In this document: positions 1-64,000 of the stretch, piece after piece | How positions within the stretch are numbered: position 1 is the stretch's first letter | Layout: every line of letters begins with the position of its first letter | From: Pseudisothecium myosuroides | Taxonomy: Eukaryota; Streptophyta; Bryopsida; Hypnales; Lembophyllaceae | Length of the DNA: 64,000 nucleotides | Reading direction: 5' to 3' | NCBI GenBank assembly: GCA_951799445.1 | Contig: OX637290.1 | Location: 32,916,987 to 32,980,986 of the forward strand | Notes under the pieces: generated by a model | What the model was told of the DNA's origin: nothing | Database searches by the model: none | What the model saw: the letters and a program-made list of their open reading frames with translations, nothing else | Position numbers and translations under genes: made by a program

Positions 1-690
1 TCCGATCTCCCGTGAGGTCTCGCTGCCCTAGTTGGTAAACGGAAGAGCTTTAGTTGATGTTGGAACAGACGGGTTCGCTTGTAACCACCTAACTTCGCAC
101 GGAGGGAACTTGGCATCAAGGTCGTTGTAGTATGAGAGGATCGTACGGGGGGTCTTTGTGTGACCTGCCAACCGGATCGCTGTCCGGGTGGCTGTGAGAG
201 ATCAAACCGGATCCGCGCTAGTGTAGGAAATAGTGGATTAGAGAAGTGGGTCTTCAGCCACTATAAGTCACGGAAGGAGTGGCGGGCCTGCCACTCTAAA
301 AAACAAGCGGCGAACCCTCTGATGGTAAAACAGAGGCAAAACTAAACCGGAGTATAATGAGAGTACGTGTGAGAGGACCGGATCGGATCGGTCCAGAGGA
401 GTTCCAGGATCAGAAGTGTTAGGATCCTGGGTTGTGGAAGTTTTACAGGACCGAATAGCTTGACAGGCCGGAAGAAATAGAGAGAGGTCTGGTCGTTGTT
501 TTTGGTGTGTTGTTTCCGGTTTTAGATCTAGGACCGGAAAGTAGAAATTGGAGACTGGCTGAGCTTAAGTTGGGAATAGAGCTAGACACTTCACAGAATC
601 TCGTGGGTTCGATCTTTAGAGTCATTTTGTTATGCTTTAGAGTGGTTTTTGGGAGTATAACAGGGAATTCACTTACTCTGTGCTGCGACA
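1..690 (+). mobile_element. 3' part of LTR-like element, family D (copy D0)
   Basis: This segment is the plus-strand counterpart of the 3' non-coding part of the D elements at 22478-23170 and 35590-36290, which lie in reverse orientation. It ends in TGCTGCGACA at 690, the same 3' terminus as D1. The next bases, AAAGC, join directly onto family C coding sequence, so D0 appears to be inserted in element C1. The 5' part of D0, including its ORF, lies before the window. It contains the conserved leader 12-mer GTCGTTGTAGTA (121-132) and the hairpin at 316-336. The short ORFs here are not supported as genes. Confidence 0.85.
316..336 (+). other. Conserved leader hairpin (CCTCTG ... CAGAGG)
   Basis: A 6-bp perfect stem, CCTCTG/CAGAGG, closes a 9-nt loop (ATGGTAAAA). 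The same hairpin with a nearly identical loop occurs in every C and D copy, at 3012-3032, 8611-8631 and 46305-46325 and in reverse near 22840 and 35950. A paired variant is present in E near 59365. Conservation among otherwise diverged families suggests an RNA structure in the element leader. Confidence 0.6.
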
Positions 691-691
691 A

Positions 692-2170
692 AAGCCCACC
701 CGGATTACAATGACTGTGGCAAATACAATTTTCGGAGCGCTGGGAGATAGAGAGAATCCGGCTCCCAGGCCGGTCAGTTGGGGAGTGATCATTCACTCTG
801 TAGTGGAAAAGTTAGCGGTCAATATCGCGAACAAGAAGTCAAGTCCGATTAGCCCCTATCTTTTCCATCTGTATCACTCCGAGGATGCATTGGCCGGACT
901 GAAAATGACAGTGTACCGGAAGGGCGAGAATCTGTTGCGGTACGGACTTCCCGCGGAGGATGAACCGGATGAGCTCGAGACGGAAGAAGAGGAACCGGAA
1001 CCGGAGCAGGCATCACCCAACGTTGGAGGGACGCGCCGGAAGTCGACTGATCAGGGTGCGCGGGGGAAACAGGAAGCCGAGGAGGTAGAGAAGCCCCGAG
1101 ACCCACTTCCGGATACGGATCAGCTAGAGGCCACCATCAAATGGCTAATAGCTACCCGGGCACAGAATGAGCGGATGGCGGCGCTGATCCCGGAGATGTG
1201 CGAGAAATTGGGAGTGAAGGAAGAAACCCAAATTCTGGTGGCGTTGGCGGAAAGGCCGGATCCGGAAGCGGTGAAGCAACTGGAGGACCGGATTCTGACC
1301 TTGGAGCAAGAACGGGATCGGTTTCGAGAACAAGCTGCGTGGTCAGAAAGAGAACGGATGGCCGCTGAAGGAAAGGAGGGAGAAGCCCTCGATCTGGTCC
1401 GGAATGTCCGGGGCCTGTTTGACAATCCGGCGGACATTCTTGCTAGAGCTACACTCTGGAATTCCCAAATGGTGAAGGATGGTCACGTGGTCGGATCGAA
1501 GGTGGTGAACATCCTCGTGGATTTTGAAGTCCGGATTGAGGGAATGCTAAAGGAAGTCCGGCAGCTGTTGGACAACCTGGATCCGCTTGAAGGCTTAGAC
1601 CAAGGTCTTTTTGACCTGGGTCATGATCTCCAAGAAGGAGGGGCACAGAATCAGCCTTCTCCGGCAAAGAACAAAACACTTGCCGGAATGTCGCAAGCCG
1701 GAACCGCATTGGCCCAGAAGAAGAGGTCATTAGTGAAGGAGTTTGCGGCCACGACTCCGGTGAGGGACGTTGTTCTAGGCGTGCCAGCCGGAAAAACTGC
1801 GTCCGTGGCGAATCTCTTCCCCGACAGACCGGTTGCTTCTACTTTCTGGGAACCAGCCTTACCCAAAACGATGTTGAACCCAGCTCGGACGGATCCGGTG
1901 AGTTTTACTCACATGCTCCAGCCCCTTCTGCAGACACCATTACCGTCCCAACTCATCGACCTTATTGTTCCGAAACCACGAGGGCGACGGTTACTGAACG
2001 AGGCGGACCCGGAATCGGAAGAGGAGGAGGAGGAGACGACTCAATCGGAGGAAGAAGAGTTGCAGCCTCCCCGGACCAGGTCAAAGACGAAGAACACCCC
2101 GCCCAAGAAGACAGGTGGATCGCCATCACAGGGTGGCACTTCTGTGAAGCAGGCTAAGAGAAATAAATGA
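692..2170 (+). CDS. C-family coiled-coil protein, N-terminally cut by D0
   Basis: The open frame corresponds to residues from about 142 onward of the intact 632-residue protein in C2, starting at KPTRIT. The frame runs without a stop from inside the D0 terminus into C, but the apparent start there is only the insertion junction; the first in-frame ATG is about 710. Visible parts are the end of a conserved N-terminal domain (NTIFGALGDREN, SPYLFHLYHSED), an acidic linker (EEEEPEPEQ), a coiled coil rich in E, R, L and Q, and a second acidic tract. The tail is basic. No enzyme motif is seen. Function unknown. Because the N-terminus is separated by an insertion, this copy is probably not functional. 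Confidence 0.75.
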   Translation, partial: KPTRITMTVANTIFGALGDRENPAPRPVSWGVIIHSVVEKLAVNIANKKSSPISPYLFHLYHSEDALAGLKMTVYRKGENLLRYGLPAEDEPDELETEEEEPEPEQASPNVGGTRRKSTDQGARGKQEAEEVEKPRDPLPDTDQLEATIKWLIATRAQNERMAALIPEMCEKLGVKEETQILVALAERPDPEAVKQLEDRILTLEQERDRFREQAAWSERERMAAEGKEGEALDLVRNVRGLFDNPADILARATLWNSQMVKDGHVVGSKVVNILVDFEVRIEGMLKEVRQLLDNLDPLEGLDQGLFDLGHDLQEGGAQNQPSPAKNKTLAGMSQAGTALAQKKRSLVKEFAATTPVRDVVLGVPAGKTASVANLFPDRPVASTFWEPALPKTMLNPARTDPVSFTHMLQPLLQTPLPSQLIDLIVPKPRGRRLLNEADPESEEEEEETTQSEEEELQPPRTRSKTKNTPPKKTGGSPSQGGTSVKQAKRNK

Positions 2171-2382
2171 CTATCTAGGGTAGCCGTAATAGTAGTTAGG
2201 ATTCTTACCAGGATAGTAGTTCCGGAAACGGATTTTCCGGATGTGGGACCGGTAGTTCCGGACTTTTAGGAGTTTAACGTTTTCCCGGTATTCCCGGAAC
2301 GGTCTTCAGGGCCGTTGCCTTTTTGCTTTTTGGTTGGCCGTTGGCCGGTTTTCTGGTGGCCGTTTGAGCTGCCGTTTTGTGG

Positions 2383-2392
2383 GTTTTTAAGG
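2383..2392 (+). promoter_or_regulatory. TATA-like box after the ORF in C1
   Basis: TTTTTAAGGG is followed by a conserved GGCAGGCCGGCTTGTTGGCC stretch and TCATTCC. The same block is at about 7983 (C2), 45676 (C3) and, diverged, 58693 (E). Placed after the ORF and about 0.9 kb before the element end, it fits a U3/R promoter of an LTR. Inference from conservation only. Confidence 0.5.
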
Positions 2393-2619
2393 GCAGGCCG
2401 GCTTGTTGGCCTGTCATTCCTTTTCCTTGTTCATTTAATCTGAAGCATTCAGAAAAGCACTCGTTGGATTATTCTCTTGCGTATCGCGTCTATAGTCACT
2501 TGTGTGGATGTGTAAGTGAGAGTGTGCAAGGGGAGGAGTCCGGATTCTTGGACTGCCGGATTAGGCTGAGTGTGTTTTATGGATGAATTATTAGACTTGC
2601 GCAGTGAGAAAGTGGCGCC

Positions 2620-2860
2620 TTTAAATTGTTGGTACGGTGATCCGGTGGAGACCAAGGAGTGGTCCGGAAGCTAGTCCGGAATTCGCAGGGGCGGTTCTGT
2701 GCGGAGATAGGCGACCGCCAGAGGAATATTTCCACCCATCCGGAAGGCTAGTCAACCTCATGAGCGGTCGAGAGCTAGGAAGTCATTCCCTTAGTTCCGG
2801 AAGTCCGGTATCCGTCGTTGTAGTAAGGAGGACCTAACGCTACCCTGTGTGACCAGCTTT
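2620..2860 (+). other. Conserved non-coding leader block of family C
   Basis: This stretch (TGATCCGGTGGAGACC ... GTCGTTGTAGTA ... CCTGTGTGACC) is almost unchanged in C1, C2 and C3 and recognisable in E (58990-59210). The D families keep the 12-mer GTCGTTGTAGTA and the GTGTGACC that follows. A possible stem GGCGGT/ACCGCC lies near 2690-2720. It is better conserved between families than most of the ORF, so it probably acts as RNA or DNA signal in the R/U5 region. Confidence 0.5.
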
Positions 2861-3354
2861 TCGAATAGGCCATCCGGAATGTTGTGAGGATGCCACCCTG
2901 TTTACTCAACTAGATTTATTCTTGGGTTGTGTTTTGTTTTATGCTAATAGAGTTTATGTCAGATACAGAGTGGTGCAGTTCCCCACCCCTTGGAAAGAGC
3001 AAGTGAGGAACCCTCTGAGGGTGAAACAGAGGTATCGAAAACCAACTTGTTAGAAAGACGGAACCGGAAGATTGTGTAGAGCTGAATCCGGAAGAGAATC
3101 CGGAAAGGAAGTAGTTCCGGAAAAAAGTTCATGTGTTGAAAGGACCCTTCTCGAGGTGGTCAAAATCCGGAAACTTAGAGGTCTCGAAACACTAATTTTG
3201 AATCAACGTCTGGAATCTCCTGGGACGATAACTTGTGTCATTTTAGCACGTTTCGTTGTTAAAGATACTTACGCCTAGATTACGCGTACGACAGGATATC
3301 ACGATCGCCGCATTCTAACACAAAACTATCGTGTATCGCAAAGCTAGAACTTCG

Positions 3355-3436
3355 TCGTGGGATCCCATGATGACGAGGTTCTATTGGATACAAGGTCCAA
3401 AGTGTAGTGCAGGACCATCGTGGGATCCCACGATGG
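3355..3436. repeat. Palindromes TCGTGGGATCCCACGA, downstream pair
   Basis: A palindrome with one mismatched pair is at 3355-3370 and a perfect 22-bp palindrome is at 3415-3436, both centred on TCGTGGGATCCCACGA. They lie just 3' of the minus-strand gene at 3500-4823. Related copies lie on its other side. Confidence 0.8.
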
Positions 3437-3499
3437 CCAGGTCTGGCCCTCTTGGATGACCTACAAACAAACTTATGTATATACTGACGGCATTCTTAC

Positions 3500-4823
3500 A
3501 TTGTACTCTTGCAAGTGTGCTCTGCCCAATATTGCTGGTTGTGGACTTCCCATGCTCCGCCACTTGATTCTTGCATTCAGCAGCTACTTCGTGAAGTTCT
3601 GCTCCTCCTATTCGCCTACGACGTTTTGGTTCAGCGCCCGCGAGAAGTGCAGTAGGTCTCCGTGGTGATCTTTGTCCGTCCACACAGGTAAAATATTAAA
3701 GGTGGAGGCGAGCTTCTTATCCTTCTTGGCAATCACACCAAGCCTAATCAGGTCTTTGAACGCCTGGACAATGTGTTGGCCGCCTATTATGTAGTGCGTC
3801 TTGGGATTTTCAAAGATTTCCTTCTTCGGCGCTTGCTTCTGGTAGTACGACACTACCTTCGCTGGGCCGTAGGGTTCCGCTTTAAGAGGAAGCATTGTTA
3901 TGACTCTATTCTCTAAGTCATAGTCTGGTGTGATTCGTGCCTTCCTCGTCAGCGCATCAAGCCGTTGTGCCTGAATTCCCCTGTACACGAGCAGTGCTTC
4001 TGGTGCCTGGTGCAGATAGTCATAGTGCATGCAGATGAGCTCTCTTTTGCTGTCAGAGAGTGGTTTCCTGCCCCATTTGTACAGGCCACCGAAGGAGTTC
4101 TCGTACAAGCTCTTCATCGCATTCATCTCTTCCGGTGTCATCTTCTTCACGTCAACCTCCCCTAAAGTCACAGCCCTATGCAGCGGAAGCGGGGTATTCG
4201 GTTTAGGCTTCTTTTCGGATGTCCCTGTTGCGGCATCATCTTCGTCCCCGGGAGCTCCAATTGCAAACTTCTTCTTCCTGTTCTTCTTCTTCGGGGACGG
4301 CGTGGGAGCAACCACTGTCATGGCTTCGGGGCGAGCGTTTGTATCTCGCAAGTCTTCCATGATTATGTCCCATTGGTTTTTCAGCTCTCTAGGCTTCCAC
4401 CGAGGCTTCGACGTGTCTTTGCACATCAGATGTGCCTTTGCAATCAGAGACTGGTACAGACTAAGGCTGAACTTTGTGTAGTCAAGGATCAGCCCAAACG
4501 TTATGATGTCCCCGGAAAGGGGAACCTTCTCCTCTATAACTAGGAGCGCTGTGTCGTCGTCAAGTCCCTTCAATTCAAGTACCCTGAGTCCGGCAGTCGG
4601 GTGCCCCATCGTCCCATTCATCAGTGTGGGAAGAATGATGGGGGAGCCGTCACTCTCTGCTTTCCAGGCAATACCCCAATGTGTAATCTGCTCGTCGCAT
4701 CGGAAAAAGGCTGCTGGTGGGTGTGGACCTGTGTACTCCATGGAAGTAATGTAGCAGAACTTGATGAAGGTATTAAGCTTCCTTGGTGTCAGTTCTTCTG
4801 GCCTTTCGTCCGCTTGCATTTCA
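3500..4823 (-). pseudogene. Internal exon of a GQH-motif (weakly ParB/sulfiredoxin-like) gene with two in-frame TAG codons
   Basis: An open frame of about 440 codons is bounded by an AG acceptor (TGCTGCAG, at 4824-4826) and a GTAAG donor (3495-3499), so this looks like an internal exon rather than a whole gene. The ATG at 4817-4819 need not be the start. The middle is a Lys- and Pro-rich linker (SPKKKNRKKK, EKKPKPNTP). After it, ENRVITMLPL and HYIIGGQHIVQAF recall the ParB/DGQHR fold, in which a GQH-type motif follows a short beta strand. This is a weak match and no nuclease function is claimed. Two in-frame TAG codons (3608-3610 and 3584-3586) interrupt it, and sensible sequence continues after each (EEQNFTK, LLNARIKWRSMGSPQ). 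Palindromic repeats flank the exon on both sides. Confidence 0.55.
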
Positions 4824-4922
4824 CTGCAGCATGGTAGAAGGAGATGTTAGTTTTTGACATTGTCCGGACGAGCAAATATTACCTTGATATTATTCCCGTT
4901 TCGAATTTAGATTTCATACATA

Positions 4923-5207
4923 GTCGTGGGATCCCACGACGGCTATTATTTCCAACTTGAAAGAGAAGGAAAGGTTGCGTGATCATTTTGATGATCAAGT
5001 TTTACAAACTACCATAGTCGTGGGATATCACGATTGGTTACATTCACGGACATTAGTGGGCAGGAGATCACTACTTTTCAGTTCACTTACTCAAGGCGTC
5101 CTGGCATATGACAAAGGCGCTAAAATATATAGAAGAGAGATTGGAATGTCTTAAAACTAGATCGGTGATGATCTGTAAAATTACACTCCATCGTGGGATC
5201 CCACGAT
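4923..5207. repeat. Palindromes TCGTGGGATCCCACGA, upstream group
   Basis: Perfect 18-bp palindromes occur at 4923-4940 and 5190-5207, and a diverged copy (TCGTGGGATATCACGA) is at 5018-5033. Together with the pair at 3355-3436 there are five copies within 1.9 kb, plus a half copy at 3294-3304, and none elsewhere in the window that I could see. If the acceptor at 4824 is real, these lie in the upstream intron. Confidence 0.8.
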
Positions 5208-5427
5208 TGATTGCAGGGTTGTCTTATTTGACACGTTTTTGGGTTTTGGTGTCGTGTTGAACGTCTGACGTCGCGTGTCGTATAGGACAACTTGACGGAT
5301 GGGCGTCGCACCTTGTCGCGTAAGGGTAAAAAAATTTATCCCATTAAAACTCGATGTCACCTACGTGGCAATCTCTAAAAATTGATGTGGCAATTGAAAA
5401 CCACGTCAGCATAGGCGACTACAGGTG
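5208..5427. other. Non-coding flank of C2
   Basis: No gene is seen. The sequence has CG-rich short repeats (GTCGCG, ACGTGGCA) resembling the region 39990-40110 in reverse, so C2 is probably inserted into an older non-coding repeat. Confidence 0.4.
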
Positions 5428-5715
5428 GGGGTTGTGGGAGTACGTATCATCCGGAAAGTCCCAATTAACAATTTAGTGGAGGTAAAAGTAGCAGAACTTT
5501 TTCAATTTTTGCATTTAAATACGAAGTTAGGACTTAGATATTAGAAATAGAAATTAGTTTCTACGTAGAAAAGATAAAACTCTAAATAGGCTACGCAGCC
5601 TGCCGGAAAGCCGGAAAGTTCCGGAAAGTTCCGGATTGTAGGGACCTACCGCCTAGGTTCCGGCTAGGGAACTTACGGGAACGTTTTTGGCGGCGGGAAC
5701 TTAGGGTTCTGACAG

Positions 5716-5726
5716 GTACTTAAACC
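5716..5726 (+). promoter_or_regulatory. TATA-like box before the C2 ORF
   Basis: GGTACTTAAACC lies about 150 bp before the ATG. The same box is at about 44840 (C3) and 57562 (E), about 40 bp before a conserved stretch (GAGAGAAAGAGTGGTG) that looks like a 5' untranslated leader. Confidence 0.5.
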
Positions 5727-5869
5727 CCACCGCCAGCCTCATTCAGTCTCTTTTACCCGTGCTCTTCCACGGTGCGTTAGAAGAGAGAAAGAGTGGTGAG
5801 TTAGGGCGTGTTAGGGAGAGAAAGGGAGGAAGGTGCCGATTGCACCGGATTGTCCTAGCAGTCGGTGAG

Positions 5870-7768
5870 ATGGCGAAAGCGAGTCGATCCCGGAGGTCGG
5901 TAGTGACAGCCCGGGGCGTACGTCCGGTTATCCCATCGGATCCGGAGCGCCTGAAGGAGTTAGAAGAGGACCTAGAAATCATGGGGTGTTTAGGATTAGT
6001 AAAACGTCCATGGAACGTCTGGAGTGAAGAGATGATTGACGAGCTGGTTTCCGGAGTGGGTAATCAGTTTGATTTGACGATTAGGGGTCGATCTAGGGCC
6101 TGGACTCCGGAGTTGTGGGCGAAGGCATACTTTACGCCAAGCAGGGGTTCCGGAATAGCGTCCCGGACGGACACTTACGCCCTGGAGGTATTCTGGAGTC
6201 ATGCAGATTCCAAGGAAGGGAACACCGCGAGTGATTGTAAGAGTCCCTGGGATGGGCAATTGTTAGCATTCCTCATCCCTATCTTGTATCCGGAAAAGCC
6301 CACCCGGATTACAATGACCGTGGCAAACACTATTTTTGGAGCGCTGGGAGATAGAGAGAATCCGGCTCCCAGGCCGATCAGTTGGGGAGTGATCATTCAC
6401 TCCGTAGTGGAAAAGTTAGCGGTCAATATCGCGAACAAGAAGTCAAGTCCGATTAGCCCCTATCTTTTCCATCTATATCACTCCGAGGATGCACTGGCGG
6501 GACCGGAAATGACAGTATACCGGAAGGGCGAGAATTTGTTGAAATACGGACTTCTCGCGGAAGATGAACCGGATGAGCTTGAGCCGGAAGAAGAGGAACC
6601 GGAACCGGAGCAGGCATCACCAAACGTTGGAGGGACACGCCGTAAATCAACTGATCAGGGTGCGCGGGGGAAGCAAGAAGCCGAGGAGGTGGAGAAGCCC
6701 CGAGAATCACTTCCGGAAACAGATCAGCTAGAGGCCACCATCAAATGGTTGTTAGCTACCCGGGCACAGAATGAGCGAATGTCGGCGCTGATCCAGGAGA
6801 TGTGCGAGAAATTGGGTGTAAAGGAAGAAACCCAACTCCTGGTGGCATTGACGGAAAGGCCAGATCCGGAAGCGATGAAGCAACTAGAGGACTGGATTTT
6901 GACCTTGGAGCAAGAACGGGACTGGTTTCGAGAACAAGCTGCGTGGTCGGAGAAAGAGCGGATGGCTGCTGAAGCAAAGGAGGGAGAAGCCCTCGATCTG
7001 GTCCGGAATGTCAGAAGCCTGTTTGACAATCCGGCGGATATTCTTGCTAGAGCTACACTCTGGAATAATCAAATGGTGAAGGATGGTCATGTGGCCGGAA
7101 CGAAGGTGGTGAGCATCCTCGTAGATTTTGAAGTCCGGATTGAAGGAATGCTCAAGGAAGTTCGGCAACTGTTGGGGAACTTGGATCCGCTTGAGGGGTT
7201 AGACCAAGGCCTTTTTGACCTGGGTCAAGATCTCCAAGAAGGAGGGGCACAGAACCATCCTTCTCCGGCAAAAAGTAAAACAATTGCCGGAACATCGCAA
7301 GCCGGAACAGCATTGGCCCAGAAGAGGAGGTCGCTAGTGAAGCAGTTTGCGGCCTCGACTCCGGTAAAGGACGTTGTCCTAGGCATTCCAGCCGGAAGAA
7401 CTGCGTCGGTGGCGAATCTCTTCCCCGACAGACCGGTTGCTTCTACTTTCTGGGAACCAGCTTTACCCGGAACGGTGTTGAACCCAGTGCGGACGGATCC
7501 GGTGAGTTTCACTCACATGCTCCAGCCCTTTCTCCAGACGCCGCCACCGTCCCAGCTCATCGATCTTACTGTTCCGAAACCAAGAGGGCGACGGCTACTG
7601 AGCGAGACGGTCCCGGAATCGGAAGAGGAGGAGACGACTCAATCGGAGGAAGAAGAGTTGCAGCCTCCCCGGACCAGGTCGAAGACAAAGAACACCCCAC
7701 CACAGAAGACAGGTGGATCGCCATCTCAGGGTGGCACTTTTGTAAAGAAGGCTAAGAGAAATAGGTGA
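5870..7768 (+). CDS. C-family coiled-coil protein, intact (632 aa), function unknown
   Basis: This is the only complete copy of this protein in the window. I chose the ATG at 5870 (MAKASRSRR) because the longer frame begins with a GTG and lies in the leader conserved in C3 and E. Residues about 20-190 form a conserved domain also present in D1 (LGLVKRPW, NQFDLTIRG, WTPELWAKAY, KPTRITMTVANTIFGAL, SPYLFHLYHSED). An acidic, Glu/Pro-rich linker follows, then a long coiled coil, a segment ending in LVDFEVRIEGMLKEVRQLL that is shared with D and E, a Pro/Ser-rich part, an acidic tract and a basic end (KKAKRNR) that could be a nuclear signal. No polymerase, protease, integrase or zinc knuckle is visible. 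A Gag-like or DNA-packaging role is possible but is only a guess. Confidence 0.8.
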   Translation: MAKASRSRRSVVTARGVRPVIPSDPERLKELEEDLEIMGCLGLVKRPWNVWSEEMIDELVSGVGNQFDLTIRGRSRAWTPELWAKAYFTPSRGSGIASRTDTYALEVFWSHADSKEGNTASDCKSPWDGQLLAFLIPILYPEKPTRITMTVANTIFGALGDRENPAPRPISWGVIIHSVVEKLAVNIANKKSSPISPYLFHLYHSEDALAGPEMTVYRKGENLLKYGLLAEDEPDELEPEEEEPEPEQASPNVGGTRRKSTDQGARGKQEAEEVEKPRESLPETDQLEATIKWLLATRAQNERMSALIQEMCEKLGVKEETQLLVALTERPDPEAMKQLEDWILTLEQERDWFREQAAWSEKERMAAEAKEGEALDLVRNVRSLFDNPADILARATLWNNQMVKDGHVAGTKVVSILVDFEVRIEGMLKEVRQLLGNLDPLEGLDQGLFDLGQDLQEGGAQNHPSPAKSKTIAGTSQAGTALAQKRRSLVKQFAASTPVKDVVLGIPAGRTASVANLFPDRPVASTFWEPALPGTVLNPVRTDPVSFTHMLQPFLQTPPPSQLIDLTVPKPRGRRLLSETVPESEEEETTQSEEEELQPPRTRSKTKNTPPQKTGGSPSQGGTFVKKAKRNR

Positions 7769-8229
7769 CTATCTAGGGTAGCCGTAATTATAGTTAGGAT
7801 TCTTACCGGGATGGTAGTTCCGGAACCGGATTTTCCGGATGTGGGTCCAGTAGTTCCGGACTTTTAGGAGTTAAACGGTTTCCCAGTTTTCCCGGAACGG
7901 TCTTTAGGGCCGTTGCCTTTTTGCTTTTTGGTTGGCCGTTGGCCGATTTTTCTGGTGGCCATTTGGGCTGCCGTTTTGTGGGTTTTTAAGGGCAGGCCGG
8001 CTTGTTGGCCTGTCATTCCTTTTCCTTGTTCATTTAATCTGAAGCATTCAGAAAAGCACTCATTGGATTATTCTCTTGCGTATCGCGTCTATAGTCACTT
8101 GTGTGGATGTGTAAGTGAGAGTGTGCAAGGGGAGGAGTCCGAATTCTTGGACTGCCGGATTAGGCTGAGTGTGTTTTACGGATGAATTATTAGACTTGCG
8201 CAGTGAGAAAGTGGCGCCTTTAAATCGTT

Positions 8230-8470
8230 GGTACGGTGATCCGGTGGAGACCAAGGAGTGGTCCGGAAGCTAGTCCGGAATTCGCAGGGGCGGTTCTGTG
8301 CGGAGATAGGCGACCGCCAGAGGAATATTTCCACCCATCCGGAAGGCTAGTCAACCTCATGAGCGGTCGAGAGCTAGGAAGTCATTCCCTTAGTTCCGGA
8401 AGTCCGGTATCCGTCGTTGTAGTAAGGAGGACCTAACGCTACCCTGTGTGACCAACTTTCCGGATAGGCC
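8230..8470 (+). other. Conserved leader block of C2, with hairpin at 8611-8631
   Basis: Same block as at 2620-2860, with GTCGTTGTAGTA at 8413-8424 and the CCTCTG/CAGAGG hairpin 190 bp further on. A TATA-like TTTTTAAGGG at about 7983 precedes it. Confidence 0.5.
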
Positions 8471-8898
8471 ATCCGGGATGTTGTGAGGATGCCACCCTGT
8501 TTACTCAACTAGATCTATTCTTGGGTTGTGTTTTGTTTTATGTTAATAGAGTTTATGTCAGAGACGGAGTGGTGCAGTTCCCTACCCCTCGGAAAGAGCA
8601 AGTGAGGAACCCTCTGAGGGTGAAACAGAGGTATCGAAAACCAACTTGTTAGAAAGACGGAACTGGAAGATTGGATAGAGCCGGATCCGGAAGAGAATCC
8701 GGAAAGGAAGTAGTTCCGGAAAAGAGTTTGTGTGTTGAAAGGACCCCTTTCGAGGTGGTCAAAGTCCGGAAACTTAGAGGTCTCGAAACACTAATTTTGA
8801 ATCAACGTCTGGAATCTCCTGGGACGATAACTTGTGTCATCTTAGCACGTTTTTGTTGTTAAAGATACTTATGCCTAGATTACGCGCTCGACAGGGGT

Positions 8899-9060
8899 GC
8901 ATGAAGGTCAAGCTTAGGCGACCGCGGGTCCAAATTTTAGGGCAACTTTGGGTTTAAAAAGTAGGGCGACTTTGGGTTTAAGAATTAGGGCGACTTTGGA
9001 TTTAAGAGTGACCTCTGGTCTTGGGCGACCTCGGGTGGGCGACCTCTTTGTTGCAATTGG
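8899..9060 (+). repeat. GGGCGACTTTGGG repeat fragment
   Basis: Short degenerate tandem copies of GGGCGAC(T/C)T(T/C)GGG. The same unit forms the large array at 13780-16140 and appears in reverse at 39840-39920. Confidence 0.7.
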
Positions 9061-10745
9061 CAAATAATGCTCAAAACTGCCATTTTTGGTGCAAAGAACA
9101 AAAAATTCAAAAATAGTATTTTTTTGCATATGTAGCCGTAGGATCTTGCAATAGAATAGTATAAAAATGTGTGGAAAAAATTTCAGACATTTGCACCACA
9201 TAGATTACAAGATAAATGAGTTCAAAGTGAAGAAATCATATTTTAAGGCACAATAGTTTAACCCCTAAGGATCCAAGGGGGGGGGGGGTTCTTTCAAAAT
9301 GGGCCAAAACTGCCAACAACTTGAGCAATTTTTTTGATCCATTTTTTTGGAGATCGGATATAATGTAACAATAGGATCTTAAAGTTAACATTGAGAGTGA
9401 GCACCTCAAAAAATTTCAAATTATTTGACCGCATGGTTTAGGAGATATTTAATTTTGAAGTTTTATTTGGGTTAATGGAAATACAGGGCAGCTCACTTTG
9501 AAGGAGCATATTTTTGTGAGAGTATTTCAAAATGATGCCTTTTTTGTGCTCATTGAAAGATAAGAGAGTTGAAAATGCACATGTACAATTTCATAACATT
9601 CCAAGAATTTTACAATTCATGGTGAAGCTTGCAATGCACAGTGGACACTGAAATTTGAGTAGTGTTTGCAAGAGAAAAAAGAATGGGACACTTGTCTTCT
9701 CCTTGAGCTCCTTGGATCTGAACTTTTCAAGGTGGATTTGACCTTTATGAGGTGGGAAAGAAGCTCATTGGTTGGTTGACTTTTTAGTCCTTGCCCAAAT
9801 CGAATACAAAAAAACGAATTGTAAATTAGACTACACTGCTAAACTTTGAAAAATTCCACAAGGGGGAGTTTAACTCAAAATTTGATGAAACCACTGCCAT
9901 TGGATTTGTAACAAAGTCTATTTTTTTAAAATAAATTTTATTTTTCAAAAAACTCAAACTATGATAATGGGCAGCTCAAAAAACAGGGGTAGCGACCAAA
10001 AAATGGTCACTTGGGTCCTTAGGGGTTAAGAGACTTTGAATCTTCTTAACTTTAAAAGTTTGCACTATAGATCTTGAATTAAATTTTTTTTCATCATTCA
10101 AAATTGAGTTGAAGATATAAAAGAAATTAAAATTAAAAAAGTGTTGAGTTTTTTTTTCGTTAAAAAACTATTAAGTAGAAGAAGGTACATCATAGAGGGA
10201 AAAACTAAATCATTAATAGCTCTAAGATGGAATTAAGCCACACTAATCCCAATGGTGAGATTATCTTAAAAATCAAAATTAATTTTGCAGAATTCTTTGT
10301 TTGAATTTTTTTTAAATTGAGCCCAATTATAAATTCTATATCTAATTTTTCTAAAATGATACTATAATTGCCCACAAGACAGGATGCTTCATAACCTTCG
10401 CATCATCCATCCAAATGAAATGAATCAAAAGTATCACATGTAGACAAAAATACAATCTATGAGAAAAAAAATATTAATTTTTATTTCAAATTTTTGTAGA
10501 TTTGTTTTTGCCTACCTAATTTTGATCTAGGCTTATTGTGATAGAACTCTTGGTGTTGGTCACCAATTAAAATAAAAATTACATTCTCAAAAAGCTAATA
10601 ATTTTTTTTCTCTTATGAATAAGTTTCAAAAAGTTTCATTAGAAATTGACCATATAGGAACTTGCCAAATCTTTTTTACCTCTTGTGAAGATAATGAGAC
10701 TTTAGGGGTTAACACCCTATCAATGTATTATTTATCAAGAAGATT
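9060..10745 (+). repeat. Dispersed non-coding repeat J (copy J1)
   Basis: AT-rich, no gene. It matches 19085-19617 plus 27890-28400 and, in reverse, 39295-39860, sharing the landmarks AACTGCCATTT, GTAGGATCTTG, TAGCTCTAAGATGGAA and ATGAATCAAAAG. The motif TTAACCCCTAA occurs repeatedly. At about 10370 it preserves the uninterrupted site (ACTATAATTGCCCA) at which F is inserted in the other copy. Confidence 0.6.
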
Positions 10746-11409
10746 TTGTAATTTTAACCCCTAAATTCCCAAGGCCTTTATTGAGCTTCTAGGAATTTGC
10801 TCTAAATTGAACAAAAATCCAACATTTTGATAAGTTGTATCAATTTTTCTAAAATTGTAATTGTATAAATTCAAACTAGACATGTTAGAGATCACATAGG
10901 AAAATAAAATACAACAATATCACTTATGAATTAAAAGATTATAATGTTTGAACACGAGGGTGTTAAAAATGCAAAAATGACTTGAAGTTTTTCAACCCTC
11001 TTTTCACATGCCAAATCAAAAAAGTTGGTCACCTAGAAATATGAGGTTAAAGGACCTAATATGCGTAACTCCAACCAATTTATGGCTTCTCAAAATCTAC
11101 TCTACAATTTTTTTAAATGAATTTCTAAGGTGGTTTTTTCTCCAAGATCTAGTGTATTTGAGGCTCATTTCCAAAAGCCCTCAACACTATGGAAAGTCAA
11201 GATTGCAATCGGTACCCTTGTACAAAATCTTGATGAGAAAAATCATAATCAATCATTTGCAAAATTGGATTTTTGATGCTAAAATCAGACTTCTAAGAGA
11301 ATTTTACAAAAATATAAACTACTAAAAAAATAAACTTGATTAGGTTTTATTTAACTTCAAAATATTGTCGACACCAAAATTTGGTGCCTCGAGCATTTAG
11401 GGGTTAATA
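10746..11409. other. AT-rich non-coding stretch
   Basis: I see no gene. The 105-codon frame at 11008-11325 has no recognisable motif and AT-rich composition like its surroundings, so I treat it as chance. Confidence 0.5.
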
Positions 11410-13360
11410 TGGAGTACATAAATAAAGTTTTATGTCAAAACATCCCCATTTGAATTTTTCTACTCTCTAAGCATCATCATATTCATGTATTATCTATCAC
11501 CTTCATCTAAAACTTAAGAATTAGAGGAAAGAGGTTTAAATTAAAACTTCCACTTTTGATTTATGCAAATCTCACATATCCTATCGGTGTGTTATATATG
11601 AAGTGGGTTTTAAAATACAAAATAATGGATAGAGATTTTAAAAAGAACTTTTTCATTTGAATTTCTCTATTCTCAAAGCATCATCATATTCATATACGAT
11701 TTACCATCTTGATTTAAAACTTAAAAAGTGAAGGTAGGAGATTTAAATAAAAACTTCCCTTCTTGGTTTATGAAGAAAATAATGTCAAAGAATCATCCTA
11801 ATGGTGTATTATTTGTGAAGTAGATTTTAAAATATAAAACAATGGATGGAGATTTATGGAAGAACTTCCCCATCTGAATTTCTCTATTCACCAAGCATCA
11901 TTGTATTCATATATTATTTATCATCTTCATCTAAAACTTAAGAATTAGAGGAAAGAGGTTTAAATTAAAACTTCCGCTTTTGATTTATGCAAATCTCACA
12001 TATCCTATTGGTGTGTTATATATGAAGTGGGTTTTAAAATACAAAATAATGAATAGAGATTTTAAAAAGAACTTTTTCATTTGAATTTCTCTATTCTCAA
12101 AGCATCATCATATTCATATACGATTTACCATCTTGATTTAAAACTTAAAAAGTGAAGGCAAGAGATTTAAATAAAAACTTCCCCTCTTGATTTATGAAGA
12201 AAATAATGTCAAAGAATCATCCTAATGGTGTATTATTTGTAAAGTAGATTTTAAAATATAAAACAATGAATGGGGATTTATAGAAGAACTTCCCCATCTA
12301 AATTTCTCTACTCTCCAAACATCATCATATTCATGTATTATTTATCATCTTCATCTAAAACTTAAGAATTAGAGGAAAGAGGTTTAAATTAAAACTTCCG
12401 CTTTTGATTTATGCAAATCTCACATATCCTATTGGTGTGTTATATATGAAGTGGGTTTTAAAATACAAAATAATGAATAGAGATTTTAAAAAGAACTTTT
12501 TCATTTGAATTTCTCTATTCTCAAAGCATCATCATATTCATATACAATTTACCATCTTGATTTAAAACTTAAAAAGTAAAGGCAAGAGATTTAAATAAAA
12601 ACTTCCCCTCTTGATTTATGAAGAAAATAATGTCAAAGAATCATCCTAATGGTGTATTATTTGTAAAGTAGATTTTAAAATATAAAACAATGGATGGAGA
12701 TTTATAGAAGAACTTCCCCATCTAAATTTCTCTAGTCTCCAAGCATCATTGTACTCATATATTATTTACCACCTTCGCCCAAATTTTCAAAATTAGAGGA
12801 AAGAGATTTAAATTAAAACTTTTCCATTTGATTTATGCAAATCTCACATATCCTATTGGTGTGTTATATATGAAGAGGGTTATAAAATACAAAATAATGG
12901 ATAGAGATTTTAATAAGAACTTCTTCATTTGAATTTTCCTATTCTCAAAGCATCATCATATTCATATATGATTTACCATCTTGATTTAAAACTTAAAAAG
13001 TAAAGGCAAGAGATTTAAATAAAAACTTCCCCTCTTGATTTATGAAGAAAATAATGTCAAAGAATCATCTTAATGGTGTATTATTTGTGAAGTAGATTTT
13101 AAAATATAAAACAATGGATGGAGATTTATGGAAGAACTTCCCCATCTGAATTTCTCTATTCACCAAGCATCATTGTATTCATATATTATTTACCACCTTC
13201 ACCCAAATTTTCAAAATTAGAGGAAAGAGATTTAAATTAAAACTTTCCCTTTTGATTTATGCAAATTTTAAAGAGTCATCCTAAGACCTAAGGGTATATT
13301 ATTTATGAAATGGATTTTAAAATTCAAAATAATGCTTGGAGGTTTATAGAAGTACTTTCC
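11410..13360. repeat. 424-bp dimeric satellite, about 4.5 units
   Basis: The landmark CTCACATATCC recurs at 11571, 11995, 12419 and 12843, exactly 424 bp apart. Each unit holds two related halves: GAATTTCTCTATTC is at 11659, 11876 and 12083 (217 and 207 bp apart). One half contains TTTATGCAAATCTCACATATCC, the other AAAATAATGTCAAAGAATCATCC in the same place. No coding potential. Confidence 0.9.
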
Positions 13361-13779
13361 CATTTGATTAATTTTTTTTATCAAAGAATCATAGTCAAAT
13401 AAACAAAAAACAAGCATATAGTAGCATATTCCCCTTTCCACAAAATTTGAATGTTTAATGGAAATTGAGACCCTATCATCACATTTATCAATTGGAGTGA
13501 ATTTATAGATCAATATACTTGTGGTGTGATTCAAGCCCTACTAATGACAATCCAAAGTGACCAAATTTTAAGAAGAATTTTAATATTTAATAAATGAGAT
13601 TAGGTATCTAAATATTGAATTCTAATCTCATCGAGCTACAATTAGTTATCTACTTATCTCACCTAACATAGAATTACATTAATATGCCTTGAAAACTGAC
13701 GCATGTACAATTTACCATAATTAAGCAGGCTATTATTATATTTGATTTCCCTCCAAAATGCCATGCTTTGGATTCTTTG
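13361..13779. other. Non-coding spacer between two satellites
   Basis: AT-rich sequence that decays from the 424-bp satellite. No gene or repeat of its own recognised. Confidence 0.4.
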
Positions 13780-16140
13780 GGCAACTTTGGATCCACGGCG
13801 ACCTCAGGTAGGCGACTTCTTGTCCAGGGCAACCTCTTATAGGCGACCTCTTGTCTTGGACGACTTCGGGTGGAGGTGAGAACCATTGTCTTTTCAGCTT
13901 TGTTCAAAATTTGGCAATTTGGGGGGTTCTGCGGGCGACCTCTTGTCTTGGACGACTTCAGGTGGAGGTGAGAACCATTGTCTTTTCAGCTTTGTTCAAA
14001 ATTTGGCAATTTGGGGGGTTCTGCGGGCGACCTCTTGTCTTGGGCAACCGTGGGTGGAGGTGGAAGCCTTGGCCTTCTCTTTATTCCCAAATTGACAAAT
14101 TTTGGGGTTCTACGGGCGACTTTGGGTCTAGAGCAACCTCTTATAGGAGACCTCGGGTTTAGGGCGACCTGTTGTCTAGAGAGACCTCTTTTGGGCAACC
14201 TCTTGTCTTGGGCGACTTCGGGTGGAGGTGAGAACCATTGCCTTTTCAGCTTTGTCCAAAATTTGGCAATTTGGGGGGTACTGCGGGCAACTTCGGATCT
14301 TGGATGACCTCTTATGGGCGACCTCTTGTCTTGGGCGACCGTGGATGGAGGTGGGAGCCTTGGCCTTCTCTTTGTCCTAAAATTGGCAAATTTTGGGGTT
14401 CTATGGGCGATTTTGGGTCTTGGGCGACCTCTTGTGGGTGCCCTCGGGTCTAGGGCAACTTCTTGTCTTGGGCGACCGTAGGTGGAGGTGGAAGCCTTGG
14501 CCTTCTCTTTGTTCCAAAATTGACAAATTTTAGGGGTTCTATGGGCAACTTCGGGTTTAGAGCGACCTCTTGTGGGCGACCTCTTATCTAGGGTGACCTC
14601 TTATCTTGGGCAACTTTGGGTGGAGGTGAGAACCATTGCCTTTTCAGCTTTGTCCAAAATTTGGCAATTTGGAGGGTTCTACTAGCGACTTCGGGTCTTG
14701 GGCGATCTCTTGTGGGCGACCTCGGGTCTAGAGCGACCTCTTATGGGCGTCCTCTTGTCTTGGGCGACTTTGGATGGAGATGAGAGCCTTGGCCTTCTCT
14801 TTGTCTTGAAATTGACAATTTAATTTGTTATATGGGCAACTCGGGTCTTGGGCGACCTCTTATGGGCGACTTTTTGCCTTGGGCGACGGCAGGTGAAGGT
14901 GGGAGCCTTGGCTTTCTCTTTGTTCTAAAATTGACAAATTTTAGAGGTTCTATGGACGACTTCGGGTTTAGAGTGACCCCTTGTGGGAGACTTCTTATCA
15001 AGGGTGACCTCTTGTCTAGGGAGACCTCTTATGGGCGACTTCTTGTCTTGAGCTACTTTGGGTAGAGGTGATAACCATTGCATTTTGAGCTTTGTCCAAA
15101 ATTTGGCAATTTTGGGGGTTCTACGGGCGACTTCAGGTCTTGGGCAACCTCCTGTAGGCAACCTCAGGTCTTGGGCGAGTTTGGGTGGAGGTGAGAGCCT
15201 TGGCTTTTGTTTTGTTTTGAAGTTGGCAATTTAAGAGGTTATATAGGCGACTTCGGGTCTTGGGCGACCTCTTGTGGTCGACCTCGGATCTAGGGCGACC
15301 TCTTATGGACAACTTCTTGCCTTGGACGACCGCGGATGGAGGTGGGAGCCTTGGCCTTCTCTTTGTCCCAAAATTGACAAATTTTAGGGGTTCTATGGGC
15401 AACTTCGGATTTAGAGCGACCTCTTGTGGGCGACCTCTTATCTAGGGCGACCTCTTGTCTTCGGCAACTTTGGGTGGAGGTGAGAACCATTGCCTTTTCA
15501 GCTTTGTCCAAAATTTGGCAATTTGGGAGGTTCTACTAGCGACTTCGGATCTTGGGCGACCTCTTATGGGCAACTTCTTGTCTTGGGCAACTGTGGGTGG
15601 AGGTGAGAGCTATTGCTTTTTGAGCTTTGTCCAAAATTTGGCAATTTGGGGGGTTCTACGGGCGAATTTGGGTCTTGGGCGACCTCTTATGGGCGACTTC
15701 CTGTCTTGGGTGACTTCTTATCTTGGGCGACTTTGGATGGAGGTGAGAGCTATTGCTTTTTGAGCTTTGTCCAAAATTTAACAATTTTGAGGGTTCTACG
15801 GGTAACTTTGGATATTAGGCAACTTCTTATGGATGACTTCTTGTCTTGGACGACCGTGGATACAGATGAGAGCCTTGGCCTTTTCTTTGTCTCAAAATTG
15901 GCAATTTTGGAAGTTCTATGGGCAACTTTGGCTCTCGGACAACCTCTTGTGGGCAACCTCAGGTCTAGGGTGACCTCTTATGGGTGACCACGGGTGGAGT
16001 TAGGAACGTTGGCATTCTTTTTGTCCCTAAATTGACAATTTTTGAGGTTCTACGGGCGACTTTGGGTTTAGAGCGACTTCTTGTGGGCAGCCTCTTGTCT
16101 ACAACAATCTCAGGTGAAGATGGAGCTATTGCTTTCTCCT
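13780..16140 (+). repeat. GGGCGACCTC-rich satellite
   Basis: Tandem array of short units such as TTGGGCGACCTCTTGT and GGGCGACTTCGGGTC, organised into irregular longer blocks that also contain AGCTTTGTCCAAAATTTGGC and GGTGGAGGTGAGAACCATTG. Block spacing varies from about 100 to 400 bp. Long frames here (up to 124 codons, both strands) arise because the repeat lacks stop codons in some frames. They read as repeated RPLMGDFLSWAT and are not genes. Confidence 0.85.
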
Positions 16141-16994
16141 TCTCTAAACGATGGCTATACTTTATGTTTTCTTTTTTCTTTTATAAAGAAAAAGAAAAGA
16201 TAGATTTAAAGTAAGAACATTTTTTTTGTTTTTTGGCAATTTTGGTAGTTAAAAAGAGATTTCAAACCTCTTCACTTTCTTTTTTTTCACTTGAAATTTG
16301 TTTATTAATATTTTTATCCTACGTTGTTCATACCGTCATACGTCATGAAAACTCCTTAATCAATTATGTTTGAAATTTTTGAAAATAATTTTCTATTAAT
16401 GTCTCTTCCATTTCTTCCATTGGTTTTCATGAGTTGAAATGCTTGATGTTTTTCCCTTGGGAAATTTTTAGAAAGTCTTCCTGATTCCTAGGAACCTTTT
16501 AAAGAAGGGTGTTCTAAAATTGCCTTGCTCACCGAATCGTCCCTAGATATAGTGCAAAAATTGTTAGTATGATTTGCAAGCTCCTTTTTGTAATTATGCA
16601 TTGAAAATAAACAATTTGGTTGTCCAACTAAAACTTTTGATGTCTTTTAAGAGTGAGTGAAAAAATCTTTAAAAAAAAGGATGCTTTAGGAAACTATATG
16701 AATTCTCTTTTAGGTGACTTGTTATCATTTTTGAGTCTTGTAAGATTCATTACAGATATCCTAATACGGAGAAAAAGTTGGAGAACATGAAGAACTGTTA
16801 GTGGATGGTTCTAGAGTTGTTCATTGTATATAAGTCGTAAGTCCGCAACATTCAAAGAGGAGCGTAGAAAACTTGCAAGCAAAGCATAAATGTATCATGA
16901 AATCTATCTTGTATTCTATAGGGAAATTGATCCAGTTGATGAAAAATAATGATATGGAGGAATTTACGACAATGAAGTATTTGAAAATATCGTA
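16141..16994. other. AT-rich non-coding stretch
   Basis: No gene, repeat array or structural RNA recognised. Confidence 0.4.
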
Positions 16995-18003
16995 GCCCTA
17001 GGACAGGATCGGCAGAAATTAATTATTTTTATGAATGCCAAAAAAAAAATGAAAATGAAAAATTGCCGAATTCAACAAAAATTAAATGACCAAGTTGTAA
17101 AAAAAGACTAAAGTGGTCATAGGCGGGAAATTGTCTTCATGATAGTGTAATCGCGTCCAATGTTAGTCCAAAAATCCAAAGACCATCTACCATCAAAAAA
17201 AATTGGTGGCAAAATGAAAGATTTTTTTCAATAACATATTGTTAAGATGAAGGATGAAGAGGTCGTTTTTATAATAAAATTCATTGTCCATCATGAACCC
17301 TCAAAGTATATGGGATAATTTGAAGATGAAAACTTCACCATTCATTGTCAAAACACAGGAATTGTGTTCAAAGTATAATTTCAGACCTTATTTTGGCATA
17401 GTAGAATAACTTTTTTCACAAAACTTTGAACTAAGTTAATGTAGGAAATCAAGCTAAATTTCAACTTCAAAAATCCGTTTTAGATTTCAAGCCTCCAATC
17501 AAAAGTTATGAATAAATTTCAAAGGGGATGTTTGAAGAAAATGCCCCTTCCAAATCCTCTTTGAAATTTGACCATAACTTTTGATTTGATGCTTGAAATC
17601 TAAAACGGATTTTTGGAGTTGAAAGTTAGCTTGATTTCCTACAATAACTTAGTTCAAAGTTTTGTGAAAAAAGTTATTCTACTATGCCAAAATGAGGTCT
17701 GAAATTCTACTTTGAATACAATTTCTGCTTTTGACTTAACTATGAATGGTTGAGCTCCTAGTAATCCTTATTCACATATCCCACATTGTTTGTTGTACCT
17801 CCTACCACCCCAATTGTATAAAACAGTTTGTCTTCTCCACATTAACCTCATCCAATTGTGAGACTTTTGATGGAATGTGCCGAATATTAAAAATTGAGTA
17901 AAATGTGATGTTGAACTTATAAGAATTAAATTTTAAAGTGCCAAATCTACTTTGGGAACTTTAATTAAATATTCGGCATCAATGTGCCGACCCTGCCCTA
18001 TGG
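16995..18003. mobile_element. Foldback MITE, about 1 kb
   Basis: The ends carry imperfect inverted repeats: CTAGGACAGGATCGGCA at the left and, reading inward from the right, ATAGGGCAGGGTCGGCA (14 of 17 identical). Inside, 17352-17545 and 17560-17740 form a long near-perfect hairpin, e.g. AAAATCCGTTTTAGATTTCAAG against CTTGAAATCTAAAACGGATTTTT. No ORF. The end motif CCTGTCCTATGG also appears alone at about 18950. I could not define a clear target duplication. Confidence 0.6.
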
Positions 18004-19084
18004 TTATGGTACATCAACAATGAGGGATATTGTGAGGAAGTTGGGTGAGTTCACTGAGCTTAATCCGAAGAAGTGATTAACATGTAAATAAGTGGTGAAC
18101 TTGCTTATGGACACACCATGGTTGATGAAGTCCTCTGAAGTAGTTTCTTGCACTAATGTTTTGTAATAGGACATGATGTTACTAAATTAGCACACATAGA
18201 AACGTAGGCCACATTGCATGTTCAAAATTTTGAAGAGAAATGTAAATATATTAAGGGTGATTGGAAGAAATACTTGTCCTATTTCTTGTCCCCTTGCCCT
18301 CAAAAATTGGCTTTTTGCTCATAACTTTTGCATTGTTTGTCCATTTGGCATGAAATTTGGAATGAAGGTAGATGCTAAAGTTGTAGACCTTGAGAAATTT
18401 TTAAAATTTTCTAAAAATTAGTTTACTATTTTTAACCTGCCCCCGATTGGATGTCTACCTTGGCCATTTTGGGGGGTTTTAGTCCTATTTTTGACCCAAA
18501 AATGTGAATTTGAAGCCACAAATTGGACATGTTGGAGGTCTACTAACATTACAAGGGCTGATGATGAGTTTTTATGAAAATAGCATCATGTCGATTGCAC
18601 ACATGGGGTCAAAGTGACCTTCCTTTGCGCGAAAGCTACGAAGAGGGACAAATTTTCCTTCATGAATTTTTTGGTGCAATGCGATTGTAATCTTCTCTAG
18701 CAAAATGACTTTTTTCATGGAATTTTTTTGAATTTTTTTTGAATTACTAAAAATGAAAATCTCCATAGAGCCCTTTTCTGCTATTTTCTGCTCCCAGTGG
18801 CTTCTGCAATACTTTGTAGTAGTCCGTAGTACCGCATAGTACAGCATAGTACTAAATCAACGGTTTAAATCTGCAGGTGCCTTGAATCAACGGTTCAGAT
18901 TTGCCGGGGCGCTTCTAAAACGTAGTATTAGTAGTATTGCATAGTACTGCCTGTCCTATGGCCAAAAAACACAGTTTTGACGGAAAAACGTGAAGTGTTT
19001 CTTGCAACTACCCTTAACCACTTTTTATATAATGTGCCATTTTTACCCCTAATATCCCAAAGGCCTTTTTTCATCCCTAAACAC
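18004..19084. other. Non-coding stretch with short TAGTACYGCATAGTAC repeats
   Basis: No gene supported. Near 18815-18950 there are short direct repeats of GTAGTACNGCATAGTAC and two copies of AATCAACGGTT. Confidence 0.45.
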
Positions 19085-19617
19085 TCAAAACTACGATTTG
19101 TATTGCAAAGAGTAAAAACTTTAATCTTTTTTTTTTTCATATCTAATCGGAGGATCTTGTACTAGACTAGTACAAGAATTTGTAGTAAAATTTTTAGAAA
19201 CTTTGATTGTGTGGATTGGAAGATATATGCATTTAAAATAAAGACAAAAGTTTTTTTACACCTTGCTCAACTAGATTTTTTTGGCTTTAAGTCATCTTAA
19301 CTTAAAATTTTTGCACCACTGATTTTGATTTTATATTTTTTTATATTGAAAAATTGAGTTCAGAATCTATGAAAAAAAATTTAAAAATCCTTAATTTTCA
19401 CTCATTAAAAAATTGTTAAGTAAAAGTAGGTTCAAGATTGAAGGAAAAACTAAGTTGTTAATAGCTCTAAGATGGAACTAAAGCACAGTTATTTCAACAA
19501 TGAGATTGTTCTAACAAGTAGACTTAATCCTCTCTAACAATTCTATTTGAAAAATTAGAAAAAATGCATTCAAAAATGAATTCTATAAGTTATTTAAAAA
19601 TAAAGATGCTATGATTG
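19085..19617 (+). repeat. Dispersed repeat J (copy J2, left part)
   Basis: Matches J1 (GGAGGATCTTGTACTAGACTAG, TAGCTCTAAGATGGAACTAA). It is cut at 19617 by element F and resumes at 27890. Confidence 0.65.
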
Positions 19618-20478
19618 TGTGAGTGTTTCTAACTCCACCCTTGAATCAGAAAGTTACACACGGGTTCTAGCGGCAATTTTGTTGGAGATTTTCCCTTAAT
19701 CGGGTGATTCCTAAATAAGTGTTCGCTTTCCAAGCAATGGACACTTTTTGTGACTAGTAATCCTGTAAAATTTCACTAATTCTAAGAAAAGCTATGGGTT
19801 AATTAATTAAACGTTATGGTTAGGTAAAAAACAAAGAAAGAAAAAAAAATCTAATCTAACTAAAATTGTATCTAAGTAGCCTTTTAGAATATAATTTTCC
19901 CTTCCCAGAATGGTGAAGAAAACTAGATTCCAAGATTCCTAGCAAAAGTTACCACGAGGTACGTTCGGCCCCTTAGTTGTGCTAACCTTCATCCACTAAT
20001 CTAAAATAGCAAATTAATCCAAAATAATCCTAAATTCTAAGGTTAAATTATTAGTTCCTTTAAGTTACGGATTTTTAAGACTAATCAAAATTTTGACCTA
20101 ATGGGATGTTTTTCATCCAATTTGGTCTCAAACTTCATCCAACCTTATACCCTTCAAAAATAAAGTATTTCCAAAAGAAAAGAGGGACTTTGGAATCTTT
20201 ATAGATTCCTTGTTTGATTCCTACCTAAAAAGATTCTTTAAAGATTTTTTTGGATGAAATTCCTAGATTATCATCCAATTGTGTGGTTATGGTTAATTAT
20301 TAGTAATTTTTGTTATTGGGTTAAATTTTAAGTATGATTTGGTTTTATAACCTCTAACTTTCTAAATCTAATCTAAAATTCTAAATTCTAATCTATAAAA
20401 CTAACTTCTAACAGCAAAGATTCTAACTTTAATTTGAAAACAAAAACAAAGCAAAAGAAAAGGGTAAAATTAACATAC

Positions 20479-20550
20479 CTCTGGATCCATGGTCCCGTCA
20501 TCGCATAGCACTAGCATAATGGTCTCAAGATAACCTTCGTCCTCCATCAT
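20479..20550 (-). CDS. Mini-exon of element F with splice donor
   Basis: ATG at 20548-20550 opens 24 codons (MMEDEGYLETIMLVLCDDG ...) that end in CCAGAG followed by the donor GTATGT. G and H have a differently sequenced but equally placed acidic mini-exon followed by GTGAGT. The matching layout in diverged copies is the evidence for a spliced leader peptide or first coding exon. The next exon is not in the element. Confidence 0.4.
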
Positions 20551-20939
20551 GGGTACTCCGTCTGTTGATGAAAGTTTAGTGTCAAAATGTATGGAAAACT
20601 CCTTTTCCTACATTCTTCTAACTGATTTCCTACAAATAAAAGGGTTAGTCTAGGTATTTAACTTAATTCCGTTGATTTTAGAATTTTACGTTAAACTTCT
20701 AATGGTTTTTAGTTGATTTTAAAATAACTCTTTGAATTTAAAATAACTTCAAGGCCCTATTTTCAACCACCTTGAATATTTGTTTTAATTTAAGAATTAA
20801 TTTTAAAAGATTAATATCTTCCAAACTAATAATATTCCAATGAATCGTCAATTTTATTTATTATTCATTAGTTTATGATTTTTGTTGGATTAATCTATTG
20901 TTTTTGTTGACTTTTTGTCTTTTCCTATTTGGCTTATTA

Positions 20940-21290
20940 GACCAATAAAACAAAAACCCAAGTCAATAAGACCAACAATTCCTTCCAAAAATACTAATTG
21001 ATAGAAAAAACCAAATTCTTCAATAGTAAAAGGAATAGAACCAAAGAACTATTCTAAATAAATAGTGAATGAATAGTAAAGAAAGAATAATAACAAAACA
21101 ATTTGTCCCGAATGAATAGTAAATGAATAGTAACGAAATAAAAACCAAAACAAATCTAAAATGAATAGTAAAAGCACAACAAAACAAAACGAAATGAATA
21201 GAAAACAATAAAAAACCGCGCCAAATCCAAAAGGAATAGTAAAAAACAAAACTTCAAGCCAACATGAATAGTGAGATTCTTTAGGAAAAC
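20940..21290. repeat. Degenerate AATGAATAGTAAA repeats
   Basis: Many irregular copies of AAATGAATAGTAA in element F, between its minisatellite and its mini-exon. G and H instead carry TTAACTTTTGACTT-type repeats downstream of their mini-exon. Small frames here are composition artefacts. Confidence 0.6.
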
Positions 21291-21639
21291 TAGTTTTTTA
21301 ATCTAATTGTCACCAAGCCGCCACTTCGTCGTCTTTAAGTATGTTTTGTGTCAAGTTCTTGTGGTCATTTGGAGTGTGGCTATGGAGTTTGTGAGAGTTG
21401 TGAGTCCTAGATAGAATTATACGCAAGCTCAAAGCGGTTTTAATCTTGTTTGGAGTGTTTCCAAATGTTTGATCAAAGTTTGTGGTTGAGGTCAAGTTAA
21501 TTAAATCTTAGATTGTTAGTTTACCAATTTTCAGACCAAAATGTGAGTGCATCAAATTTCAGACCAAAAATGTGAGTGATCAATTTTCAGATCAAGTGTG
21601 AGTACCGAGCTCCATCCGGTTCACTCCCTGTCTGTTCAA

Positions 21640-21850
21640 ACCGCCCCACTCAACCCTCCGGCTTGGTCTCCCCGTGTGCTGCCACGTGGCGGACCTCGGT
21701 TGGCCGTCCTCGCACTTGTTCCCATACTGCGTTCCCGTACTCGTTCCCGTACTTGTTTGCCCGCCTGGCTGCCCCTGATCTTGCCAAACTGGTTGGGTTC
21801 TGGTATTTTGGAACTGGTTGGTTCTGGTATTTTGGAACTAGTTCTAGTTT
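21640..21850. repeat. Short GC-rich minisatellites in F
   Basis: Repeats of GTTCCCGTACT near 21720-21760 and of GGTTCTGGTATTTTGGAACT (three copies) at 21797-21845. Different minisatellites occupy the comparable position in G (30975-31105) and H (34270-34490). Confidence 0.65.
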
Positions 21851-23505
21851 TTAACTAAGCAATCAAACAACTAAATTAAACTAAGGATTTTTAAGGTTTG
21901 TAGAATAACAAAGCAAACAACTAAACAAAATAAAGGTTAAACTAACGGCTAAAGGTTGGGAAATTTCTAAACTAAGCAACTAAACTAAATGGGGGGTTTT
22001 GAGGATTTATGGGCAAAAGTGATAGACCAAACAAAACTCTAAAACTTGTGACTTGACAATGAGAGCAAAACAATGCAATGAGCAATTTCCGGCGGAAGAA
22101 AGGGAACCACTGGGCGTGAGTTGTTGGCTTAAGTAGCCAACACACCAAGGGTGTTTTTCCCAATTATTCCTTCAAGTTCAAAGTAAATCCTAATTGAGGT
22201 AAAAGCTTCGTCGTGCGGGAGCAACCCCAGGCTAAACTCGTCAATTATAGTTCCAAGCGGCTATAGAAATGTCTTAATTCTTAAAGAAGGTACTCATGAA
22301 AGTGTTTAAACCGAACATTAAGGACTAAATAATTCCCAAGGTCTCCGGATGTTTTAATTCCTAAATGAGGTTTACATGAAAGTGTTTAAACCGAAAAGTA
22401 GGAATTAAGTCAAACCAAACTTTGTTATACAACGAAGTTTGGCTCGTATTTTGAGTGTTGGAATCTTTTGGCAAAGATGTCGCAGCACAGAGTAAGTGAA
22501 TTCCCTGTTATACTCCCAAAAACCACTCTAAAGCATAACAAAATGACTCTAAAGATCAAACCCACGAGATTCTGTGAAGTGTCTAGCTCTATTCCGAACT
22601 TAAGCTCAGTCAGTATCCAATTTCTACTTTCCGGTCCTAGATCTAAAACCGGAAACAACAACACACCGAAAACAACGACCAGACCTTTCTCTATTTCTTC
22701 CGGCCTGTCAAGCTATTCGGTCCTGTAAATCTACTACAACCCAGGATCCTACAACTTCTGATCCTGGTACTCCTCTGGACCGATCCGATCCGGTCCCCTC
22801 ACACGTACTCTCACTACACTCCGGTTTAGTTTTGCCTCTGTTTCACCATCAGAGGGTTCGCCGCTTGTTTTTGAGAGTGGCAGGCCCGCCACTCCTTCCG
22901 TGACTTATAGTGGCTGAAGACCCACTTCTCTAATCCACTACTTCCTACACTAGTGCGGATCCGGTTTGATCTCTCACAGCCACCCGGACAACAATCCGGT
23001 TTGCAGGTCACACAAAGACCCCCCGTACGATCCTCTCATATTACAACGACCTTGATGCCAAGTTCCCTCCGTGCGAAGTTAGGTGATTACAAGCGAACTC
23101 GTTTGTTCCAACATCAACTAAAGTCCTTCCGTTTACCAACTAGGGCAGCAAGACCTCACGGGAGATCGGACACTCCACCGGATTTCCTATCCAGGAGTTC
23201 TAGTGCGACTAAGGACTCCTTCCCTATCCGCCTAGCCTAACAACGGTTTTCTCGCCCAGAATCGTGAACTGTAGAGGCGCTGAGGAACTGAAATCCGCTT
23301 CCAACACTTAGAATACCCACTCACATGCACATAAGAGCAAAACAAACACACCAAGGGGAGAAATCTCTCTAGAATCTGCACACATCTTCCTAACTTCTCA
23401 CCAAAACAGCTCTGCCACGCGCGGGAGAGACGTACAACAAGAAATCAATAGAAAACGCACAAAAACTCAAGGGAAAAGACTCGCAGTCTCCTTCGCAGAG
23501 ACTGA

Positions 23506-23513
23506 CTATATAC
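23506..23513 (-). promoter_or_regulatory. Second TATA box of D1, after the ORF
   Basis: GTATATAG on the minus strand, 165 bp after the ORF stop, is repeated in D' near 36615. It is in the same relative position as the TTTTTAAG box of family C and would start a transcript covering the roughly 1-kb leader. Confidence 0.5.
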
Positions 23514-23676
23514 ATTTTAAAACTCAAAAGTCAACACAAAGGGGCCCGGAAAGTCCGCGCGGAACTTTCGGTCCCTGCCGAGCCGGCCAGACCGGAAAAC
23601 ATCCGATCCAGACCAGCCATACCGGACCAAATCCGGTCCGGTCCTAACTAACAAATATTTACAACTAAAATCCTAA

Positions 23677-25446
23677 CTATCCTATCATAACCGGATCTAC
23701 TCCTTGATCCGTTCCTTTGTCCATGACTTGGTCTTCGCCTTGGTCCACGCTCTGATCTTGATCCTCACCCTGATCTGGGGTCAGATCCATACTTTGATCT
23801 TTCCCCGGGTTCAGTGTGGGACTTCTAGGTGGTTCCGCTCCAAGCTGCTCGGAGACGTCCGTCAAGTTCCGGTTCCGCTCCCCGGTTTCACGTTCTGGGA
23901 GATCCGGTGACGAATCCAAGTTGATGGTATGCGCGAGCTTCCTCCCACTCTTTTTTGACTGGGGAGTCCGATTCTTTCCTTCCGTCGGAATGCCCACGTT
24001 CGGAAAAGACCCGGGCATTGAAAGGTCGGACAGATGGAACGACCGTGACAACGTCACTCCGTTCAGCTTCCTGCTGCTCTCTTCCATCCGGTTTGCAGCC
24101 TCTCGCGCTTCCATCATGACTAACTCCACCTTCTCGGAGTAGTCCGTCAAAATACGGACCAACCTGGTTCCGGATATCTTCTTCTCCTTGAGGACTCCCT
24201 CGTCAAACAGCTTTGACTTGGTGACGGCCTCTCCGGTTGCCCCAAATGTGGCCTTCACGTCCTCGGCTACTTTCCGGGTAGCTTCCGCCATCTCCCGTGT
24301 GGTAGCCATGTCCTCCTTGAGGAGCAACATTTCCGTCTTCAACAACTCGTTCTCTTCTTGGAGTCGTCGTATCTCCGCTTCTTGCTTCCGGATCTCATCC
24401 GGGCTGGAGATGAAATCTGCAACCACTCCCGCAAGGTTGCTGTCTGTTGGTGCTCCCACCAGCTCGCTGATCTGGTTCAGAATCAGCTTCTTTACCGTCC
24501 AGTCTGCTCGTACATCGCTCAGGATGTTGATCAGCTGGTGGAACGGATCCGTCGGATCCGATCCGGAAGGACCCGGTTCTCCAAAAACCGGTTTCTTCCC
24601 TGGGTTGGAGGTCTCAGCCGGAGGGGTTGGGGTTCCTCTCCGGTGAGGAGGCGTCGTCTTCTGCCGCTTGTGCTGCGATCGGAGTTGCTCCTCCTCTTCT
24701 TCTTCTTCCTCCTCGGAACCGGATACTTCTTCCTATTCTTCTTCTTCCGATTTCGATTCTCCATACTTCAGGAGTGACTCCTGAGTCTTCCACTCCTTCT
24801 CCTCCGTATCCGTGAGGAGTTGATTGTGCTTGTACAGATGGACAAGGTAGGGACTCAATGGAGTCGGTCTACTTCCTCCGATCTTCGGAATTAGACGGTT
24901 GACCAGATCGAATAAAATCCTGGCCCAGTCTACTTTCCGTTCCCCGCTCAGGGCTCCAAAAATGAGGTTCCCAATGGCAATGGTCACCCTCGTCGGCTTA
25001 TCCGGGTGGATGATCGGAACCAGGAACTGGAGAAGGTTCCGATGCCGATCGTCCAGACAATCCGCGACCGCGTGCCTGTCCTTCGAGTCTACGTCGCTCT
25101 GGAACTTCCCCCGCGTGTATCCTTCCTTCGAGGAGGCCATCCCTCGACCTCCGGACCGGAATCCGTACACGGCCTTCCACATCTCTTCCGTCCAACTGCT
25201 CGGAATTCCGCGGATGGTCTTGTCAAACTGATTCGAGAGTTTTCCCAACAGCTCTCGAATCATCCGTTCCTCCCTAAACCCCCAGGGTTTATCGATCAGC
25301 CCTCCGCAACCCATCTTGGCGAGATCCTCTATCAGGTTGTCCTTTTCCTTCTCTTCTACTAGAATAATCGGACACACCTTCCGGAGTTTCACTTCTACTG
25401 CGGAGGAACTGGACGGCCCTGCTCTACTCTTGCGGAGCTGAGGCAT
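23677..25446 (-). pseudogene. D-family coiled-coil protein, 590 codons with one in-frame TAG
   Basis: Homologue of the C2 protein. I use the ATG at 25444-25446 (MPQLRKSR). The N-terminal domain matches C2 clearly: GLIDKPWGF, NQFDKTIRG, SSWTEEMWKAVYGF, KPTRVTIAIGNLIFGAL, LSPYLVHLYKH. At 24733-24735 (codon 238) a TAG interrupts a run of glutamates; the same frame then continues (EEVSGSEEEEE ...) through the coiled coil to the end (DPVMIG). Original codon was CAG or GAG. The C-terminal repeat of DQGEDQ-type units is peculiar to family D. It would make a full-length protein only if the TAG is suppressed. Confidence 0.75.
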
Positions 25447-25723
25447 GGACACGAGCTGTGCTAAACCGGATTCTCACTGAGGCTACCTTTCCCTCTCTTA
25501 GCCGCACGTCCCGTTTCTCACCTTCGCTCTTCCGATCTCAACCGAAATACCTCTAAACCTGCAACACACGCTAAAGCGCTGCGCGCTCTAACACACTAAC
25601 ACGCACACACAAACCAACTCACAAAACAAGGGAGCAAAGCGCTGGGGAGGGAAGCTAAGTACAAGCTGGAGCGAGATTTCCGCAAACAAAGATTGAAAAA
25701 GAGTGGCCACTGGATTGGTCAGC

Positions 25724-25733
25724 CTATATATAG
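25724..25733 (-). promoter_or_regulatory. TATA box of the D1 ORF
   Basis: CTATATATAG on the minus strand lies about 280 bp before the ATG. Confidence 0.6.
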
Positions 25734-26310
25734 TCTGATCTGTCATCATGACCAAATCCGTTCCTGACCCAATCCGTTCCAATTCAGATCCGCTCCAACT
25801 CTTATCCGGTTTAGATTCAGATCGAATCCGGATTGTCACCTATTCCGTTCCGTAGTTAATTTCCGGTTTCCTGTTACCTCTTGCTTGAATCTGGATACCA
25901 GATCACGGTTTCCGTTCAAAGATTTAGATAACTTACAAAAAACCAAAAATTCGCACTGCGACAAAAGACTAGCTTCACCGCCTTAAAAATTCTTAATTCA
26001 AACTATTGCGAAAACACGAAATTAGTATGTGACAAGGTATGCAAGTTTTTTGGGGATGAAGCCTCCCAAAAATATAAACTTAGTGTGGTTGTGAAGGTTG
26101 AAAGGAAACCCCGAGTCCTTAACCGAATCCTCCACTAAAAGAAAACAAAAAGAACAAAAATGAGCAAAGATGACCAAAATTTGGTCTAGCTTAATTGCTT
26201 CCGACAAAGCCGGTAAGCAAATGGAACAAAGAAAGAGTGTCTGTACTCCGACAGAGTGTCGGTAGGCAGATAATGAACAAAATGGGGTACGACAAACTTC
26301 GCGGGGAGGC

Positions 26311-26319
26311 CTTATATAC
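26311..26319 (-). promoter_or_regulatory. TATA box of element F
   Basis: GTATATAAGG on the minus strand, comparable to CCTATATAAGGGCCCC in H (33290-33300) and G (37989-37999). Confidence 0.55.
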
Positions 26320-27889
26320 TTGCTAGAAGGCCCCACTACTTAGTTTACCATGAGATATTTGGTCTTTTTATTCAAAAATTAACCTAAACTAAATTCTAAA
26401 CTACCCTAAGATATTTCCAAAATAATCTTTGTTTAATCTTTAGAATTTTCTAGAACAAGCCTTAATTAGAAAGGAAATCTTGTCCAAATAAAATCTAAGA
26501 TTTTTCCCAAAGATATTTAGGAATTTAACTATTTTGACTTTGAGATATTTTGCAAACAACCCTAGGATATTTCCAAATATTCTTAATTTAATCTAAATTG
26601 GCTTTTAAAGGAAAGATTTGAAATCTTAACTAAATCCAATCTTCGACTTTCACCAATATATTTTGTGAAATAACTTTGAATTACCGCTAATTACTCTAAA
26701 AAAGTCAACGCTACGACTGAACTCTTCCTATCTTCTTGAGAACAACTCCAAATTGAAAATCAATTGCCCCATCGCATTCAGAAGGCCCCAATTAGATTAG
26801 AAGACCCCCTACCTCCCACTTCCAGGCTGTAAATTCGTGTAAAAACCACTCCCGGTAACTTCAAAGAAAAATCAAAATCCCAGTTTATGGAATTTGCGTT
26901 TCCCGAGAAAATTGATTGGCCAGAGTTGCCTGGAAGGTTCTTGAGAGTAAGAAAACATTCCTTGTTCGCGACATTTGGACACCGTTAGCTCCTGATTTGC
27001 CGGTCAACCCGCCGCCATGTTGTAAATTCTTGTTAAATTCGATGTCGCCGTTGATTCTGGTACTTCTGACTATCGGAAAGTTTTCAAACTTGAGTGGTCG
27101 CTTATTTTATGTATAAAACTCTAATTTAATTTTTAGTGAGATTTTACCGCACTCTGGGTATTTTCTAGGAAATTACTATCAGTTTTTAAGGCGGTTGACT
27201 TCCCATGGAGTCATCGTGGAGTTTTGTAAAATCCCGATACTTTTGGGCAATCTTCTAGGAAGTGTTCAAAAGCTAAGGGCAAAACCAAACCTCCAATAAG
27301 GATGCTAAATTTAGCAGTTCCTTAATAATTTCCGCCCTAGGGGGAAATTAGTCTGGTACCGGGGTTTGTTGTGGATGATTAGTTTCGTTGTTGACCTCTT
27401 GGCATGCTTTTATCCTAAAAGCACCTTTTTGTGAGCTCCAATCATCTCGTCCTTCTTCTACTTTGCATTCTGGTTTGTATTCTTCAACATTTGTAGGTTT
27501 ACATAACTAGTCCAAATTTTACATGAATTGGATTTAGATACTTCTAAACCTGAACATAGACTTTATGATTCATCCAGGCTGTCACATGTGCTCACATGTC
27601 GAGTTTTACATGGACAGAACACTAGAACTGGCTAATTCTCACATCCTCACATCTCTCGTAAACGCTAATTTGGACTATAAGATACTAAACTAAGACCTAA
27701 ACCTAGAAAAGCATTATATTTTGTGCTTCCTGTGATTTTAGGACAACTTCTCGCTAATCTGGCAGGGACTTCTACCAAACTCCTCTCAACTACTAATTCA
27801 TACTATTTTTGCATGAATTTATACTAAAAACTAACAATAAATCGCGAAAAATAAACCCAGAGCTCCAAGTGCTAACTTGAGGGCTCACA

Positions 27890-28785
27890 GATTGCCCAAA
27901 AAACAAGATTGTCCATAGCTTTTTGGTTACCAGTCCAAATAAAATGAATCAAAAGCTTCATATGAAGACAAAAAAATTTAATTTTTTTGTGGTTTCAATT
28001 AAAAAAATTCAATTTTTTGTGGTTTCTATTGAGCTGCGCCTCGAGTTGCTTTTTGGACTTAGGATGGCATAACTTTTGCTTCCAGGCACTGATTGAAATA
28101 AAATTATATTTTGTGAAAGATAATTTGATTTCTTATCTTTAAAAAAAATTTCAAAAAATCTAGTCAAAAATTGAAAACACATTAGCCTACTTGAAAACCC
28201 CAAAGTCCCATGTAGGGACTTTGGGACTTTAGGGGTTAAAAAAATACTACATATTCTAAATGCAAAGTGCCGAGGTCTATGTATTGAATTTGAATTTTCT
28301 TCTGCAAATACTTTGTAGTTTTTGTCAAACAATTTATCCTAGTTATTCACAAGAATAAAGTTGAATTTAAACCCCTAAAGGACCAAGAGTCATCTAGGGA
28401 GTTCAAATAGGTATCTACAATCTCAATTTTCATCATTTTAAATTTATTTTTTTTCAAATAGAAGAATACATCAGCTTTGTGGGAATATAATTTTTTTTCA
28501 ATTGGTGTCTGAAAGCAAAAGTTATGCCACCCTCAACCAAGAATGAAGGTCGACGGGCAACACAAAAATCACAAAAAGTCAAAATTAGAATTAAATTTTT
28601 TTCTTTCAAATATTTTATTTTTGTCTACATGTGAAGCTTTGATTCATACTATTTGGACTAGTAATGAGAAAGTTATGGACAACCTTGTTTTTGAGCAAAC
28701 TGTGGGCGCTAGATTATCCACCTTTGGTAATAGAGCAAACACCGACCAGGTTCTATGCCTTTATCCACATTTTTAATATATGGGG
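27890..28785. repeat. Dispersed repeat J (J2, right part) with an internal inverted repeat
   Basis: Continues J2 after F. Sequences near 27905-28150 (GTCCAAATAAAATGAATCAAAAGCTTC, CATAACTTTTGCTTCC) recur inverted at about 28470-28735 (GAAGCTTTGATTCATACTATTTGGAC, GCAAAAGTTATGCC). No gene supported. Confidence 0.6.
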
Positions 28786-29079
28786 GTGATGTGAGCGTGG
28801 TCCATTGTGCCTTCCAAGCAATGGATCTTTTTTGCTAATGTTTCCTAAGTGTCGTGGATGGCAGCGAGTAATTAGAATGCATGTAGTAACTCACAAGGTA
28901 ACTGCAATGCCCAAGGGTAATGGTAAAATTCTAACTCTCTAATTATCTATCCTATGTCGAGGGTAGATTGGGTAGTTGGCGTCATTTCTAATGTCCCTAA
29001 CTACGTACAAAAGGGGAACCCCTATGTTCCTTCCATGAACCTCTAAGGCTATCTTGGGTTTTTAAAACTCCACCTTGAA

Positions 29080-29900
29080 GTTCTACTTTTAAAAGCTATT
29101 CCTAAAGTTTCAACCCCTACTCTAACTTTTAACTTCTACGTGTATTCTAGATTTTTTAACTTCCCAAACTAATTAGAGAATTTAACTTTAAAATTTAATG
29201 CTACCGTTTGACTTTGTTTTGACTTTTGACTCCCAGTTTTTACTCCTAAACTAACTCTAAAATTTACCTTCTAAAGTTAACTCTATGTTTTGACTTTAAC
29301 TTCAAGGTTTCACTTCCCTATTTTATTCTAAATTTACCCTCTATGTATAACTCTAGGTTTTTGACTTTTAACTCTAAATTTTTACTTCTAAAATTAATCC
29401 CAAAATTTACCCTTGAATTTTAACTCTATGGTTTGACTTTTAACTCTAGGTTTTTACTCCTAAATTAACTCTAAAATTTAACCACTACCTTTTAACTTTT
29501 AACTTCTACTCTTAGCTTTTCACTTTAACTTTTTACTTTACCGATTGACTCTAAAGTTTAACCTTTAAATTTAATCTTAACTTTTGACTTTAGGCTTTTG
29601 ACTTTCTACTTCCCAATTTACTCCTAACGTTTTAATCCTAGATTCACTCTAAATGTTACCCTCCTAAATTTAATTCCAACTTTTAACTCTAGGGTTTTGA
29701 CTTCTACTTCCTACTCTACTTTTTACTTCCCAAAGTTAACTCCAAATTTCGACTTTTGAATTTTAACTTCCCTAATTAAAATCTTAATTTAACTCTAGAT
29801 TTTTAACTGTTATTTGATCTTTAATTTTAATCCTAAATTCTCCTTCTAATCTAATCCTAATTTCTGTCCATTGTTCCTTGTGGATCAAATTTAATTAAAA
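29080..29900. repeat. Degenerate TTTTAACTCTAGG / TTTTGACTT repeats
   Basis: About 800 bp of irregular repeats built from TTAACTCTA, TTTTGACTTTTAACT and TTTACTCC. H carries the reverse orientation up to 35589. It lies after the splice donor of the mini-exon and so would be intronic. Confidence 0.6.
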
Positions 29901-30124
29901 TTCCTCCGTTTTACCCCCTACCGCTTAACTTAGCCTAACGCGGTCAGTTTACGGTCGAATCTTAAGTGTAATATGTTTTTGGAAACCTCTATCACTAATC
30001 TATAACTTTTTGAATCTAAACTTCTAATTTGCACTAATCTCGCATGCTAATCACGCTCTAAGGGCTGATTAGGAAAATAAATGCTAATTAGGGAGAAACA
30101 TCAAAGATTAAATTAAAAACTCAC

Positions 30125-30187
30125 CTCTTCACTACTGGTGTCGGAAATATCTTCGTCCACGTCCACGTGTACATCTTTACGCTCCAT
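30125..30187 (-). CDS. Mini-exon of element G (21 codons) with GTGAGT donor
   Basis: MERKDVHVDVDEDISDTSS plus two Glu, then the donor GTGAGT. Nearly identical to the mini-exon of H. It is the only coding-like conserved part found so far in this family. Confidence 0.5.
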
Positions 30188-30974
30188 GGTAGTCTTTGGC
30201 TTTGTTTTGAATTTTTTCCAAGCTCACCACTTATTTTAGAAAATATTACAATTTTTGATGATCTAAACTCCTTCTTTCCCTTCCTCCTTTCTTTCCCTTC
30301 TTCCTCTTTCTTCTACACTAGCACTATTCCACCTAAGCTTTTATGAGACTTACACTATGGTTTCAAACTACGAGAAGGGTTTAAATGGTCCTCCTACCCT
30401 CTTACACAACTTTGTTTTGTGTCATCCTAATCCTCCTCCCATCGGTCACTATGAATTCTCAAGATTTCCTTTCCTAAGCCTACCTACTCCTAACCTAGGC
30501 TACTATTTATCGTCTCCCACCTTTGCTTGCCTACTTCGTCTCCTCCTTCTCTAACCTCCTTCCATTGTATGCAGGTGTGTTTGGTGAGAGTGTGTGCAGG
30601 TGTGCTTGGTGAGAGTGTGTGCAGGTGCAAGGGTTCTCCACTTTTTCCTCCCTCTTTCCTTGTATTTTTTGTGTCAACTCTAAACCTACTCCAACCCCTA
30701 GTTTAGCAAATAATCCGTCCAACCTTCTTGGTTTTGTTTTAGTTTTGTTTTGATTTTTAGAAAATCAGAAACAAAAAAAAATGCAATAAAAAAAAGGAGA
30801 GTTCGGTGCTGGGGCCCCAACGGCCTGTCCACCACGGCCTGGCCCTCCGGCTGGTCGGCAGGGGCTGGCTGGCTGGCTGGGAGGTCGGGAAGTTTTTATT
30901 TTTTTATTTTTATATTTTTATATTTTTTTAAAATAAAAAATAAACAAATCAAACGGGGACCAGCTGGTTGCTTG

Positions 30975-31265
30975 TTCCGATTTGATGGCCTGGCTGATGC
31001 TGGTTTGGATGGCCTGGACCGATGTTGGTTTGATGGCCTGGATTGATGCTGGTTTTGATGGCCTGGATTGATGCTGGTTTGATGGCCTGGACTGATGTTT
31101 GGGCTAAAACTATTCTTACAAAAATAAAACTAAGGTAGCTAGACTTGCAAAAACTAAGGGTAGCTGGACTTTTGCAAAAACTAAAGGTAGCTGGACTTTG
31201 CAAAAACTAAAGGTAGCTGGACTTTGCAAAAAAAAACTAAGGGTAGCTGGACTTTGTAAAAAACT
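30975..31265. repeat. Two minisatellites in G
   Basis: About five copies of GGATTGATGCTGGTTTGATGGCCT (25-27 bp) at 30975-31105 are followed by about five copies of GGTAGCTGGACTTTGCAAAAACTAAA (about 31 bp) at 31130-31260. Confidence 0.8.
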
Positions 31266-31561
31266 CAAAGTAACCAGATTTTTTGCACCATAACTCTAAG
31301 GTATTAAAACTAAGGCAAGGCTAGTTTTGCCAAAGAGCCGGAAATTGTTGACAATTTACATATCTTGGAAGCTAAACTCTGGGCTTTCCCAAGGAGGTCT
31401 TGGAAACTAGACTTTGGAATCTAAGGCTATGGAGGTTCAAAGCTTTGCCATAAGATTGGGCTTAACACCAACTTTAGGACTCGTGGCACTCCACGGGTTC
31501 AAAGCTCCGCCGTCTAAGAGTATTTTAACACACACTGTAGGACTTGACGTTGTCACTAGTT

Positions 31562-31880
31562 CAAAGCTTCGCCGCCGTGAGGGGTGGTCCACACCACAAG
31601 GGGAATATTAGAAGAAGGTATAAAGACAAACTTAAGAAACACACGTGACAAAGCCAAAGCTTCACCGTCCCGAGGGGGGGTCCACGCAACAAGGGGGATA
31701 CTAGAAGAAGATAGAAAAGACAACTTAGAAACACATGTGACAAAGCCAAAGCTTCGCCGTCCCGAGGGGGGTTCCACGCAACAAGGGAAAGAATAGAAGA
31801 GGATAGAAAAGACAAACTTGGAAACACATGCGACAGCCAAAGCTTCGCCGTCCCGAGGGAGGGTCCACGCAACAAGGGAA
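31562..31880. repeat. 91-93 bp tandem repeat in G
   Basis: CAAAGCTTCGCCG recurs at 31562, 31655, 31747 and 31838 (93, 92 and 91 bp apart). H has fewer copies of the same unit near 33740-33860, so copy number changed after the two elements diverged. The frames across it are repeat artefacts. Confidence 0.8.
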
Positions 31881-33289
31881 AGATTAGGAGAGGGTGAGGA
31901 CACGTAAGTGAGGAAAACACACGTTTTAGTATACGTAAAGATACACAACTTCACAAGCTAAAGGCCCCCCAAAGCGGCATTGCTAAGATACGTTGGGAGA
32001 TTGTGAGCTTCTAATTTGTCACTTGGGACTTGTAGAATTATTTTTTTGGAAATTTGCAATTTAAAGTTGATAAAAGTATAGAAAAACCCATAAAAAGAGT
32101 GTAGAACCGAAATAGGGTTGTGTCATACCCATTATAGTATTTGGTCTAGATTTGTGTTTTTACTTAGAATCCCCCAAACCTTGCCTAAAAATAGTATAGA
32201 AATAACGAAAAGGTTAGATTTAGAGGATTCGAGTCACACAGCCCCAAAAAAGCTAAATCCCACCATGAATGTGGCGATTCATGGCTAGGTCGGTCCGAGG
32301 GATCCACAACGAGGCCACTAGGTCGGGTCCTAGAGTTAGATTTAGAATTTTCCATTAGATCGACGAATTCTCGAAATCTCGATTGTTAGCATGCAGGAGC
32401 CACTCACGCAAGACTGGGCCCGTGGAGGAATCTACAGCCCAAGGATGGTGTTCTAGGGTGAATCCCATGCCAAGAGTCCAACGGCAAAATCGGTTCGCCA
32501 AGATTCCTCCACCTGCAGAAGATTCCCGCACCGTTGCTAATTCGAGGAGATGGCCAGTTTTAAATCTCCATTGACCAATCGTGCCAGGTACGGAAACACA
32601 TCCACACGTCTTTCATGCGACTCCCTGAGAGGTCACGTGAAAAATCCCAGCATCTTCCGACTTGTAGAAGAACCTTTTCCGGGTGGTCAACCCTCCTAAC
32701 CTCCAACGGGAATTTCATGGAAATTACCCAGGTTACAATAAAATCTCACTAAAAATTAGACTAGCTTGTTTTATGTTAATAATGCGCTCCGTGAAGTTTC
32801 ACGACATTCCGATAGCGGCAAGTACCCAAACCGGCGAGATTCCTCAGGAATTAACCACGTGGCGGGGTCCCCGTCGCGTTGACCGGCATCCCGGGACCAT
32901 ACGATGGCAAAACGAAGTCAACCAAAAGTCCTTCCCGACTCTCTCGCACCTACCGGAGACCCTAGGCTATTCACATTTCTCAAAATAGGAGACCCCCAAG
33001 ATCTAGGATTTTACCACGATTTGGTTTTTAAACTAAATTAGCCTACGATGGGTTTTTGGCCTCGGTACGGGGGAGAAGGAAGTCTCGGACTAAACACGGC
33101 GATCTGGATCCAACGGCACAATCCGTTTGGCGATTGGAGCTAATCTCCAAAAGTTAGGATGTTGGTCCAGCATAGATGGTAGAAGTAGAAATTTAGGATG
33201 TAGGATGAAAATCTTTGAGGATGAGGATGAAAATCCCCGTTGATAAGGTTACTTTAGAGCTTTAGAGAGAGGGGTGAGCCCTTGGAAAA

Positions 33290-33300
33290 CCTATATAAGG
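33290..33300 (+). promoter_or_regulatory. TATA box of element H
   Basis: CCTATATAAGG followed by GCCCC and a CT-rich start region. Identical in G (reverse, 37989-37999). Confidence 0.65.
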
Positions 33301-34269
33301 GCCCCATTTCTCTCTCTAAAACACCCCCTCACTTTTGTTTGGGTCCGTGGGTCCAATTTGCTTTGGATATTTTGGCGTTTGAAGCCAAAAACCTCTACGG
33401 TGTTTTTGGAGCACTTTTTGCTCTATTGTTGCTAGATTTCAAGCTTTGAAGGTCCTTGGGGGTCCTTCTATCTTGCCTTGTGTACTTCTCGTGCGTTTGT
33501 TATATCCTTGTTATGAGTTAAGAGTCCTTGTTTCTCTCTTGTTGTACTTTTGTGAGCTAACTTGTGAGTTTAGGAGTCTTTTGGGGTCTTGTCCTAATCC
33601 TAAAGTCACCCCCCACCGTACCTTGGCGATGCCGCTTTGGGGGGCCTTTAGCTTGTGAAGTTGTGTGTCTTTACGTGTCCTAACCGTGTTGTTTTTCCTC
33701 ACTTGTGTATTCTCATCCTCTTCTAATCTTTCCCTTGTTGTGTGGACCCCCCCCTCGGGACGGCGAAGCTTTGGCTTTGTCACGTGTGTTCTTTAAGTTT
33801 GTCTTTTCTACCTTCTTCTAATATTCCCCTTGTTGTGTGAAACCCCGCTACGGCGGCGTAGCTTTGAACTAGTGACCACGTCAAGTCCTATAGTGTGTGT
33901 TAAAATAGTCTTAGACGGCGGAGCTTTGAACCCGTGAAGTGTTACAAGTCCTAAAGTTGGTGTTAAAACCAATTTTACGGCGGAGCCTTGAACCTCTATA
34001 GCCTTAGATTCCAAAGTCTAGTTTCCAAGACCTTCTTGGAAAAGTCCAGAGTTTAGCTTCCAAGATTGGTCACGAGTTTCTAGGAACAGAGTGACCATCC
34101 CGTAACACTTAGCTTAGGTGACCGTTCTAAAAATTTGGGGCCTAACTCCCCGGACGGCGAAGCTTTGATCCTGGCCCTAACCCCCTACTAAAAATCCAAT
34201 TTAAGTTTGTGTTAATGGGTTCCCCTAAGGGAACCTGGTTGTGTGGATTTTTTGGGAAGGGTAGCTAGT

Positions 34270-34490
34270 ACCCCTGACCAGTATACAGCCAGCATATCGG
34301 GCCAGCATACCGGCCAGCATACAGCTAGCCATACCGGACCGGCATACCAGACTAACTGGCAGCCAGCCATACAGCCAGCATACATCGGGTAGTCAGCTTA
34401 ACTGAGCTGAACATCAGCATCGGACTAGTCTGTTTGATTGAACTGAATATCAGCCATCGGGCTAGTTAGCTTGGCTAACTGAACTAAATT
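34270..34490. repeat. CCAGCATACCGG minisatellite in H
   Basis: Irregular copies of CAGCATACCGGNCAGCATACAGC. The flanking GGGGCCCCAAC block is shared with G, but G carries an unrelated minisatellite at the comparable place. Confidence 0.7.
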
Positions 34491-35088
34491 TCTGGATTTT
34501 CAGAACTAAACGGGACGATGCCCTGCGGGGCCCCAACCACCCTTTTTTTTATTTTTTGATCTTTTAAAGTCTGAAATTTTGGAATCCAGTTGGGGAGAGG
34601 AAAAAACTCAACTTGGAACTTCAAAAACACAAGAGAAAGGGGGGGGAGAAATAGAAGCTGCCACTCCACGCGTCACCTGCACAAAAACATCCGATCCTAC
34701 CTACATCACTACTCACACCTACACACAATGGAAGGAAATTAGGGAGAAGGATGTGTTATAGGAGTGGAAAGGAGAGAGATGATGAATAGTGCCTAGCTAG
34801 GAGATTAGGTAGGAAATCTAGAAGAACTCCTTGCAACCGTTGGGAGGAGGATTAGGATGACACAAAACAAGGTTGCGTAAGAGGGTAGGAAGAACATTTA
34901 AACCTTTCTCGTAGTTTGAAACCATAGTGTAAGATTCATAAAAGCTTAGGTGGAATAGTGCTAGTGTAGAAGAGAGGGGAAGAAAGAAAGGAGGAAGGGA
35001 AAGAGGGAGTTTAGACCATCAAAAATTGTAATATTTTCTCAATAAGGGGTGAACTCAAAAAAAATTCAAAACAAAGCCAAAGACTACT

Positions 35089-35151
35089 ATGGAGCGTGAG
35101 GATGTACACGTGGACGTGGACGAAGTTATTTCCGACACCGGTAGTGAAGAG
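35089..35151 (+). CDS. Mini-exon of element H (21 codons) with GTGAGT donor
   Basis: MEREDVHVDVDEVISDTGS plus two Glu, directly followed by GTGAGT (35152-35157). The matching exon in G differs at a few residues only. Downstream exon unknown. Confidence 0.5.
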
Positions 35152-35589
35152 GTGAGTTTTTGATTTAATTTTTGATGTTTCTCCCTAATTAGCATTTATT
35201 TTCCTAATCAGCCCTTAGAGCGTGATTAGCACCCGAGATTAGTGAAAATTAGAAGTTTAGATTCAAAAAGTTATAGATTAGTAATAGAGGTTTCCAAAAA
35301 CATCTTATAATTAAGATTTGACCGTAAACTGACCATGTTAGGCTAAGTTAAGCGGTAGGGGGTAGAACGGAGGAATTTTAGTTAAATTTGATCCACAAGG
35401 AACAATGGACGGAAATTAGGATTAGATTAGAAGGAGGATTTAGGATTAAAATTAAAAATCAAATAACGGTTTAAAAACCTAGAGTTAAATTAAGATTTGA
35501 ATTAGGGAAGTTAAAATTCAAAAGTCGAAATTTGGAGTTAACTTTGGGAGGTAAAAAGTAGAGTAGGAAATAGAAGTCAAAAGTAGAAT

Positions 35590-37680
35590 TGTCGCAGCAC
35601 AGAGTAAGCAAATTCCCTGTTATACTCCCAAAATCCACTTTAAAGCATAACAAAATGACTCTAAAGATCGAACCCACGAGATTCTGTGAAGTGTCTAGCT
35701 CTATTCCCAACTTAAGCTCAGTTAGTATCCAATTTCTCCTTTCCGGTCCTAGATCTAAAACCGGAAACAACAACACACCGAAAACAACGACCAGACCTCT
35801 CTCTATTTCTTCCGGTCTGTCAAGCTATTCGGTCCCGTAAAACTTCCACAACCCAGGATCCTAACACTTCTGATCCTGGAACTCCTCTGGACCGATCCGA
35901 TCCGGTCCTCACACACTTACTCTCACTCCACTCCGGTTTAGTTTTGCCTCTGTTTCACTATCAGAGGGTTCGCCGCTTGCTTTTGAGAGTGGCAGGCCCG
36001 CCACTCCTTCCGTGACTTATAGTGGCTGAAGACCCACTTTTCTAATCCACTACTTCCTACACTAGCGCGGATCCGGTTTGATCTCTCACAGCCCCCCGGA
36101 CAGCGATCCGGTTTGCAGGTCACACAAAGACCCCCCGTACGATCCTCTCATACTACAACGACCTTGATGCCAAGTTCCCTCCGTGCGGAGTTAGGTGGTT
36201 ACAAGCGAACTCGTTTGTTCCAACATCAACTAAAGTCCTTCCGTTTACCAACTAGGGCAGCGAGACCTCACGGGAGATCGGGCACTCAACCGGATTTCCT
36301 ATCCAGGAGTTCTAGCGCGTTTAAGAAATCCTTCCCTATCCGCGTAGCCTAACAACGGTTTTCTCGCCCGGAATCGTGAACTGTAGAGGTGCTGAGGAAC
36401 TGAAATCCGCTCCCAACACTTAGAAAACCCACTCACATGCACATAAGAGCAAAACAAACACACCAAGGGGAGAATTCTCTCTAGAATTTGCATACATTTT
36501 CCTAACTCCTCACCAAAACAGCCCTGCCACGCGCGGGAGAGACGTACAACAAGAAATCAATAGAAAATGCATGAAAACTCAAGGGAAAAGACTCGCAGTC
36601 TCCTTCGCAGAGACTGACTATATACATTTTAAAACTCAAAAAGTCAACATAAAGCGGCCCGGAAAGTCCGCGCGGAACTTTCGGTCCCCGCCGAGCCGGC
36701 CAGACCGGAAAACATCCGATCCAGACCAGGCACATCCGGATCAAATCCGGTCCGGTCCTAACTAACAAATATTTACAACTAAAATCCTAACTACCCTACC
36801 ATAACCGGATCTACTCCTTGATCGGTTCCTTCGTCCATGACTTCGTCTTTGCCTTGGTGCACGCTCTGTTCTTGATCCTCACCCTGATCTGGGGTCAGAT
36901 CCATACTTTGATCTTTCCCCCGGTTCAGTGTGGGACTTCTGGGCGGTTCCGTTCCAAGCTGCTCGAAAACGTCCGTCAGGTTCCGGTTCCGCTCCCCTGT
37001 TTCTCGTTCTGAGAGATCCGGTGACGAATCCAGGTTGATGGTGTGCGCGAGTTTCCTCCCACTCTTCTTGGACTGGGGAGTCCGATTCTTTCCTTCCGTT
37101 GGAATGCCCACGTTCGGAAAAGATCCGGGCATTGAAAGGTCGGACAGATGGAACGACCGTGACAACGTCACTCCGTTCAACTTCCTGCTACTCTCCTCCA
37201 TCCGGTTTGCAGCCTCTCGCGCGTCCATCATCACTAACTCCACTTTTTCGGAGTAGTCTGTCAAAATCCGGACCAACCTGGTCCCGGATATTTTATTCTC
37301 CTTGAGGACTCCCTCGTCAAACAACTTTGACTTGGTGATGGCCTCTCCGGTTGCTCCGAATGTGGCCTTCACGTCCTCCGCTACTTTCCGGGTAGCCTCT
37401 GCCATCTCCCGGGTGGTAGCCATGTCCTCCTTGAGGAGCAACATTTCCGTCTTCAACAACTCGTTCTCCTCCTGGAGTCGTCGGATCTCCGCCTCTTGCT
37501 TCCGGATCTCATCCGGGCTGGAGATAAAATCTGCAACCACTCCCGCCAGGTTGCTGTTTACTGGTGCTCCCACTAGCTCGCTGATCTGATTCAGAATCAG
37601 CTTCTTCACCGTCCAGTCTGCTCGCACATCATTCAGGATGTTGACCAGCTGGTTGAACGGATCCGTCGGATCCGATCCGG
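35590..37680 (-). mobile_element. Truncated family D element (D')
   Basis: The 3' end (TGTCGCAGCAC at 35590) is intact. The 5' end stops at 37680 in the middle of the ORF, at the point matching about 24570 in D1, where G sequence resumes. A deletion taking the 5' part of D', the 3' part of H and the insertion joint is the simplest explanation. Confidence 0.8.
36791..37680 (-). pseudogene. C-terminal half of the D-family coiled-coil protein
   Basis: Open from the deletion joint to the natural stop at 36791. It corresponds to the part of the D1 protein after the in-frame TAG, with very similar sequence (MRADWTVKKLILNQISELVG, then coiled coil, then DQGEDQ-type acidic repeats). The N-terminal domain is missing, so it is a remnant. 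Confidence 0.75.
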
Positions 37681-39294
37681 AATGACTTTCGGATTAAGAC
37701 AAGACCCCAAAAGACTCCTAAACTCACAAGTTAGCTCACAAAGGTACAACAAGAGAGAAACAAGGACTCTTAACTCATAACAAGGATATAACAAACGCAC
37801 GAGAAGTACACAAGGCAAGATAGAAGGACCCCCAAGGACCTTCAAAGCTTGAAATCTAGCAACAATAGAGCAAAAAGTGCTCCAAAAACACCGTAGAGGT
37901 TTTTGGCTTCAAACGCCAAAATATCCAAAGCAAATTGGACCCACGGACCCAAACAAAAGTGAGGGGGTGTTTTAGAGAGAGAAATGGGGCCCTTATATAG
38001 GTTTTCCAAGGGCTCACCCCTCTCTCTAAAGCTCTAAAGTAACCTTATCAACGGGGATTTTCATCCTCATCCTCAAAGATTTTCATCCTACATCCTAAAT
38101 TTCTACTTCTACCATCTATGCTGGACCAACATCCTAACTTTTGGAGATTAGCTCCAATCGCCAAACGGATTGTGCCGTTGGATCCAGATCGCCGTGTTTA
38201 GTCCGAGACTTCCTTCTCCCCCGTACCGAGGCCAAAAACCCATCGTAGGCTAATTTAGTTTAAAAACCAAATCGTGGTAAAATCCTAGATCTTGGGGGTC
38301 TCCTATTTTGAGAAATGTGAATAGCCTAGGGTCTCCGGTAGGTGCGAGAGAGTCGGGAAGGACTTTTGGTTGACTTCGTTTTGCCATCGTATGGTCCCGG
38401 GATGCCGGTCAACGCGACGGGGACCCCGCCACGTGGTTAATTCCCGAGGAATCTCGCCGGTTTGGGTACTTGCCGCTATCGGAATGTCGTGAAACTTCAC
38501 GGAGCGCATTATTAACATAAAACAAGCTAGTCTAATTTTTAGTGAGATTTTATTGTAACCTGGGTAATTTCCATGAAATTCCCGTTGGAGGTTAGGAGGG
38601 TTGACCACCCGGAAAAGGTTCTTCTACAAGTCGGAAGATGCCGGGATTTTTCACGTGACCTCTCAGGGAGTCGCATGAAAGACGTGCGGATGTGTTTCCG
38701 TACCTGGCACGATTGGTCAATGGAGATTTAAAACTGGCCATCTCCTCGAATTAGCGACGGTGCGGGAATCTTCTGCAGGTGGAGGAATCTTGGCGAACCG
38801 ATTTCGCCGTTGGACTCTTGGCATGGGATTCACCCTAGAACACCATCCTTGGGCTGTAGATTCCTCCACGGGCCCAGTCTTGCGTGAGTGGCTCCTGTAT
38901 GCTAACAATCGAGATTTCGAGAATTCGTCGATCTAATGGAAAATTCTAAATCTAACTCTAGGACCCGACCTAGTGGCCTCGTTGTGGATCCCTCGGACCG
39001 ACCTAGCCATGAATCGCCACATTCATGGTGGGATTTAGCTTTTTTGGGGCTGTGTGACTCGAATCCTCTAAATCTAACCTTTTCGTTATTTCTATACTAT
39101 TTTTAGGCAAAGTTTGGGGGATTCTAAGTAAAAACACAAATCTAGACCAAATACTATAATGGGTATGACACAACCCTATTTCGGTTCTACACTCTTTTTA
39201 TGGGTTTTTCTATACTTTTATCAACTTTAAATTGCAAATTTTCAAAAAAATAATTCTACGAGTCCCAAGTGACAAATTGGGAGCTCACACAATC

Positions 39295-39860
39295 ATGAAA
39301 ACTTCTTGAAAAAATCTTGTATTAGATTTCATTTTGAATGCAATTTTCACAATTTCCATAAGTAATTGTTTGTCAAGGACTCAAGGTTAAGTTTCCTTCC
39401 TAGAAAAATCTCACCATTAGGATTATTGTATTTCAATTCCATCTTGAGGCTATTAACAATTTAATTTTTTAATTCAATCTTGGACCTACTTCTATTTAAC
39501 AATTTCTTAAAGAATGAAAATCAAGTTTTTTTTTTTGGAATTTTTTCCTAGACTTTCAACTCAATTCTTCAACATAATTTTTTTTTAATCCAAAGTCTAT
39601 AGTACAAAAATTTCCACCAATGGCAGTCAAAGTTAGCTGAAATTCTAGGCCAAAGTATACAATAACTTTTTTTCCAACTTTAAATGATAATATCTTCCAA
39701 TCCGTATGGTCAAATATCATGAAATTTTCACCACATGATCTTAGATGAGTGAAGTACAAGATCTAATGGTTAGATTCTTAAAAAAATATTTTTTTCGTTT
39801 TTTTTTATGAACGCAGCAGAAGCGGCAGTTTTAAATCGCAGGACAAGAGGTCGCCCTACC
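39295..39860 (-). repeat. Dispersed repeat J (copy J3)
   Basis: Reverse orientation. Shares TAGATCTTGTACTTCA, GGATTGGAAGATATTATC and TTCCATCTTGAGGCTATTAA with the other J copies. No gene. Confidence 0.55.
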
Positions 39861-42040
39861 TACGGTCTCCTTCAACTTGTAGTCACCCTAAACCCATAGT
39901 CGCCCATCTTCATCAAACCCGCATGCGCCCCAAATTTTGCCATGCGGGTGCCACATGGCATCCACGTGGTGTAGGTAAAAGGGGGGGTAACTTTTTGGAA
40001 AATCAAAGATAAAGTTGACTCTACTGGACGTCGCGGGGCCTCTACTAGATGTCGTGTGACGTCTAGTTGTCGCGATGTCGCGATGTCGGGGAATACAACC
40101 CTGGTCGCCCATTTAGTAAATTAAAAACTATCTAACCTTGAAAATCCTAAATTAGGCCCAACAGGGTCCACCCTAGTGATAAGGCATCTTCAATGTAAGC
40201 CCATCACTAACGTAGATGTTTTGGCCATTTTGTCATCCATGGTGGAGCCAATATTTGGTGACAAATCAACAAGAATATAAAAAATTTATGAGATTTTGGA
40301 TCAGCTTTGAGCTAGCCAATTTTGTTTGTGTTGAGGCCAAGAATTTGCCAAATCTATCATTTTACAGTAAATTATGTAATCTAAATGGATAAATATAGGA
40401 AAAAATGGTAGAAATAGGCAGCTATACGTGCAATATGTAAAAATTAAAATAAATTACGTTGTCCATCACCAATATTTAGCAGGTAAGGTTGCAACCCCTC
40501 TTCAACCATGGTTGCAATATCATTTCTTAATATTCAATATAAGCTAGCAAGGGAAGCTCTGAAATAATCTTGGGACTAGAATCTAATTGTTTCATGATTC
40601 TAGATTCAACAAAGTTCAGAGGAGAGGAGCATTGCAACTCACTATTGCAATGGAACAATGATGAGAAGGCTTCATTAGTGTTGTCACACCAACAAATCTT
40701 GTAAGGTAGGAGCCCCTACTTGCATCACAATTCAAACGCCACTCCATTTGCTCCACTATATATGAAGAGTGTACATTCTAATCTTTCAAATGTCCTCCTG
40801 TGATACATAGTGGCCATGAAGTTGCGCAAATAATCACATGGTGCAAATAAGGTCTTTTACCTTACATACCAACATTACCATCACAAGCTCCCTAAACAGA
40901 GTTTGAGTGCGAGTCCTAAAGAAGAATGTAGGAAGATCACTAAGCTTATGGTTGGAGTGAGTCACAATTTTAGTTCCAAACCTAAGTCCCGCCCCAAGTG
41001 TATTGTCATGATCTTTTGATGTCGGGCTCTATTGACGACGCCCTTCCATTCATGCATCACTGGCATTGCCTACAAGAACTTGGAGAGTGCTAGCATATAC
41101 GCATAGAATCTATCAACATGTGAGCCTAGGAGGTTACATTATAGACATCTTTTATGTTACAAGTTTCTATAAAATCGATACCATTAGAGGAAATTTGGGG
41201 GCAATAAGAGATTGTGAGTTCTTAAGCCTTGGGAACGCCCTGGGAGCAGTAATCTAACGTGGCCAAGACTGTACCACGTCAAAAAATAATAATAAAATTA
41301 ATTTTTTAATATTTTTTAATATTTTTTAGAAAAAATTTAAATTAAATTTTAAATTTTAAGTATTTTTTTAATATCTTAATTATTTTTATATTTAGACTAT
41401 TCCCAGCAACGGGAACAACCTTGAAACGGCCCTTTGGAGGCCTTAAATTTCTTCTAATGCTATGTTATTGAGTCTTCTAGTATTACAATGCACCTATGTT
41501 ATTGATTCTTCCTATATTACAGTTATCGTGTATGTGTATTGTAGGTATGTAGGTTATAAACACCTTCAAGTGGTTGTAGGTACATACCTACAATTAGGTT
41601 CAAGACTTGTAGTCTAACGCACTAACCTTATTGGAACGAATTCCTCTTAAAACGCCACAACAACTCCCATCCATACTTTAAGATTGGCTGTATGTTTGTT
41701 TGTTTGTTACATTGAGATCTCTTGGACCGTGTGTCCCTCGGTTGTATGCTTGAAATTGTCAAAAAGCCCTTGGCGAGGAAAGGTGCCCAAGCTTTGTTTT
41801 GTAGTGTTTGCACTTACAGTGGGAAAGTTATCGAATTTCAAAGTTTTTATTCCATCAAAAAATTAGAAAAATACTTTTACTTTTATTTTTTGGACTATGG
41901 CAATGGCATTCTAGTCCATTTGAAGATATTATTGTCTCCCATGCTTCAACACTCGACCAACTATCAAGAATTGATGACTACCGAGTATTTCTGAAGACAT
42001 GGTTGTCTCGGACGTTCGTTTTTTCGGAAATCGCGTCTAA
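39861..42040. other. Non-coding region
   Basis: The first 250 bp hold GGGCGACC-type and CGCGATGTCG repeats in reverse. The rest is AT-rich, with an A/T-only block near 41280-41390. I recognise no gene. Confidence 0.4.
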
Positions 42041-42162
42041 AAACCGGACGTCCAGACGACCGAACGACCGGTTACAATGGACGCTTTGGACGTGCGCGGA
42101 CGGTGTCCAGTCGCCGTCCGGGGGTTGGGCGGTCGGGCAGACGGGCGGACGGGCGGACGGGT
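42041..42162. repeat. GGACGG cluster 1 (3' side of the hAT gene)
   Basis: GC-rich block ending in GACGGGCGGACGGGCGGACGG. It lies 280 bp beyond the hAT TAA and mirrors the cluster beyond its start, so the pair may mark subterminal repeats of the hAT transposon. Confidence 0.7.
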
Positions 42163-44993
42163 GATTTTAGTATTTTATGGTTGAGTACTTTGAGTTATAT
42201 TCGTATAAATACATTTTTATTTTGTTGCAAGTAGTAGGTTACTTTTTGATGTTTTTGAGGTATGTTGCTTTCAAAAATATGTTGTTGAATACTTGAAAAT
42301 AAAAAATCAAAGAATACACAAGGAACATTTTTTGAATTTCACTTTCAATGGAATGTAATAAACTTAAAGATTTCAATACATTTTCAAACATAAACATGCA
42401 AACTAGTTCTGAACTTCTAGAGTTCTAGTCTACTACTCTACTTACTCTACTACTCTACTAGGGATCAATGCTTGCACACAATAGTTGAAGTCTTGTCTCT
42501 TCAACTTTTTGCCTTTAAACACCTTCTTTACAAACTACCCTTCGTTTGAGCCTTTTCTACGATTGGATTTCCCCGGGGAGTAATCAATGTCTCCTTTCAC
42601 CTCTGCCCCGCTACTATATTCATTTGATTGAAGTCCGTCGTCTTCACTGTCAAATGTGTCATCTTTGTCGTCTGAAGCAGATAATTGACTTCTACCCCAA
42701 TTTTTAAGCACTTTCTTAGATGTAGAAGCTTTCTTTGACTTGCCCATCTTCTTCTCTTTTCTCACTTGCATTAAAGTTTTTCCTATGCGTTGTCAAAGAC
42801 AATCAACCGCTTCTAGTTTTGTGAGAGGAAGTACCGCATTTCGCTCACGTCTATCAAGAGGAGGTTTTCCTACGTTTGCTTTCTTCTTCGGAGATATAAC
42901 CAACGGCTCCATCACTCGTCTTCTCTTGGCTTCAATAGATTCCTCCAACATTATTTTTCCTGTTTGTTGCCCCTCGGTGCTGCATCTATGTACTTCATTC
43001 AAAGATTTCAATTTCACGTTTGATGGCTTCATAGATGATTGAAGTGGGAAACCTCTTTTCTTGAACACGGCATCCAATGTCACATTATCTTCATGAGTAC
43101 AGCTTGAAAATATGTTGGAAGTCCGCATTTCAGATTCAAAACTTCTTGAACCTAACACAGTGGTACTTTTTGTACTGAATAGTACTTGTGGAGGTACTGG
43201 ATGATTCCTACATGGCGATTTTAGGATGCTTGACATGCTTTTTTTCATGCCTTCACTAGTGTGTAGCATGTTCGGGCTTCCGCTTTCTATCAACTGTGAA
43301 ACTACATCGTTCACCGGTAGTTGCGTGGTAGGATCCACGGTACTTTGTTCCTCAGTACAATTGCTCCTCAATCTTCCTCCAGACTCCAATATTGTATTGT
43401 CCACATTCATTTGGTCTTCATCTTTTCGTTCATCATTTTCTTCTAAATGGGCCACTGCCGCCAATGGTGACTTTTCCGTATTAAGCACCATCCCTCTTTC
43501 AGACGTACCAGCTACAACCGTAATCCCAATTTCAGTTGCTAGTGTAACATTGGTGTCCTCCTTGTTTGCCAAAAGCGATTCGGTGCTTAGAAGGCGGCTT
43601 CCATCTAGAAATTTTGCTATGGAAGGTATCTCTTCATCACTCTCACGGTGACCATCCTCTATAGGGAAATCATACTCGTTTCCATTATTGTTGATCACAT
43701 TATCATTGTGCATATTTCATCTGCCACCATCGGAATTGTGCATGTGTCCACTCATATCGTGGCGTACGCCATCTAGAAGGTCCACATCACTTCTTCCTTG
43801 TTCATCTTCCGATTGCTCCATGTCTTCATGTTCTTCGTCATAGACGTGATTGACAATATTTTCTTCCAGAAAATCATCATCATCATCACTGCTGTTGTCG
43901 TCACCAATAGGCCCCTCGGATTCTTCCAACTCCGCATTCTTATGGTACCACTCCTTCTCATCTCTCTCCTTTGATGCGGACAAGACTCTTGATTTTGTGT
44001 ACACATACACCAAATCCATGGCTCTCTTTGTTTTTAACTTGTTACGAGATTTGTTGTGAACAAAAGAATAACTACTCCAATTGCGTTCACATGCAGATGA
44101 AGATATAGGTTGCCCCAATATTCTCCTCGCAATTGGAGCAATGAGTTTCCCGCATACTCCTTCAAAATCCCACCAAGCGTGCGCTGATAATTTGGACTCA
44201 CTTGGATCTAATATGTTGTGAAAAGGAGGCTCTCGATGTCGAAAAGCCATGAACTCCTTAACAACGTCACCGTACTCTCCAGGTTTACATATTTGCCTGA
44301 ATACGTTCTTGCATGCGTCAATTGCATGATCATCATCGGCTAACTTTGTGCCGTAGAGAAGGTATGGGTTTAAAAGAGCTCCAGCATACATGAGATCATT
44401 CTCCACTAATTCCCATTGATTCTGGAATGCCTGCTGCAGTGGTTTCACTTCTTCCTTGGTCAAGCGAAAAGGTGGATTATCTATATCCAACACATGTTTC
44501 CGCATTTTCCGCATAATATGTAGAACCTTGCCCGTGCATGGTGTGGAAGTGCGTATCATCCGGAAAGTCCCAATTAACAATTTAGTGGAGGTACAAGTAG
44601 CAGAACTTTTTCAATTTGTGCATTTAAATACAAAGTTAGGACTTAGATATTAGAAATAGAAATTAGTTTCTACGTAGGAAAGATAAAACTCTAAATAGGT
44701 TACGCAGTCTTCCGGAAACCGTAGCCGGAAAGCCGGAAAGATCCGAAAAGTTCCGGATCGTAGGGACCTACCGCCTAGGTTCCGACTAGGGAACTTACGG
44801 GAACGTTTTTTGGCGGCGGGAACTTAGGGTTCCGACAGGTACTTAAACCCCACCGCTAGCCTCATTCAGTCTCTTTTCACCTGTGCTCTTCCACGGTGCG
44901 TTAGAAGAGAGAAAGAGTGGTGAGTTAGGGCGTGTTAGGGAGAGAAAGGGAGGAAGGTGCCGATTGCACCGGACTGTCCTAGCAGTCGGTGAG

Positions 44994-45461
44994 ATGGTGG
45001 AAGCGAGTCGATCCCGGAGGTCGCTAGTGAAGCAGTTTACGGCCTCGACTCCGGTAAAAGACGTTGTCCTAGGCATTTCAGTTGGAAGAACTGCGTCGGT
45101 GGCGAATCTCTTCCCCGACAGACCGGTTTCTTCTACGTTCCGGGAACCAGCTTTACCCGGAACGATGGTGAACCCAGCTCGGACGGATCCGGTGAGTTTC
45201 ACTCACATGCTCCAGCCCCTTCTCCAGACACCGCCACCGTCCCAGCTCATCAATCTTACTGTTCCGAAACCAAGGGGGCGACGGCTACTGAGCGAGACGG
45301 ACCTAGAATCGGAAGAGGAGGAGGAGACGACTCAATCGGAGGAAGAAGAGTTGCAGCCTCCCCGGACCAGGTCGAAGACGAAGAACACCCCACCCCGAAA
45401 GACAGGTGGATTGCCATCTCAGGGTGGCACTTCTGTAAAGAAGGCTAAGAGAAATAGGTGA
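44994..45461 (+). CDS. Deleted C-family protein, 155 aa, frame kept
   Basis: Starts MVEASRSRRS and jumps to LVKQFTASTPVKDVV, so residues for the N-terminal domain and the coiled coil (478 codons in C2) are missing. The deletion endpoints in C2 are direct repeats GGAGGTCG(G/C)TAGTGA at 5892 and 7326. Because 1434 is a multiple of three the tail remains in frame, with the acidic tract and basic end. Expression and function unknown. Confidence 0.7.
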   Translation: MVEASRSRRSLVKQFTASTPVKDVVLGISVGRTASVANLFPDRPVSSTFREPALPGTMVNPARTDPVSFTHMLQPLLQTPPPSQLINLTVPKPRGRRLLSETDLESEEEEETTQSEEEELQPPRTRSKTKNTPPRKTGGLPSQGGTSVKKAKRNR

Positions 45462-46304
45462 CTATCTAGGGTAGCCGTAATAATAGTTAGGATTCTTATC
45501 AGGATGGTAGTTCCGGAACCGGATTTTCCGGATGTGGGTCCAGTAGTTCCGGACTTTTAGGAGTTAAACGGTTTCCCAGTTTTCCCGGAACAGTCTTCAG
45601 GGCCGTTGCCTTTTTGCTTTTTGTATGGCCGTTGGCCGGTTTTTCTGGTGGCCGTCTGGGCTGCCTTTTTGTGGGTTTTTAAGGGCAGGCCGGTTTGTTG
45701 GCCTGTCATTCCTTTTCCTTGTTCATTTAATCTGAAGCATTCAGGAAAGCACTTGTTGGATTATTCTCTTGCGTATCGCGTCTATAGTCACTTGTGTAGA
45801 TGTATAAGTGAGAGTGTGCAAGGGGAGGAGTCCGGATTCGTGGACTGCCGGATTAGGCTGAGTGTGTTTTGCGGATGAGTTTTTTAGACTTGCGCAGTGA
45901 GAAAGTGGCGCCTTTAAATCGCTGGTACGGTGATCCGGTGGAGACCAAGGAGTGGTCCGGAAGCTAGTCCGGAATTCGCAGGGATGGTTCCGTGCAGAGA
46001 TAGGCAACCGCCAGAGGAACATTTCCACCCATCCGGAAGGCTAGTCAACCTCATGAGCGGTCGAGAGCTAGGAAGTCATTCCCTTAGTTCCGGAAGTCCG
46101 GTATCCGTCGTTGTAGTAAGGAGGACCTAACGCTACCCTGTGTGACCAACTTTACGGATAGGCCATCCGGGATGTTGTGAGGATGCCACCCTGTTTACTC
46201 AACTAGATTTATTCTTGGGTTGTGTTTTGTTTTATGTTAATAGGGTTTATGTCAGATACGGAGTGGTGCAGTTTCCTACCCCTGGGAAAGAGCAAGTGAG
46301 GAAC

Positions 46305-46325
46305 CCTCTGAGGGTAAAACAGAGG
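46305..46325 (+). other. Leader hairpin of C3
   Basis: CCTCTG ... CAGAGG with loop AGGGTAAAA. The conserved 12-mer GTCGTTGTAGTA is at 46107-46118. Confidence 0.55.
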
Positions 46326-47978
46326 TATCGAAAACCAACTTGTTAGAAAGACGAAACCGGAAGTTTGTGTAGAGCCGGATCCGGAAGAGAATCCGGAAAA
46401 GAAGTAGTTCCGGAAAAGAGTTTGTGTGCTGAAAGGACCCCTCTCGAGGTGGCCAAAATCCGGAAACTTAGAGGTCTAGAAATTCTAATTTTTGAATCAA
46501 CGTCTGGAATCTCCTGGGACGATAACTTGTGTCATTTTAGCACGTTTCGTTGTTAAAGATACTTACGCCTAGATTACGCGTACGACACATGGTGTCTTTG
46601 CATCTAGATCACAGAGGCCATAAACAACAGGACCCAGCAATTCAACCAAATTCTTGCAATTCATCCAGAATTCAGAGCTGTTCAGTATCCTCTTCACAAG
46701 TCAAGACTTTGTACGACTATTGTCTTTTTTGTCCGACAAGGTCCTCACGTATGTATCCCAATGCAGGTCAGTCACACTTTCTTTTAATGCACTCTTCACC
46801 TTCAGCAAGCGCTTCAATGAAATGAAATTGGAGGCAAATCTTGTTTCCCCTGGCATCAACAAGCTCAATTCCTTTTCGTAAGTACAAAATAGTGCAAGCG
46901 GCATGTGTCGCTTTCTAAAAAACTTAAGCACCATCTGTGCTTCATTAACCAAATTCCCTATCCACCCTTCGTTGCCCCAATCTTTAAGCAACAAATTCAA
47001 GGCGTGGACTACGCACCCTTGGAAAAAAATGTGCAGATACTTCTTTGTTATAATTTGCACGGCTTTAGGATTCACAGGAGCATTATCCGAGGTTATTTGC
47101 ACCACATTCTGAGGCCCTACCTTCTGTATAAATGTGTCCAAAATAGTTGCCAAATACTCTGCATTTTTTTCAAATCCACTTGTGTCCACTGATCCCAATA
47201 ATTGTTCTCCTGCGGAAGACACGAGCATCACATTTATCAATGGCTGATTTGTAACTGAGCTCCATCCATCAGTAGACAATGTTGCACCAAATTTTCGGAT
47301 ACTATTTTCTGTCCGCTTGTGCAATTTCACCTCAATATCTCCCTTCACTTGGTCTAAAAATTTTGTTCGTAAAGCGTTATACGAAGGAGGGCTGTATGGC
47401 CTTTTGAACTCAGCCGTTCTCTTCACTGCCTCTTTGAATACTTTAGTTCTCGCTACCACGAACGGCATGTTTGCTGAATAGAAAAAATTAGCCCACAACA
47501 TATTCAAATTGCGTCTACCAGCTTCTTCAAAACCATCTATTAGCTGGCATTGTCTACGAGGCCTACTGATGGAAGAAGGTGGAGTTTCTTGTTGGCTCTT
47601 GGATTCTGTGTTTTGGTTCATTCCCGAAGCTGAACGAGCTGTTTCAATGGAAGCTGTGCACGAGTCCTTTTGAGTTGAACGGTCTGAATCCTTTCCATTT
47701 GGCGTACTATTTGTGACTATTGGAAGATGTTGGCCATCTACATTCTCAAGATCCAATCTCCGTGGGAATGATCCATCACACCGAAGAAAAAGAGCTCGAA
47801 CTCCAGATGTCAATCGCGTACATAGGCTTATTCCTATGTCACAAGTACCATTCTTCCCTTCATATCCCAAATGACTCAACATGCGGCACTTTCGATTCGC
47901 AAATTCCAAGCTACATGCTTGGCACTTCACTTTATCACTTGATGTAACAGTATACCATTCTGAGGAATCCTTCTTCAT

Positions 47979-48271
47979 TGTGAAAAGCTTCTTCCCATTT
48001 CCACTTTGAAATTACCAATATTCGCTCAGACTTTAAAATACATGTGCATTCAAATCATCATGTATCATTGTATCATGTATCAAATAAAAGTATTGCATGA
48101 AGCCTTGGAAACCAAAGCCCCCCTATTCACTGAACTATGCATTACCAAGCAAGAGACACAAGAAATGTAGCTCTAGCCCTTGGAAATCTTAGCATTCAGG
48201 TTAACAGGAGTGATTTCAACTACCTTCTTCCTTGCTCTTATACGTTTGAGTTGCTAAAATCAAACTAACCG
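47979..48271. promoter_or_regulatory. Upstream region of the hAT gene
   Basis: AT-rich 290 bp between the hAT ATG and the next GGACGG cluster. Presumed promoter and 5' leader; no clear TATA box recognised. Confidence 0.3.
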
Positions 48272-48332
48272 TTGGAAGAAGCCCCAACGGACGAGCGGAC
48301 GGGCGGGCGGACGGGCGGGCGGACAGATAGGA
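48272..48332. repeat. GGACGG cluster 2 (5' side of the hAT gene)
   Basis: Five to six near-perfect GGACGGGCGGGC units. Lies 300 bp before the hAT start. Confidence 0.75.
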
Positions 48333-48699
48333 TTCATTTTTCTTTTTCTCATAAAATCATGACAGTGAACACAAGAGAAACACAGTATTATACTATTATA
48401 CAAACCAAAAAATCGTTGTGCCAAACACAGCACAAATGAAGTGAACATCATCAATAAAGAAGGCCAAAAAATACATAAAAATATATATATTAATATATGA
48501 ATAAGACAATAAAAACATTTTTTTGGGGGGCAAACCGATACAAATTATAAAGAAGTTATGATATGCGCGATTCAAAAACGATAAAAACTGAAAAAGTGCC
48601 ATACTTAGAGTGCAAACAAAAGTAATAAAGCCTATACTACTTAGTAATCTTCTATTAGTACTAATGTAGGTTTACAGTCAAAAATGAAATATTTTTTTA
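48333..48699. other. AT-rich spacer
   Basis: Includes an (AT)n-like tract near 48483-48500. No gene supported. Confidence 0.4.
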
Positions 48700-51600
48700 T
48701 TACATTCTGGCACCATTATTGTCTTCCGTATCACGAGATGTCCCCTCTCTCTCCATGAGTCTTCTACTTGTTCGACGAGGTACTGGTTGAGGACTCCCTT
48801 GTTGAAGGCAATTCTGAAGTTCACGGAAAGCTCCTACTTCCATATCAATCCTCTCAAATTGACTTTTTGTTTTTGGAGAGTGGTCATCTTCTTCTGTAAT
48901 CTTTCGTTTGTTTTTGCACTTCGGAGACAACTCCACTTCACGCGCCTTCAAAGTCCGGATAGCAAAATCTACTTCTTGTAGAAGTTTTTGAATTTCCTCG
49001 TCCTCGTTTCTCACATAGAATTGATTGAGATCGCCACTTGCATTTTCCCCCCCTAGATAATTCTTCCACTCTGCGATAACATCATCCATCCTCCTATCGA
49101 ATGCTCAAGCAACATCTTTCATTTTATGGTCTTGCGTTAATATTTGATCCAAGTCCACTCTGGAACGTACCTTTGCTGCTTCTTCCAACTTTGATAAAAC
49201 GAGGGCCCATCCTATCAAATCATGGTTGTACCCCTAATATTGCACAATGACTTCAGGGTCGCGTTCTACCTTTACCAAACGGTCATCGGTCTCATCTTTC
49301 TTCCATTCCGCCTCGGAAAAACGAAAAAATTTATTGTGTTCGATGCTCTAATGTCCTCCCATGCTACGGCAGAATAATTCTCGAGACTCAAGCATCGGAA
49401 TTCCAAAGGCAAGCAACTCCACTTCTACGTCCCGCGTCATCCAAAAATACTTATCCACTGGAGTAACCTCGGGGTTAATCAACCCATATATGCTTAGGGT
49501 AGAATCCCAATGAATTGCTTTTCCCCAATGCAAATAGTTTTGGAATTTGTATGGCACTTGGTCAAGGGGAAGGTTCCATCGATTGTACTCGTGACCCGGT
49601 GGCATCAGTACCGAAATCCCTAGCATTTCAAAAAGTCTTGTAGCCAAAAGAATACGGCACATGGGACAACGGGCGGCATACGTTGCGGCCCTTTGGATAC
49701 AAAGAATATGGAAAGAATGGCCACATTGGCCCAAAGTTAAACATCCTTCGGGCCCAAAACCATGCTGGCAAAGACAACACTTCCCTTTCAACAGGAAATC
49801 ATTAGGATTACTGCAGAGCACAAGTGTCTTTTCCTCATCAAATATGTGAGCAGACAATGTGTTGTGAACTACCCATCCTTCTTCCACTTCTCTGGCCCAA
49901 TTGATGTCCTCGGAATGATAGGATTTGCCGTGGTTTAGGGGCTCAAACATTCGATTCATGTCTCCCTAAACCGTAACCTGCACATCAAGATTCGCTCTTT
50001 CATCCTCCATCTTCCTCTTGAGACACAAATAAGAGCTTTCCACGTGATTGTATGTTTTGTCCGATTCCATTGCATACGTGAGGAGCCCACTCATGAGTCG
50101 AGAGGACACGCGTGCAGGATCTTGTAGTTGCCTCGCCCAAAACACCCAACGCAAGTCCTCTAAATCTTTTGGAAGGATATTACTCAGAACTCCTACTTTT
50201 TCCATTCGTCTCATTAAAGACTCCGCCTCATTCTTCTCTTGAATTGCCAAGTTCAATTGTTGCTTTAAATCGTCGACAATAGGGTCGACCGGTTGCGTGG
50301 ATTTAGAGCCTTCCAATAAGAGATGAGGCTCAGGTTCCAAGCTTTCAACAGCCACTTTAACTTCTGTGCTCTCGTCCACGGCTTTGCCCTTCTCAACAAT
50401 GTCAAGGGCAAGAGAGAGAGGAAGGATAGCGTGATGGCTCTCAATGACCTCTGCAACTTTTGTTGTCTCGTCCACAGCTTTGCCCTTCTCGAGCGGAAGA
50501 GAAAGTCGATCACTATCTTCAGTCTGTTCATTTTCCTCCCATGAGCCCTTGCAATGTTCACATGTCTTCTCGTTTTGTAATTTCTGTAACATCTCCCGGT
50601 GCTCACATAACGTCCCCTCGAATGTCTTGCAGTTCTTTGTCAACTACAAATTTTGGACCTTCAATTTCTCATTTCTGAGCCGCTCCCTCTCATATTGTTG
50701 CTTACGTTCCTCATGTTCTTTCTGCAATGCCATATACTTTTCCTTCAACTCGTCATGGTCTTCCTTTGCATAAGACACTTTTGTAAGCTCTATAACCTTC
50801 TTTTCAAGGTCACATAAGTTGTTTAGGTCTTTCACCCTATTATCCTGCAGTTTGTTTGCGAAATCAACAAACTTCCTGAAAGCCAGTGCACCATGCATAA
50901 TCTGTGACGTGATTTGAGAGAAGGAATCCACGATTTCCTCAAGGGCAGGTGTGCATTCAGCCACAAGTCTAGCTGTACATGATAGAGATAAAGCGCTTTT
51001 AAACATGTCTTTAAAGTCCATTTTAGAAAAGCGTGACTTGAAGTGCCCTTCTCCCCCTTCCATCGAACTGTCCCTTTCCTCTTCAGTACAAGTTTCATTT
51101 GAAGGGCCCCCTTCATTTGAAACGGCAAAACCGGCTGGGCCGATTTTAATTTTTTGCCATCGAAGAGTACACTCTAAAAAGTTCTCCATTTCTCGTACTG
51201 GAGGAATCTGGCGTAATCTCTCAAGATCTTCACGATCCAACAAATTCAACACTGGATGAAAGAATGGAGAAGGTATCCCTTCCTCATTATTGACAACGAT
51301 ATGAATGGGTGGCTCTTCCGAAGGCAACATTGTATGCATTTGTCTCGGGGATGGGCTTTGTCTTTGGTTCCCGTCCTCATAATCATCTCTGGTAGTAATG
51401 TCCCCCAGGACATTGCTCTCTAGAAGATTAGTGATTGTATTGGTTGCCCTCTCCAGTTCTTCGACGGGAACCTCTTCCTCGGAAATGTCAAAAGGCGCCG
51501 TTGAATCTTCTTCATTTCGAAGACGGTCCGCCTTAAATATACAAGTTTCCTGCACTGGATTTGATACATTTGGTACAGGATTCATAGATGATGCTGGAGC

Positions 51601-52387
51601 ATCCGCCACAACTCCTTTCGCATATACAACCCTAAATGCATTGTGCCACTCGTGCGTAGTAATATTTTGGCTGGTTTCACCTTCAGCATTACTTTTTCCT
51701 CTGATGCCTTTTATACCATCCACTTCGGTTTGAAAGGGAATCTCTTGTTCTTCCGCTGGATCATTTGACTTGGCCTTTGCTTCATTGGATGGAAGTAGTG
51801 GCTCTTTTTTTTTCTGTTGTAACTTCTACATTCTGCTTTTCCGTTTGAACGGCACTAGGTACTTGTTCCGTTGCATTTTTTGACGTACCACGAGCTTCAG
51901 GAAGTTCGACATTTGATACAAACGTATCCGGAATATATTTTTGATAGAAGGGAAGTTGCAATGGTGCTGCCGATGTCTTAGGATACGTGTTCCACGCCAC
52001 CTTGCGAGCCAACACAAGTTCAGCATAAACCATGCATGCCAAACTGTAGTTTATTTTGCCCTTGCTCATACCCTTGTCTCCAAAAAGAGTACGCCATACC
52101 TCCATCGAGCGATGCACGAAATGATCATTCAAGCAACTTCCTGGTTTAAAACAATACTCCTTCGTGTGAAGAGCATGACAGTCTTTAGACCACAACTTCC
52201 CAATGTGATACATCTTCACATATTTCTTGCACAATTTAAAAGACCAGTACTCTGCATCCTCCTTCTCCCAACCGTCCTCCGCCTTAATATTGTCATTCAC
52301 CAAAATATCATACCGCAACTGCTGACCAACCCCTTTAGATTTGGATTTCTTGCTGCTTTCAGCTGCACCAATATTTTCTATTGCCAT
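48700..52387 (-). pseudogene. BED-like + coiled coil + RING-H2 gene, about 1230 codons, four TAG and one TGA in frame, one frameshift
   Basis: From ATG at 52387 the frame begins with a domain related to the gene at 55655 (GWEKEDAEYWSFKLCKKYVKMYHIGKLW). The first zinc-binding Cys of that gene is Phe here. A nine-A run (51805-51813, T on the plus strand) shifts the frame by one; with eight A it continues. Then come a Ser/Thr/Glu-rich part, a long coiled coil, and at about 49658-49790 a RING-H2 finger (KCCLCQHGF, QCGHSFHILC, RCPMC), typical of ubiquitin E3 ligases. A further conserved region (YFWMTRDVEVELLAFGIPM) and a short coiled C-terminus end at TAA. In-frame stops: TAG 50644-50646, TAG 49966-49968, TAG 49348-49350, TAG 49234-49236, TGA 49105-49107. 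Each is followed by coherent sequence in the same frame. Confidence 0.75.
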
Positions 52388-52676
52388 AACTACTGAATGT
52401 TTTGATTGTCGAGTGATGACTGTCGACTATGAAATTGAAATTGTAATTGTCAAAGTCTTGAAGTCTTGATATGTTCACCAAATACTAGAAGCATGTCGAT
52501 ATCTTCGAGCGTGTCAAAGTGATGAAGTCCCAAAGGCCAAACCGTGTATCGAAAAAAGATAATTGACCCCAACTCTCCACCACATAGGAGCAACTAGCAC
52601 GGTGAAGCAACAGTAGCACATCCAACGTGGCTTGTTTCCTCAATGGGAGAGTGGAAGTGAGGAGAAAGATAGTGGC

Positions 52677-52830
52677 CGTCCGCTCATAGAGCCGTCCGCT
52701 CCCAGACCTAAAAAGTACCCTCCCCCGAAGCTAATCCGGACAACGCGGACCTAGCCCGAACCGGCGGACGGGCGGACGGCCCGAACCACAGGCGGACGGT
52801 CCCGCGGACGGGCGGACGGGCCAGATCGCC
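52677..52830. repeat. GGACGG cluster 3
   Basis: GCGGACGGGCGGACGG-type units, 290 bp before the start of the BED-RING gene. The inner part is shared with the left arm of the large inverted repeat. Confidence 0.75.
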
Positions 52831-53738
52831 TTGGATTCCAATTTTAATTAAGGGTCGCCTAGGATTCCATTGTTCTTATCAAACTTATGAGGTTCAGAAT
52901 CTAAGCCCTAAACCCTAAACCCTAAACCCTAACGATTTCAGTCCTAAGAATTTTTTCCGAATTCATTAGTTCTCTTCTTTGATTGAAGTTTAGATTGAAA
53001 GGTAATGGAAGAAAAATTACAATTGAAACTCAAATGCAATTGAAATTTGTGAATTTCAATAAATTTTAAATTTCAAATGCAAATACAACCTACAATCCTA
53101 TTTGAATTGAATTGAAATGTAATGCAATGCACATACAATTCAAATTTAAATCACATTCACTTCTAATTCAATAGAAAGAAGAAGTTCTAAAAACTTTTTA
53201 TGAATTTGGATTTGTACTTTCCTATCATTTGAAAAAATGAAATGCACTGTGCAGTACAATTTCATTTAAAATATGTATTACATTCCATTTTTATTGAAAT
53301 TGATTCCAGAAATTGATAATCTTAATTTAAATGAAAGTTACATTCAACTAAGAATGAAATTACATTCAGATTCATATTCTATTCCCTAAAACCGCCGCAA
53401 AATTGCACATGCAATTTAATTTGAATGCAAGGCAAATTGTATTGCAATTCAAGTGAATTTCCAATTCAATTTCGATTGAATTCCAATTTCTACGGAAATT
53501 CAATTCATGGACAATTCATTGCATTCAAGTTAAAAACTTAAAATTCATGAGAGCATCAGATTCATTTTGAATTTTAATTGGAATGACTTTGTAAAATCAA
53601 CTATACTTCGAATGGGTCGACAATGCAATTCAAATTGAAGTGGAATTGGAAAATGAATGATAAACCATTATTAGATAACACTATTTGGACCATAATGAAT
53701 GAAATATATATGAAATTATGAATCAATCATTTCTCTAA
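52806..53738. repeat. Left arm of a 933-bp inverted repeat
   Basis: Nearly identical (few mismatches by eye) to the reverse complement of 54465-55397. Contains (CCCTAAA)3CCCTAA at 52906-52932, then AT-rich sequence full of GAATTCAATT words. Confidence 0.9.
52906..52932. repeat. Interstitial plant-type telomere repeats
   Basis: Almost four units of CCCTAAA, mirrored at 55271-55297 as TTTAGGG. Confidence 0.9.
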
Positions 53739-54464
53739 GGGAAGATTCAACAATAATATGAAATACGAATGTGGGATTATATTTTTCTAAAGGAAAAAAA
53801 ACAAACATACTAAAAGATATTGTATTTGGATTTTTTTAAGAAAGAAAGATTTAAGTACTAGTAATTGATACCAAATTTTTTGTTTTTGTTAAAAATAATC
53901 TTCAATGGTAATGCATATTCTATTTCATGTATACAATTATATTTAATGATTAAGAACCAACAACTAATTATTGAATTGCCATTGTTCTCCATAATGAAGA
54001 TGCATCTATGGTATTAACGTCTGAACAACTTTTAGAAATGAGCCTCAAATAGAATGGACCTTGGAATCAAATACACATTAATGATTCATTTCAGCATATA
54101 GTAGAATACATTTGAAGAAGCCACAAATCGCTTAGCCCATGACACGATGACAAATCCGTTCTAGAAAAATAAGAGTTCACATCCATAACCAACTTGCACA
54201 CTCACTGGATTGAACTTCAGGAGAATTGTGACTTCTAAGCTTTGGACGATTCCCCTGGACTTTAGAAGAAAGCGTCGATTTCCATTACTTGAATAGTTAC
54301 TTAGAATAGTTATCCTAAACCCACTACAATAATGATGGTATTTAGTGTTATGGTACAAATAGTGTTACCTAATTTTTACCATATCCATTTAGAGTTTTAC
54401 TTCCTAGCTCTTATGAGCTCATTTCTAATATGAAATTATCGTTAACACTAATATGAAATTATCT
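53739..54464. other. Spacer of the inverted repeat
   Basis: 726 bp of AT-rich DNA. The 65-codon minus-strand frame at 54161-54358 shows no recognisable motif. Confidence 0.6.
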
Positions 54465-55397
54465 TTAGAGAAATGATTGATTCATAATTTCATATATATT
54501 TCATTCATTATGGTCCAAATAGTGTTATCTAATAATGGTTTATCATTCATTTTCCAATTCCACTTCAATTTGAATTGCATTGTCGACCCATTCAAAGTAT
54601 AGTTGATTTTACAAAGTCATTCCAATTAAAATTCAAAATGAATCTGATGCTCTCATGAATTTTAAGTTTTTAACTTGAATGCAATGAATTGTCCATGAAT
54701 TGAATTTCCGTAGAAATTGGAATTCAATCGAAATTGAATTGGAAATTCACTTGAATTGCAATACAATTTGCCTTGCATTCAAATTAAATTGCATGTGCAA
54801 TTTTGCGGCGGTTTTAGGGAATAGAATATGAATCTGAATGTAATTTCATTCTTAGTTGAATGTAACTTTCATTTAAATTAAGATTATCAATTTCTGGAAT
54901 CAATTTCAATAAAAATGGAATGTAATACATATTTTAAATGAAATTGTACTGCACAGTGCATTTCATTTTTTCAAATGATAGGAAAGTACAAATCCAAATT
55001 CATAAAAAGTTTTTAGAACTTCTTCTTTCTATTGAATTAGAAGTGAATGTGATTTAAATTTGAATTGTATGTGCATTGCATTACATTTCAATTCAATTCA
55101 AATAGGATTGTAGGTTGTATTTGCATTTGAAATTTAAAATTTATTGAAATTCACAAATTTCAATTGCATTTGAGTTTCAATTGTAATTTTTCTTCCATTA
55201 CCTTTCAATCTAAACTTCAATCAAAGAAGTAAACTAAGGAATTCGGAAAAAATTCTTAGGACTGAAATCGTTAGGGTTTAGGGTTTAGGGTTTAGGGCTT
55301 AGATTCTGAACCTCATAAGTTTGATAAGAACAATGGAATCCTAGGCGACCCTTAATTAAAATTGGAATCCAAGGCGATCTGGCCCGTCCGCCCGTCC
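54465..55397. repeat. Right arm of the 933-bp inverted repeat
   Basis: Same length as the left arm. Contains TTTAGGG units at 55271-55297. Ends inside GGACGG cluster 4. Confidence 0.9.
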
Positions 55398-55516
55398 ATC
55401 CGTCTGTCCTTCATCGTCGGCCGTTCGATGCAAAGCGGTCGCAGCTTGGGCCGTCCGATCGGGACAGCGACGTCCGCCCGGGCGGATGCTATATATTTGG
55501 CCGCGGACGGCTTCGT
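55378..55516. repeat. GGACGG cluster 4
   Basis: CCGTCCGCCCGTCC-type units on the plus strand, about 140 bp before the start of the BED-UIM gene. Mirror image of cluster 3. Confidence 0.7.
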
Positions 55517-55654
55517 CCGCACAGTTGTTTGCCTTGCAGAGTGGGCTGATCCAATGGCAATTTGTCTCTGCGCGCCTCCTTCGACTTCGAGTGCAAACAA
55601 CTGTGAAATTGTGAAACATTGGATTGTGATTTGTGAACTTGTCATTTCGACACC

Positions 55655-56854
55655 ATGCCTCCAAAAGGGCTTCCCAATCCTTTCAAGAAAAGTACGAAAG
55701 GAAAACCTCAAGAATTCGATTTGGATGTCTACTTTGACGAGTTCAATGTGGCAAAGGAAGGATGGCAGTACAAGACTAAGAAGGTTTGGAACTGCACGAT
55801 GTGCAAAAAATATGTCAAAATGTCACACATTGCCAAACTATGGCCACTGAGTGACGACTTAGAGAAAAATGTCAAGCGTTGGGAAGGCCCCATGGAGACG
55901 TGCAGCAGTAAACATTTCAAATGGAGATATGAAGAGATTTGGGCAGCTTCAAATCTAGCTGCCTCGAAGCCCAAAATCATGAACTACTCTACCATGGCTA
56001 TGGTTTGGGCGGAGATTGTATTGCAGAAAGACGTAGACTGGCGTACGATGATAGGGATGAACAAGGAGACCAAAATGACTTGTCATTCAGCCGTGGTACT
56101 TAGCAATTGGAAAAGGGAAAGCGATTGTTTGCCAGCTTGGTCTAATCGTGGTCAATTCGGCAATCCAGCTTGGCCAATGCGAGATGCAGAGGACAGTGAT
56201 AGTGAAGATGATGAGGAGGCTTCATTACCGTTGCCACCTCCACCTCCGGAAAGACATGAACGTCGAGACGAGCGTGACAACATAGAATACGAGAATCAAA
56301 TGCAAGAAGCGCTCAGGAGAAGTATAGAGGATTACGGTCCACCACGTAGGCACCACAAATCATCACATGATTCCCATTGTCATCAAAATGCAGGTCCCCC
56401 ACAACATGGAGGAGGAAGTTCACGGTCCAACCGTGACCTCCGGGACGATTCAAAAGAGTTTCCAAATGTCGGAGGAGGCTTCTTAGACCCAAGGAACGTG
56501 GACTTGAGGAGTTTACAACATGGCGGATTGCAGTATTATCCAACAACAGGAGGACCCTATGGAAACCCGAGTTATCCAGACTACAGTGGTTCTGAATACG
56601 GTGGCTCACAATATTATCACGGAACGGGAGGACATGATTTGTATGGGCCTCATGGAAGCTCATTTTATAGTGGATCAAGTCATGGAAGAACTACAGGGTC
56701 TGAAGAAAATGCTCCAATTCCACCTCCAACTTTTGGAGGGCCTTACTATGACAATTTTGCCCCCGGAGGACAATCAAGCGGATATGGGCCACATGGTGGC
56801 TCCGGTTCTGCACGAGAAAGTCAAAAAGATGATATCAGTTCTGACTCGGAGTGA
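55655..56854 (+). CDS. BED-like finger + ubiquitin-interacting motif + Gly/Tyr/Ser-rich tail protein (399 aa)
   Basis: An intact frame beginning CACCATGCC. Residues 36-63 (GWQYKTKKVWNCTMCKKYVKMSHIAKLW, split here as GWQYKTKKVW and NCTMCKKYVKM) give C47, C50 and H58, a short BED-like zinc finger. The domain to about residue 129 is shared with the BED-RING gene (MNYSTMAMVWAEIVL against INYSLACMVYAELVL). After an acidic stretch and a Pro run, residues 210-227 (NIEYENQMQEALRRSIEDY) match the ubiquitin-interacting consensus: acidic, hydrophobic-x-x-Ala-Leu-x-x-Ser-Ile-x-Asp. Residues about 270-395 are low-complexity Gly, Tyr and Ser, like prion-like tails of RNA-binding proteins. It has no in-frame stop and uses TGA as its end. 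A transposon-derived DNA-binding adaptor for ubiquitin is a reasonable guess. Confidence 0.75.
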   Translation: MPPKGLPNPFKKSTKGKPQEFDLDVYFDEFNVAKEGWQYKTKKVWNCTMCKKYVKMSHIAKLWPLSDDLEKNVKRWEGPMETCSSKHFKWRYEEIWAASNLAASKPKIMNYSTMAMVWAEIVLQKDVDWRTMIGMNKETKMTCHSAVVLSNWKRESDCLPAWSNRGQFGNPAWPMRDAEDSDSEDDEEASLPLPPPPPERHERRDERDNIEYENQMQEALRRSIEDYGPPRRHHKSSHDSHCHQNAGPPQHGGGSSRSNRDLRDDSKEFPNVGGGFLDPRNVDLRSLQHGGLQYYPTTGGPYGNPSYPDYSGSEYGGSQYYHGTGGHDLYGPHGSSFYSGSSHGRTTGSEENAPIPPPTFGGPYYDNFAPGGQSSGYGPHGGSGSARESQKDDISSDSE

Positions 56855-57243
56855 AGTATAGTAGTATAGTACGATTGAAAATATTGAAGATGCTCGTACT
56901 ATTGGTTAGAAGTCGCTTTTTGTAGTTTGCAATGGTGTTCTATTTTGTTAGGAAGGGAAATCCTATGGATTATATGTGATTGTAGCTTTTTTGTGAGTAC
57001 GGTAGTACTTATTGTCTACATATTTTACATAGGAATTGCCCTACACAATCAATGTGTTGATTGTATTCATGTTTTGAATGAAGTTTTGCAATAAATCATG
57101 GACTTTTATTCAATACGGTGTACAACTCTAAAATTTTAAAATTAGTATGTGAATAGGAAATTAGGAATGTGAAATTCTATGTACTTATGGATTTATGGTG
57201 ATTTGTTGTACCTGGAAATTGGTGCAAATGTACAAATGAGATT
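56855..57243. other. 3' non-coding region of the BED-UIM gene
   Basis: AT-rich, with AATAAA-like ATAAAT near 57090. No other gene. Confidence 0.4.
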
Positions 57244-57248
57244 ATTAG

Positions 57249-59655
57249 TGTGGGAGCACGGAAACTCATAAGGGAGAGATATAGCATAAGAATAGGGTAG
57301 GAGTTAGTCAAAAATTTCAAAACTTTGGTAAGAAGTAAGAAATTAGATCCGGATATAGATAGATTCCGGATAGTTAGAATCCGAGATTCCAGATCCTTTA
57401 AAACCGGGTTCTTTCGAGAGCAGAAGCGGATCTTAAATCCGAGTTAGGTCGGATCGGAACGAGCTACGGAATAGGTATCCGACCTACGCCGCTAGAGAAC
57501 CGTTACGGGAACGGACCTCTTTCCGTTTGCCAAGGGGAACGGTCGGCAGCTCGACTAGTACTTAAACCGTCGCCAGACCTAATCTTCCTCATTCTTCACT
57601 TTGCTGATTGTCTTGCGCACTTAGCTGAGAGAAAGAGTGGTGAATTAGAGATCGCGACAGGGAGAGACGGGTGAGGTCGGTGCCGATTGCACCGGATTTA
57701 GTGGTCGGTGTCGGTGAACTGGGCGGAGACGGATGCCGTAGTTGCACGGCAGAAGGAGACGGAAGCTCTCCAACTCGTCCACAATTTGACTGCGTTGGTG
57801 GAGCAGCCCTCGGAAGCTGTGATCAAATCCCGACTCTTCAGCAATCAGCTGAGTGGCACAGGCCACTTATCCGGATCCAAAGTGGTAACTATCTTGGTGG
57901 ACTTCCAGGCCCGGATAGAAGGAATTTTGAAGGAGATGGCGCAACTGTTGGGGCACCTCGACCCGAACAAGCCCTTGGACTTCACCCACTTTCCGGAGCT
58001 GCCCAACGTCAACTTGTTGAAGACGCCCCAGAAGCCGGGGCTAGGGATCGGTCTACAGCCATCCCCAAGACCTCCTCCAAGTCAGACACGGATCCAGACG
58101 AAGACCACTAAGTTCGGCCAAACGAGGAGTGTCCAATCGATTCCGGTAATAGCAGGGAGTACCGTTCCGACATCCGGAACATCCGTCTGGAGCGATTTAA
58201 TCCAACGGATGGGGGCCTTGTCAAACCCAGCTCGGACCAATCCGGTCGACTTTACTCATATGCAGAAGGCATCGCCCAAGAAGAATACAACACCGATTCA
58301 GCTGGACGATTCACCAGAGAGAGAGACCAGAGTGGAGATGATCCAGGAGTCCGAGAAGGGGGAATTCACTTCCGGGGACGAGACGGCTTCGGATGACGAC
58401 CCGCCGCCGATCAAGCGGAAGATTCCGACCCGGGCTGCAATGAAGTCCACTCCACCGAAAGGAAGCAGGAAACCACCTGCAGGGCCGAGTAGCAACTCGA
58501 AGAAATCAAAACGGGGAAAGTAGTTAGTATGTTTGCAGTATTAGGATTTTTAATCTGGAGCGGATTTTTTGTGCGTGGGGCCCGGTTCCGGATTCTTAGG
58601 AGTAGTTGACTTTGAACTTTCCGGATATTACGGTTGGTTACTGATTGGTCACCTAGATTTTCAGGTGTTCTTTTTTTGGCTTTTTGTTTGGGCTTTTTAA
58701 GTGGAAGGCAGCTTGTTGCCCTTTCATTCCAGCCTTGCCCAGTTTGTGTGCATTAGTTATGTTCATATTCTCTTTTCTCTAATCTGAGCCACTAAGTGGA
58801 CATTCGGATTTCTGGCTATGTGTGCGTTTTCTTGAGTCGCTTATGAGTGTCGAAAGTGTGAGAGAGGGCGGGTGAGGGGGAATCCGGGTTGAGAATTAGT
58901 TAGACCTGATTTGAGCGAGTAAGTTTGTGAGGAAACTTTACTAGACTTGTGAGTAAGGACTTGCGCGTGGTACCTTTAAATTGCCGTAACGGTGATCCGG
59001 TTCTAAGGAGTGGTGCGGATGCTAGTCCGGAATCCAGGGAGGGTTCCGAGCGGAGATAAGCGACCGCCAGCGGAAAATCCCCACTCACCGGAAGGTCTGC
59101 CAACCATAGGATCAGTCTGGTAGATAGATGCACGAATCTCTTTCAGTTCCGACTGTCTTGATCTGTCGTTGTAGTAGAAGTGGAAGGATGCAATTTTGAG
59201 TGACCTGTTTTTCCGGGCAAGCTACCCGGGGAATTGTGAGGATGATTACTTTCTCTATTCTACAATAAAAACTCGGTTAGGATTGTTTTGTGTGAAGCTT
59301 TGTGTAGAGAAATAGATGTCTATGAGTGGTGCGTTCCTACCCCTCTAAATATCAAATGCAGACACCTTGAGGGTAAAACAGGGGAATAGAAAACCAGTGG
59401 AAGTTAAGAAGTGAGACCCGGAATCCGGATCAAACCGGAAACCGGAAAGGGATAGATCCGGATTGGGCTCCGGAAGACCATTGTGTCAGAAATAGGAAAA
59501 GAAAGGGGTGTTGCTTGGGGTTTTGTTGTTTTGATTACAACCCGGATACTCCTCAGCTTGCTGAAACATACTAGAATCTCCTGGGACGATATTTTGTGTT
59601 ATCTTATCATCTTTTTGATGTTAAGGATACTTACGCCTAGATTGCGCGTACGACA
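57249..59655 (+). mobile_element. LTR-like element E, diverged family C with internal deletion (2407 bp)
   Basis: TGTGGGAGCACGG ... GCGCGTACGACA with ATTAG duplicated at 57244-57248 and 59656-59660. It keeps the TACTTAAACC box (57562), the leader GAGAGAAAGAGTGGTGA, a truncated ORF, the second box (CTTTTTAAG at 58693), the 12-mer GTCGTTGTAGTA (59165-59176) and a hairpin variant at 59365-59383. Confidence 0.87.
57708..58523 (+). pseudogene. N-terminally deleted C-like coiled-coil protein in E
   Basis: The frame begins just after the leader stretch GCCGATTGCACCGGATT and enters directly in the coiled coil (EALQLVHNLTALVEQ; compare EALDLVRNVRSLFDN in C2). It continues through KVVTILVDFQARIEGILKEMAQLL to an acidic and Lys-rich end (NSKKSKRGK). 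The whole N-terminal domain and the initiation ATG are missing; the frame can start only at GTG. Non-functional or translated by other means. Confidence 0.75.
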
Positions 59656-59660
59656 ATTAG

Positions 59661-61418
59661 AACCTTCATGGACTGACACTCAAGCATAACACTATTGAGT
59701 CATTCAACTTACCTAATCCACATTCAAACAAAGTTAGTTTTATCAAGTGAATTGAAATCCATTATGAAGAATGAATATAGGAAAAATTAGTCCCTAAAGG
59801 TCCTTCACTATGTTTTCATTAAAAATGTTAAAATGCTCCAAAACTGCCATTTGTAATACAAGTACCAAAATTCTGAAGAAAAACATTTTTGAACCTATTT
59901 AACCGTAGGATCTTGTAGTATATTAGTTTAAAAAGACGTGGAGAATTTTTGAAAAGAATCCACCGTGTAGATTGCAAGATCTTTGTGTTTGCACTTGCAG
60001 AAGTGCCATTTTTCATTTTTGGGACCCTGCTGAAATCTGGGCAGCTACAGTTCAGTAGGTCAGATTTTCATGAAATCAAAGACAAAATGATATTTGCTTC
60101 AAACTTTCTTTATTAATGACAAGTTGTCTACATGTTCAAATACTTTCAAATCATTTGGAATTGTTTAACATATAGAAGAATATTAGTAAGTGCAAATGTG
60201 GAATGAGGTAGACAATGATGCAAAGTAATAAAGTATTAATAGTTTATTTATACAATTGAAAAACGGCAATCCCAAATTTCCAATGGTTGAAATGTTGAAA
60301 TACACAATGTACATTCTATCAATTTTTTTTTCCAATAGTATTGAAAATTGAATTAAATATAGGACTTCAAACTATTAAAAGTTTATTTTATAGTAGAAAG
60401 TCCCAAATTGCCCGCAAACTAAAGATCCTCATAACTTTGGACTCACTATGCCTTGTAAAATAATTTGGGCCCTAAAAAATCAAATCTAAACTCACCAAAA
60501 TCCGAAACACCAAAAATTCATAATTCTTCAAAAAAAAGGCCGGTCCTTAAATCCTTAAGGGGTTGAAATATCCACAAAGGATATTCAAATTTATAAAAAA
60601 AAAGGAAAAAATATTTAAATCCCCTCAAATAGTCAAGTGACTGCTATGTAACAAGATGCTAAATGAGTGTAGGAGGATAATAAATTAATAATATAGGAAT
60701 CTAAGAAGCATTATTTAATAGCCTCATGTGAGATTGTAAGGATTCACGTAGTGGATGTCTCCATGATTTTTTTTAAATTTTAATTTCAATTCTCTTGAAG
60801 GATGCCTATATTTTGTTTTACATTCTTTTTTTAATTAATTTCAATATCCTTCAAGGATACTTAAGTTATATTCCGGTTTCAATTTTTTTTTCCTTTGTAA
60901 TCATTATTCAATATAAAATTACAAAATGTCTTGCTTGCCTCCAAAATCAAGCACGATCCTGAAAAGATTAATGTGGAAAACACCTTGAAGGTTGAAGGTT
61001 GTGCCTCCAAATTCCTAAATGAGTGCCAAATAAGCGCATTTTTTCATAAGTTCACGGAGTGCACTATGATTTCTGAATTGAATTACTGCACCTAAAAAAT
61101 GATGAAATTAAAATCATCATTCATGGTGAAAAGGGAACAAGCTGAACACGCAAATGGTTGGTGAAGGAGGACCTACCCCTCTATTGCACGCTTGCACCCT
61201 CACAAAAATGAATGTCAAAAATGCTCTTTATGAAGTAGTGAAACCATCTTGTGCCATTTGAATTTTACATTTCATGATCCATTGAAATCCTCATTCGGAG
61301 TCTGGGATTGCAAATTAGAATTCAGAATATGCCCAAAACAAGCTATGTGAAAAACTGAAAATTTAAAGTTTTAAGCGTTTAGGATAAAATTAAAAAAAGG
61401 GTAAGACAGTATGGGCGG
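59661..61418. other. Non-coding region with a J-like fragment
   Basis: 59810-60010 resembles repeat J (AAAACTGCCATTT, CCGTAGGATCTTGTAGTA, GTGTAGATTGCAAGATCTT). The rest is AT-rich and I see no gene. Confidence 0.45.
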
Positions 61419-61620
61419 ACTGGCAAACCAGCGGCCGTCGGACGGGCGGACGGACCAACGGACGGGTGGGCGGATGGACCAACGGACGAGTGGGCGGACG
61501 GCCGGACAAGCGTACAGGCGGATGGCCTCCCGTCCGTGTCGTCCGCGCCGTCCGATCGGGCGGACTCTTTTAGGGTCCGTCCGATCGGACGAGCGGACGA
61601 GCGGACGGGCCGTCCGCAAG
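61419..61620. repeat. GGACGG cluster 5
   Basis: The longest cluster: GGACGGGCGGACGGACCAACGG and variants, in both orientations. About 150 bp before the first ATG of the kinase gene. Confidence 0.75.
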
Positions 61621-61776
61621 TCACTTTTGTCTTTCCCCTTGCTTCATTGGTTGCAAGAGTGAGCAGAGAGCTTGGTGGTTCACCCCTCCATTGGCTCCTC
61701 TCTTTGGGAAGATAAAAATGCAATATTTGGGGGGAACTTTTGTCATTTATTTGCAGGAAAGTAATTGTTGCTCAAG

Positions 61777-63280
61777 ATGCCAAGGACAAGGAAGGCTGCG
61801 AAGGGAAGAGGGGTTGTGCCCCCTTCTCGATCTGCTAAAGACTATCCGTCAGAGAGTTGCAAGAATTACATGGTTCAATGTATCGTTGCGTTCTATGAGG
61901 CGGAGACTACGACGACCTTGGATTCCAAGTACATTCGATATGGAGAGGAGTGCGTTGAAAAATTCAAAGCGGACATGAAAGACAAGATGTTGGAGGCTTT
62001 GAACAAGCCGGAGTCGTATCACGAACAAGATAAGCGCGACTTTCAGGACTGAGTGATAAACGAGCTCACGATGCACTATGGAATTCTAACGTAATGATAA
62101 AGAAATTTGGGATGGTGCATCGTGCAAATGATGAGGCATTTCAACAGGTTGTTTTGAGAGCGGACATGTTCATAGTGAGGTGTAAACCATTTGCTAAGAA
62201 GCAAAACAGAGAGGGGTCAGTGGGTTGGTGGAATAGTGCGCCTGGAGTCGCACAAGTGCAAAACACACGTCGCCATCTAATAGCGCTTCCGAAAACAGCG
62301 AGGATAATTGCTATAGATAACAAAATCATGCGGGGTGGCTATGCAACCATTCGGAAGGTGCGAATTGAAGGATGCGCTGAGATTCAAGCGTTTTGGGAGT
62401 TCGCAGCAAAGATGTCTCTTCAAGAAGGTCAAAGATCAGAACTTGCGAAGCTGGAACATAATACCGAGTCAATGGCTGTGCGTATTCCACACAATGGAGT
62501 GATACGGTTTTTGGCCGTCCACGCGACAAGAAATGAAGGCTACACGTATTGGTGGAATGGCGGTAATTTGCGAGAAATGTTAAGAATGGATAACAATTAT
62601 CCGGACAACATATTCATTCGAATGGCATATGACCCCAAGGTTACTAGTGAGGAAGTCATTGCTGCTCCCCATCTCAAACGCTGGAGAGCGAAGCGGACGG
62701 AGCTTGCTTGGGCATTGCTACATATTATGAATGCAGTGCATGGTGCAGGACATCTCCACAACGACATTTCTCCGGACAATATCTTGTTTCATTTTCCTGA
62801 AGATGAATCATTGGTTTACATTGGAGTCTGCGACTGGGGGATGACTACAACTATTACTGCCTCCAAAAAGTCATTGTATACATCCACATCCACAGTTGAA
62901 CGAGACGCAAATTTGAGTAGGAGGTGGTGGGTGGATCCAACGATTACATATGTGCATAGAGAAGGTGCAGATGTGGAGAATGTACCCAACTTATCTAAGC
63001 TATCCGAGGAGTTATCGGTGAAATAGCTATGAGGATCAATGCATCATGCATGTCAGAGGCTTATCACAAATTGCAAGGGCCTGGAAGCAATATGCATGAG
63101 AGATACCAGCATCACGAACTCGGATCCGTATTCCAACTTTATTTGAAGAGACTTTGTGTGCACGGCGTAGAGGGTTCAGAACGTGCAAAAGGTCATAGTA
63201 GTTTGGCGGAAGTCATTACACGGTTTACTTCATCGCACAATTGGCCTATACCGGATGAACATTTCCGCCGATTATATTGA
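61777..63280 (+). pseudogene. Protein-kinase-like gene, broken by one TGA and two frameshifts
   Basis: The first frame starts MPRTRKAAKGRG at 61777; a TTTGCAG acceptor-like site lies 30 bp before. A TGA (62050-62052) is read through in the same frame (VINELTMHYGILT) before a TAA at 62092. One frame over, at about 62094, a kinase domain follows: a glycine-rich loop remnant (RGGYATIRKVRIEG), WWNGGNLREML, AHLKRWRAKRTELAWALLHIM, catalytic loop HLHNDISPDNILF (about 62751-62790) and CDWG (about 62828) in place of DFG. A further one-base shift near 63020 joins to AMRINASCMSEAYHKLQ ... PDEHFRRLY, ending at 63280. Catalytic Asp and Asn are present. HND for HRD and DWG for DFG are unusual. As it stands it cannot encode a full kinase. 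Confidence 0.75.
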
Positions 63281-64000
63281 GTTTTTACGACATAATGTAG
63301 GATTATAGGAGTATGCAATATTTATAGACGCAAATGTACATTGTATTATATGCACGGATGGTATATACTATATACGGACTTATGCGGCATGCGCACTATT
63401 TTTATCTTCACTACTTGTCTATGTAATTTCAGTTGAATGTGCATTTTGCAATTGATGACTATTTTTTCATTGATAATGAAAGCTTCACATGACACATGTA
63501 GACAGAACTGTAATATTTTAGGAGCAAAAACACATATATATATATATGTTGACATTTTGCAATTTTTTGGGGCTGTCCGCGGCACGTTCAGTTGAGTTGT
63601 AGGCTTTGAAGTTTGAGATAAAACTAACTTTGATTGAATGTTTATTACAATATTAAAATCATTGGGATTGGCAGTTTTCAATTCCATAACTAAATTAATA
63701 ACAATTTAGTGTTATTTTCGATTCATTCTCTACTTCTTTGTACTTACTATTGCTTTCCTATATGTTGTGCAATTCCAAATGATCTAAAAATTTTCAAGCA
63801 TGTAGCCAACTTGCCTTGATGAATGAATCCAAATAGTTGCATTGTTGCAACCATTTGGAGATTTTTTCATAAAAATGTGACCTTGTGAAGTTTAGTTGCC
63901 CATAAGCCCATTTTCCGCAGGGCCCAAAAAAGGCTTTTTGTCAATTCAAACGCTAATATCTTGCAATCTACAATTCTACATTTCTACATGGTAGAAATTT
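63281..64000. other. Non-coding 3' region
   Basis: AT-rich, with an (AT)n tract at about 63535-63548. The last 60 bp (TCAATTCAAACGCTAATATCTTGCAATCTAC) resembles the edge of repeat J. No gene. Confidence 0.4.

Follow-up and report, generated by a model that had tools for sequence, protein, structure and literature searches.

The stretch of DNA analysed here, a window of 64,000 nucleotides (contig C4:32916987-32980986), contains units that look like long terminal repeats (LTRs) and carry a single gene each, which raises the question of what kind of element they come from and what this gene might do there. A sequence-only reading had taken four of them for solo LTRs of a very large retrotransposon whose LTR itself encodes a protein. 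The TGT...ACA ends, the exact 5-bp target duplications and the lengths on which this reading was built were all found as described: C2 (5433..8893, plus strand; 3461 bp) is a C-family solo LTR with the whole LTR gene and GGGGT on both flanks, D1 (22478..25963, minus strand; 3486 bp) is a D-family LTR unit with the duplication AAAGA, C3 (44542..46587, plus strand; 2046 bp) is a C-family solo LTR with a mostly deleted open reading frame (ORF) and the duplication CATGG, and E (57249..59655, plus strand; 2407 bp) is a diverged LTR unit of a third family with the duplication ATTAG. The chance of four exact 5-bp duplications is about (1/1024)^4. C3 is located within a hAT transposase gene, and joining of its flanks yields a 310-aa open frame over the junction with hAT-type Pfam domains on both sides. 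The window also holds C1 (691..3293, plus strand), a C-family LTR whose 5' part was removed by D0 (1..690, plus strand), a D-family LTR end that lies inside the C1 gene and has its remainder beyond the window (full copy at contig C4:32914194-32917676), and D2 (35590..37686, minus strand), a D-family LTR unit truncated at 37686 where another repeat adjoins. As had been stated, C2, D1 and E contain no internal second LTR: comparison of the first with the last 900 bases revealed no terminal repeat within these three. The units also lack reverse transcriptase and integrase: a six-frame Pfam scan of positions 1-15002 (C1 and C2) was empty, the two ORF pieces of D1 gave no Pfam match at the cut-off (best PF21804, E 0.089), and C3 and E were judged by their ORF lists.

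The 5-bp duplications would also suit stand-alone DNA transposons with the C2-encoded protein of 632 aa as their transposase. For the C family this explanation was rejected, as gag-pol elements with a primer site and a purine tract were found between C LTRs. At least 43 matches to C2 were obtained in the genome searched (388 Mb, 222 contigs), the best 40 of 1238 first-look candidates being scored. Two direct LTR pairs on contig C6 each enclose about 5.97 kb and constitute element A (L002/L003) and element B (L016/L027), with the outer 5-bp duplications CGTAC and CATGT, respectively. In both elements, a primer-binding site, TTTTGGCRCCGCTGCCGGG, which we take to be of the tRNA-Asp type, comes after the 5' LTR, and a purine tract, GAAAATGGGGTAA, stands before the 3' LTR. 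A profile scan of the internal region of element A identified Retrotrans_gag (PF03732), zf-CCHC, RVT_1 (537-698), RT_RNaseH (788-892) and Integrase_H2C2 (1003-1058), that is, reverse transcriptase and RNase H preceding integrase in the Ty3 order; protease and integrase core were without a Pfam row in the same scan. As solo LTRs, the C units belong to a Ty3/Gypsy retrotransposon with a selected 632-aa gene in its LTR. The direct-orientation pairs with pol and a primer site between them, for which the sequence-only reading had proposed to search, thus exist in this family, and its central claim is upheld there by complete elements. Of the "very large retrotransposon," the retrotransposon stands and the size does not, as a complete C element is a modest 12.9 kb or so in total (LTRs of 3.45-3.47 kb and an internal region of about 5.97 kb). 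The paired LTRs differ at only 6 of 3474 positions in A and 20 of 3454 in B, and these insertions are therefore recent. In a pol search of the genome, the best 40 of 233 candidates were scored. The 3' LTRs of four of these 40 loci were examined and all carry the LTR gene, two as full 632-aa frames and two interrupted, one of the latter being only 76% identical.

The gene occupies positions 5870..7768 of the plus strand in C2 and encodes a protein with a helical N-domain, a coiled coil at about 283-436, a disordered tail and a basic C-terminus. The ORF is intact in C2, while the last 486 aa are left in C1, the C-terminal 273 aa in E and about 150 aa in C3. The D1 gene (23677..25446, minus strand) contains a single in-frame stop (24733-24735), and over 438 aa its product and the C2 protein share about 30% identity; between the C and E proteins, identity in the compared portion is about 32%. 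Among 30 C-LTR copies, 17 have the 632-aa frame open, diversity at the three codon positions amounts to 0.031, 0.024 and 0.083, and the median dN/dS is 0.177 (119 of 120 pairs, 16 copies). Because of these three observations, the gene is concluded to be under purifying selection. The sequence-only reading had itself named an alternative in which the ORF would be gag and the LTRs short; this does not apply, as gag (PF03732) is a gene of its own in the internal region. That reading had not recognised the protein, and the profile search matched the 632-aa C2 protein to no Pfam family. The well-modelled N-domain found no match among solved structures, and neither Pfam nor the structure comparison led to recognition of a DNA-binding domain or fold.

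Two promoter boxes had been claimed for each unit, one before the ORF and a TATA-like one after it. The second was found in D1 at unit position 2452 and, as the box TTTTTAAG located 3' of the ORF (7983..7990 of the plus strand in C2), in C2, C3 and E. The first was found in D1, which exhibits clear TATA boxes on both sides of its ORF (unit positions 232 and 2452, corresponding to about 25732 and 23512); a pattern search detected no such box near the ORF start in C2 and C3, and the claim for every unit is thus borne out in part. The TTTTTAAG box is probably the promoter of the genomic RNA, R-U5 would come after it, and the inferred U3/R border is placed by this box. A U3-type gene is indicated by the intact ORF within the inferred U3 and by its conservation among C copies.

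Most of the C-LTR ends that were listed have no partner at exact-match stringency. The C-LTR 3'-end pattern produced 275 exact genome-wide matches (control: 0); among 100 of them that were listed, at least nine same-strand pairs are spaced 9458-9474 bp apart (picked by eye, with spacings recomputed), and at this stringency the remaining 82 ends represent solo or incomplete copies. Elements A and B account for four of 30 C-LTR loci. Exact 5-bp duplications flank 19 loci, which include two pairs of near-identical duplicates, and two further loci (L019 and L030) show 5-bp duplications by eye once the end is extended by seven bases; L011, L012, L013, L021 and L023 are unclear, cut or damaged. The left flank of L012 resembles a purine tract. 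The complete elements seen all belong to the C family. In the D family, no complete element was present among 30 copies, none of which had a common internal flank (ten examined on both sides, twenty on the 3' side), and two pattern searches found no common primer site. Exact duplications were identified for seven of the ten copies examined on both sides. The absence of an internal region from all of these D copies is the second point in favor of a stand-alone DNA transposon, an explanation that, given the gag-pol elements of the C family, is considered very improbable. The lack of a common internal flank in these copies is surprising, as the D copies found are 93-96% like D1.

A feature shared by the C, D and E units is a dense short motif, mostly W-W-CCGG-A-W (sites like WWCCGGAW). 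Counted on both strands, with palindromes counted twice, CCGGA occurs 61 times in C1, 81 in C2, 47 in C3, 8 in D0, 41 in D1, 31 in D2 and 35 in E, and 39 times in the other 47 kb of the window. When palindromes are counted once, the respective numbers are 44, 57, 32, 8, 35, 27 and 24, a density of 10-17 per kb in the units, whereas the other 47 kb of the window have 31 sites (0.66 per kb); twenty arbitrary genome stretches contain 12 sites in 40 kb by the same count. All 32 of the 500-bp window bins with at least five sites overlap units. Around 18 C-LTR loci, the flanking 1.5 kb on either side amount to 54 kb with 172 sites (3.2 per kb), of which 90 are contributed by L004, which is nested inside another C LTR, and L007; without both, 82 sites in 48 kb are left. 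Within the complete elements A and B, the motif is spread over LTRs, gag and pol, occurs in either orientation and falls in every reading frame. L031 and L032, which cover the internal regions of A and B and some LTR, contain 122 and 130 sites in 6.5 kb, with 3 to 14 per 500 bp, and element A has 61 cores per LTR and 74 between, 196 in all (palindromes once), the mean spacing being 57 bp within the LTR and 81 bp between the LTRs.

Such a motif might be a mutational or compositional by-product, for example of a CpG-rich, codon-biased element, and the elements indeed exceed the remainder of the window in CpG and GC content. Composition is a poor fit, however, with the excess of CCGGA over shuffled sequences of the units: the 81 sites of C2 compare with a mean of 10.8 and a maximum of 21 in 200 dinucleotide shuffles (palindromes twice), and by z-rank among 5-mers CCGGA comes first in C1, C2 and C3 and second, behind the overlapping ATCCG, in D1, D2 and E. 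Moreover, CCGG reaches 14-20 per kb, against at most 7.6 per kb for other NCGN words. Synonymous shuffles point in the same direction for the C2 ORF, with 31 cores versus a mean of 10.7 and a maximum of 17, and for the main pol ORFs, that of element A having 45 cores (19, 10 and 16 in the three frames) versus a mean of 16.9 and a maximum of 26 (300 shuffles each, palindromes once in both). All eight gag-pol stretches of A and B exceed twice the synonymous-shuffle mean; two of the eight are not above the maximum of 500 shuffles (7 versus 7 in A, 9 versus 10 in B), and three are not above that of 300 shuffles when palindromes are counted once. The shuffle maximum was likewise not exceeded in the D1 ORF (17 cores, maximum 17) or in the part of the ORF left in E (7, maximum 9). 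The six frame classes of the motif are pairwise linked by palindromes. On balance, a by-product is regarded as improbable.

Comparison of copies provides a second view of the motif. Sites of C2 are retained in 88% of other copies, compared with 70% for 276 other CG-containing 5-mers. Fourfold sites outside CpG are less variable in motifs than outside them with each of nine reference copies (p<0.05 in five of the nine), whereas those in CpG are nearly alike (0.108 versus 0.126). Across non-coding DNA, variability is overall no lower at motif bases (0.041 versus 0.034), and CpG bases are less variable within the motif (0.051 versus 0.076). A constraint on the motif at the DNA level is supported, if not proven, and the strongest argument for it is that the motif is enriched relative to shuffled sequence in every frame.

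The form of the motif bears on what might read it. The ratio of TCCGGA to ACCGGA is 24:12 in C2, 6:22 in D1, 11:7 in E and 28:21 in the internal region of A (Fisher test: C2 versus D1, p = 0.0004; internal A versus D1, p = 0.004), the C family preferring TCCGGA and the D family the non-palindromic ACCGGA. Non-palindromic CCGGA occurs in sense and reverse orientation at 23:10 in C2, 18:11 in D1, 15:8 in D2, 30:16 in internal A and 7:6 in E. One explanation places the function of the motif in the RNA, that is, in packaging, dimerisation or structure. The self-complementarity of TCCGGA and the roughly 2:1 sense bias of non-palindromic sites in C units would fit such a role, which nevertheless has little probability, as at least a third of these sites point the reverse way in D1, E and internal A, D favors the non-palindromic form, and purine-rich sense strands could also yield the bias. 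The sense bias could stem from this purine richness or in part from a strand-specific function. Alternatively, the motif of these solo LTRs with a selected gene might be read by a host factor, which would be a transcription factor or else a chromatin enzyme directed at CCGG, and the LTR protein might serve RNA export, packaging or nuclear entry. The lack of a recognised DNA-binding fold in the protein agrees with this, and so does the similar motif in C and E despite the roughly 32% identity of their proteins over the compared part. A host factor would, however, favor one word for all families, whereas C and D differ in their preferred flanks, and this explanation is judged unlikely, though clearly less so than a role in RNA.

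Slightly better than an even chance is given to the reading that the C units are Ty3/Gypsy solo LTRs with a selected gene whose protein recognises the motif on its own element and activates or unsilences it. Dense sites over the whole element, together with a selected protein that has a dimerisation-type coiled coil and a basic tail, agree with a role of this protein in marking the element's own DNA. In this model, a predicted nuclear, coiled-coil and hence possibly dimerising DNA-binding protein would have a promoter of its own in U3, and solo LTRs could therefore go on making it. The position in the LTR would provide two promoters, one before the ORF and one before R (clear only in D1), and a solo LTR with an intact gene would be a remaining source of protein. 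By coating its own element, the protein might activate it or keep host methylation off; CCGG offers cytosines in the CG as well as the CHG context. Changes in the motif and in the protein would go hand in hand, so that each family would serve its own copies. The link between protein and motif is their co-occurrence in three families (C, D and E) of one genome. The full picture of LTR-borne self-recognition is put forward more tentatively, at somewhat less than an even chance: a protein of unrecognised fold with about 200 putative sites, some of them using synonymous positions in gag and pol, both changing jointly between families, and solo LTRs acting as single-gene stations. If it is true, the C protein would bind TTCCGGAA-type DNA and the D protein AACCGGAT-type DNA without cross-reaction, and solo LTRs would feed the protein supply.

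Genes that reach into an LTR are familiar from retroviruses, in which MMTV sag, lentiviral nef and foamy-virus bel/tas overlap U3, foamy tas being a transactivator that has an internal promoter. The likeness considered is one of gene position, and here the entire gene lies inside the LTR. Among plant Ty3/Gypsy elements, additional ORFs are described, in the parts of the sources considered, for Retand, Grande, RIRE2, Retrosat2 (ORF0) and sunflower Tekay (PMC7264820, PMC11963269, PMC3485330, PMC12844716). These resemble the present gene in being extra genes of unknown function whose products are sometimes nuclear or predicted to bind DNA, and Retrosat2 also has LTRs of more than 3.2 kb; as described there, the ORFs of Retand, Grande, RIRE2 and Retrosat2 are internal, between pol and the 3' LTR or before gag-pol, and not in the LTR. 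LTR-resident genes are absent from the considered part of a review of plant additional ORFs (PMC7264820), and the titles and abstract openings of a few papers that use such phrases show no plant case; among these papers is one on Arabidopsis in which "LTR-encoded" appears once (PMC7319988).

The model addresses the question of how a transposon can evade silencing without lifting it from the genome as a whole. To our knowledge, VANC is the sole well-studied plant answer to such selective escape. Each VANC protein binds motifs that are dense in its own VANDAL, one of a group of Mutator-like DNA transposons of Arabidopsis in which the motif differs between families, and removes methylation (PMC5735166). 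Both systems thus combine a transposon-encoded protein with a short, family-specific motif that is dense in the cognate element and rare elsewhere (PMC5735166). VANC motifs form same-orientation arrays in non-coding DNA, whereas here they are dispersed, in both orientations (with a sense bias) and also in coding sequence. The Pfam search with the C2 protein gave no family and no similarity to VANC, and the present element is an LTR retrotransposon and not a MULE, with its gene within the LTR. By analogy, the LTR protein would most likely act as VANC does, by activating or unsilencing its own element. A retrotransposon would then apparently have an independent answer to silencing, with its target word also written through its coding DNA.

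Among the 30 C-family LTR copies of the source genome (L001-L030), the LTR gene is more variable at its third codon positions (0.083) than the non-coding LTR (0.036), and the leader and promoter regions of the C-LTR therefore seem to be under constraint. The window's match to P0007, a homologue of the LTR-encoded coiled-coil protein, begins at position 5807, upstream of the start codon of the ORF in the solo LTR C2 (5870-7768; RERKG...), and brings the N-terminus of P0007 against 5807-5869. This early start hints that a leader sequence is conserved in the record of another organism.

On the plus strand of a genome contig likewise labeled C2, but distinct from the LTR unit of that name, three C-LTR 3' ends in the same orientation were found among the matches listed (41931408, 41935063, and 41944521), spaced by 3655 and then 9458 bp, which perhaps represent a complete element with an additional LTR adjoining. 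The C3 unit (44542-46587) splits a minus-strand stretch (43717-47978) of transposase ORFs of hAT type, in which DUF659 and dimerisation domains are recognised.

D-family LTR units are located at 22478-25963 (D1), 35590-37686 (D2, truncated), and 1-690 (an LTR end), and many further genome copies show 93-96% similarity to D1. A common internal flank was absent in all 30 copies examined, two pattern searches found no common primer site, and no complete D element turned up.

Two long tandem arrays occupy 11418-13392, with spacings alternating between 207 and 217 nt, and 13797-16130. The truncated D2 unit adjoins one arm of a 1607-nt inverted repeat pair (32002-33608 and 37683-39289; arms 99% complementary), and additional inverted arms lie at 29695-30579 and 34714-35582. 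A further 944-nt inverted repeat (52806-53749 and 54454-55397; 99% complementary), with its 704-nt spacer, resembles a foldback element.
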